From NCBI GenBank assembly GCA_947457845.1, contig CANGXM010000004.1, positions 1-39,704 on the forward strand: DNA of 39,704 nt. Direction: 5' to 3'. How positions within the stretch are numbered: the first letter of the stretch is position 1; every line of letters begins with the position of its first letter. The translations under genes were made by a program, and so were the position numbers. This document shows, in pieces, positions 1 to 39,704 of this stretch. This DNA is from Rhodospirillales bacterium (GTDB lineage: Bacteria; Pseudomonadota; Alphaproteobacteria; Azospirillales; Azospirillaceae). Below the pieces are notes generated by a model, which saw only the letters and a list, made by a program, of their open reading frames with translations, did no database searches and was not told the DNA's origin.

Positions 1-785
1 GCCGTCTCGACGGTCGCGGCCGGCCAGCGCCGGCGCATCACGTCGGCCAGCGCCCGGTCGCTGTAGGCGTGCGGGGCGCACATGTGGATCACGGGCCCCG
101 GCGGGGCCGGCGCCTCGAGCAGCGCCGCGAAGCAGGGGGCGAGGTCGGGGACCCAGGTCCACTCCCGCACCATGTCCGGCGTGTCCAGCACGATCCGCCC
201 GTCCGCCGCCATGTCGGCGATCCGGCGCAGCAGGCTCGTGCGCGGGCGGGTCGGGCGCGAGACCTCGTGCGGGCCATAGAGGTTGCCGAATCGCACCGAC
301 ACCGCGTCGAGCCCGGCCTCGGCGACGAGGCAGGCCGTCGCCGCCTCGCCCATCCGCTTCGCCGTGCCGTAGGGGATGGTCGCGTCCGGGACAGCCGCCT
401 CGTCGAGCGGACCGGGATGGCGTGCCGAGAACACCGCCATCGAGCTGATCTGCACGAAGCGCCGCACGCCCATGAGCTCCGCGGCCGCCGTGGTATCGAA
501 CAGGAGCTGGAGTTCGCCCTGAAGGTAATCCGCGACCGATAGCCCCACCTCCTCGGGCCGCGCGGTCGTCGCAGCGCCGTGGATCATGAAGTCGACCGGT
601 CCGGCGGACGCGAGGTCCTCGACCGTCATGTCGATGCGGCGGAATCGTCCGAGCCGGCGCAGCGTCTCGCCGTCGAACGACCGATCGGCGATCACCGGCT
701 CGAAGCCGAGCGCGCCGAGCCCTTCGGCGAGATGACTGCCGACGAAGCCGCCTCCGCCGGTGATCAGGACCGATCCACGGGTCAT
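1..785 (-). CDS. NAD-dependent epimerase/dehydratase, partial (3' end outside window)
   Basis: About 261 codons read from an ATG at 785 to the left window edge with no stop. The protein is an extended SDR of the sugar-nucleotide epimerase/dehydratase type. A Rossmann glycine motif ITGGGGFVGSHL lies at residues 8-19, the catalytic serine is in ISSM (about 113-116), and YGTAK supplies Tyr139 and Lys143. RFGNLYGPHE is the usual substrate-side motif after the active site. Such enzymes act on nucleotide-activated sugars in the cytoplasm; the exact substrate cannot be told. The gene diverges from the DUF4438 operon, and the 203-base gap between them holds the promoter and operator described below. 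The missing C-terminus is probably 40-60 residues, judging by the family's usual length of about 310. Confidence 0.85.
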   Translation of the reverse strand, partial: MTRGSVLITGGGGFVGSHLAEGLGALGFEPVIADRSFDGETLRRLGRFRRIDMTVEDLASAGPVDFMIHGAATTARPEEVGLSVADYLQGELQLLFDTTAAAELMGVRRFVQISSMAVFSARHPGPLDEAAVPDATIPYGTAKRMGEAATACLVAEAGLDAVSVRFGNLYGPHEVSRPTRPRTSLLRRIADMAADGRIVLDTPDMVREWTWVPDLAPCFAALLEAPAPPGPVIHMCAPHAYSDRALADVMRRRWPAATVET

Positions 786-862
786 GCGGGGCAGACCGGT
801 CCCGTGCGGTCCGCCGCAAGGGCGCCGCCGGTCGTTTCGCCGGTAGGGGGTCCGTTTTTCAC

Positions 863-892
863 TTGGCCGCCGATTGTCTACATTAATACAAT
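863..892 (+). promoter_or_regulatory. Candidate promoter of the DUF4438 operon
   Basis: TTGGCC at 863-868 and TACAAT at 887-892 are separated by 18 bases and resemble a sigma70-type -35/-10 pair. The stretch is AT-rich compared with its surroundings. The -10 hexamer lies inside the conserved operator-like box. Transcription would begin near 899, about 90 bases before the ATG at 989. Confidence 0.4.
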
Positions 893-893
893 C
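872..893 (+). promoter_or_regulatory. Operator-like box 1 (inverted repeat GATTGT-N10-ACAATC)
   Basis: GATTGT at 872-877 and ACAATC at 888-893 form a perfect 6-bp inverted repeat. Within it, TGTCTACATTAATACAAT (875-892) matches the boxes at 20964-20982 (reverse strand) and 31727-31745 with one gap. The left half of the TTGTA-A-TACAA palindrome is degenerate here. The site overlaps the candidate -10 element, so a bound protein would probably repress the operon. That is an inference. Confidence 0.55.
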
Positions 894-988
894 AACGAAC
901 CGAGGATGCGGTGACCCGAGCGGGCTTGTCAAGCCGGGCCGCCGACCGCGGGCCGCGGACACCGACGACGGGGGCGAGGGACGAGGGC

Positions 989-1858
989 ATGGGCGTACGG
1001 ACGAACGCGGGGGAACTGGTCGAGATGGCGGTGGCCGGTGCTGTGACGCAGCCGACCATCCGTCCCGCCGGCTACATCCCCGATCCCGACGGCAAGGCGA
1101 TGATCCTGCCGGGCATGTCGGGCGTGGTCTACAACGTGCGGGCCGGCGATCCGGCCTTCGGCTGGGCCGGCGACCACGTGGAGCCGGGCGTCTCCATCGC
1201 CCAGGCCGACGAGAAGCTGGACTTCGCGCTGCATTATCTCGCGTGCCTCGGCAACGACGCGGTCGTGACCAGCGGCCTCGCCGCCGGGGCGAAGGGCGTG
1301 TTGGTGGGCGAGCACGCCCGCCTCCTCGTCGAGTTCTCCGACGACGCCCACGCGATGATGAACGTGGGCGACATGGTGCAGATCAAGGCCGTCGGCCGCG
1401 GTCTGCGCATGATCGACTACCCGCAGGTGAACCTCAAGAAGATGAGCCCGCGCCTGTTCGAGGCGATGGGCGTCCAGGCGGTCGACAGCCGCAAGATCCG
1501 AGTCCCGGTGGCGATGGAGCTGCCGATCCGGATCATGGGCTCGGGCGCCGAGCTCAACAGCGAGTACGTGGACCAGGACCTGATGTCCGGCGACCGCGCG
1601 CTGATGGCCGAACTCGGCATCGACCGGATGCGGATGGGCGACCTGATCGTGATCAACCACGCCGATCACCACTGGGGCCGCAGCTATCGCAAGGATGCCG
1701 TGTCGATCTGCATCTGCATCCATGGCGATTCGATCATGACCGGGCACGGGCCGGGCATCCTCACGCTGATGACCTGCGCTGAGCCGTGCATCGAATGGAC
1801 CATCGACCCGAAGGCGAACCTCGCCGACCTCCTCCAGACCGAACGGGTGCGGGCATGA
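989..1858 (+). CDS. DUF4438-like protein, copy 1
   Basis: A 289-residue protein that I recognise, from memory of the family, as DUF4438, whose biochemical role is unknown. It has no signal peptide or membrane segment. Near the C-terminus it carries a His-rich stretch (NHADHHWGR) and a glycine motif TGHGPGILTLMT. A GTG at 911 would add 26 residues, but the ATG at 989 is preferred: it follows GAGGGACGAGG at 977-987, and from there the N-terminus lines up with copy 2 (M-x-V-x-TN). It overlaps copy 2 by 4 bases (ATGA) and so is probably co-translated with it. It is the first gene of an operon with a dehydrogenase, a creatinase-like hydrolase and an OppDF pair, so a catabolic role is likely. Family assignment is moderately sure; function is unknown. 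Confidence 0.75.
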   Translation: MGVRTNAGELVEMAVAGAVTQPTIRPAGYIPDPDGKAMILPGMSGVVYNVRAGDPAFGWAGDHVEPGVSIAQADEKLDFALHYLACLGNDAVVTSGLAAGAKGVLVGEHARLLVEFSDDAHAMMNVGDMVQIKAVGRGLRMIDYPQVNLKKMSPRLFEAMGVQAVDSRKIRVPVAMELPIRIMGSGAELNSEYVDQDLMSGDRALMAELGIDRMRMGDLIVINHADHHWGRSYRKDAVSICICIHGDSIMTGHGPGILTLMTCAEPCIEWTIDPKANLADLLQTERVRA

Positions 1859-2733
1859 CCGTCGCGACCAACGAGGACAAGCTCGTCGCCGTCTCGGTGA
1901 TGGGCCAGATCGTCCATCCCGGCTTCCCCGGCCTTCCGGCCGAACCCTACCGGCTCGCCGCGGACGGGACGCCCTTCCTGCTGCCCACATACGGCGGCAT
2001 CGTCTACAACGTCTCGGTCGGCGACAGCGCCTTCGGCTGGCAGGCCGACTGCGTCCACCCGGGCGTCAGCATCGCCTACCCGGCCGACCTCGGGAACCGC
2101 GGCCTCAACGTCTACGCCTGCGTGGGCAACGAGGCGGTGGTCATGACCGGCCGCGCCCAGGGGACGAAGGGCACGGTGACCGGCAAGTCGGGCCGCTTCT
2201 CCGAGCACGTGATCGTCCACTTCCCCAAGGCCGCACGCGAGATGATGGCGGTCGGCGACAAGATCGTCGTCCGCTCCAAGGGCGTCGGCATGGCGGTGAC
2301 GGACCACCCGGCGGTGAAGCTGAAGAGCCTGTCGCCGGAACTGTTCCGGGCGCTGGCCCCGTCGTCCGCGGGCGGGTCGCTCAAGGTTCCGGTCGTCGCC
2401 GTGGTTCCGCCGCACCTGGTCGGCGCCGGCGCCGGGCTGACCAGCGAGGGCGGCAGCATCCACATCCAGACAACCGACCGCGAGGAGGTGGCGAAGGCGG
2501 GGCTCGACGCGCTGCGCCTCGGCGACCTCGTGGCGCTGGCCGACACCGACAGCCGCTACCAGCACGGCTATCTGCGCGGGGCCACGGGCATCGCCGTCGT
2601 CGGCCAGACCGACGGGCCGCGGGCGGGCTACGGGCCGGGTCTCACGCTGCTGATGACGGGCACGGCCGGGGCGATCACGCCGGACGTCCGTCCGGGCGTG
2701 AACCTCCGCAGTCTCCTCAACCTCGCCGGGTGA
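1855..2733 (+). CDS. DUF4438-like protein, copy 2
   Basis: A 292-residue paralogue of the preceding protein. The two share blocks such as GxVYNVxxGDxAFGWxxDxVxPGVSI in the N-terminal half and the C-terminal GPGxxxLMTG. Copy 2 lacks the His-rich stretch: NHADHHWGR is replaced by a segment with Arg, Tyr and one His, and GHGPG becomes GYGPG. The pair may form a hetero-oligomer or have split roles; this is inference. The ATG at 1855 overlaps the upstream stop, and the gene's own TGA (2731-2733) overlaps a GTG at 2730 in the next frame. Function unknown. Confidence 0.75.
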   Translation: MTVATNEDKLVAVSVMGQIVHPGFPGLPAEPYRLAADGTPFLLPTYGGIVYNVSVGDSAFGWQADCVHPGVSIAYPADLGNRGLNVYACVGNEAVVMTGRAQGTKGTVTGKSGRFSEHVIVHFPKAAREMMAVGDKIVVRSKGVGMAVTDHPAVKLKSLSPELFRALAPSSAGGSLKVPVVAVVPPHLVGAGAGLTSEGGSIHIQTTDREEVAKAGLDALRLGDLVALADTDSRYQHGYLRGATGIAVVGQTDGPRAGYGPGLTLLMTGTAGAITPDVRPGVNLRSLLNLAG

Positions 2734-2744
2734 CGGGCGGAACC

Positions 2745-3815
2745 ATGGAGACGGCGATCGACATGGCGCGCGTCCCGCTGCCGGCGCTGCGGGACTTTAC
2801 CACGGCCTGCCTGCGGGCGATGGGCCTCACGACCGAACAGGCGGAGATCGTGGGCGGCGCGCTGGTGTTCAGCGAGCTGCGCTTCCATCCGGGGCAGGGG
2901 CAGGGGGTGCGGCGGCTGCGCTCCTACCGCGACCGGCTCGCGTCGGGGATCCTCGACGCGAATGCGCCGTTCGAGGTGGTCAAGTCGAGCCCCGCGCTGG
3001 CGCTCGTCGACGGTCACGGCGGGCTGGGCAGCGTCATCGGCATCAAGGCGATGCGCCTCGCCATCGCCAAGGCCAAGACCTGCGGCATCGGCACCGTGAT
3101 CGTCCGCAACGGCACGCACTACGGCTCCTCGGCCGTGCACGCGTCCGAGGCGCTGGCTCACGGCTGCATCGGCGTCGCCTACACCAACGCGGGGCCGGAG
3201 ATGGCGGCCTGGGGCGGGGCGTCGCCCGCGGTCGGCACGAACCCGTGGGCGATCGCCGCCCCGTCGGACAAGGGCTTTCCCGTCGTCCTCGACATCGCGC
3301 TCACCACGGCCGGCAAGGGCATGATGCGCTGGCACGCGCGGGAGGGGCGCACGATGCCGCTCGACTGGGCGCTCACCCCGGACGGGCACGAGACCGACGA
3401 CCCGGAGGCCGCGATGCAGGGTGCGCTTCTGGGCATCGGGCAGTACAAGGGGTACGGTCTGTCGCTGATGACCGACGTGCTGACCGGTGTGGTCTCCGGC
3501 GGCGGCTTCGGCCTCGCCCCCTATTCGGACCCAAAGCGGCAGGACGTGTCCCACAGCTTCACCGCGATCGACATCGACTGGTTCATGCCGCTGGCCGAGT
3601 TCGAGGGGCGGATGGGACGGTTCATCGACGAGATCAGGGCCGGGCGCAAGCGACCGGGGGTGAGCGAGATCCTCGTCCCGGGCGAGCAGGAGCACCGGCG
3701 CCTGACGGAGAAGACCCGGGACGGCGTGCCGCTCGACCGCACCGTCCTCGACGACATCACGACGCTCGGCCGCGAACTCGGCGTGCGCGAGACCCTGGAG
3801 GAGATCAACCGGTGA
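2745..3815 (+). CDS. Ldh-family (malate/L-lactate/ureidoglycolate-type) NAD(P)H-dependent dehydrogenase
   Basis: A 356-residue cytoplasmic oxidoreductase of the malate/L-lactate/ureidoglycolate dehydrogenase family (PF02615 type). It uses a non-Rossmann NAD(P) fold on 2-hydroxy acids or cyclic imino acids. Diagnostic segments are [26 protein letters not shown], and the late run [20 protein letters not shown]. Known family substrates include ureidoglycolate (AllD), malate, lactate and delta1-piperideine-2-carboxylate; the sequence does not choose among them. Start is uncertain: GTG 2730 overlaps the upstream stop, ATG 2745 follows GACGGGCGG, and ATG 2763 is also possible. A ureidoglycolate-type activity would fit the AllA- and PuuE-like genes at 21015-22414, but that link is only suggestive. 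It overlaps the M24 gene by GTGA. Confidence 0.85.
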
Positions 3816-4971
3816 CGGCCCCCCTGGAACCCCTGTCCCCGGCCTTCCACAAGGCGGTCGTCGAACGCATCCGCGCCTCGGTCGAGGCGGCCGGCGTCGA
3901 CGGCATGCTCGTGCTGGACACGCCGAACGTGGTCTATGCCACCGGCTTCTTCCACAGCGCCAACGAGCGGCCGATGGGCCTCTGGGTTCCGCGCCGTGGC
4001 GCGCCCTCGCTGCTCGTCCCGTTGCTGGAGCTGGAGAACGCGGCGGCGACCTGGATCAGCGACGTCCGCACCTACGAGGAGTTCCCGGGCGAGGTGCATC
4101 CCGTCCGCTGGATGGTGGCCAGCGTCGGCGCACGCCGGCTGATGGTCGACACGCTGTCGGCCGCGGTCCACCAGGCGCTCGCCCGCGACGTCGACGCCAT
4201 CGTCCTGACCGACCTCGTCGAGCGGCTGCGCGCGGTCAAGGGGCCGGCGGAGCTGGCGCTGGTGCGGGCCGCCGCGCGCTACGCCGACGCGGTGCTCGAC
4301 GCGATCCGGGCGCGGACCGCCGACATCGTGCGCGGCGGCGGCACCGAGCTCGACATCCTGTCGGCCGGCCTTTCGGCGGCGGCGGCGATGCAGAAGGCCG
4401 AACTCGGCCCCGCGTTCGGACACACCAAGGTCGGCCTGACCGGCACGGTCCACACCGGGCCGCGTGCGGCGCTGCCGCACGGCAAGGTGATCGCGCGCCG
4501 GCCGGACCCCGGCGACACGATGATCGCCGGCATCGGCGCCAGCGTCGGCGGCTATCATGCCGAGAGCGGGATCACGCTGATCCTGGGCGAGCCGACGGCC
4601 GACCAGCGCCACTGCCTGACCGCGGCGGCGGCGGCCAACGACGCGGCGGTCGCGGCGCTCAGGCCCGGAACGCCCTGCCGGGCGGTGAACGACGCGGCGC
4701 TGGCCGAGCTGCGCGCCGCCGGCCTCGGCGACGCGATCCGCCACCGCATCGGCCACGCCATGGGCGTGCAGGGGCACGAGGGACCGTGGCTGGCGCCCGG
4801 CGACGACACCCCCGTCGCCGTCGGAATGGTGTTCTCCAACGAGCCGGGCATCTATCGTCCCGGGATCGACGGCTACCGGACCATCAACACGATGATCGTC
4901 ACAGAGACAGGCGTCGAGGTGCCCAGTACCTTCCAGGCCCGCCATCCGCTCGACGCAAGGGTCGTGCCCCT

Positions 4972-4975
<4 letters not shown>
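3812..4975 (+). CDS. M24 (pita-bread) family hydrolase, creatinase-like, metal ligands incomplete
   Basis: A 387-residue protein starting at a GTG that overlaps the upstream stop. It has the two-domain layout of creatinase, prolidase and aminopeptidase P: N-terminal domain about 1-145, pita-bread domain about 146-385. The His motif [14 protein letters not shown] (311-324) and SNEPGIY (Glu344) are intact. The canonical ligands Asp-Asp-His-Glu-Glu read Gly240, Glu251, His315, Glu344 and Asn359, so three of five are changed. Known M24 members without metals, such as creatinase, hydrolyse C-N bonds in small amidino compounds rather than peptides. This protein may do likewise; the substrate is unknown. 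Its place after a dehydrogenase and before OppDF suggests it acts on an imported compound. Confidence 0.85.
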
Positions 4976-5974
<999 letters not shown>

Positions 5975-5982
<8 letters not shown>

Positions 5983-6991
5983 GATCATCGCGCCCGAGCG
6001 CCCGCCGGCGGCGTCGGCCGGGACCGTCGCGCCGCTTCTCGCGGTGCGCGACCTCAAGAAGCACTTCCCGATCAAGAGCGGCCTGCTCGGCCGGACGACT
6101 TCGTCCGTCAAGGCCGTCGACGGGATCAGCTTCGACGTCATGCCGGGCGAGGTCGTCGGCCTCGTCGGCGAGAGCGGGTCGGGCAAGACCACGGCCGGCC
6201 GCACCATCCTGCGGCTGGTCGAGCCCACCTCGGGCGAGATCGTGTTCGACGGCACGGACATCGCCAAAATCCCCGCCCCGGCGATGCGCGACTGGCGCCG
6301 GCGGATGCAGATCATCTTCCAGGACCCCTACGCCAGCCTCAACCCGCGCATGACGGTGGGGGAGATCGTCGGCCAGGCGCTGAAGATCCACCGCCTCGCC
6401 TCGGGCGCGGACATGGAGGACCGGGTCGTCCAGCTGCTCCAGAAGGTGGGGCTCGCGGCGTCCGCGGTGCGACGCTATCCGCACGAGTTCTCCGGCGGGC
6501 AGCGCCAGCGCATCGGCATCGCCCGCGCGCTCGCGGTCAGCCCGCAGTTCATCGTGGCCGACGAGCCGGTCTCGGCGCTGGACGTCTCGATCCAGGCGCA
6601 GGTGCTGAACCTGCTGCTGGACCTGAAGTCCGAACTCCAGCTCACCCTCCTCTTCATCGCCCACGACCTCAGCGTGGTCGAGTACATCTCCGACCGCGTG
6701 ATCGTGATGTATCTGGGCAAGATCATGGAGGTGGCGCCGGCGCGCGAGCTCTATCGCAACCCGGTCCACCCCTACACCCAGGCGCTCCTGTCGGCGATCC
6801 CGGTGCCCGACCCCACGGTGCGGCGCGAGCGGGTCATCCTCCAGGGCGACATCCCGAGCCCGATCAACCCGCCGTCGGGCTGCGTCTTCCGCACCCGCTG
6901 CCCGATCGCCGCACCCGAGTGCGCGAAGGTCGAGCCGCCGCTGGAGGCCGTCGGCCCCGGCCACTTCAAGGCGTGCATCCGCCGTCCCTGA
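5975..6991 (+). CDS. OppF/DppF-type ABC transporter ATPase (set 1)
   Basis: A 338-residue partner of the preceding ATPase. It starts at GTG 5975, overlaps the upstream gene by 8 bases, and is preceded by GGGAGAG. Walker A is GESGSGKT, the signature is [15 protein letters not shown], Walker B is [13 protein letters not shown], and the switch His is in [10 protein letters not shown]. The C-terminal region has the family's Cys pattern ([14 protein letters not shown]). OppD and OppF usually form a heterodimer beneath the two permeases. It resembles the OppF at 32816-33838 in the segment DLSVVEY, whereas the set 2 OppF differs there. Confidence 0.93.
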
Positions 6992-7011
6992 GAAGAACGA
7001 GAACAGCCACC

Positions 7012-8541
7012 ATGAGCATCGCCGCCCTCAACGACCGCATCGGCATGGTCAACGACGTGCTGAACAGCTGGGCCCTCCTCTACTGGGACAGCCGCACGAT
7101 GATGCCGCCGGGCGGCAACGACACCCGCGCCAAGCAGGTGTCGACCATGAAGGTCCTCGCCCACGGGCTCCTCGTCGCCGACGAGACCCGCCGCCTGCTG
7201 GACGCCGCCGAGACCGAGGTCGCGAACCGCCCGGCCGAGGACGCCGACCGGCGCATCGTGGCCCAGACCCGCGAGGCGGTGCAGCACCACCTCAAGATCC
7301 CGGCCGACCTGATCCGCCGCCGTGCCCAGCACGCGAGCGAGGCGGCCGCCGTCTGGGTGAAGGCGCGCACCGACAGCGACTTCTCCCTTTTCGCGCCCTA
7401 CCTCGAGAAGACGGTGGGCATGGCGCGGGAACTGGCCGACGCCATCGGCTACACGGGGCATCCCTACGACGCGCTGATGTACCAGTTCGAGCCAGGCGAG
7501 ACGGTCACGAGCCTGAGGTCCCTGTTCGCGGAACTGCGCGCGGGGATCGGCCCCGTGGTGAAGGCGACCACGGCGGTCGAGGCGCCCCGCAGCGACTTCC
7601 TCGAGCGGCACTACGAGCCGGAGAAGCAGGCGGCCTTCGCGAAGCAGATCGCGGCCAAGCTCGGCTACGACTTCGACCGCGGGCGCCTCGATGGGACCGT
7701 TCATCCCTTCGAGATCAGCTTCACCCGCAACGACGTGCGCATCACCACGCGCTACTACCCCAACTTCCTGCCCGCCAGCCTGTTCGGCACGATGCACGAG
7801 GCCGGTCACGGCCTCTACGAGCAGGGAATCGACCCGGCCTACACCCGCACCACGCTCGCGACCGACCTCGTCGGCCTCTATGCCGTCGGCGGCGTCAGCT
7901 TCGGCGCGCACGAGAGCCAGTCGCGCCTGTGGGAGAACCATATCGGCCGCAGCCGCCGGTTCTGGGACCTGCACTACGGCATGTTGCAGGAGACGTTCCC
8001 CGAGGCGCTGGGCGACGTGGACGTGGCCGCCTTCCACCGGGCGATCAACAGGGTCCGGCCCGGCTACATCCGTGTCGAGGCGGACGAGCTGACCTACGAC
8101 TTCCACATCATGCTGCGCGTCGACATCGAGACGCGGCTGGTGGACGGTACGCTGAAGGTGAAGGACCTGCCGGAGGCTTGGAACGCCGTCATCAAGCAGG
8201 AACTCGGCCTCGACGTGCCGAACGACCGGCTCGGCTGCCTCCAGGACATCCACTGGTCGTCGGGCCAGATCGGCACCTTCTGCAACTACACCATCGGCAA
8301 CGTGATGGCCGCACAGGTGCTGGAGACGGCGCGGGCCGAGGATCCGTCGATCCAGGCGTCGGTCGACGCCGGGAACTATGCGCCGCTGAAGGACTGGCTG
8401 ACGAACAACATCTACGTCCACGGCCGCCGCTTCGGCCGCGACGAGCTGCTCCAGCGGATCACTGGCCGCACGCTCGATCCCAAGCCCTACGTCAAGTATC
8501 TGCGCGACAAGTACACCGCACTCTACGGCGTGTCGGTCTGA
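7012..8541 (+). CDS. M32 family carboxypeptidase (carboxypeptidase Taq type)
   Basis: A 509-residue zinc metallocarboxypeptidase, close to the family's usual length of about 500. It removes single residues from peptide C-termini in the cytoplasm. The zinc motif HEAGH is at 262-266, and the third ligand is Glu301 in HESQSRLWEN. The family's HPF motif (231-233) and the DVRITTRY segment are present, as is RVEADELTYDFHIM further on. The start at 7012 lies 20 bases after the OppF stop, with only a weak purine-rich ribosome site. Its position at the end of an operon with an OppDF pair suggests it trims imported peptides. It ends 3 bases from the convergent MscS gene, with no clear hairpin terminator. 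Confidence 0.93.
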   Translation: MSIAALNDRIGMVNDVLNSWALLYWDSRTMMPPGGNDTRAKQVSTMKVLAHGLLVADETRRLLDAAETEVANRPAEDADRRIVAQTREAVQHHLKIPADLIRRRAQHASEAAAVWVKARTDSDFSLFAPYLEKTVGMARELADAIGYTGHPYDALMYQFEPGETVTSLRSLFAELRAGIGPVVKATTAVEAPRSDFLERHYEPEKQAAFAKQIAAKLGYDFDRGRLDGTVHPFEISFTRNDVRITTRYYPNFLPASLFGTMHEAGHGLYEQGIDPAYTRTTLATDLVGLYAVGGVSFGAHESQSRLWENHIGRSRRFWDLHYGMLQETFPEALGDVDVAAFHRAINRVRPGYIRVEADELTYDFHIMLRVDIETRLVDGTLKVKDLPEAWNAVIKQELGLDVPNDRLGCLQDIHWSSGQIGTFCNYTIGNVMAAQVLETARAEDPSIQASVDAGNYAPLKDWLTNNIYVHGRRFGRDELLQRITGRTLDPKPYVKYLRDKYTALYGVSV

Positions 8542-8544
8542 CCC

Positions 8545-9990
8545 TCACGCCACCGACGCGCCGATCCTGAAGAAGGTGCGCATCCGGCCGAGGATCTGGT
8601 GGGCTAGGGTCTGCTGCTCCTCGCCGGCATCCGCGGGTGCGCTGGTGGCGTCCCCGGCCTTGCTGTTGCGCATCTGGCGGTCGGCGAGGACCGCGCTCAT
8701 CGTCTCGAGCAGTTCGGCGCGTTCGGTCAGGATCGGGCCAAGGGCGTCCTTCGTGACCTCGATCACCGTGCTCTCCGTCACCGCCCGGACCGTCGCCGCC
8801 CGCGGCGCACCGGTGAGGAGCGACATCTCGCCGAAGAACTGACCCGGTTCGAGCCGCGCGACCATCGTCTCCTCGCCGTTGCCGCGATCGATCCTCACCT
8901 CCATCAGCCCCTCCTTGATGAGGAAGAGGGACGAGCCGTCCTCGCCGGCATGGACGACCATGCCGCCGGCGGCGACCAGCCGGTCGTGCGCCGCGACGGC
9001 CAGCGTGTCGAGTTCGGTTGCGGTCAACATCTCGAACAGCGGGACGCGGCGGATGAAGGCGGCGGTCGCTTCCTCCCTTGTCTTCGGCGTGTGGACGGGG
9101 GTCTCGGCGTAGAGGCGCGGCACCGGGACCACGATGCCGGAGAAGCGAAGGTTCCGGAGCAGGTTGCGCTGCACCGCGTTGCGGATCTGGCCCCGGCTCG
9201 GATAGTCGGGAACCCAGTAGCGCAGCCGCCAGACGACCCCGCGCTCGTCGAAGCCGACGATGCGCGTGTCCGGGTGGCCGGTCGCCGCAACCTCCGTCAC
9301 CTCGACGGCGGCCGAGATGAGGACGCGCTCGGCCTGCTGCGCGGTCACGTCGAAGCCGAGCGTGACGTCGATCTCGTCGCGCCAGCGCCGCTCCGGCCGG
9401 TCGTAGATCTTGAGCACCATCTCCGACAGTTGGCTGTTCGGGACGACCAGATGGATGCCGTTCTCGAGGTCCAGGCCCGTCGCTCGCCACGACATGTTCC
9501 GCACCTGCCCCACCGGCCCGTCCTGGATCTCGATCCAGTCGCCGATCCGGAACGGCCGTTCCAACGTGATCGCGATGCCGGAGAAGATGTCCGAGATCAT
9601 GCTCTTCAACGCGAACCCGATCACCGCCACGGCGACGCCGGACGTCGCGATCAGGCCGTTGACCGGCATGTTGAAGACGATGGCGATCACCATGATCACC
9701 GTGGCGGCGAGGATCGCGCCGTCGACCAGATCGGTCAGAAGCCGGGGGGGCGCGTGGCCCGTCCGCCGCGCCATGACGCCGTTCCAAACCGCGGTGTGAA
9801 GCAGGCGGATGACGAGGAGCGCGCCGGCGACGATCGCCAGCATCTCGAACGCCCCTCTCACGATCACCTCGGGCATGGACCCGGGGCGAAGCCCCAACCA
9901 GCCGACGATCGCGGGGCTGATGGATATGAGGATGACGCTGACGAGGAGAAGGGTGAACCGGCTCCAGGTCCGGACAATCAACGTGGCCAT
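8545..9990 (-). CDS. MscS-type mechanosensitive channel with C-terminal cyclic-nucleotide-binding domain
   Basis: A 481-residue inner-membrane protein. Hydrophobic segments lie near 11-32, 45-65, 90-110 and 114-135. The last continues into the pore-lining helix of MscS channels (GVAVAVIGFALKSMISDIFSG), followed by the Sm-like beta domain (LERPFRIGDWIEI onward). Residues about 316-440 form a CAP_ED cyclic-nucleotide domain whose phosphate cassette reads FGEMSLLTGAPRAATVRA (386-403) and keeps the Gly-Glu and Arg expected to contact cyclic nucleotide. Such MscS-cNMP fusions are known as a bacterial cyclic-nucleotide-gated branch of the MscS superfamily. The gene stands alone, with its own promoter at 10050-10077, and is not obviously tied to the catabolic genes on either side. 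Confidence 0.9.
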   Translation of the reverse strand: MATLIVRTWSRFTLLLVSVILISISPAIVGWLGLRPGSMPEVIVRGAFEMLAIVAGALLVIRLLHTAVWNGVMARRTGHAPPRLLTDLVDGAILAATVIMVIAIVFNMPVNGLIATSGVAVAVIGFALKSMISDIFSGIAITLERPFRIGDWIEIQDGPVGQVRNMSWRATGLDLENGIHLVVPNSQLSEMVLKIYDRPERRWRDEIDVTLGFDVTAQQAERVLISAAVEVTEVAATGHPDTRIVGFDERGVVWRLRYWVPDYPSRGQIRNAVQRNLLRNLRFSGIVVPVPRLYAETPVHTPKTREEATAAFIRRVPLFEMLTATELDTLAVAAHDRLVAAGGMVVHAGEDGSSLFLIKEGLMEVRIDRGNGEETMVARLEPGQFFGEMSLLTGAPRAATVRAVTESTVIEVTKDALGPILTERAELLETMSAVLADRQMRNSKAGDATSAPADAGEEQQTLAHQILGRMRTFFRIGASVA

Positions 9991-10049
9991 GCGCGTCCCG
10001 TGTACGGACTGTCCGCCCCATGCGGCCGTCGGTATCCGTTTCGGATCGC

Positions 10050-10077
10050 ATTATCGGCGCAGGGCGCCTTTTGACAA
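10050..10077 (-). promoter_or_regulatory. Promoter of the MscS-cNMP channel gene
   Basis: On the minus strand, TTGTCA (10077-10072) and GATAAT (10055-10050) are separated by 16 bases, each matching the sigma70 consensus at five of six positions. The spacer holds a perfect inverted repeat, GGCGC-AGG-GCGCC (10056-10068, plus strand), which could be an operator or simply GC-rich chance. The start codon at 9990 lies about 60 bases downstream. The gap 9991-10093 holds nothing else that I can name. Confidence 0.5.
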
Positions 10078-10093
10078 ATCGATTAGGTCGGCC

Positions 10094-11125
10094 TCAGGCC
10101 GCCGCGACGCTCGTCGGCAGCAGGGCATCCACCTCGCCCGCCCGCCAGCAGGCAACGGGATGCGCGGCGCCCGGCATGGGAACCAGCGGCGGGGTCTCCG
10201 TCCGGCAGCGGGCCTCGGCGATGGGGCATCGCGAGGCGAATCGGCAGCCGTCGGGTGGGTTGAGCGGGGAGGGCACGTCGCCCTGGAGGATGATCCGGCG
10301 GCGCGCCCGCTCCGCCTTGGGGTCCGGCAGCGGCACCGCGCTCAAGAGGGCGCGGGTGTAGGGGTGGCGCGGGTTGTCGTAGACCGCGTCCTTCTCGCCC
10401 AGCTCGACGATCCGCCCCAGATACATCACCGCGACGCGGGACGAGAGGTGGCGGATGACGTTGAGCCCGTGCGCGATGAACAGATAGGTGAGGCCGATCC
10501 GCTCCTGCAGGTCCTGAAGCAGGTTCACCACCTGCGCCTGGATCGAGACGTCGAGTGCCGAGACGGGCTCGTCGCAGACCACGAGGTCGGGCTCGCAGGC
10601 GAGCGCGCGGGCGATCCCGATGCGCTGGCGCTGGCCGCCCGAGAATTCGTGCGGGAAGCGGCCGGCATGATTGGGGCTGAGGCCGACAAGGGTGAGGAGT
10701 TCGGCCACCCGCTCCTTGACCGCCGCGTCGCCCTGGCGGAGTTCGTGCAGGCGGATCGGCTCGGCGAGGCAGGCGCCGATCGACATGCGCGGGTTCAGGC
10801 TGGCGTACGGATCCTGGAAGATCAGCTGGACGCGCCGGCGTTCCCGCCGCATCTCCTCCTCGGGCAGGGTCGCGAGGTCGCGGCCGCGGAACCGCACCGC
10901 GCCGGCCGTGATCGGGGCGAGGCGCAGGATGGCGCGGCCGACGGTCGACTTGCCGCACCCGCTCTCGCCGACGAGGCCCAGCGTCTCGCCCCGCGCGATC
11001 GTCAGGTCGATGCCGTCGACCGCCTTCACGGTGCCGACCTGCCGCTCGAAGATCAGGCCCTTGAGGACGGGGAAGTGGACCTTCAGCCCGTCGATCTCGA
11101 TGAGGGTGGGGGCGGACTGGCTCAT
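10094..11125 (-). CDS. OppF/DppF-type ABC transporter ATPase (set 2, operon A)
   Basis: A 343-residue ATPase, last gene of operon A. Walker A is GESGCGKST, the signature is [15 protein letters not shown], and Walker B is [14 protein letters not shown]. The C-terminus carries [14 protein letters not shown]. One oddity: the segment after the switch His reads [12 protein letters not shown], so the Asp of the usual AHDL is Gly; the His itself is kept, so activity is not excluded. The ATG at 11125 overlaps the OppD stop (ATGA). With the binding protein and permeases upstream it completes a full importer. Confidence 0.93.
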
Positions 11126-12111
11126 GCGGCGGCGCTCCCGGCGCCCACGTCGAAGTGGCAGGCCGCGTGGTGGCCGGGGCCGACCGGGCGACGGGGCGGC
11201 GGGCTCTGGCGGCAGATGTCGGCGGCGAAGGTGCAGCGCGGCGCGAAGCGGCAGGACTTCGCGACGCCGATCGGCTCCGGCGGCGCGCCGCGGATGGGCG
11301 TGAGCCGCTTCGCACCCCCGCCGTCGAGCCGGGGGATGGAGGACAGGAGACCCATGGTGTAGGGCATGCACGGCGTCTCGAAGACGGCGTCGGTCGGCCC
11401 GTCCTCGACGACGCGCCCGCCGTACATGACGGCCACGCGGTCGGCCATGCCGGCGACGACGCCGAGGTCGTGGGTGATCAGCATCAGCGCCATCCCCAGT
11501 TCCTTCTGGAGATTGCGCAGGATGTCGAGGATCTGGGCCTGGATGGTGACGTCGAGCGCGGTCGTCGGCTCGTCGGCGATCAGCAGCTTGGGCCGGCAGG
11601 CGACCGCCATGGCGATCATCACCCGCTGGCGCATCCCGCCGGAGAAGTGGTGGGGATAGTCGTCGAGGCGCCTGGCCGCCGACGGAATCCCCACGAGGTC
11701 CAGCAGTTCGCCCGCCCGTGTCCGGGCGGCGGCGGCCGACAGGCCCATGTGGGTCTCCAGCACCTCCGTGATCTGCCGTCCCACGGTCAGCACCGGGTTC
11801 AACGAGGTCATGGGGTCCTGGAAGATCATCGCGATCTCCTTGCCCCGCACCCGCCGAAGGTCGGCGTCGGGTGCGGTCAGGAGGTCGCGACCCTCGAACA
11901 GGATGCGCCCGCCGGCGTACCGGCCCGGCGGGACCGGCACGAGGCGCATGATCGACATCGCGGTGATCGACTTCCCCGAGCCGCTCTCGCCCACGATGCC
12001 CAGCGTCTCGCCGCGCTCCAGCGTCAGCGACACCCTGTCCACGGCCCGGACCGTGCGGCCCTGGGAGGCGAACTCGACCTCGAGGTCGACGATCTCCAGC
12101 AATGCGGTCAA
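11122..12111 (-). CDS. OppD/DppD-type ABC transporter ATPase (set 2, operon A)
   Basis: A 329-residue ATPase if it starts at TTG 12111. Walker A is GESGSGKS, the signature is [14 protein letters not shown], Walker B is [14 protein letters not shown], and the switch His is in [10 protein letters not shown]-terminal Cys cluster ([14 protein letters not shown] and a later Cys) is present. Start choice: a GTG at 12117 sits only one base after GGAGG (12119-12123), whereas TTG 12111 has a normal 7-base spacing, so TTG is preferred. Either start overlaps the end of the Gfo/Idh/MocA gene, which implies translational coupling. Confidence 0.92.
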
Positions 12112-13142
12112 ATCCACGCCTCCAGCCCATGCCGGCGGTAGAACTCCGCCATCTCCACCCGTCGGCCCGTCTCCGTGCTCTCGATGCCGGCGAAACAGAG
12201 CGCCAGCGTGCGCAGATGGTCGCGACCGTCGCACGGGACGGGCGTGCCCGCCTTCAGTGCCGCGAGGAAGGCGTCGAGCAGGTTGCGCGTGTCGTCCTTG
12301 AACGCCTCGCAGGGCGCGATCGGGACGGGGGTCAGCGCCTCGTCCTCCTTCTTCGCCTTGGCGATGTCCTCGAACAGCTCGCGCTGGATGATGACGCCGT
12401 CCGCGCAGTCGGTGCGCCAGTCGAAGTCGTTGCCGTTCCAGCCCGACGACCAGGTGCCGATGTAGTTGACCTCGACCCCGCCCTCGAACGTCAGCAGCGC
12501 GTTCACGTTGGCGTCGTGGGCGTACATCGACCAGGGCGGGTTCCACGTCCGGCAGGCGATCGCCTCCACCTCGCGCCCGTAGACGAAACGCATCAGGTCG
12601 AGATGGTGGATCGACTGCTCCAGCATCATCGGGTGCCGCATGGTCAGCGGATACCGGTTGAGGCCGGGGCGGTAGCCGTTGCGGTTCCGCAGGTAGACGA
12701 ACTGACCGAAACCCGGTGCGCCGAGTTCGCCCGACGCGATGAGGTTCCGGTACGCCTGGGTGACGGTGAGGTATCGGAAGTTGAGGCCGACGGTGAGGGG
12801 CAGCCGGTGCCCCTCGGCCAGCTTCACGATCTCCACCGCCTCCGCCATCTCGGTCGTCAGCGGCTTCTCGGCCAGGAGCGCGAGCCCGGCGCCATAGATC
12901 CGCCGGGCCTGGTCGAGATGGCCGTCGGGCGGGGTCACCAGGGTGACGAAGTCCGCCTTCGTGCCCGCCAGCGCCGCGTCGAGGTCGGTGAACTGCGGTA
13001 TGCCCGGCCAGCGCGCCGCGAAGCGTTCGAGGCGCGCCGGATCGAGGTCCATGACGCCGGCGAAGTCGACGTCCGGGTGGGCGGCGATGATCTCCGCCCA
13101 CATGGTGCCCCGGTTGCCGAGGCCGACGAGGAGGGTCTTCAT
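12108..13142 (-). CDS. Gfo/Idh/MocA family oxidoreductase
   Basis: A 344-residue NAD(P)-dependent oxidoreductase. The N-terminal Rossmann domain begins [16 protein letters not shown] (4-19). [15 protein letters not shown] carries the conserved EKP Lys. The C-terminal alpha/beta domain includes [15 protein letters not shown], the usual D-x3-H-like catalytic region. Family members oxidise or reduce cyclic polyols, sugars or related hydroxy compounds, and the exact substrate is not visible. The gene overlaps the aminotransferase stop (ATGA) and the next OppD start. Pairing with an aminotransferase, an amidohydrolase and a glycosidase-like protein suggests the imported compound may have a sugar-like part; this is inference. 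Confidence 0.88.
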
Positions 13143-14323
13143 GCCCAGATCTTCGCCTTGGCCGCATCGATCCGCGCGACCGCCTCGCGGATGCGCTCGA
13201 TCGGCTGGAGAAGGCCGATGCGGGTGTGGCGGCCGGCCGGGTCGGCGAAGCTGGTGCCCGGCAGCAGGAGCACCCGGGCCTCCAGCAGCAACCGCTCGCA
13301 GAAGTCCGCCGCAAGCCGGCCCGTCGAGGAGACGTTGACGTAGATGTAGAAGGCGCCGCCCGGGTGTCCGTAGCTGAGGCCCCAGCGGTCGAGTTCGCCC
13401 ATCATGTAGGTCCGGCGCTCGCCGTAGGCCTTGAGCATCGCCTGTACCGGCTCCTGCGGGCCGGTCAGTGCGGCGAGTGCGGCCCATTGCGACGGCGTCG
13501 CCGCATTGATCGAGAGCGTGTGCCGCGGCTCGATCAGGCGGCGGATGAAATCCTTGGGCGCCGCGAGGTAGCCGACGCGCCAGCCGGTCATGGCGTGGGA
13601 CTTGGAGAAGCCGTTGAGCGTGATCGTGCGCTCGCGCATGCCCGGCAGCGTGCCGATCGACAGGTGCTCGCTGCCGTCGAAGATCAGCTTGGCGTAGATC
13701 TCGTCGGAGAGGACGACGATGTCCTTCTCGATGCAGATCCGCGCGATCTCCTTGATCATGTCGGGCGGGGTGACGGCGCCGGTCGGGTTGTTCGGCGTGA
13801 TCAGCACCAGCGCCTTGGTCTTGGGCCCGATCCGCTTCTCGATCTCCGACGGCAGGAGTGCGTAGTCCGTCTCCTGCACCGTCGGAACCTCGACCACCGT
13901 GCCGCCGCACATCTGGATGGCGGTGTCGTAGCTCGTGAAGCGCGGGGCCGGGAGCAGCACCTCGTCGCCCGGCTTCACCAGCGCCAGCATGCAGAGCATG
14001 ACGGCTTCCTGGGTGCCGGCGGTGACGATCACCTCGTCCTGGTCGTAGGCGAGGCCGTAGTCGTCGGCGAGGTGCTTGGCGATCGCCTGGCGCAGCTGCG
14101 GCACGCCGGCGGGATGGGTGTAGTGGTGTTCGTTCCGGTCGATCGCCGCCTTCGCCGCCTCGACGATGTGGGCGGGCGTGTGGAAATCCGGGTCGCCGCG
14201 GCCCATGGCGATGACGTCGGGCAGCTTGGCCGCCATCTCCAGCATCTTCGTGCGGAAGGAGACGTCCTCCTCCTTCGCCCGGCCCGACAGGGCGGCGATC
14301 AGGCGGCTTTCACCAGCAGTCAT
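13139..14323 (-). CDS. Class I PLP-dependent aminotransferase (operon A)
   Basis: A 394-residue fold-type I aminotransferase. The PLP lysine is Lys241 in GFSKSHAMTGWR. Other cofactor contacts visible are Asn178 (NNPTG), Asp207 and Tyr210 (SDEIY), and Arg249. It transfers an amino group between an amino acid and a 2-oxo acid in the cytoplasm; substrate unknown. It aligns with almost no gaps to the aminotransferase at 24072-25268 (Lys241 in both), so the two are paralogues in the two transporter operons. It starts 2 bases after the amidohydrolase stop and overlaps the following oxidoreductase. Confidence 0.92.
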   Translation of the reverse strand: MTAGESRLIAALSGRAKEEDVSFRTKMLEMAAKLPDVIAMGRGDPDFHTPAHIVEAAKAAIDRNEHHYTHPAGVPQLRQAIAKHLADDYGLAYDQDEVIVTAGTQEAVMLCMLALVKPGDEVLLPAPRFTSYDTAIQMCGGTVVEVPTVQETDYALLPSEIEKRIGPKTKALVLITPNNPTGAVTPPDMIKEIARICIEKDIVVLSDEIYAKLIFDGSEHLSIGTLPGMRERTITLNGFSKSHAMTGWRVGYLAAPKDFIRRLIEPRHTLSINAATPSQWAALAALTGPQEPVQAMLKAYGERRTYMMGELDRWGLSYGHPGGAFYIYVNVSSTGRLAADFCERLLLEARVLLLPGTSFADPAGRHTRIGLLQPIERIREAVARIDAAKAKIWA

Positions 14324-14325
14324 GG

Positions 14326-15552
14326 TCAGACCATCCTCTTGCCTTCGAGGAAGGTCGCCCGGACCTTCCCGATGTCCGCGATGTCGGCGAGCGGGTTCCC
14401 GTCGACGACGATGACGTCGGCGAGCTTGCCCGGCTCCAGCGTGCCGAGCTTCTCGTCCATCTTGTTGAGCTTCGCCGCGACGGCCGTGGCGCTGCGAATG
14501 GCGGCATAGGCGTCGGCGACGACGCCCACCTTGATCATGAACGCCATCTCGGGCGCGATCACCTCGTGCCCCACGGCCGGACTGCCGCAGTCGGTGCCGA
14601 ACGCGATCGGCACGCCCGCCTTGGCGGCGGCGACGAGGCCGGCGTAGCGCTTGGGATCGGCGATCGCCTTCTGGCGCTCGGCGATCTTCCATTCCGGGAT
14701 GTTGAACTTGCGTGCGATGTCGGGCTGCGACTGCATCACGAGCGGCGCGAAGGTGGTGACGATCGGCACCTTCTTCTCGACCAGGAGGCCGATCGTCTCC
14801 TCGCTCATCGACCCGCCGTGCTCGATCACGTCGATCCCGAAGCGGACGACGCGGTTGATGGCGGCGTCGAAGGTGGCGTGCGCGGTGATCGGCAGCCGGT
14901 TGCGGTGCGCCTCGTCGATGACGGCGTGGAGCTCCTCGTCGGTGAACTCGAGCGTGTCGTGGCAGGCCATGATCTTGATGAGGTCGGCGCCGCCGCGCAC
15001 CTGCTCGCGCACCGCGCGGCGCATCTCGTCCGCACCCGACGCCTCGCGGCAGCACCAATAGGTGTGACCGCCGGTCTGCACGATGCCCTCGCCGCACACG
15101 AGCAGGCGCGGGCCGGGGAAGAGGCCCTGCGCCACCGCCTGCTTGGCGACGAGGTTCGCCTTGTTCATGCCGAGGTCGCGGAACGTGGTCACCCCGCTGC
15201 GCAGGTTGATCAGCATGTTGCCCGCGGACTTGTAGGCGCTGATCTCCGGCGGGTCGTTCATCGACTGGTTTGCGAGGTCGTGGATGCCGTCCCACGCCAG
15301 GTGCCCGTGGCTCTGGAACAGGCCGGGCAGGATGGTGCCCCCGGTCGAGACCGCGCCCTCGGCGCGGCTGCCAAGGTCGGCGCGCTTGCCGACCGCCTTG
15401 ATCTTCGCGCCCTCGATCTCGACGAACCCGTCCTCGATCACCTCGTCGCCGACCGCGGTCAGCACCCGGCCGAGCAGGATGTGGTTCCCGGTCGGATACT
15501 CGAACATCGGGCGGATCAGCTTCTGGAAACGCCACGGAGCCTGTTCGGGCAT
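14326..15552 (-). CDS. Amidohydrolase, imidazolonepropionase-like (COG1228 type), operon A
   Basis: A 408-residue metal-dependent hydrolase of the amidohydrolase superfamily. Expected ligands are visible: His82 and His84 (SHGHLAW), a probable carboxylated Lys193 (LIKIMAC), His225 (ITAHA), His245 (IEHGG) and Asp321 (GTDCG). A short beta-sandwich segment precedes and follows the barrel. Some members of this group have been shown to be dipeptidases ('prolidases') acting on Xaa-Pro or Xaa-Lys/Arg peptides and N-acyl amino acids, which would fit an Opp-transporter operon. It has no signal peptide, so it is cytoplasmic. A paired-hairpin repeat separates it from the upstream glycosidase-like gene. 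Confidence 0.9.
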   Translation of the reverse strand: MPEQAPWRFQKLIRPMFEYPTGNHILLGRVLTAVGDEVIEDGFVEIEGAKIKAVGKRADLGSRAEGAVSTGGTILPGLFQSHGHLAWDGIHDLANQSMNDPPEISAYKSAGNMLINLRSGVTTFRDLGMNKANLVAKQAVAQGLFPGPRLLVCGEGIVQTGGHTYWCCREASGADEMRRAVREQVRGGADLIKIMACHDTLEFTDEELHAVIDEAHRNRLPITAHATFDAAINRVVRFGIDVIEHGGSMSEETIGLLVEKKVPIVTTFAPLVMQSQPDIARKFNIPEWKIAERQKAIADPKRYAGLVAAAKAGVPIAFGTDCGSPAVGHEVIAPEMAFMIKVGVVADAYAAIRSATAVAAKLNKMDEKLGTLEPGKLADVIVVDGNPLADIADIGKVRATFLEGKRMV

Positions 15553-15575
15553 GTCGGTCCTCCTGGTTGGTGCTC

Positions 15576-15662
15576 GCCTCGTCCTTCGACAGGCTCAGGA
15601 CGAGGCGGTCCGGCCTCATTCCCGATTGGACGCCTCACGCTGAGCCTGTCGAAGCGTGAGGC
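15576..15662. repeat. Paired opposed hairpins, locus 1 (REP/BIME-like)
   Basis: Hairpin 1 (15576-15606) has a perfect 10-bp stem, GCCTCGTCCT/AGGACGAGGC, and loop TCGACAGGCTC. Hairpin 2 (15632-15662) has a different perfect 10-bp stem, GCCTCACGCT/AGCGTGAGGC, and the exact reverse-complement loop GAGCCTGTCGA. The pair lies between the glycosidase-like gene and the amidohydrolase, inside operon A. Together with the flanking few bases it accounts for the whole gap 15553-15672. Confidence 0.85.
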
Positions 15663-15672
15663 CGATCGCGGT

Positions 15673-17100
15673 TCAGCCCTTCGGCTTGATCCCGAGTTCC
15701 TCCAGCGCGCGCGCACCGCCGTCGAGGTTCGACAGGTTCATGCCCGCGTAGTTGGGGGAGTAGACGACGCCCTCGCCGCCGGCGCGGTAGGTGGCGTGGA
15801 CGCTGCGATAGACGATGTCGGGCGTACAGACGGCCTGGTCCGCGCGCACCCGCGGCGCGTCGACGCCGATGCCCATGTAGACCTTGGCCTTGCCGTTCAC
15901 CCCGCGCACGGCGTCCTGGCACTGGCCGAAGACGTAGGTGTCGGGGTCCATGCCCTTCTGGATCACCTCGCCCCACGGCGCCTCGTTCAGGCCGAGGACG
16001 CGGTACATGGCCGGGATGAACTCCTCGGGCCCGTAGTCCTTGAGGACCGTGCTGGCGAAGAAGCCCATCTCCTTGGCGAACACCTCGCCGGACTGATGCT
16101 GGTAGGTGATCGGCTTGACCCAGTCGGCCCAGCCGGTCTGCTCCTCCCAGCCCCACTGGGCCTTGCGGATCGGGTTGAAGTGGTTGCGGTTCCAGACGTT
16201 CAGCCCGAAGGAGAGCTTCGGATTGCACCACTTCACGATGCCGTAGAGCTCACGGTCGAGGTCCTTGGAGCGCTCCAGCCAGAACCGCTCCCACACCAGG
16301 ACCTCGGGGTTGCGCAGCAGCACGCGCAAGAACTCGACGAAGGCACCGTCCACGAAGGTCGAACCCTTCTCCCGGCACTTGCGGAAGAAGTCCCAGACCT
16401 CGCGGAAGGCGAGCTTCACGCGCTCCACGTCGATCCCGCGCTCCATCGCCTCGCGCCGGCAGTGCGGGCAGAAGCAGCCGGGCGCCTGGCCCTGCATCAT
16501 GCGGTCGAGCGGGCTGTTGCGCTCGTTGCACCACATGATGCCGTCGATGTCGTAGTTCCGGGCGTGGTCTTCGACGATCCCGTGCCACCACTTGCGATAA
16601 TCGGCGTTGGACGTGCAGGGCTCACCGGCATAGCGGCCTTCGAGGTCGATCTCGAGGCACTGGGGCATGTTCGGGATCTTGACCTCGGCGGCCGAACCAT
16701 GGCCCGCGTACTTGAACAGCGGCTCCATGAACTCGGGGATCACCTTCATCCCGCGGGCCTTGGCCTTGGGGATGACGAGGTCGAGGATGTCGGTGTCGCC
16801 GATCTCCTTGTCCTTCGACCGGAACTCCTTGATGAAGGTGCCGGTGAAGAACTGCGGCTTCGACTTCAGGTACGAGCCGCCCTCCATCGTGTAGGGCGCG
16901 GGAACCCCGTGGTCGGGCCACCCTTCGAGCGCGTGGCTGATCCGGCGGCCGACCTTGAGGCCGAGCCACGAGATCGTGCCGATCATCAGCACGTTCACGC
17001 CGCAGCGGTTCTGGAGCGTGTCCAGCACCGCGTCCACCCCCTCGTCCACGAAGCTGATGGGGCTGATCTGGATGCCGACGAAGGGATCGGTCTTGCTCAT
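15673..17100 (-). CDS. TIM-barrel glycoside-hydrolase-like protein
   Basis: A 475-residue protein resembling the 'hypothetical glycosyl hydrolase' (GHL) TIM-barrel families; I cannot place it firmly in one. It has a barrel-strand segment GMKVIPEFMEP (118-128) and a strand-end motif DIDGIMWCNERNSPLDRMM (184-202) in which Glu193 is a candidate catalytic acid. That is followed by Cys209, Cys211 and Cys214 (GCFCPHC), a likely metal- or structure-binding Cys cluster that I recall from such proteins. There is no signal peptide, so it is probably cytoplasmic, which is unusual for a polymer-degrading glycosidase but fits small imported substrates. It sits between the permease and amidohydrolase genes of operon A. 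Confidence 0.7.
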   Translation of the reverse strand: MSKTDPFVGIQISPISFVDEGVDAVLDTLQNRCGVNVLMIGTISWLGLKVGRRISHALEGWPDHGVPAPYTMEGGSYLKSKPQFFTGTFIKEFRSKDKEIGDTDILDLVIPKAKARGMKVIPEFMEPLFKYAGHGSAAEVKIPNMPQCLEIDLEGRYAGEPCTSNADYRKWWHGIVEDHARNYDIDGIMWCNERNSPLDRMMQGQAPGCFCPHCRREAMERGIDVERVKLAFREVWDFFRKCREKGSTFVDGAFVEFLRVLLRNPEVLVWERFWLERSKDLDRELYGIVKWCNPKLSFGLNVWNRNHFNPIRKAQWGWEEQTGWADWVKPITYQHQSGEVFAKEMGFFASTVLKDYGPEEFIPAMYRVLGLNEAPWGEVIQKGMDPDTYVFGQCQDAVRGVNGKAKVYMGIGVDAPRVRADQAVCTPDIVYRSVHATYRAGGEGVVYSPNYAGMNLSNLDGGARALEELGIKPKG

Positions 17101-17125
17101 GGGCGGGATCCGGGGAAAGGCGGGG

Positions 17126-18013
17126 TCAGCCGTCCACCCGCATGCGCGGGTCGAGGGCGGAACGGAGGCCGTCGCCGACGAGGTTGCAGGCGACGACGAC
17201 GGAAAGGATGGCGATGCCGGGGAAGGTCGAGATCCACCAGGCGCGGCGCAGCACGTCGCGCCCCTCTGCCGACATCAGGCCCCATTCGGGGATCGGCGGC
17301 TGCGCGCCGAGGCCGAGGAAGCTGAGACCGGAGCCGACGAGGATGGCGTTGCCGACCTGGAGGGTGGAGAGGACGACCACCGGCGCGTAGGCGTTCGCCA
17401 GCACGTGCCGGAACATGATGCGCATCGGCCGGTTGCCGACGACGCGGGCCGCCTCGACGTAGGTGAGGCTCTTCACCGACAGGACGCTGCCGCGCACGAG
17501 GCGCGCATACTGCGGGATGGTGCCGATGCCGACCGCGATCATCACGTTCTGCAGGCTGGGTCCCAGCGAGGCGATGATGATCAGCGCGAGCAGGATCGAG
17601 GGGAAGGCCAGCATCGCGTCGACGAAGCGCGAGATCAGCGTGTCGATCGTCCCGCCGAAGTAACCGGCGAAGAGGCCCATCAGCACGCCCGGCACGGCGC
17701 CGAGCGCCACCGAGATCAGCCCCACCTGGAGCGACACCCGCGATCCGAGCAGGACGCGGCTGAACAGGTCGCGGCCCAGCAGGTCGGTGCCGAACCAGAA
17801 CATGTCGGACGGCGGCTGCCGCGCCATGCCGAGCGTCTCATAGGGATCGTGCGGCATGATCCACGGGGCGAAGAGCGCCACGAGGATCCAGCCGCCCAGC
17901 ATCACCGCGCCGAAGACGGCGCCCTTGTTCTTGACGTAGCGGCGGATCCAGCGCGGCGTGCCGCCCGCGTCCGCGTTGATCTCGCCGGCTTCGGTCGTGG
18001 CGGGGGGGGTCAT
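17126..18013 (-). CDS. DppC/OppC-type ABC permease (operon A)
   Basis: A 295-residue inner-membrane permease with six predicted membrane segments, the first at about 33-52 after a polar N-terminus. WFGTDLLGRDLFSRVLLGSR is the typical DppC/OppC periplasmic-side motif. The EAA loop that docks the ATPases is YVEAARVVGNRPMRIMFRHV. The C-terminus LDPRMRVDG is also typical. It pairs with the DppB-type permease upstream. The start at 18013 is 118 bases after the DppB stop, an unusually long gap for two permease genes, filled by a paired-hairpin repeat. Confidence 0.94.
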   Translation of the reverse strand: MTPPATTEAGEINADAGGTPRWIRRYVKNKGAVFGAVMLGGWILVALFAPWIMPHDPYETLGMARQPPSDMFWFGTDLLGRDLFSRVLLGSRVSLQVGLISVALGAVPGVLMGLFAGYFGGTIDTLISRFVDAMLAFPSILLALIIIASLGPSLQNVMIAVGIGTIPQYARLVRGSVLSVKSLTYVEAARVVGNRPMRIMFRHVLANAYAPVVVLSTLQVGNAILVGSGLSFLGLGAQPPIPEWGLMSAEGRDVLRRAWWISTFPGIAILSVVVACNLVGDGLRSALDPRMRVDG

Positions 18014-18019
18014 GGTGCC

Positions 18020-18108
18020 GCCTCATGGTTCGACAGGCTCGCCATGAGGCGCTCCCGGCCGTCGTGCCGCAACGGGAGCCTCGTCCTGAGCCTGCCGAAG
18101 GGCGGGGC
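18020..18108. repeat. Paired opposed hairpins, locus 2 (REP/BIME-like)
   Basis: Hairpin 1 (18020-18050) has stem GCCTCATGGT/GCCATGAGGC with one G-T wobble and loop TCGACAGGCTC. Hairpin 2 (18078-18108) has stem GCCTCGTCCT/AGGGCGGGGC with two wobbles and loop GAGCCTGCCGA. It lies between the two permease genes of operon A. Confidence 0.8.
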
Positions 18109-18131
18109 GGTGGCGAAGAGCGGGCCGCCCG

Positions 18132-19067
18132 TCATTTGCCGTACCGGATCCGCGGGTCGAGCCACGCGTAGGCGATGTCGACCATGAGGTTGACCAGCAG
18201 ATAGGCCGTGGCGAGGAACAGCACGCAGCCCTGCACCAGCGGATAGTCCTTGGAAAGGATGGCGTTGACGGTCAGCCGCCCGAGCCCCGGGCGGGAGAAG
18301 ACGGTCTCCGTCACCACGGCGCCGGCCAGCATGTTGCCGAACTGGAGGCCCACGATCGTGATGACCGGGATGAGCGCGTTGCGCAGCGCGTGGCGCGACA
18401 GAACGATCCGCTCGACGAGGCCCTTGGCGCGGCTCGTGCGGATGTAGTCCTCGCCCAGCACCTCGATCAGCGAGGATCGGACGAGGCGGCTGATGAGGCC
18501 GGCCGAAACGAAGCCCAGCGTCACCGCGGGCAGGATCAGGCTGTCCCACCCCTCCGACCCCGCGGCCGGAAGCCAGCGCAGGTTGAAGGCGAACAGCAGG
18601 ATGAGGACGAGGCCGAGGAAATAGATCGGCATCGAGGCGCCGACGTAGCTGATCGACATCGCCGTCGCGTCGACCCAGGTGTTCTGGCGGACGGCGGCGA
18701 TCATCCCCAGCGGCACGCCGATCAGCAGCGCCACGAAGAGGCCCGAGATCGCAAGCTCGAGGGTCGAGGGGAAGCGTTCGAGGACGAGGCCCGTCACCTC
18801 GGTGCGGAAGCGGACGGACGTCCCCAGGTCGCCGATCAGCGCGTTTCCGAGGAAACGGCCGTACTGGACGAGGAGAGGGTCGTTCAGGCCCATCTCCTCG
18901 CGCAGTTCGTCGAGGCGCTGCGGCGTGACCGCACCGCCCTCGGCCCCGGCGAGCATCAGCGCGGCGGGGTCCCCCGGCAGGATGTGCATCACCGCAAACA
19001 CGATCACGGAGATGAGCCAGAGGACCGGGATCAGCTGCAGGACGCGGTTGAGGACGTAGGCGCCCAT
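18132..19067 (-). CDS. DppB/OppB-type ABC permease (operon A)
   Basis: A 311-residue inner-membrane permease. It begins with the typical N-terminal helix (LNRVLQLIPVLWLISVIVFAV) and the ILPGDPA motif of this family. Further helices lie near 100-125, 135-160, 178-198, 240-262 and 280-302. The EAA-type ATPase-docking loop is YIRTSRAKGLVERIVLSRHA, and GRLTVNAILSKDYPLVQG closes the family pattern. It is the first permease after the binding protein; a GC-rich inverted repeat fills the gap between them. Confidence 0.94.
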   Translation of the reverse strand: MGAYVLNRVLQLIPVLWLISVIVFAVMHILPGDPAALMLAGAEGGAVTPQRLDELREEMGLNDPLLVQYGRFLGNALIGDLGTSVRFRTEVTGLVLERFPSTLELAISGLFVALLIGVPLGMIAAVRQNTWVDATAMSISYVGASMPIYFLGLVLILLFAFNLRWLPAAGSEGWDSLILPAVTLGFVSAGLISRLVRSSLIEVLGEDYIRTSRAKGLVERIVLSRHALRNALIPVITIVGLQFGNMLAGAVVTETVFSRPGLGRLTVNAILSKDYPLVQGCVLFLATAYLLVNLMVDIAYAWLDPRIRYGK

Positions 19068-19103
19068 GGGTCAGAGGGCCCTTATCAAGGTCACGGTGCG
19101 GCG

Positions 19104-19215
19104 GACCCCCTCTCCCCCGGCCCCTCCCCCCGTGGAGGGGAGGGGCGTGCGAGGGGCGCGCGACCGCGGCCGCGTTCCCTCATCCCTCCGGGGGGAGGGA
19201 CGGGGAGAGGGGGTC
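19104..19215. repeat. GC-rich inverted-repeat tract at binding-protein/permease junction A
   Basis: GACCCCCTCTCCCC at 19104-19117 and its exact complement GGGGAGAGGGGGTC at 19202-19215 form a 14-bp outer stem. An inner hairpin, CCCCTCC...GGAGGGG, lies at about 19121-19142. The tract fills most of the gap between the binding-protein stop (19232) and the permease start (19067). Such intercistronic stems after a binding-protein gene are known to stabilise the upstream message in other transporters (malE-malF); that role here is inferred. Confidence 0.7.
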
Positions 19216-19231
19216 GTCGCCGCGGACGACA

Positions 19232-20851
19232 TCAACCGTCGATCCAGGCCGAGTGCACGAAGAACCAGTTGCCCTCGGCACCCATCTTGAAGCCCTTCAC
19301 CCGGTTCGAGACGGCGACGAAGGACGGCTGGCTGAGCGTGGGCAGCATCAGCGCGTTCTCCATGATGATCTTCTGCGCCGCCTTGGCCGCGTCGCACCGC
19401 GCCTTCTGGTCGCCCAGCGTGCGCAGCGAACCGACGGTACGGTCGAGTTCCTCGTTCCGGAAGCCCGTCCACGACCAGCCGCCCGGCTGATCCCAGCGCG
19501 AGTTCCAGACCTGGTCGAGAATGACGGGGTCGGGCGAGCGCTGGCGCAGGAACATCAGGTCGAAGTCGCGCCGGTTCACACGGTCGAGCTGGACCGGACC
19601 GGGAAGCAGCTCGACGTTCAGGTCGACGCCGATCCGGCGGTACTGGGTCTGCAGCGCCTCGCCGATCTCCTTGTGGTGGATCGTGGCGTAGCTGATGCGC
19701 AGCGGCGTGCCGTCGGGGACGCCCTGGACGCCCTGCGCCTCGCGGATCGGCCTGCCGGCGGGAAGCCGCCAGCCGGCCGCATCGAGCAGCTGGCGCGCCC
19801 GGTCCGGGTTCGGCGCATACATGGCCGAGCTGCCGTCCCAGAAGCAGGGATGGACGTTGTCGAGCGGACCGTCGGACTTGATGTACTGGCCGTCGTACAG
19901 AAGGGTGTTGATGGCCGGCATGTCGCGGGCGAACAGCAGCGCCTGCCGCACCCGGATGTCGGACAGCATCGGGCGGCGCAGGTTGAACACGAGCTGCAGG
20001 CCCGTGCCCGACTGGCCGGCGGAAACGAAGGTCGCGTTCCGGCTGCCCTTGTACTCGGTGATCGCGTCCGGCGTCAGGCTGAAGCCGACCAGCGTCGTGT
20101 TGTTGGCGACGGCGCCGTTCAGAACCGCGTTCTCGCCGATGAAGCGGACCGTCAGCGTGTCGACGTAGGCGGGGCCCTGGTGGGCGGCGGCCGGGTTGCC
20201 GCCCTTGTAGTCGGCCCACTTGCGGAAGACGATCCGGTCGTTCTTCACCCACTCGCCGAGCGTGAAGGGTCCGGTGCCGACCTGGTTGCGCTGGAATTCG
20301 GCGACGCCGAAGCGGTTGAACGCGGTCGGCGACCAGATCGGCATGCGGCGGATGCCGTCCAGCAACGTCACCCACGGGGCGTCGTAGCTGATGCGGACCG
20401 TCAGCGGATCGACGACCTCGATCGACTTGATCGGGCCGACCTCGCTCTTCAGCTGCGCCGACGAGGTGCGCGGATCGAGGATACGCTCGAAGTTCGCCTT
20501 GACGGCGGCGGCGTCCATGTCGGTGCCGTCCTGGAACTTCACGCCCGGACGGAGCCGGAAGGTCCAGACCGTGCCGTCGGCGTTCACGTCCCAAGCGGCG
20601 GCGAGGGCCGGCTTGTAAACCTTGTCGCTGTCGAGCACGACCAGCGGGTCGCTGACGAACGAGTTGAAGAGCCACGTGGACTGGTAGGGGTCGATGTGCC
20701 CGTCGAGGTTGGCCGGCTCCTGGTTCGCGGGGAACGCGATCGTCAGGTTTCCGCCCGACCGCTGCGCCCAGGCCGGCGCGGCCGCGAGGCCCGCGGCGAC
20801 AAGCGCCAGGGCGGCGACGCCCGTCTTCAGTTTCCCGTTGGTCAACGTCAT
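19232..20851 (-). CDS. Peptide/solute-binding protein of ABC importer (DppA/OppA family), operon A
   Basis: A 539-residue periplasmic binding protein (SBP family 5), typical in length. The N-terminal signal peptide has a Lys-containing start, a hydrophobic core GVAALALVAAGLAAA, and a likely signal peptidase I site after PAWA (residue 29). Mature family motifs include WTFRLRPGVKFQDGT and the DIRVRQALLFARDM region. It captures the transported compound and delivers it to the two permeases. The ATG at 20851 follows GGGAGAGCGGAG. It is the first gene of operon A, with operator-like box 2 about 110 bases upstream. Ligand unknown. Confidence 0.94.
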   Translation of the reverse strand: MTLTNGKLKTGVAALALVAAGLAAAPAWAQRSGGNLTIAFPANQEPANLDGHIDPYQSTWLFNSFVSDPLVVLDSDKVYKPALAAAWDVNADGTVWTFRLRPGVKFQDGTDMDAAAVKANFERILDPRTSSAQLKSEVGPIKSIEVVDPLTVRISYDAPWVTLLDGIRRMPIWSPTAFNRFGVAEFQRNQVGTGPFTLGEWVKNDRIVFRKWADYKGGNPAAAHQGPAYVDTLTVRFIGENAVLNGAVANNTTLVGFSLTPDAITEYKGSRNATFVSAGQSGTGLQLVFNLRRPMLSDIRVRQALLFARDMPAINTLLYDGQYIKSDGPLDNVHPCFWDGSSAMYAPNPDRARQLLDAAGWRLPAGRPIREAQGVQGVPDGTPLRISYATIHHKEIGEALQTQYRRIGVDLNVELLPGPVQLDRVNRRDFDLMFLRQRSPDPVILDQVWNSRWDQPGGWSWTGFRNEELDRTVGSLRTLGDQKARCDAAKAAQKIIMENALMLPTLSQPSFVAVSNRVKGFKMGAEGNWFFVHSAWIDG

Positions 20852-20963
20852 CTCCGCTCTCCCGTTCGTCGTCGAGTTTGCCGTCACCACGCCGCGGCCG
20901 GCCCGTCGGGCCGGTGCGGCGTACGAAATCCCTGTTTGCCGGTCGTCCAGGCGACCGGTCGAG

Positions 20964-20982
20964 TTTGTATTACAAATAGACA
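20964..20982 (-). promoter_or_regulatory. Operator-like box 2, upstream of operon A
   Basis: The minus strand reads TGTCTATTTGTAATACAAA, identical at 17 of 19 positions to the box at 31727-31745. Inside it, TTTGTA-T-TACAAA (20964-20976, plus strand) is a perfect palindrome. The core fits TNGTNNNACNA, the pattern bound by FadR-type GntR regulators. It sits in the 163-base gap between the ureidoglycolate lyase-like stop and the binding-protein start. I see no convincing -10 element at the right distance. Confidence 0.65.
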
Positions 20983-21014
20983 GTGCCGCTTCCCTTGAGT
21001 CAACGCTGCCGCCG

Positions 21015-21494
21015 TCATCCGACGATCGACAGAGGGGACGGGAGGCGGTGCCACGCGGTGTCGGCGTCGGTGTCGGTCCGCGGCCAGACGACGGCGAAGG
21101 CACCGTCCCGGTCGAGTGTCGCCGCCGGCGCGTGCCAGACCCCGGGTGCGAAGGAGACGCCGGCCGTGCCGGGCAGGACGAAGGCGTGGACGTCGTCGAG
21201 GTCCGGCGTGCCGTCCGCCGCCGTTCCGGCCACCACCACGACGAACCGGGAGACGTCGAGGGGCAGGAAGGTCTGCCAGTTGTGCGGATGCCGCTCAAAG
21301 GCGGGAAGCGGGTGGGGCAGGGCGACCGCCTTCGTCCGGTTCACGTGGAGCCGCGGCACGAGGCCGTGCCCGGCCTCGAACGCGAGGCACTCGCTGTAGT
21401 CGGCCCGCACGCCGGCCTCCGCCGGCGCCTCCAGCAGCCGGCCGAAGCGGCGGAAGGCGGTGGCGTCCGGCGAACCGGCCGTCACCGTCCTCAC
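21015..21494 (-). CDS. Ureidoglycolate lyase-like protein (AllA family)
   Basis: A 159-residue cupin-type protein of the ureidoglycolate lyase family. Family members split ureidoglycolate into glyoxylate and urea in purine/allantoin breakdown. Diagnostic parts are HPHNWQTFLPLD, the FVVVVAG strand, HAFVLPGTAGVSFAPGVWH and the C-terminal FAVVWPR. Length is normal (about 160-170). It starts at GTG 21494, overlapping the allantoinase stop (GTGA), and is the last gene of operon B. With the PuuE-like neighbour it suggests ureide breakdown, but no allantoicase or allantoate amidohydrolase is visible between the two steps, so the true substrate may be another ureido acid. Confidence 0.85.
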   Translation of the reverse strand: MRTVTAGSPDATAFRRFGRLLEAPAEAGVRADYSECLAFEAGHGLVPRLHVNRTKAVALPHPLPAFERHPHNWQTFLPLDVSRFVVVVAGTAADGTPDLDDVHAFVLPGTAGVSFAPGVWHAPAATLDRDGAFAVVWPRTDTDADTAWHRLPSPLSIVG

Positions 21495-22414
21495 GCCGCC
21501 ACGCCCATGCGGAACCGTTCGGCCCAGTGGCGGGCGATGTCGACCCGCCCCGTGGTCCAGACGCCGGGCGTGCCGGCGACCAGATCCATGAAGCGCGCCA
21601 GCCCGGCGATCCGGGCCGGATGGCCGAGGATGCGGGGGTGGATGCCGACCGACATCATCTTCGGATGAGACGCGCCCTCGGCGTACAGGACGTCGAACGC
21701 GTCCTTCAGCATCTCGAAGAACGCGGTCGTGGTCCCGTGGGTGCCCATCAGCTTCACGTCATTGGTGACCAGCGAATAGGGCACCACGAGGTGCTGCCGC
21801 CCGCTCACCTGCACCCAGTAGGGAAGCTCGTCGTTGTAGGCGTCGCTGTCGTAGAGGAAGCCGCCCTCCTCGACGAGGATCTCGCGGGTCCGCACGCTCG
21901 GCGCATAGCGGCAGTACCAGCCGAGCGGGCGCTCGCCCGTCGTCTCGACGAGGCTCCGGACCGCGAGCTGGATCTGCTCGCGCTCCTCATCGGGCGTCAG
22001 CTTGTAGTGCTCGATCCAGCGGTTCCCGTGGCAGCAGACGTCCCAGCGGGTCTGGCGGATCAGCGCGGCCACCTGCGGATTGCGGGCGATCGCCTGGGCG
22101 CAGCCGAAGACCGTCGCCGGCAGGCCCCGCTCCTGAAACAGCCGCGCGATGCGCCAGATGCCCACGCGGCTGCCGTACTCGTACATGCTCTCCGAGGCGA
22201 GGTCGCGGTCGCCGACCGGAACCCGCGGGGCGGCCACCTCGGTGAGCGTCGCCTCCGAGCGCCCATCGCCGTCGCCGATCGAATACTCGGATCCCTCCTC
22301 GTAGTTGATCACGAAATTGACCGCGAGCCGCGCCCCGCCCGGCCAGGCCGGATCGGGCGGGTTCGGGCCGTAGCCGACGAAGTCTCGTCTCGCCGGATCG
22401 CGCGTCTTCGGCAT
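21491..22414 (-). CDS. PuuE-type allantoinase / polysaccharide-deacetylase-fold hydrolase
   Basis: A 307-residue protein of the polysaccharide deacetylase superfamily, closest to PuuE, the cofactor-independent allantoinase. Characteristic segments are RRDFVGYGPNPPDPAWPGGA, FVINYEEGSEYSIGDGD, ERPLGWYCRYAPSVRT and GGFLYDSDAYNDELPYW. Allantoinase opens the ring of a cyclic ureide (allantoin to allantoate); related members may act on other cyclic amides. It has no signal peptide and is cytoplasmic. It is followed immediately by the AllA-like gene and preceded, 32 bases away, by the deacylase gene. Confidence 0.88.
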   Translation of the reverse strand: MPKTRDPARRDFVGYGPNPPDPAWPGGARLAVNFVINYEEGSEYSIGDGDGRSEATLTEVAAPRVPVGDRDLASESMYEYGSRVGIWRIARLFQERGLPATVFGCAQAIARNPQVAALIRQTRWDVCCHGNRWIEHYKLTPDEEREQIQLAVRSLVETTGERPLGWYCRYAPSVRTREILVEEGGFLYDSDAYNDELPYWVQVSGRQHLVVPYSLVTNDVKLMGTHGTTTAFFEMLKDAFDVLYAEGASHPKMMSVGIHPRILGHPARIAGLARFMDLVAGTPGVWTTGRVDIARHWAERFRMGVAA

Positions 22415-22446
22415 GGGCGTCCGTCCCCCCGATCGTCGCCCCGGCC

Positions 22447-23457
22447 TCACGGCCGGGTGCGCGGCCCCTGGACCTTGTTGAAGAAGCAGCACCAGTCGCC
22501 GGTGGTCACGTTCACCAGCGCGCGCAGGCCGAAGATCATGCCGTCCGCCGGCGCCTTCAGCTCGGCCAGCGGCTTGCCGAAGAAATCGACGATGGTGGCG
22601 ATCTTCGTCCCCGCCTTCATGGGGGTCAGGAACTCGATGTCCGGCTCCGGCAGGAACATGCCCGACGCCGGCGCCAGGAGAGCCTCCTGAGCGCCCTTGG
22701 TGGGGTTCGGGTCGTACTGCGCCTCGCCCGGGATCATCTTGTAGTGCCGCATGACGTTCAGCAGCGCGTCGGCCAGCGTGCGGCCGACCTTGTGGAACGC
22801 CTTGGGCGAGGTGGCCGAGCGGCCGCCGAGCTCGACCGTGATCCCGGCCTTGCCCTCCTCGGCCATGACGGCCATCGGGTTCCCCTTCGGATTGAAGGAG
22901 GACATGATGCAGCCCCAGCCCGGACCCATGGCGAGGCCGAGTTCGACCGATTCCGGCCGCTCGTCCACGAACATCGCCTCGGCGAGGTAGGAGTGCGCGC
23001 CGCCCGAGTGGATCGAGATCTCGAGGTCGGCCACCTTGCGCATCCACTCGGAATGCGCCCAGGTAATCCGCTCCGTCAGATAGCCGTTGGCGCGGCCCGG
23101 ATAGATGCGGTTGGCGTCGTGGCTGAAGGTGTCCAGCGGATTGCCGCGGCACGCCGCCTCGAACGCCGGGACGTTGATCACCGGCACGAGCACGAGGGTG
23201 CCCGCCAGCGTGTCGGGCGAGACCTCGCGCAGCACGTGCTGGATCGCCATCGGGCCTTCCGGCTCGTCGCCGTGGATGGCGCCGTCGATCCAGAGCGTCT
23301 TGCCGGCGGACTTGCCGTTGATGATCACGACCGGGATCTCGATCGCGGAACCGCCCCCCAGCGTCGTGACGGGGATGGCGCCGTAGGCGACGGTACCGGG
23401 GGCGGCCTTCGCGGTCCCGACCTCGACCGTCTTCGTGTTGGTCTCGGCCATGGTCAT
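22447..23457 (-). CDS. AspA/AstE-like M14 deacylase
   Basis: A 336-residue zinc enzyme of the succinylglutamate desuccinylase/aspartoacylase group. It should hydrolyse the amide bond of an N-acyl amino acid or similar compound in the cytoplasm. Zinc ligands are His62 and Glu65 (HGDEPEGP) and His150 (ISIHSGG). DANRIYPG (114-121) corresponds to the family's DLNR-FPG, and Glu209 (TVELGG) is the likely catalytic acid/base. The ATG at 23457 overlaps the stop of the VOC gene. A C-terminal lobe (about 240-336, ending near FFNKVQGPRTRP) looks like the biotinyl/lipoyl-like beta domain common in this group. Confidence 0.88.
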   Translation of the reverse strand: MTMAETNTKTVEVGTAKAAPGTVAYGAIPVTTLGGGSAIEIPVVIINGKSAGKTLWIDGAIHGDEPEGPMAIQHVLREVSPDTLAGTLVLVPVINVPAFEAACRGNPLDTFSHDANRIYPGRANGYLTERITWAHSEWMRKVADLEISIHSGGAHSYLAEAMFVDERPESVELGLAMGPGWGCIMSSFNPKGNPMAVMAEEGKAGITVELGGRSATSPKAFHKVGRTLADALLNVMRHYKMIPGEAQYDPNPTKGAQEALLAPASGMFLPEPDIEFLTPMKAGTKIATIVDFFGKPLAELKAPADGMIFGLRALVNVTTGDWCCFFNKVQGPRTRP

Positions 23458-23948
23458 CAGATCCCCTTCACTTCGTTGTACTTCTGGAGTTCGTCCGGCG
23501 TGTAGACCTGCATGAACTCGATCTCGATGCCGCCCGCGTCGTTGTCGAGGAAGGCCACGTAGCCCTCGGGGTGCGGGTGGCTGCCGAAGACCTGGCAGGA
23601 CTTGCAGATGCGCAGCTCGCCGCCCGACGTCTTGGCGTGGTCGAGCGCCTTCTCGATGTCGTCGACCTCGTAACAGATGTGGTGCAGGCCCTCGGCGTTG
23701 CGCTCGGAGATCCACGAGGCGAAGCGGCCGTCGCCATCCATGCTCTCGCAGAGCTGGTACTCGATGCCGCCGAGGTTGAAGAGCGCCACGCGGTTGCGCG
23801 ACTTGCCGTACTCGATGATCTGCGTCTCGGCGGGCACGTGCAGGAAGCGGGCGTAGGCCTCCAGCGCCTTCTTCGCGTCCTTCACGGCGAAGGCCATGTG
23901 CTTGATGCCGACGACGTTCGGGTTGTCGGACTTCACGGGTGCGGACAT
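23457..23948 (-). CDS. VOC-family protein, methylmalonyl-CoA epimerase-like
   Basis: A 163-residue vicinal-oxygen-chelate protein. The segment GLHHICYEVDDIEKAL (87-102) closely matches methylmalonyl-CoA epimerase. Expected metal ligands are visible: His17, Gln65, His90 and Glu144. Epimerases of this type invert a stereocentre next to a carbonyl. Other VOC members are dioxygenases or glyoxalases, so the activity is not certain. The operon context, with deacylase and allantoinase next, suggests it racemises an intermediate of the same pathway. It follows a paired-hairpin repeat and overlaps the deacylase start by one base. Confidence 0.82.
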   Translation of the reverse strand: MSAPVKSDNPNVVGIKHMAFAVKDAKKALEAYARFLHVPAETQIIEYGKSRNRVALFNLGGIEYQLCESMDGDGRFASWISERNAEGLHHICYEVDDIEKALDHAKTSGGELRICKSCQVFGSHPHPEGYVAFLDNDAGGIEIEFMQVYTPDELQKYNEVKGI

Positions 23949-23984
23949 GGGTGTTGTCTCCTCAGATTCGGCGTTCCGGTGCGA

Positions 23985-24061
23985 CCTCGTCCTTCGACAG
24001 GCTCAGGACGAGGACCCGAGCGTTCCGCGCGCCTCACCCCGAGCCTGCCGAAGGGTGAGGC
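23985..24061. repeat. Paired opposed hairpins, locus 3 (REP/BIME-like)
   Basis: Hairpin 1 (23985-24013) has a perfect 9-bp stem CCTCGTCCT/AGGACGAGG and loop TCGACAGGCTC. Hairpin 2 (24031-24061) has stem GCCTCACCCC/AGGGTGAGGC with one mismatch next to the loop GAGCCTGCCGA. It lies between the aminotransferase and the VOC gene within operon B. Confidence 0.83.
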
Positions 24062-24071
24062 GTCACCGGAC

Positions 24072-25268
24072 TCACGTCCCCTTGGCGGTCCGCATCGCGG
24101 CGACGATCGGCGCCATCCGCGCCGCTGCCTCCTGGATCCGGGCGACCGGCTGGAGCAACGAGATGCGGACGTAGTCGTCGCAATGGTCGCCGTAGAGCGG
24201 CCCGGGGAACATCATCACCCGTGCGTCCTTCAGCATCCGCTCGCAGAACTCGGACGCGGTCACGCCGACCGACGAGACGTTGGCGTAGAGGTAGAAGGCG
24301 CCGTTCGGCCGTGCGAAGCCGATTCCGAGCCCCTCCAGCGCCTTGCACATGGCGAGGCGTCGCTCATCATAGATCCGCCGCATCTCCTCCACGCAGTCCT
24401 GCGGACCGCTGATGGCCGCGAGCGCCGCGTGCTGGCTGACCGCGGCGGCGCAGATGGCGAGGCCGTGGTGGATCTCAGCCATCGCGGGGATGAGGTGCTT
24501 GGGCGCGCAGAAATAGCCGATGCGCCACCCGGTCATCGCATAGGCCTTGGAGAAGCCGTCGATGGTGATGGTGCGCTCGAACATGCCGGGCAGCGACGCC
24601 ACCGGCTGCACCCGGGCGTTGTCGTAGACGAGCTTGGAATAGATCTCGTCCGAGATGACCAGCAGGTCGTGCTCGATCGCGAGCTTGGCCAGCTTCTCCA
24701 CCTCGGACGGCGGGATCACCATGCCGGTCGGGTTCGACGGGTTGACGATGCAGAGGATCCGGCTCTTCGGCGTGATGTGCGGCTTCACCGCCTCGGCCGT
24801 CAGTGCGAACCCGTCCTTCTCGTAGGTCTTGACGGTGACGATCTTGCCATCCGCCAGCTCGACCGCCTGATGGTAGGTCGTGTAGCCGGGCGAGGCGATG
24901 ATCACCTCGTCGCCCGGGTTCAGGAAGGCGAGCATCGCGACGAAGATCGATTCCTGCGCGCCCGCGGTGACGACGATCTCGTCCGCGGTGTATGTGGCGC
25001 CGCCGTTCGCCGCGATCGACTTTCCGATCGCCTCGCGCAGCTGGGGCAGGCCGAAGGGGTGGGTGTAGTGCGTCGCCCCCTTGCCCAGCGCCTGCTGGCC
25101 GGCCTCGATGATGTGGGCGGGCGTGTCGAGATCGGGATCGCCGCGGCCGAGGGCGATCACGTCCTTCAGGCCCGCAGCGATGTCGAGCATCCGGGTGCGG
25201 AGCGAGCTTTCCTTGATCTTGACGCGGCTCGCGAAGGCCGTGGCCTTGCTGGTGATCGGGGTGTCCAT
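24072..25268 (-). CDS. Class I PLP-dependent aminotransferase (operon B)
   Basis: A 398-residue fold-type I aminotransferase. PLP contacts are Lys241 (GFSKAYAMTGWR), Asn179 (PSNPTG), Asp207 and Tyr210 (SDEIY). It is the paralogue of the operon A aminotransferase, with shared blocks such as IALGRGDPDxDTPAHI and THYTHPxGxPQLR. Cytoplasmic; substrate unknown. It starts 34 bases after the DppC stop and is separated from the VOC gene by hairpin locus 3. Having one such enzyme in each transporter operon suggests the two operons process related compounds. Confidence 0.92.
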   Translation of the reverse strand: MDTPITSKATAFASRVKIKESSLRTRMLDIAAGLKDVIALGRGDPDLDTPAHIIEAGQQALGKGATHYTHPFGLPQLREAIGKSIAANGGATYTADEIVVTAGAQESIFVAMLAFLNPGDEVIIASPGYTTYHQAVELADGKIVTVKTYEKDGFALTAEAVKPHITPKSRILCIVNPSNPTGMVIPPSEVEKLAKLAIEHDLLVISDEIYSKLVYDNARVQPVASLPGMFERTITIDGFSKAYAMTGWRIGYFCAPKHLIPAMAEIHHGLAICAAAVSQHAALAAISGPQDCVEEMRRIYDERRLAMCKALEGLGIGFARPNGAFYLYANVSSVGVTASEFCERMLKDARVMMFPGPLYGDHCDDYVRISLLQPVARIQEAAARMAPIVAAMRTAKGT

Positions 25269-25302
25269 TCCTCTCCTCTCGCCCTTCTCGTTTCCTTGAG
25301 GG

Positions 25303-26190
25303 TCAGCGTGTTTCCTTGGACCTCGGGTCCAGCACCTGGCTCAACCGGTCGCCGATCAGGTTCACGGCGATGACGGAGAGGAAGAGCGCCAGTCCGGGGA
25401 AGATCATCATCCAGGGCGCATAGCGCATGTATTCGCGCCCCGAGTTCAGCATGGAGCCCCACTCGGGCGTCGGCGGCTGCGCGCCGAGGCCGAGGAAGCT
25501 GAGGGTGGCCGTCGACAGGATGGCGCTGCCGAGGTCGAGCGTGCCGAGCACCACGAGCGTCGGAACGACGTTCGGCAGCAGGTGCTTCAGCATGATGCGG
25601 ATGTCGCTGGCGCCGAGCGCACGGGCCGCCTCGACGAACAGCTGTTCGCGCACCTGGAGGACGGCGCCCCGCACCACGCGGGCGAACCGGGGCATGCCGG
25701 CGATGGCGACGGCGATGATCGCGTTGACGAGGCCGACGCCCATCACCGAGACCACCATGATCGCGACCACGATCGCCGGAAAGCCCAGCAGCACGTCGAG
25801 CATCCGCGTGCCCCAGGCATCGATCCGGCCGCCGAGGTAGCCGAGCGCGATGCCGATCAGGCTGCCCACCACCAGCGACAGCACGACCGTCGCGACGCCC
25901 ACCGTGATCGAGTAGCGCCCGCCCGCCATCACGCGGGAGAAGATGTCGCGGCCGTGGAGGTCGGTGCCGAAGAGATGCTCCCAGCTGGGGGCCGACAGCC
26001 GCATGCCGACGTCGGTCTCGTTCCAGTCGTAGGGCGCCAGCACCGGCGCCACGATCGCGCCGATCACGAGGGCGGCGAAGATGATCGTGCCCGTCAGCGC
26101 ACCCGGATGCAGGAACATCCGGCGCATGAACCGGCCCGTCGCGCTGCGGCGCCTGCGCGGCCGCACGGCGGCGTCGACGAGCGCCGTCAT
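25303..26190 (-). CDS. DppC/OppC-type ABC permease (operon B)
   Basis: A 295-residue inner-membrane permease. After a basic N-terminus the first helix is about 33-52. LFGTDLHGRDIFSRVMAGGR is the family motif, FVEAARALGASDIRIMLKHL is the EAA loop for ATPase docking, and LSFLGLGAQPPTPEWGSML is typical of DppC. The ATG at 26190 overlaps the DppB stop (ATGA). Its likely ATPase partners are the divergent OppDF pair at 31800-33838. Confidence 0.94.
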   Translation of the reverse strand: MTALVDAAVRPRRRRSATGRFMRRMFLHPGALTGTIIFAALVIGAIVAPVLAPYDWNETDVGMRLSAPSWEHLFGTDLHGRDIFSRVMAGGRYSITVGVATVVLSLVVGSLIGIALGYLGGRIDAWGTRMLDVLLGFPAIVVAIMVVSVMGVGLVNAIIAVAIAGMPRFARVVRGAVLQVREQLFVEAARALGASDIRIMLKHLLPNVVPTLVVLGTLDLGSAILSTATLSFLGLGAQPPTPEWGSMLNSGREYMRYAPWMMIFPGLALFLSVIAVNLIGDRLSQVLDPRSKETR

Positions 26191-27113
26191 GCCGCCTGCT
26201 CCACGCGGATGCGCGGATCGATCGCGCCGTAGACGATGTCGATCATCGTGTTGATGATCACATAGGCGGCCGTCTTGTAGACGATCAGCGCCTGGACGAG
26301 CGGCATGTCCTTGGCCAGCACGGCCTCCACCAGCATGGTGCCGAGGCCGGGGCGCGCGAAGACGTTCTCGGTCACGACGGCGCCGCCGATCAGCACCGCG
26401 ATCTGGATGCCGAGCAGCGTCACCGGCGGGATCATCGCGTTGCGCAGCGCGTGCTTGAGCACGACCTTCACCGGCGGCAGGCCCTTGGCCTTTGCGGTGC
26501 GGACGTAGTCCTGGCCCATCGCCTCGATGACCGAGGCGCGCACGAGGCGTGCGAAGCCGCCGGCGATGAAGAGGCCGACCGTGATCGAGGGCAGGATGAG
26601 GGCGGAGAAGCCGCGTCCCGTGATCGGGACCCACATCAGCATCGTGCCGAAGATCCAGATCAGAAGCATGCCGATCCAGAAGCTGGGCAGCGACACGCCG
26701 ACGAGCGCCAGCACCATGCAGACCGTGTCGACCCAGGTGTTCGGCCGGATGCCGGCGATGACGCCCAGGATCAGCCCGACCGTCAGCCCCACCACGAGGC
26801 CGCCCGCCGCGAGTTCGAGCGTCGGGCGCGCCTGTTCGAGGATCATCGTGCTCACGGGCTGGCGCGACCGGAACCCCTCGCCGAGGTCGCCCTGGATCGC
26901 CCGGCCGAGGAAGTGGAAGTAGCGCTCGACGATCGGCCGGTCGAGCCCGAGCCGCTTGCGCTCGTTCGCCCGCACCTCCTCCGAGGCCGGCACGCCGGCG
27001 AGCATGAGGTTCACCGGGTCGCCCGGAATCACCTGCATCACCGCGAACACGAGGGTCCAGGTGAACAGCAGGAGCGGGATCAGCCCGAGGATCTTGCGGA
27101 TGACGAAGCGCAT
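26187..27113 (-). CDS. DppB/OppB-type ABC permease (operon B)
   Basis: A 308-residue inner-membrane permease. The N-terminal helix and VIPGDPVNLMLAG motif, the EAA loop YVRTAKAKGLPPVKVVLKHA, and the C-terminal GTMLVEAVLAKDMPLVQ are all typical of DppB. It pairs with the next permease and lies downstream of its binding protein, separated by a pyrimidine/purine tract. Confidence 0.94.
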   Translation of the reverse strand: MRFVIRKILGLIPLLLFTWTLVFAVMQVIPGDPVNLMLAGVPASEEVRANERKRLGLDRPIVERYFHFLGRAIQGDLGEGFRSRQPVSTMILEQARPTLELAAGGLVVGLTVGLILGVIAGIRPNTWVDTVCMVLALVGVSLPSFWIGMLLIWIFGTMLMWVPITGRGFSALILPSITVGLFIAGGFARLVRASVIEAMGQDYVRTAKAKGLPPVKVVLKHALRNAMIPPVTLLGIQIAVLIGGAVVTENVFARPGLGTMLVEAVLAKDMPLVQALIVYKTAAYVIINTMIDIVYGAIDPRIRVEQAA

Positions 27114-27162
27114 GGGGCGTCAGCGTGTCCTGGGGGATGCCGTCGGTCTCGCGCGGCGTGGG

Positions 27163-27228
27163 GCCCCCTCTCCCTGCCCCTCCCCCCCCCCTGAAGGGGG
27201 CGAGGGGGTGGGGGAAAGGGGGGGAGCA
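27163..27228. repeat. Pyrimidine/purine tract at binding-protein/permease junction B
   Basis: About 30 bases that are nearly all C/T (27163-27192) are followed by about 35 bases that are nearly all G/A (27193-27228), which can fold back into a long, imperfect hairpin. The left arm (CCCCCTCTCCCTGCCCCTCC) matches the left arm of the tract at 19104-19215 apart from small gaps, and it occupies the same junction in the second transporter operon. Confidence 0.6.
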
Positions 27229-27254
27229 GCACGATCCCGACGGGATCCGTTACC

Positions 27255-28859
27255 TCACCGGCCCGCCGGCTTCGCGCCGACCAGACGCACCTGCCAGTTG
27301 CCGCGGGAGTAGCGCAGGCCCTCGATCTGGGCCGTGTGCACCACCGTCTGCACCTGATCGTGGATCGGAAGGAAGATCGCCATGTCCATGATCTTCTTCT
27401 GGATCTCGCCATAGAGGCGCGTCCGCTCGGCCGCCGTCGGGGCCGCCGAGGCGTCGGCGAGCATCTTGTCCATCGTCGGGTCGGCGATGCGCGACCAGTT
27501 GAACTTGAACTTGCCGGGCTCGGGGATGTTCGAGCTGTGGAACGGGATGGCCAGCACGCCCGGATCGTTCGACACCCAGCGGATGACGGCCATCTCGTAC
27601 TGGTTGGCCATCAGCACCTCGTCCTGCTTCTGCTTCAGGACGTTCTCCACCTTGATGTCGAAGCCGACGCGCCGCGCCTCGGCCTGCATCGCCACCGCGA
27701 CGTCCGGGAGCGTCAGGACCGGGAAGTAGGCGGTCAGGGGCTTGCCGTCCTTCTGGCGGATGCCGCCGGGGCCCGGCCGCCAGCCGGCCTCGTCCAGCAG
27801 CCGGTTCGCCATCGCCTGGTCGAAGGGGAAGTACTTCTCCACGCCGTCCCAATAGGCGGGCGTCGGCGGGGCGAGCGGGCCGAAGGCCGGCTTCACGAGG
27901 CCGAAGTAGAGGTTCTGGGCCAGACGCGGCCGGTTGATCGAGTGGAAGAAGGCCTGCCGCACCCGGATGTCGTCGAACGGCGGGCGGGTGGTATTGAACA
28001 GCGCGCCGAACGAAAGGCCCGCGGCCACGCCGATCATCGACTTGTACCGGCCTGAATCGCCCAGGCGCTTGGTGTCCAGCGCCGGGACGATGTCGGCGAC
28101 GTGCACCTCGCCCGCCTCGAGCGCCGCGACGCGGGTCGCGTTGTTCGGGATGTAGCGGTGGATTATCTTGGCGACGCGGGACTTCTCCTTGCCCATGAAC
28201 TCGGGGCCCCAGGCGTAGTCCTCGTTCCGCTCCAGCACCACCTCGCGGTTGCGCTCCCAGCTGACGAACCGGAACGGGCCGGTGCCGACCGGGTTCTGGG
28301 CAAAGCCCTGGTTGCCGAGGCGCTGGACCGCGGCCGGGCTGACGATCGACAGCTCGTTCTCGGTGAAGCTGTCGATCGCGCCGCCGTTCGGCCGCTTGTA
28401 CTTGATGCGGACCTCGTAGGGGCCGAGGATGTCGGTCCCGTCGTAGGGGCCGATCATGTCGATGGCACCCTGCGAGCCGGTGCGCGGGTCGACGATCGTG
28501 TCGAAGGTGAACTTCACCGCCTCGGCGTTGAACGGCGAGCCATCGTGGAACTTCACGCCCTCGCGCAGCTTCAGCGTCACCGACATGCCGTCGGGCGCCG
28601 CCTGCCAGGAGGTGGCGAGGCCCGGATAGAGCTTGCCGGCCTCGTCCGCCACGATCAGCTGGTCGAACACCTGGACGATGATCTGCTCCTCGTGGCGCGA
28701 CTGCGTCACGCGCGGATCGAACGTCACGTCCGACGTGCTGTCGTCGGCCCAGATCACGGTGATGTCCTGCGCCGAAACCGGCGCGGCGAGTGCCGCGAGG
28801 CCGAGAAGGGCCGCGGCCGTCGACATCAGGAAGCTCTTGGTCTTTCGCATCTTTCCCAT
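27255..28859 (-). CDS. Peptide/solute-binding protein of ABC importer (DppA/OppA family), operon B
   Basis: A 534-residue periplasmic binding protein. The signal peptide has basic residues at the start (MGKMRKTK), a hydrophobic core, and a likely cleavage after PVSA before QDITVIW. Family motifs are VTLKLREGVKFHDGSPFNAE and DIRVRQAFFHSINRPRL. The ATG at 28859 directly follows AGGGA, and an in-frame ATG at 28850 would have better spacing; both keep the signal peptide. It lies after the amidohydrolase, across an 82-base gap that contains a small GC-rich inverted repeat (GGCGCC at 28905-28910 and 28919-28924) and no promoter I can support. Ligand unknown. Confidence 0.94.
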   Translation of the reverse strand: MGKMRKTKSFLMSTAAALLGLAALAAPVSAQDITVIWADDSTSDVTFDPRVTQSRHEEQIIVQVFDQLIVADEAGKLYPGLATSWQAAPDGMSVTLKLREGVKFHDGSPFNAEAVKFTFDTIVDPRTGSQGAIDMIGPYDGTDILGPYEVRIKYKRPNGGAIDSFTENELSIVSPAAVQRLGNQGFAQNPVGTGPFRFVSWERNREVVLERNEDYAWGPEFMGKEKSRVAKIIHRYIPNNATRVAALEAGEVHVADIVPALDTKRLGDSGRYKSMIGVAAGLSFGALFNTTRPPFDDIRVRQAFFHSINRPRLAQNLYFGLVKPAFGPLAPPTPAYWDGVEKYFPFDQAMANRLLDEAGWRPGPGGIRQKDGKPLTAYFPVLTLPDVAVAMQAEARRVGFDIKVENVLKQKQDEVLMANQYEMAVIRWVSNDPGVLAIPFHSSNIPEPGKFKFNWSRIADPTMDKMLADASAAPTAAERTRLYGEIQKKIMDMAIFLPIHDQVQTVVHTAQIEGLRYSRGNWQVRLVGAKPAGR

Positions 28860-28941
28860 TCCCTGTTCGTCCGGAAGCCAGTGGACCTTCGTTCGATGCC
28901 GGCGGGCGCCCGGTCCGGGGCGCCGACCGTTTTGACGCGCC

Positions 28942-30177
28942 TCAGACGACCTCGACACCGCCCTTGAAGACGCGCAGCCGATCCCGCTGCCCGAGGATCG
29001 TCACGTCCGCCAGCGGATCGCCGGCGACCAGAAGAACGTCGGCGTGAAGCCCGGGCTTCAGCCGTCCGACGTCCCATCCCATCAGGTCGGCGTTCGTCCC
29101 CGTCGCGGCGACGATCGCCTCCATCGGCGTGAGGCCGCCCTGTACGAGGAGGTGGATCTCCCGCCAGTTCATCTCGCCGTGGGTCAGCATGTAGCCCGTG
29201 TCGGTCCCGGCGCAGATCCGCACGCCCGCCGCCCGTGCGGCGGCCAGCGTCTTCCACTTCGCCTCGCGGGACGCGTTCAGCCACTTCCACGACCGGGCGC
29301 TCAGCCCCTGTTCCTCGGGCGTGAACTCGAAGTTCCGGTCGTTCACCAGCAGCGTCGGCACATAGAAGGTGCCGTGCTTCACCATCGCCTCGATGATGCG
29401 CGCGTCGGTGAAGTGCGCGTGCTCGACCGTGTCGACGCCGTTCACGATGGTGGACAGCAGCCCCGGCCCGCCCGTGGTGTGGGCGGCGACGTGCATCTCG
29501 AAGCTGTGCGCCTCGTCGACCGCGGCGCGGATCTCGTCGTCGGTCATCTCCTGGCGCCACCAGACGCCCGGCTCCTTGCCGACGAAGGAGATGCAGGTGT
29601 TGATCTTGATGAAGTGGGCGCCGCGCTTGATCTCCTTGCGCACGCCCAGCCGGAAGCCCTCCGCCCCGTCGCAAGGGAGCGTGAGGTCGCGGAACTCGGT
29701 GTGGTCGGCCCAGCCCGGCTGGTCCATGTGCCCGCCGGTCACCGACAGGCCGCGGCCGCAGGCCATGATGCGCGGGCCCTGCACCTCGCCCTTCTCGATG
29801 GCGTTCGCGAGGTCGATGATCACGCCGCCCGGCGCGTGCATGTCGCGCACGCTGGTGTAGCCGGCCTTCAGCGTGTCGAGCGCGTACCGCGCCGACCGCA
29901 GCGCGATCGCCGGATAGGACATCTCCACCAGTTCGGCACGGAACGCTTTCTTGTGCGGGATGCCGGAATAGGCGAGGTGGACGTGGGTGTCGATGAGACC
30001 CGGCATCATGGTCGAGCCGGGCGCCGCCTCGACCACCTTGCCGCCCTCGGGGACGCCGAGGTCCGCCTGCCGCCCGACCGCGACGATCCGGCCCTTCTCG
30101 ACCAGCACCGCGCCGCGCTCGACCGGCGAGGCGCCGGTGCCGTCGATCAGCCGGTCCGCGACGATCAGCGTCTTCAT
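28942..30177 (-). CDS. Amidohydrolase, imidazolonepropionase-like (COG1228 type), operon B
   Basis: A 411-residue metal-dependent hydrolase. Ligands visible are His65 and His67 (DTHVHLAY), a probable carboxylated Lys191 (FIKINT), His233 (VAAHTTGG), His253 (VEHAHF) and Asp326 (AGTDTGY). It is related to the operon A enzyme but clearly diverged, for example carrying an insertion with KEPGVWWRQEMTDDEI. Dipeptidase, N-acyl-amino-acid or imide hydrolase activity are the plausible options from the family. The ATG at 30177 overlaps the SDR stop (ATGA). Confidence 0.9.
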   Translation of the reverse strand: MKTLIVADRLIDGTGASPVERGAVLVEKGRIVAVGRQADLGVPEGGKVVEAAPGSTMMPGLIDTHVHLAYSGIPHKKAFRAELVEMSYPAIALRSARYALDTLKAGYTSVRDMHAPGGVIIDLANAIEKGEVQGPRIMACGRGLSVTGGHMDQPGWADHTEFRDLTLPCDGAEGFRLGVRKEIKRGAHFIKINTCISFVGKEPGVWWRQEMTDDEIRAAVDEAHSFEMHVAAHTTGGPGLLSTIVNGVDTVEHAHFTDARIIEAMVKHGTFYVPTLLVNDRNFEFTPEEQGLSARSWKWLNASREAKWKTLAAARAAGVRICAGTDTGYMLTHGEMNWREIHLLVQGGLTPMEAIVAATGTNADLMGWDVGRLKPGLHADVLLVAGDPLADVTILGQRDRLRVFKGGVEVV

Positions 30178-30926
30178 GCGATGTCCCCTTTGGCACGAAG
30201 CTCCTGGACGAGGTCCCAGGCGCGGACGTAGCGGTCGTTGATGCCCGACGCGTCCTGCAGCGCGAGGTGCACGAAGGCCGGCGCGATCTCGATCGGGTCC
30301 TTCCAGATGGCCCGGTTCTCGGGCCCGTAGGTCGTCTCGCTCATCGCCGTGTGGACCGGGTGGCCCGGCGTCACCGTGTTGACCGAGACGTTGTAGGGCG
30401 CGAACTCGATCGCCAGCGCGCGCGACAGCCCCTCGATCCCGAACTTCGACGCGCAATAGGCGCTCTCGTCGTTCCCGCCCTTCACCCCGGCGTTGGACGA
30501 GACGTTGAGGATGGCGCCCCGCCGGCGCGCCTTCATGCCCGGCGCCACCGCGCGGATGCAAAGGAAGGGGCCGCGCAGGTTGATGTCCAGGAGGCGGTCC
30601 CACTCCTCGACCGTCACCGCCTCGACGGGGCGGAAGAAGATCACGCCCGCGTTGTTGACCAGCACGTCGATGCCCGGCGTCTCCGCCTCGATCGCGGCGA
30701 AGGTGCGGGCGATGTCGTCCGGGTCGCGCAGGTCCATCGTCCGGGCGGTGACGTCCAGGCCCTTCGCGCGCAGGGCGGCCGCGACGGCGCCCACCTCGTC
30801 CGCCAGCACGTCGAGCGCGAAGACCCGCGCGCCGTCCTCGGCGAAGGCCGTCGTCACCGCACGGCCGATCCCCCGGGCCGCTCCGGTGACGACGGCCACG
30901 CGGCCCGAGAGGCGCCCGCCGCTCAC
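30174..30926 (-). CDS. SDR-family oxidoreductase (operon B, second)
   Basis: A 250-residue classical short-chain dehydrogenase. The cofactor motif TGAARGIG is at 14-21, NNAG follows, the catalytic Ser is in VSSNAG, and YCASK supplies Tyr and Lys. Asp near 39 at the end of the second strand suggests NAD preference. The C-terminus is unusual for the family: PGHPVHTAMSE and a long tail replace the common ending with a glycine-rich VDGG. It starts at GTG 30926, overlapping the previous SDR stop. Substrate unknown. Confidence 0.88.
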   Translation of the reverse strand: MSGGRLSGRVAVVTGAARGIGRAVTTAFAEDGARVFALDVLADEVGAVAAALRAKGLDVTARTMDLRDPDDIARTFAAIEAETPGIDVLVNNAGVIFFRPVEAVTVEEWDRLLDINLRGPFLCIRAVAPGMKARRRGAILNVSSNAGVKGGNDESAYCASKFGIEGLSRALAIEFAPYNVSVNTVTPGHPVHTAMSETTYGPENRAIWKDPIEIAPAFVHLALQDASGINDRYVRAWDLVQELRAKGDIA

Positions 30927-31687
30927 GTCGCTACCCGCCCGCCGTCGATCAGGAGACCGATTCCGGTCACGAACGACGACTGGTCGGAGGCGAGATAGAG
31001 GACCGTCTCGGCGATCTCCTCGCCGGTTCCCATCCGGCCCATCGGCGTTATGGTGCGCCACTTCTCCTCGACCGCGTCGGGATCGGTCGACAACGCCTTG
31101 TTCCGACGGTTCATGTCGGTGTCGATGACGCCCGGGTTGATGGCGTTCACCCGGATGTTCCGGCGCGCGTACTCGATCGCCAGCACGCGCGTCATCGACA
31201 TGATCGCCCCCTTGGAGGAGGCGTAGGAGATGTTCCCGCCGACGTTCGCGAAGGCGCTGACCGAGGAATTGTTGACGATGGTGCCGCCGCCGTTGCGCAG
31301 CAGCGCCGGGATAGCATGCTTGCACCCGAAGAAGGTGCCCTTGAGGTTGATGCCGATCACCCGGTCGAACAGGTCCGCCGTCACCTCGTGCGACGGCGTC
31401 ACCTGCTGCTCGATGCCGGCGTTGTTGAAGATGGTGTCGAGCTTTCCGAAGACGCGCTCGGCCGTGGCGACGAGGGCCGCCACCTGCGCCTCGTCGGAGA
31501 CGTCGCAGCGCTGGTAGGTGAGGGTGCCGCCCGCGGCCTCGACCTCGGCGGCGAGCTTCGCGCCGGCCGCGTCGTCCACGTCGCCGACGACGACCTTGGC
31601 ACCCTCGCGGGCGAACAGGACGGCCGTCGACCGGCCCATGCCGTTCGCCCCGCCCGTGACGATCGCCACCTTGTCCTTCAGCCGCAC
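30923..31687 (-). CDS. SDR-family oxidoreductase (operon B, first)
   Basis: A 254-residue classical short-chain dehydrogenase, first gene of operon B. The cofactor motif TGGANGMG is at 11-18, with NNAG, a Ser in NSSVSA, and YASSK for Tyr/Lys. The C-terminal VTGIGLLIDGG is the usual family ending. Asp after the second strand (VVVGDVDD) suggests NAD rather than NADP. It begins at GTG 31687 after a GAGGGGG ribosome site, 40 bases from operator-like box 3. It probably oxidises an alcohol group of the imported compound or its product. Confidence 0.9.
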   Translation of the reverse strand: MRLKDKVAIVTGGANGMGRSTAVLFAREGAKVVVGDVDDAAGAKLAAEVEAAGGTLTYQRCDVSDEAQVAALVATAERVFGKLDTIFNNAGIEQQVTPSHEVTADLFDRVIGINLKGTFFGCKHAIPALLRNGGGTIVNNSSVSAFANVGGNISYASSKGAIMSMTRVLAIEYARRNIRVNAINPGVIDTDMNRRNKALSTDPDAVEEKWRTITPMGRMGTGEEIAETVLYLASDQSSFVTGIGLLIDGGRVAT

Positions 31688-31726
31688 GCCAGCCCCCTCG
31701 ATCCGTCGGGGACGAGGCTAACCCGG

Positions 31727-31745
31727 TGTCTACTTGTAATACAAT
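31727..31745 (+). promoter_or_regulatory. Operator-like box 3, divergent promoter of operon B and third OppDF
   Basis: TGTCTACTTGTAATACAAT contains a perfect palindrome, TTGTA-A-TACAA (31734-31744), that fits TNGTNNNACNA, the FadR-type GntR pattern. It lies in the 112-base gap between two divergent operons, where one bound regulator could control both. It matches box 2 at 17 of 19 positions and box 1 with one gap. Confidence 0.65.
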
Positions 31746-31761
31746 ACCCCTCTGCTACAGT
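31734..31761 (+). promoter_or_regulatory. Candidate promoter of the third OppDF operon
   Basis: TTGTAA (31734-31739) and TACAGT (31756-31761) are separated by 16 bases and resemble a -35/-10 pair. The -35 element is the left part of the operator palindrome, so binding would block it. The start codon at 31800 is about 33 bases after the predicted transcription start. Confidence 0.4.
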
Positions 31762-31799
31762 CTTGTCGGGAAGACCGGACAGACGGGGAACCGCGACGC

Positions 31800-32819
31800 A
31801 TGGGGCCGCTCGCCCAGGACGAAATCCTCCGCATCCGGGGCCTGGAGACGCAGTTCGCGACCGAGGACGGACCCGTTCGGTCGGTCGACGGCGTCGATCT
31901 CGCCATGCGCCGCGGCGAGACGCTGGCCATCGTGGGGGAGAGCGGGTCGGGCAAGTCGGTCTCCTGCCTCTCGTTGATGCGGCTGATCGAGCCGCCGGGC
32001 CGGATCGTCGCCGGCGAGATGTGGCTCAGGCGCAAGGACGGCAGCGTCGTCGACCTCGCGAGCCTGCCCGAGCGCACCATGCGCGACGTGCGCGGTAACG
32101 ACGTCGCGATGATCTTCCAGGAACCGATGACGAGCCTGAACCCGCTCTACACCGTCGGCGAGCAGATCGCCGAGACGGTGCGCGAGCACGCGGGCGTCGG
32201 CCGGGCGGAGAGCTGGACCGCGGCGGTCGACGCCCTGCGCGCCGTCGGCATCGCCGATCCCGAGATGCGCGCGCGCAACCATCCGCACGAGATGTCGGGC
32301 GGCATGCGCCAGCGGGTGATGATCGCGATGGCGCTCTCCTGCCGCCCGGCGTTGCTGATCGCCGACGAGCCGACGACCGCGCTGGACGTGACCATCCAGG
32401 CCCAGATCCTCGATCTGATGCGGGGCCTGCGCGACGGCGATTCGCGCATGGGGATCGTCTTCGTCACCCACAACATGGGCGTGGTGGCGGAGATGGCGGA
32501 CCGCGTCGTCGTCATGTACGGCGGGCGCGTGGTCGAGAGCGGCCCGGTGCGCGAGATCTTCGCCGCCCCGCGCCACCCCTACACGCGCGGCCTCCTCGAC
32601 AGCATGCCGCGCGTGAGGCGCGGGCCGGACGGGCGGACGGAGCGGATCCCGCTGACCGCCATCCCCGGCAACGTGCCGAACCCGCTCGACCGGCCGCCGG
32701 GCTGCGCCTTCGCGCCGCGCTGCGCGCTCGCCGAGGACGCCTGCCGCACGGCGGTGCCCGACCTCGTCGCCCTGTCCGAGACCCGCGAGACGCGCTGCCG
32801 GCGCTGGGAGGCGATGTGA
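31800..32819 (+). CDS. OppD/DppD-type ABC transporter ATPase (set 3)
   Basis: A 339-residue ATPase. Walker A is GESGSGKSV, the signature is [15 protein letters not shown], and Walker B is [14 protein letters not shown]. The switch segment is [14 protein letters not shown], with Asn for the usual Asp after His. The C-terminus has [14 protein letters not shown]. It is divergent from operon B and is likely the engine of the operon B permeases. Its stop overlaps the OppF start (GTGA). Confidence 0.93.
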
Positions 32820-33838
32820 CCGCCACCGTCCTGCCCGAGGCGACCGACGCCGCCGCACCCCCGCGTCCCGCCCCGATCCTCGAGGTCGAGGGGCTGATCA
32901 AGCATTTCGGGGGGGAGCGGCGCTTCCTCGCCCCGCCCAAGCCGAAGATCCGCGCCATCGACGGCGTCTCGTTCCGCATCCACCCGGGCGAGGTGGTGGG
33001 CCTCGTGGGCGAAAGCGGATCGGGCAAGACGACCGTCGGGCGCACGGTGCTGCGCCTCACCAACCCGACCGGCGGACGCATCCTGTTCGAGGGCGAGGAC
33101 ATCACGACGCTGTCGCGGGCCCGCATGCGGCCCTTCCGGCGGCGGATGCAGATCGTCTTCCAGGACCCGTTCGCCAGCCTGAACCCGCGCCTGCGGGTCG
33201 CGGACATCCTGGGCGAGGCCTACGCCATCCACGGACACGTGCCGCCCTCGCGGCGCATGGACCGGACGGTCGAACTCCTGGAGACGGTGGGGCTCTCGGC
33301 CGACCACCTCGCGCGCTATCCGCACGAGTTCTCGGGCGGGCAGCGCCAGCGGCTGGTGATCGCGCGGGCGCTCGCGGTGGAGCCGACGTTCCTCGTCGCC
33401 GACGAGCCGGTCTCCGCCCTCGACGTGTCGATCCAGGCCCAGATCATCGGGCTGATGAGCCAGCTCCAGCGCGACTTCGGCCTCGCCATGCTGTTCATCT
33501 CCCACGATCTCAGCGTGGTCGAGTACGTCTGCGACCGGGTGATGGTGATGTACCTGGGGCAGGTGATGGAGGCGGGCCCCGTCGACCGCCTGTTCGCCGC
33601 CCCCCGCCATCCCTATACGATGGCGCTCCAGGCGGCGGCGCCGATCCCGGATCCGGAGGCGCCGCGGCGCCGCATGGTGCTCCAGGGCGACATCCCCAGC
33701 CCCGCGAATCCGCCGTCCGGCTGCGTCTTCCGGACCCGCTGCCCCTTCGCGATCGCCGACTGCGCCAAGGTGCGCCCGGCACCGCGCGTGGTGGGGCCGG
33801 AACACACGGTCGCCTGCATCCGGGACGACATCGGGTGA
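32816..33838 (+). CDS. OppF/DppF-type ABC transporter ATPase (set 3)
   Basis: A 340-residue ATPase starting at GTG 32816. Walker A is GESGSGKTT, the signature is [15 protein letters not shown], Walker B is [13 protein letters not shown], and the switch His is in [11 protein letters not shown]. The C-terminal Cys pattern is [14 protein letters not shown]. It forms the usual heterodimer with the preceding OppD. Hairpin locus 4 follows and separates it from the convergent GMC gene. Confidence 0.93.
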   Translation: MTATVLPEATDAAAPPRPAPILEVEGLIKHFGGERRFLAPPKPKIRAIDGVSFRIHPGEVVGLVGESGSGKTTVGRTVLRLTNPTGGRILFEGEDITTLSRARMRPFRRRMQIVFQDPFASLNPRLRVADILGEAYAIHGHVPPSRRMDRTVELLETVGLSADHLARYPHEFSGGQRQRLVIARALAVEPTFLVADEPVSALDVSIQAQIIGLMSQLQRDFGLAMLFISHDLSVVEYVCDRVMVMYLGQVMEAGPVDRLFAAPRHPYTMALQAAAPIPDPEAPRRRMVLQGDIPSPANPPSGCVFRTRCPFAIADCAKVRPAPRVVGPEHTVACIRDDIG

Positions 33839-33852
33839 AGCCCGACGGCTCC

Positions 33853-33930
33853 GCCTCATGCTTCGACTGGCTCGGCATGAGGCGGGCCCTGCCGTGTGTC
33901 CCACGTCCCGAGCCTGTCGAAGGACGGGGG
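33853..33930. repeat. Paired opposed hairpins, locus 4 (REP/BIME-like)
   Basis: Hairpin 1 (33853-33883) has stem GCCTCATGCT/GGCATGAGGC with one wobble and loop TCGACTGGCTC, one base off the common loop. Hairpin 2 (33900-33930) has a weaker stem with two mismatches and loop GAGCCTGTCGA. It fills the gap between two convergent genes and could act there as a two-way transcription stop, though no T-run follows. Confidence 0.75.
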
Positions 33931-33933
33931 GCC

Positions 33934-35529
33934 TCACCGCATCGCCATCATCCGGTCGGCCGCCCGCAGCGCCAGCGCCTGTGCGGTCGCGGTGGGGTTG
34001 ATGGCGGCGGCGGTGACGAACAGGCTCGCGTCGGCGATCCACAGGTTCGGGACGTCGTGGCAGCGGCCCCAGCCGTCGGCGACCGACGTCTCCGGATCGT
34101 CGCCCATCCGCGCCGTCCCCATGATGTGGAACCCGGCCTCGGCCCTGAGCGGGGTGCGGAAGATCGCGCCCGCACCGGCGGTCTCCAGCACCTCCGCCGC
34201 CCGCTCCATCCCGAAGTCGAGCGCCCGGCGGGAATTCTGCGACAGGCGGTAGATCCATTTCGGCGCCGGAAGCCCATCGGCGTCGGCGAGCCGGTCGGAC
34301 AGGAGGATCCGGTTCTCCGGGTCCGCCAGATCCTCGGCGCAGACCGTGAAGCCGGCCGTCCGGTCGAACCGCCGCTCGAAGTCCGCGTGGTGCCCCGCAC
34401 CCCACGCCAGCCGCTCGCCCGTGACCGCACCCAGCGACAGGGCGACCGGCGTCGGCCCGCCGACCAGTTGCAGCTTGAGCCCGCGTACGAAGCCGCGGCC
34501 GGGGTCGGTGGCGTAGAACTGGAACGAGATGATCCCCGCCTTCTCGCCCGAGACCCAGGCGCCCATGCGCGCCTCGAACAGCCCGTCGACCCGGGCGTAG
34601 GGGTGGAGCATCAGGTTCCGGCCGACGAGGCCCGACTGGTTCGCGAGTCCGTCGGGGAAGCGGCCCGAGGCCGAGAGCAGGAGGAGGCGCGGCGTCCCCA
34701 TGCCGTTCGCGGCCAGCACGAAGCGGTCGCCCCGGATGCGGATGGTGCCGGCGTCGGTGCGGCAGACCGCGGTCGTCACGCGGCCGGACGTGTCGTGCTC
34801 CAGCCGTTCCACCCGCGCGTGGGGGACGACGCGGGCGCCCGCCGCGACCGCGTCGCGCATGTACGCGACGTCGGCGCCCGCCCGCTGGCGGCTGACGCAG
34901 CCGATGTCGCACGGGCCGATGTGGCTGCACTGCGGCGCGCCGGGGTCGCGGGCCCCGCGGCCCACCACGAGGTCGACCGGCCACCAGTGCCAGCCCAGCC
35001 GGTCGAACACGGCGGCGAACCGCCGGCCGGCGGCGCCGAGGGTGGGCAGCGTCATCGCATCGCCGCCGTGGGGCGGGGAGGCGGGATCGCCCGGCAGGGC
35101 CGCCGTGCCCATCCGCGCCTCGTTCAGCGTGTACCAGGGCTCAAGGTCCTCGTAGGCGATCGGCCAGTCGTCGCCCACCCCGTCGAGCGTGCGGATGCGG
35201 AAGTCCTCCGGCCGGAACCGCGGCACGTGCGCGGACCAGTGCGTGGAGGTGCCGCCGATCCCGTTCGCGACCATCGGCCGGATCGGGCTCTCGGCGTCGT
35301 CGACCGGATAGTCCTCGGCGGCACGGCGGACGTTGGGATTGGAATGCAGCGCGGTCGCCCGTCGCAGTTCCCAGTCCGGCGCGTCCCGGCCCACCGACCC
35401 GGGGTCGAACCAGCCGCCGCGGTCGACGACGATCGTGCGCACGCCCCGCGTCGCGAGGCGCCATGCGACGGCCGCGCCCGTCGGGCCCGCACCGATGACC
35501 ACCGCCTCCGCGTCCAGGTCCGCCATCAT
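33934..35529 (-). CDS. GMC-family FAD oxidoreductase, gluconate 2-dehydrogenase large-subunit-like
   Basis: A 531-residue flavoprotein. The FAD-binding motif is VVIGAGPTGAAVAWRLA (10-26). The GMC-type C-terminal signature is GFHIMGTARMGDDPETSV, followed by NLWIADASLFVTAAAINPT. Cys201, Cys207 and Cys211 (CSHIGPCDIGC) match the Cys cluster that holds an iron-sulfur centre in the large subunits of membrane sugar/polyol dehydrogenases. Such enzymes oxidise sugars or polyols and pass electrons to a cytochrome subunit. No cytochrome gene is visible here. Two adjacent ATGs (35529 and 35526) follow GGAGACGGG. It diverges from a small subunit-like gene across a 66-base gap in which I see no firm promoter. 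Confidence 0.88.
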   Translation of the reverse strand: MMADLDAEAVVIGAGPTGAAVAWRLATRGVRTIVVDRGGWFDPGSVGRDAPDWELRRATALHSNPNVRRAAEDYPVDDAESPIRPMVANGIGGTSTHWSAHVPRFRPEDFRIRTLDGVGDDWPIAYEDLEPWYTLNEARMGTAALPGDPASPPHGGDAMTLPTLGAAGRRFAAVFDRLGWHWWPVDLVVGRGARDPGAPQCSHIGPCDIGCVSRQRAGADVAYMRDAVAAGARVVPHARVERLEHDTSGRVTTAVCRTDAGTIRIRGDRFVLAANGMGTPRLLLLSASGRFPDGLANQSGLVGRNLMLHPYARVDGLFEARMGAWVSGEKAGIISFQFYATDPGRGFVRGLKLQLVGGPTPVALSLGAVTGERLAWGAGHHADFERRFDRTAGFTVCAEDLADPENRILLSDRLADADGLPAPKWIYRLSQNSRRALDFGMERAAEVLETAGAGAIFRTPLRAEAGFHIMGTARMGDDPETSVADGWGRCHDVPNLWIADASLFVTAAAINPTATAQALALRAADRMMAMR

Positions 35530-35595
35530 CCCGTCTCCAGTCCTCGTCCATCGTCCCCATGATGTGAAGCGGAAGACCAGCCGTAAAGAGGGGAT

Positions 35596-35991
35596 ATGAT
35601 CCCGAACGATGTTTTCGGTCCACTGATCGATGTGCTGATCCCCGGCGACGGTGATCGGTGGCCGTCTGCGTCCGAGGCGCTTTCCACTTGCGAGACCCTG
35701 TTCACGGATTTGGGTGTCGCGGACCATGACTGGCTGGCGCCACTCGCCGCCGCGGTCGCGGCGCTTCCGACCGCCGACCGGCCGGCCCGGATGGCCGACG
35801 CGGAGGCGGCGGCGCCCGAGGCCTTCGGCCGGATGCTGGCCGCCCTCTACCGGTCCTACTACACGGCCCCGTCCGTCCGCGCCGTGGTCACGGCGGTGGC
35901 GGAGGCGGGGCCGCGCGAACCCTCCCCCCTGATCGACCCGGGCCTCGTGGCCCGTGTCGTCGCAACCCGCGCCGGTGCCCGGCGCCTCTAG
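35596..35991 (+). CDS. Small protein resembling gluconate 2-dehydrogenase subunit 3
   Basis: A 131-residue soluble, Ala-rich protein. It begins FGPLIDVLIPGDGDRWPSAS, which resembles the start of the gluconate dehydrogenase gamma subunit, and contains a SYYTAPSVRA segment like that family's Tyr-rich part. No Tat or Sec signal is present, although many gamma subunits carry a Tat signal that exports the complex. The divergent gene is the GMC large subunit, which supports the assignment. The ribosome site AGAGGGG precedes the ATG. The family call is tentative; an unknown partner protein is the alternative. Confidence 0.6.
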   Translation: MIPNDVFGPLIDVLIPGDGDRWPSASEALSTCETLFTDLGVADHDWLAPLAAAVAALPTADRPARMADAEAAAPEAFGRMLAALYRSYYTAPSVRAVVTAVAEAGPREPSPLIDPGLVARVVATRAGARRL

Positions 35992-36004
35992 ACGGAGCGA
36001 AGCG

Positions 36005-36412
36005 ATGACCGACACCGCAATCAGGATGTCGAGCCCCGACGGGGTCTGGCCGGCCCCGACCTACGAGCACGTCGCCGTCGCCGGCGACTTCGTCTTCGTC
36101 GCCGGGCAGGTCGCCCGCGACCCGCAGGGCAACTGGGTGGGCCTCGGCGACGCCGGCGCCCAGGCCGCACAGGTCTACCGCAACATCGGCCGCATCCTGG
36201 AGAGCGTGGGGGCGACGCCGCGCGACGTGGTCAAGATCAACACGATCCTGACCGCACGCGAGAACAGCAAGGCGATCACGGAGGAACGGCTGAAGTTCTT
36301 CGGCGACCACAAGCCGCCGCACACCGGCATCGTGATCACGGGCCTCGGCAGCCCCGAGGTGCTTGTGGAGGTCGAGGTGATCGCCTACCTGCCCGCGGGC
36401 CGACGCAAGTGA
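36005..36412 (+). CDS. Rid-family protein (YjgF/YER057c/UK114), non-canonical
   Basis: A 135-residue protein of the Rid superfamily, usually homotrimeric. Canonical RidA hydrolyses reactive enamine/imine intermediates made by PLP enzymes. Family features are FVAGQVARDPQG, VYRNIGRILESVGATPRDVVKI and VEVEVIAY. The Arg that RidA uses in catalysis, three residues before the final VEV, is Glu118 here, so this belongs to another Rid subgroup and may not be an imine deaminase. A GGAGCGAAG ribosome site precedes the ATG. It overlaps the DegT aminotransferase by GTGA, so the two are probably made together. Confidence 0.87.
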   Translation: MTDTAIRMSSPDGVWPAPTYEHVAVAGDFVFVAGQVARDPQGNWVGLGDAGAQAAQVYRNIGRILESVGATPRDVVKINTILTARENSKAITEERLKFFGDHKPPHTGIVITGLGSPEVLVEVEVIAYLPAGRRK

Positions 36413-37539
36413 GCGTCCCCTTCTACGACCACGCCAAGCTCTACGCCCGTCGCAAGGCGGAGATCGACGGCGCCATCGCCCGCGTCCTCTCGTCGGGGCG
36501 GCTCGACTGGGGCGAGGAGGTTCCGGCCTTCGAGGCGGAGTTCGCCGCCTGGGTCGGCGCCGCCCACGCCGTCACCGTCAATTCCGGCACCGCCGCCATC
36601 AAGGTCGCGCTGATGGCGCTGGGCGTCGGGGAGGGGGACGAGGTGATCACGGTGTCGAACACCGACATCGCCTCCTCCTCCGCGATCCACCACGTCGGGG
36701 CGAAATGCGTCTGGGTCGACGTCGATCCCCTCACCATGACGATGGACGTGGCGCAGGCCGAACGCGCGATCACCCCGCGGACGAAGGCGATCCTGCCGGT
36801 CGACCTCTACGGCCATCCGGCCGACCTGAAGGCGATCTGCGACCTCGCGAAGGCCCGTGGCCTCGTGGTGGTCGAGGATGCGTGCCTCGCGCTCGGCGCC
36901 GCGGTCGACGGACGGCGCATCGGCACCTGGGCCGACGTCACCTGCTTCAGCTTCGCGCCCACCAAGCACCTCGGCTCGATCGGCAGCGGCGGCGCCTGCG
37001 TCACCCGGAGCCAGGAGCTGGCGGAGCGGATGCAGATGCTGTCCGGCTACGGCCAGCCGCGCGCGTGGCACCGGTCGATCGGCAAGGAGGGCCGCCCGCT
37101 CAACCACCTGACCGAGGGGCTGAACGAGCGGCTCGACGAACTGCAGGCGGCCGTCCTGCGGGCGAAGCTGCCCGACCTCGACGCCTCGCTCGCCGCCCGG
37201 CGTGCGCAGGCCGCCCTCTATGCCGTGGGTTTCGCGGGGTCGGCGGTCACCGTCCCCGGCGTGCGGCCGGGCGTCGACCACGCCTGGCGAAACTACGTGA
37301 TCCGGGTGGAGGGGCGCGACCGGGTGCGCGAGCGGCTGACGGCGGCGGGCATCGGCACGTCCATGTCCTATGCCCCGCCGATGCACCTCCAGCCGGTCTA
37401 TCGCGGCTACGGCATGGGCCCGGGGTCGCTCCCGGTGTCGGAGCACGCGGGCGACCGCCTTCTGAACCTGCCCATCGGCCCGCATCTGGAGGCGGGGATG
37501 GTGGAGGCCGTGGTCGTGGCGGTGCGGGCGGCGCTCTGA
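36409..37539 (+). CDS. DegT/DnrJ/EryC1/StrS-family aminotransferase
   Basis: A 376-residue PLP enzyme. The PLP lysine is Lys186 in SFAPTKHLGSIGSGG. Other family marks are NSGTAAIKVAL, VDLYGHPADL and VVEDACLALGA. These enzymes aminate keto-sugars or keto-cyclitols, usually for nucleotide sugars or aminocyclitols. It starts at GTG 36409, coupled to the Rid gene, and ends 3 bases before the convergent EamA gene. A keto group made by the neighbouring GMC dehydrogenase could be its substrate; this is only a guess from proximity. Confidence 0.9.
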   Translation: MSVPFYDHAKLYARRKAEIDGAIARVLSSGRLDWGEEVPAFEAEFAAWVGAAHAVTVNSGTAAIKVALMALGVGEGDEVITVSNTDIASSSAIHHVGAKCVWVDVDPLTMTMDVAQAERAITPRTKAILPVDLYGHPADLKAICDLAKARGLVVVEDACLALGAAVDGRRIGTWADVTCFSFAPTKHLGSIGSGGACVTRSQELAERMQMLSGYGQPRAWHRSIGKEGRPLNHLTEGLNERLDELQAAVLRAKLPDLDASLAARRAQAALYAVGFAGSAVTVPGVRPGVDHAWRNYVIRVEGRDRVRERLTAAGIGTSMSYAPPMHLQPVYRGYGMGPGSLPVSEHAGDRLLNLPIGPHLEAGMVEAVVVAVRAAL

Positions 37540-37542
37540 GCG

Positions 37543-38412
37543 TCAGCGTCCGCGCACCGCGAGCCAGAGCCCCGCGCCGACCAGGAGGATGGCGCCCGCG
37601 AGGTGCGGGGTGACGGGCTCGCCCAGCAGCGCCGCGCCGAGGATGGCCGCGGTCAACGGGCTCAACGAGAGGAAGGCGGTCGCCCGCGTCGGGCTCGCGT
37701 GCCGGAGCGCCCAGAGCCAGAGCACGTAGCCACCCCCGCTGTTGAGGCCCACGAAGACGATCGCGGCCCACCCCGTCGCGTCGACGTCCGGGAGCGTCGC
37801 GACGCCGCCCTCGGCCACGGCCAGCGGGACGAGGGCCGCGACCGCGGCGCCCATCGCGAGGGCGCTGACCGGCAGGGTGGGATAGCGGCGCAGATAGGGG
37901 CCGTAGAGGACCGAGCAGACGGCGGCCGCCAGCGCGCTCCCCAGGACCGCGGCCGTCCCGGTCCACGCCGATCCGCCCGTCTCCGCCGTCAGCTTCTCCG
38001 CGAGCGACAGGGCGACCCCGGCGAAGGAGAGCAGGACGCCCGCGGCCTTCGTCGCGCCGATGCGCTCCCGCCCGAGGAGGGCCGCCACGACCATGGTCAT
38101 CGTCGGTGCGAGCGCGAACAGGAGCGCCACCCGCGCCGCCGACAGGTGCGCCAGCGCCACGTTGATGAGCGCCACGACGACCGCGAACTGGACGATCCCG
38201 AACAGCGCGATCGGGGCGAGGTCCCGCCGGTCGATGGCGACCCGGCCCGCCGCCAGCACGGGCGGGATCAGGCACAGCACCCCGATCGTGTAGCGCAGCA
38301 GCGCCAGCATCGCAGGGCCGGTCTGGTCGACGGCGAAGCGGCTCGCGACCATGGCCGCCCCCACCTGCACGCCGACGACGGCGGCGGCGGCGAGGGGGAG
38401 GGCGGGGTTCAC
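37543..38412 (-). CDS. EamA/DMT-family transporter
   Basis: A 289-residue integral membrane protein with about ten hydrophobic helices in two similar halves, typical of the EamA (drug/metabolite transporter) family. The second half shows the family's LSLSPLTAAILGAALLGEPVT segment. These proteins export amino acids or metabolites across the inner membrane; the substrate is unknown. It starts at GTG 38412, overlapping the stop of the MarR-GNAT gene, which suggests that the regulator and exporter form one operon. Confidence 0.9.
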   Translation of the reverse strand: MNPALPLAAAAVVGVQVGAAMVASRFAVDQTGPAMLALLRYTIGVLCLIPPVLAAGRVAIDRRDLAPIALFGIVQFAVVVALINVALAHLSAARVALLFALAPTMTMVVAALLGRERIGATKAAGVLLSFAGVALSLAEKLTAETGGSAWTGTAAVLGSALAAAVCSVLYGPYLRRYPTLPVSALAMGAAVAALVPLAVAEGGVATLPDVDATGWAAIVFVGLNSGGGYVLWLWALRHASPTRATAFLSLSPLTAAILGAALLGEPVTPHLAGAILLVGAGLWLAVRGR

Positions 38413-39335
38413 AGGTCGCGCTCCCAGACCTCGGCGACATGGTCGCGGCCGAAGCTGCGCTCGGGCGTCGCCGAGACGCGCGCGAACCCGGCCGCCTTGT
38501 AGATCGCCCGGGCCGCCGCAAGCTCGTCGAACGTCCAGAGCGTCATGCGCCGGTATCCCGTGTCGCGGGCGAAGGCGATCGCCTCGCCCACCAGCCGGCG
38601 GCCGAGGCCGAGGCCGCGCGCGGCCGGATCGACGATGAGGAGGCGGAGCTTGGCTGTCCGCGCGTCGTGACGGACGACGCAGACCGACCCCGCCCGCCGC
38701 CCGTCGATCTCCACGATCCAGAACTGCTCGCACGCGGGGTCCAGCGTCCGGGTCCCGATCTCGGCAACGATGCCGGCGACCAGCGCCTCGAACGACGCGT
38801 CCCAGCCGTGCTCCCGCGCATAGAGGGTCCCGTGCCGCTCGACGACCCAGCCGAGGTCGCCCGACCGCGGCGGACGCAGGAGGATCGTGGGGGCGGCGCC
38901 GGCCGGCTCGCCGAGGAGCGCCTCGACCGTGCCGAGCGCGTCGACCAGCCGTGCCCGCCCATCCGCCGACAGCGCCGCGAGAAGAGCGCCGACCTCGCGC
39001 CGGGAGCCGGCATCGATCTCCGCGAACGCCGACCGGCCGGCGTCCGACAGCGACAGGAGGATCTGGCGGCCGTCGGTTTCGGACGCGCGGCGGACGAGGA
39101 GGCCGCGGCGGTCGAGACCGGCCAGGAGGCGGCTCAGATAGCCCGCGTCGATCCCGAGGTCACGACCGAGGTCCGCCGCGGTCGCCGTGCCGCGCTGGGC
39201 CAGTTCGAACACCACGCGGGCCTCGGTCAGCGTGAAGGCGCTGCCGACGAGCCCTTCCCGAAGGATCCCGAGGCGGCGGGTGTAGAACCGGCTGAACCGC
39301 CGGACCGCGGCGATACCCGCTTCGACGTCGACCAT
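38409..39335 (-). CDS. MarR-type regulator fused to a GNAT acetyltransferase
   Basis: A 308-residue two-domain protein. Residues 1-145 are a MarR winged helix (TLTEARVVFELAQRGTATAA, then recognition helix DAGYLSRLLAGLDRRGL and wing RRASETDGRQILLSLSDAG). Residues about 150-308 are a GNAT domain with the acetyl-CoA motif DPAARGLGLGRRLVGEAI and the ending AIYKAAGFARVSATPERSFG. This fusion is a known bifunctional family. It probably senses or acetylates a small molecule and controls the coupled EamA exporter. A perfect inverted repeat upstream (39377-39391) is a candidate autoregulatory site. Confidence 0.92.
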   Translation of the reverse strand: MVDVEAGIAAVRRFSRFYTRRLGILREGLVGSAFTLTEARVVFELAQRGTATAADLGRDLGIDAGYLSRLLAGLDRRGLLVRRASETDGRQILLSLSDAGRSAFAEIDAGSRREVGALLAALSADGRARLVDALGTVEALLGEPAGAAPTILLRPPRSGDLGWVVERHGTLYAREHGWDASFEALVAGIVAEIGTRTLDPACEQFWIVEIDGRRAGSVCVVRHDARTAKLRLLIVDPAARGLGLGRRLVGEAIAFARDTGYRRMTLWTFDELAAARAIYKAAGFARVSATPERSFGRDHVAEVWERDL

Positions 39336-39376
39336 GCGCGATATCCCCGACGATCGTTGCCATCGTCAAGAAGATC

Positions 39377-39391
39377 GTTGACCGGGTCAAC
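39377..39391. promoter_or_regulatory. Inverted repeat GTTGAC-CGG-GTCAAC upstream of MarR-GNAT
   Basis: A perfect 6-bp inverted repeat lies 42 bases before the MarR-GNAT start, in the 68-base gap next to the partial gene at the right edge. On the minus strand it contains TTGACC, a possible -35 element. MarR proteins commonly bind palindromes of this size in their own promoters. The palindrome ACGATCGT at 39350-39357 is a second, weaker candidate. Confidence 0.4.
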
Positions 39392-39403
39392 GGCCCGTCG
39401 GGG

Positions 39404-39704
39404 TCACCCTTCGGTGCCGCCCTGGGGATTGTTGCGCCGGGCGGCGCGATGCCAGGGAATCGGGATGGGGCGCGCGGCCTGCTCGTCCCGCCGGCTCGCC
39501 GACATGTCGATCTCGATCCGCGCGAGCACGCGCCGCAGTTCGTGGACCGCATCGCCCAGGGTCTGGACCGACTTCTCGCCCGGCGTCTGCCGCCAGCTGC
39601 GATAGGCGACGAGAGCGGCGCGCGCGGTCTCGCGCAGGCGCCCCTCCGTCGCGTCGACCGGGGCCGGTTCGCTGCGTCCGGCGCCGCCCGCGGCGGCCGG
39701 GGCC
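39404..39704 (-). CDS. Unrecognised protein, partial (5' end outside window)
   Basis: One frame is open from the right edge to a TGA at 39404-39406, giving about 100 C-terminal residues. It is rich in Arg and Ala and looks largely helical (for example ETARAALVAYRSWRQ and LGDAVHELRRVLARIEIDM), followed by a Pro-rich segment RPIPIPWHRAARRNN and a polar tail. I do not recognise the family. Third-position G/C bias supports coding. It lies upstream of the MarR-GNAT gene on the same strand, so it may be in the same transcription unit, although the intervening inverted repeat argues for a separate promoter. Confidence 0.55.
   Translation of the reverse strand, partial: APAAAGGAGRSEPAPVDATEGRLRETARAALVAYRSWRQTPGEKSVQTLGDAVHELRRVLARIEIDMSASRRDEQAARPIPIPWHRAARRNNPQGGTEG

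Follow-up and report, generated by a model that had tools for sequence, protein, structure and literature searches.

Tandem DUF4438 paralogues with unlike sets of conserved, putatively reactive residues in a putative catabolic gene cluster

Our analysis of a 39,704-nucleotide stretch of DNA from a Rhodospirillales bacterium (the window) indicates that two adjacent genes for DUF4438 proteins, here called D1 and D2, have diverged in a specific manner. As judged by alignment, D1 retains most of the family's conserved set of putatively reactive residues, and in D2 this set has been replaced, not decayed. We tentatively propose, with a probability of about 0.47, that D1 and D2 arose by gene duplication and together would form a single obligate heteromeric enzyme; the cluster around them would import and dismantle a compound that is peptide-like or amide/ureide-containing. 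Our searches found DUF4438 to be structurally known from two crystal entries of one protein. The pair provides a natural experiment, in that the positions changing together in one copy mark a likely active site; the conserved cluster, in turn, offers candidates for the substrate and for the phenotype of knock-outs.

The gene pair and its surroundings in the window

A preliminary description of this DNA had proposed two overlapping paralogous genes related to DUF4438, and both parts of that proposal hold. The genes lie on the plus strand close to the window's left end, the start of D2 overlapping the stop of D1 via ATGA, and their products are 36% identical (Table 1). Profile searches matched D1 to PF14505 (2.7e-45, 153.8 bits) and PF20999 (4.6e-42, 143.3 bits), and D2 to PF14505 (3.7e-50, 169.6 bits) and PF20999 (1.5e-35, 122.3 bits). 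Both the N-terminal (PF14505) and the C-terminal (PF20999) domain thus exceed the curated Pfam cut-offs (24.9 and 27, respectively) in each protein, and both proteins are full-length members of DUF4438. A beta-lactamase model of NCBIfam matched D1 at 20 bits, far below its cut-off of 650, and this match was taken as chance. A search of the whole genome of the window returned exactly two DUF4438 matches, D1 and D2. Among 82 genomes searched from the window's order, the family was found only in the window's own, which suggests that it was acquired by transfer. Viral contigs searched with D1 gave no relative, and plasmids searched with D2 gave no match.

The only solved DUF4438 protein found was TM1086 from Thermotoga maritima (PDB 3dcl and 3n99), which matches residues 3-282 of D1 (2.7e-58) and residues 4-284 of D2 (8.5e-61). 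In the passages of PMC2661377 that concern it, 3DCL appears as a table row and in a remark on its very large asymmetric unit. The entries hold 5 chains (3dcl) and 30 chains (3n99), numbers that are compatible with a ring-like oligomer. No function for TM1086 was found in the library searched; our literature search likewise returned no paper naming DUF4438 or PF14505, and nothing on the gene set of the cluster or on inactive subunits. Structures of D1 and D2 were predicted from shallow alignments, each of seven close sequences. The D1 model is of moderate quality (pLDDT 56, pTM 0.63), and a fold search with it placed the TM1086 entries at Z 16.9 and 16.7, the next best match reaching 6.0; superposition of this model (pLDDT 56) on 3dcl (Z 16.9) gave an rmsd of 3.1 over 215 residues. 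Beyond TM1086, its N-terminal region gave middling matches to the F1-ATPase beta-barrel and to BesA (Z <=6.0), which we leave uninterpreted. The D2 model is poor (pLDDT 39).

Table 1. Features of the window, with strand and remarks
Feature	Coordinates	Strand	Remarks
D1	989..1858	+	DUF4438 protein, 289 aa, near-canonical set of putatively reactive residues
D1 putatively reactive residues			H63, E65, H109, D195, D197, H224 (replaces D), D226, R231, H245, H253
D2	1855..2733	+	DUF4438 paralogue, 292 aa, rewired set of putatively reactive residues
D2 putatively reactive residues			C66, H68, S112, S201, H203, D230, D232, H237, Q251, Y259 (D2 numbering)
Ldh_2 family oxidoreductase	2745..3815	+	follows D2
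M24/creatinase-fold protein	3812..4975	+	canonical metal-ligand positions altered
OppD-type ABC ATPase	4786..5982	+	longest open frame; Pfam scan on 4975-5979
OppF-type ABC ATPase	5975..6991	+	
M32 carboxypeptidase Taq	6919..8541	+	HEAGH motif present; longest open frame
OppF/OppD-like region	10094..12130	-	overlapping open frames; similarity to the window's own OppD/OppF, without Pfam scan
GFO/IDH/MocA oxidoreductase	12108..13142	-	relative of L033 cluster gene
Class I aminotransferase-fold PLP enzyme (AspC)	13139..14326	-	
Amidohydrolase AHa	14326..15552	-	similarity to L033 gene, 592 bits
GHL, conserved 475-aa cluster protein	15673..17100	-	no Pfam match
OppC	17126-18013	-	
OppB	18132-19067	-	
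534-aa open frame	19071-20675	-	no Pfam match
NodB-fold deacetylase	21491..22447	-	L033 relative matches allantoinase PuuE below cut-off
AstE/AspA-type deacylase	22447..23460	-	
Second class I aminotransferase-fold PLP enzyme	24072..25268	-	
OppC, OppB, solute-binding protein (SBP_bac_5)	25303..28958	-	another dipeptide/oligopeptide-type transporter

The plus-strand genes follow the order D1-D2-Ldh_2-M24-OppD-OppF-M32. The preliminary description had linked the pair to Ldh, M24 and OppDF genes; the link is real, but its extent was drawn too narrowly, because M32 and the minus-strand genes at ~10-29 kb are also relatives of cluster genes. The pair belongs to a wider, conserved and putatively catabolic cluster of Ldh_2, M24, M32, aminotransferases, amidohydrolases, a deacylase and Opp transporters. 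Up to ~29 kb, the minus strand carries GFO, an aminotransferase, AHa, GHL, Opp genes, the deacetylase, the deacylase and the second aminotransferase, which are cluster genes in a rearranged order. An epimerase frame truncated at the left edge of the window gave a moderate match (156 bits) to the cluster epimerase; neither AHb nor the DHDPS-type gene was found within the window. In this high-GC DNA the cluster genes were called by longest open frame, and some starts are too early.

Gene names were taken from Pfam and NCBIfam scans of a second locus, L033, and from PDB searches. The nearest models to the L033 AHa were Xaa-Pro dipeptidase (below cut-off) and amidohydrolases. The L033 copy of GHL has a sub-threshold match to glycosyl-hydrolase-like 10, and GHL is another candidate enzyme, of a family without assignment. 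In the M24 protein, alignment to solved prolidases shows two Asp replaced by Gly and Glu and the last Glu replaced by Ile, at positions that we take to be metal ligands in prolidases. The altered residues recur in the eight orthologues compared, and the protein may be a creatinase-like, non-metal member of its family.

Putatively reactive positions in the two copies

The alignment comprised 129 rows from the fetched loci, namely, 58 unpaired proteins (including TM1086), 36 D1 and 35 D2. The groups were taken from a 127-row tree that omitted DUF4438 matches of <240 aa and identical sequences; a truncated D2 (L137) and TM1086 were added for the alignment, and the truncated D2 was omitted from the signature and Fisher counts, which leaves 34 D2 rows. 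The unpaired proteins, from Chlorobiota, Desulfobacteraceae, Nitrospiraceae, Chloroflexota and other genomes of the window's phylum, belong to the same family as D1 and D2. Ten positions (63, 65, 109, 195, 197, 224, 226, 231, 245 and 253 in D1 numbering) were picked after the alignment was seen. At these positions, 56 of 58 unpaired proteins read HEHDDDDRHH, the exceptions being TM1086 (V at 231) and L125. D1 proteins read HEHDDHDRHH (32/36) or HEHNDADRHH (3/36), and one of the 36 is fully canonical. D2 proteins read CHSSHDDHQY (29/34), CHSSHNDHQY (2/34) or RQHSEDDSHH (3/34), and H63, E65, D195, D197 and R231 are gone from all 34 scored rows. The D1 of the window keeps nine of the ten canonical residues (D224 is H) and its D2 keeps two; neither has the canonical set of the unpaired type.

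The GHGPG, GDHVEPG and IH(G/S)D motifs and the D195/D197 pair are retained in the D1 of the window and altered in its D2. The contrast between GHGPG in D1 and GYGPG in D2 and the asymmetry between the two copies had both been described from the first reading, and both are real by alignment; several further His and acidic residues are lost from D2 as well. TM1086 resembles D1 in having GDHVEPG, GHGPG and nine of the ten canonical residues, with V at 231. It carries DHDNSYG and, unlike D1, has Asp at 224. Unlike D2, it has the canonical residues at the HxE, DxD and GHGPG positions.

A test independent of the ten chosen positions gave the same picture for D2. Among residues invariant in the unpaired set (>=97% of unpaired rows), D2 has lost 8 of the 16 that are H, E, D, R, K or C and 5 of the other 40 (p 0.005 by a one-sided Fisher test). 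The corresponding losses from D1 are 2 of 16 and 7 of 40 (p 0.80). This bears on the possibility that the differences between D1 and D2 are ordinary paralogue drift without functional meaning. Many substitutions are indeed expected between copies that are only 36% identical; however, the losses from D2 concentrate on the reactive invariants, they are near-uniform across D2 proteins, and dN/dS is low (see below). We regard drift as hardly credible.

The NHADHH segment of D1 requires a different interpretation from the one first given to it. It had been read as a His-rich region kept by copy 1 and lost by copy 2 only. Unpaired members instead read DHDNRYGR-like sequences there, and His224, His227 and His228 mark D1. 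Position 224 is Asp in all 58 unpaired proteins and His in 32 of 36 D1; position 225 is His in 50 of 58 unpaired proteins and, instead, Ala (31), Gln (4) or Ser (1) in D1, with the His also gone from D2. His227 occurs in 36/36 D1, 3/58 unpaired and 0/35 D2 proteins, and position 228 is His in 30 of 36 D1, Arg being the commonest unpaired residue (38/58). These counts do not support an ancestral His-rich segment lost from copy 2 only, and NHADHH, as far as the alignment tells, is no retained ancestral feature.

Pairwise dN/dS values across ten hand-picked locus pairs were 0.031-0.166 for D2, 0.027-0.129 for D1 and 0.025-0.166 for Ldh_2; these are rough, some synonymous distances being >1. The ten D2 residues were invariant across the seven D2 proteins compared. 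By these measures D2 is under purifying selection, with dN/dS like that of D1, and because low dN/dS is combined with invariant replacement residues, D2 is on sequence grounds a re-specialised protein rather than a decaying copy.

Occurrence of the pair and its cluster in other genomes

A scan with the D1 alignment of one genome per species (84,980 species) gave 44 loci, of which 26 are of D1 type (L058-L082 and L100) and 18 have a single DUF4438 frame. D2 was found in 25 of the 26 D1-type loci, and the exception, L075, runs into a contig end. With L033 and four Chloroflexota loci, these 26 named-record loci make 31 pair loci besides the window (L033 and L069 being the same genome). In 30 of the 31, D1 and D2 are adjacent, on the same strand and in the order found in the window, the remaining one being L075. 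The D1-D2 gap is -10 to +7 bases in 28 of these 30 loci, and 41 and 78 bases in the other two. The early suggestion of a coupled pair thus gains from both the fixed arrangement and the purifying selection on D2, which fit, at the level of sequence, the hetero-oligomer or split of function envisaged at the time.

Whole-genome counts were made in several groups. Among relatives of G220 (see below), the family was present in 9 of 61 genomes, each with exactly two matches, and exactly two were found in each of G536, G537, G545 and G546, searched whole; G536 has the coordinates of G447, one of the G220 relatives. In other two-match genomes of the phylum sample (G217, G249, G270 and G282), the matches are either located on separate contigs or fragments of a single gene, and do not form a tandem pair. 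The family occurred in 69 of 398 genomes sampled from the window's phylum, 11 of 251 from the phylum of G540 (Chloroflexota) and 4 of 247 from that of G538 (Desulfobacteraceae). No tandem partner was seen beside an unpaired DUF4438 gene in the loci examined, whole genomes having been searched for some only. An actinobacterial origin was rejected for the pair of L059, a record titled Enemella evansiae, by its name presumably an actinobacterium: its genome, G536, shares match coordinates with G447, of the same class and family (f28) as G220, which corresponds to the record of L069, an uncultured Roseicyclus. The record is probably mislabelled.

The cluster is conserved along with the pair. The following counts refer to the 26 named-record D1-type loci within the stretch fetched, and many absences fall at contig or stretch ends. 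Ldh_2 follows D2 in 25 loci, the other being cut by a contig end; M24, like Ldh_2, is present in 25. M32 occurs in all 26; in 25 of them it lies a short way upstream of D1 in divergent orientation, and in L058 it lies ~8 kb downstream. The two aminotransferases were found in 23 and 25 loci. Five further genes, AHa, AHb (hydantoinase/allantoinase-like), GHL and those for the AstE/AspA deacylase and the NodB-fold deacetylase, were each found in 23. GFO/IDH and the epimerase occur in 22 loci, the DHDPS-type gene in 18 and at least one Opp gene in 15. In Chloroflexota, the G599 pair is accompanied by Ldh_2, two aminotransferase-like frames, a 2-hydroxyacid dehydrogenase and a hydantoinase-like gene. 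The neighbours of the three other Chloroflexota pairs include a 2-hydroxyacid dehydrogenase and a KDPG/KHG aldolase (L139), GFO/IDH (L136 and L139) and a short-chain dehydrogenase (L136).

Unpaired members differ from the pair in this respect. Their annotated neighbours are mostly unrelated housekeeping or transport genes: RmuC with a nitrilase, a class II tRNA synthetase, YchF, SelB, an RlmL-type methyltransferase, MFS transporters and an ABC ATPase; one (L035) adjoins an amine-oxidoreductase-like gene. The operon had been put forward as functional context for the family as a whole. Since the annotated neighbours of unpaired members are mostly unrelated, the context belongs instead to the paired subfamily. 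DUF4438 proteins thus seem to occur in two settings, unpaired and scattered or paired and catabolic, and annotation should therefore not pass from one to the other. Family f54 contributes many genomes with one DUF4438 gene each to the phylum sample; in the one f54 locus examined (L036, 7861-12277), the gene lies between RmuC and an aspartyl-protease/nitrilase run.

In a tree of 48 rows chosen from the 129, with the ten positions masked, a branch separated each of the unpaired, D1 and D2 sets from the remaining rows; support was moderate (78/54, 78/84 and 79/87, respectively). Approximately unbiased tests presume groups named before the tree, and the groups here were named from the 127-row tree; the p-AU values below are to be read with this in mind. 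Forcing together the two copies of the Chloroflexota G599 pair was rejected (p-AU 4.3e-5). An independent duplication is thus rejected for G599, and on this tree-based evidence its pair derives from the same duplication as the alphaproteobacterial pairs. For three long-branched Chloroflexota pairs (G689, G697 and G785), independent duplication was not rejected (p-AU 0.26); holding the alphaproteobacterial and G599 copies as one clade was not rejected either (p-AU 0.25). The second copies of these three pairs have lost H63, E65, D195, D197 and R231 and kept H109, H245 and H253. The Chloroflexota loci L136, L138 and L139 hold very divergent tandem DUF4438 pairs, in which the second copy has also lost HxE and DxD, by shared descent or convergence.

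A possible two-subunit enzyme and its alternatives

Two-subunit enzymes exist in which one paralogue keeps the active site and the other loses it. D1 and D2 are like these in forming an ordered gene pair with one near-canonical copy and one altered but conserved copy; the likeness is an analogy, with no claim of membership. In the heteromeric enzyme that we favor, one gene duplication would have yielded both subunits. D1 would carry the family's ordinary site, made up of His63, Glu65, His109, Asp195, Asp197, Asp226, Arg231, His245 and His253. The ten aligned positions may form one site, which in D1 probably binds metal. Having kept most of the family set, D1 is the leading candidate for a catalytic role. 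D2 would have given up the ordinary site and would hold another conserved set (Cys, His, Ser, Ser, His, His, Gln and Tyr); it would either bear a second, different site or assist D1 structurally, as a regulator or as a substrate gate. The family names of the cluster genes point to a route in which Opp transporters would import a peptide-like or amide/ureide compound, to be broken down stepwise by peptidase, amidase, deacylase, aminotransferase and Ldh_2.

The main rival is that D1 and D2 are separate homo-oligomeric enzymes of different or consecutive pathway steps, D2 with a new Cys/His/Ser/Gln/Tyr site. In its favor, the replacement residues of D2 are themselves conserved, 29 of the 34 scored rows sharing the full ten-residue signature, and purifying selection on D2 is strong. 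Paralogous enzymes that presumably act apart are also found elsewhere in the L033 cluster (two aminotransferases and two amidohydrolases). Adjacency in a fixed order with mostly near-zero spacing speaks against two independent enzymes, as does the occurrence of D1 without D2 only in L075, at a contig end, among the 26 named-record loci; yet adjacency alone is no proof of a complex, because the cluster genes are conserved together. A mirror-tree comparison of evolutionary rates did not single out the pair: the D1-D2 partial correlation was 0.45, rank 6 of 66 gene pairs, over 21 loci with all 12 genes (L058, L069, L071, L072, L075 and L080 were omitted beforehand), a result that sits well with two enzymes. 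If the Chloroflexota pairs are orthologous, both subunits have been kept across pathways, which favors one working unit, an argument weakened by the possibility that the three long-branched pairs arose by independent duplications (p-AU 0.26, above). On balance, two separate enzymes are a serious but doubtful possibility.

The disappearance of H63, E65, D195, D197 and R231 from every scored D2 could also mean that D2 is a non-enzymatic scaffold, regulator or metabolite sensor of D1 or of the cluster. Its replacements, however, are near-uniform and chemically specific (HxE to CxH, DxD to SxH and R to H, in 31 of 34 rows), a degree of constraint that would exceed the need of a mere scaffold, and we think such a role quite unlikely. 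A more elaborate form of the heteromeric reading would give the obligate enzyme two unlike sites, the duplication having turned a homomeric site rich in O-ligands (HxE, DxD and His) into a near-canonical D1 site and a soft-ligand Cys/His/His/His site in D2. The product would be an interchangeable two-subunit module serving different catabolic pathways in Alphaproteobacteria and Chloroflexota; this version seems unlikely.

The 40-kb window contains sets of Opp/Dpp-type transporter genes at 4786-6991, 10094-12130, 17126-19067, 25303-28958 and 31800-33838. Several such sets in one stretch suggest that import may extend to two or more peptide-like compounds.
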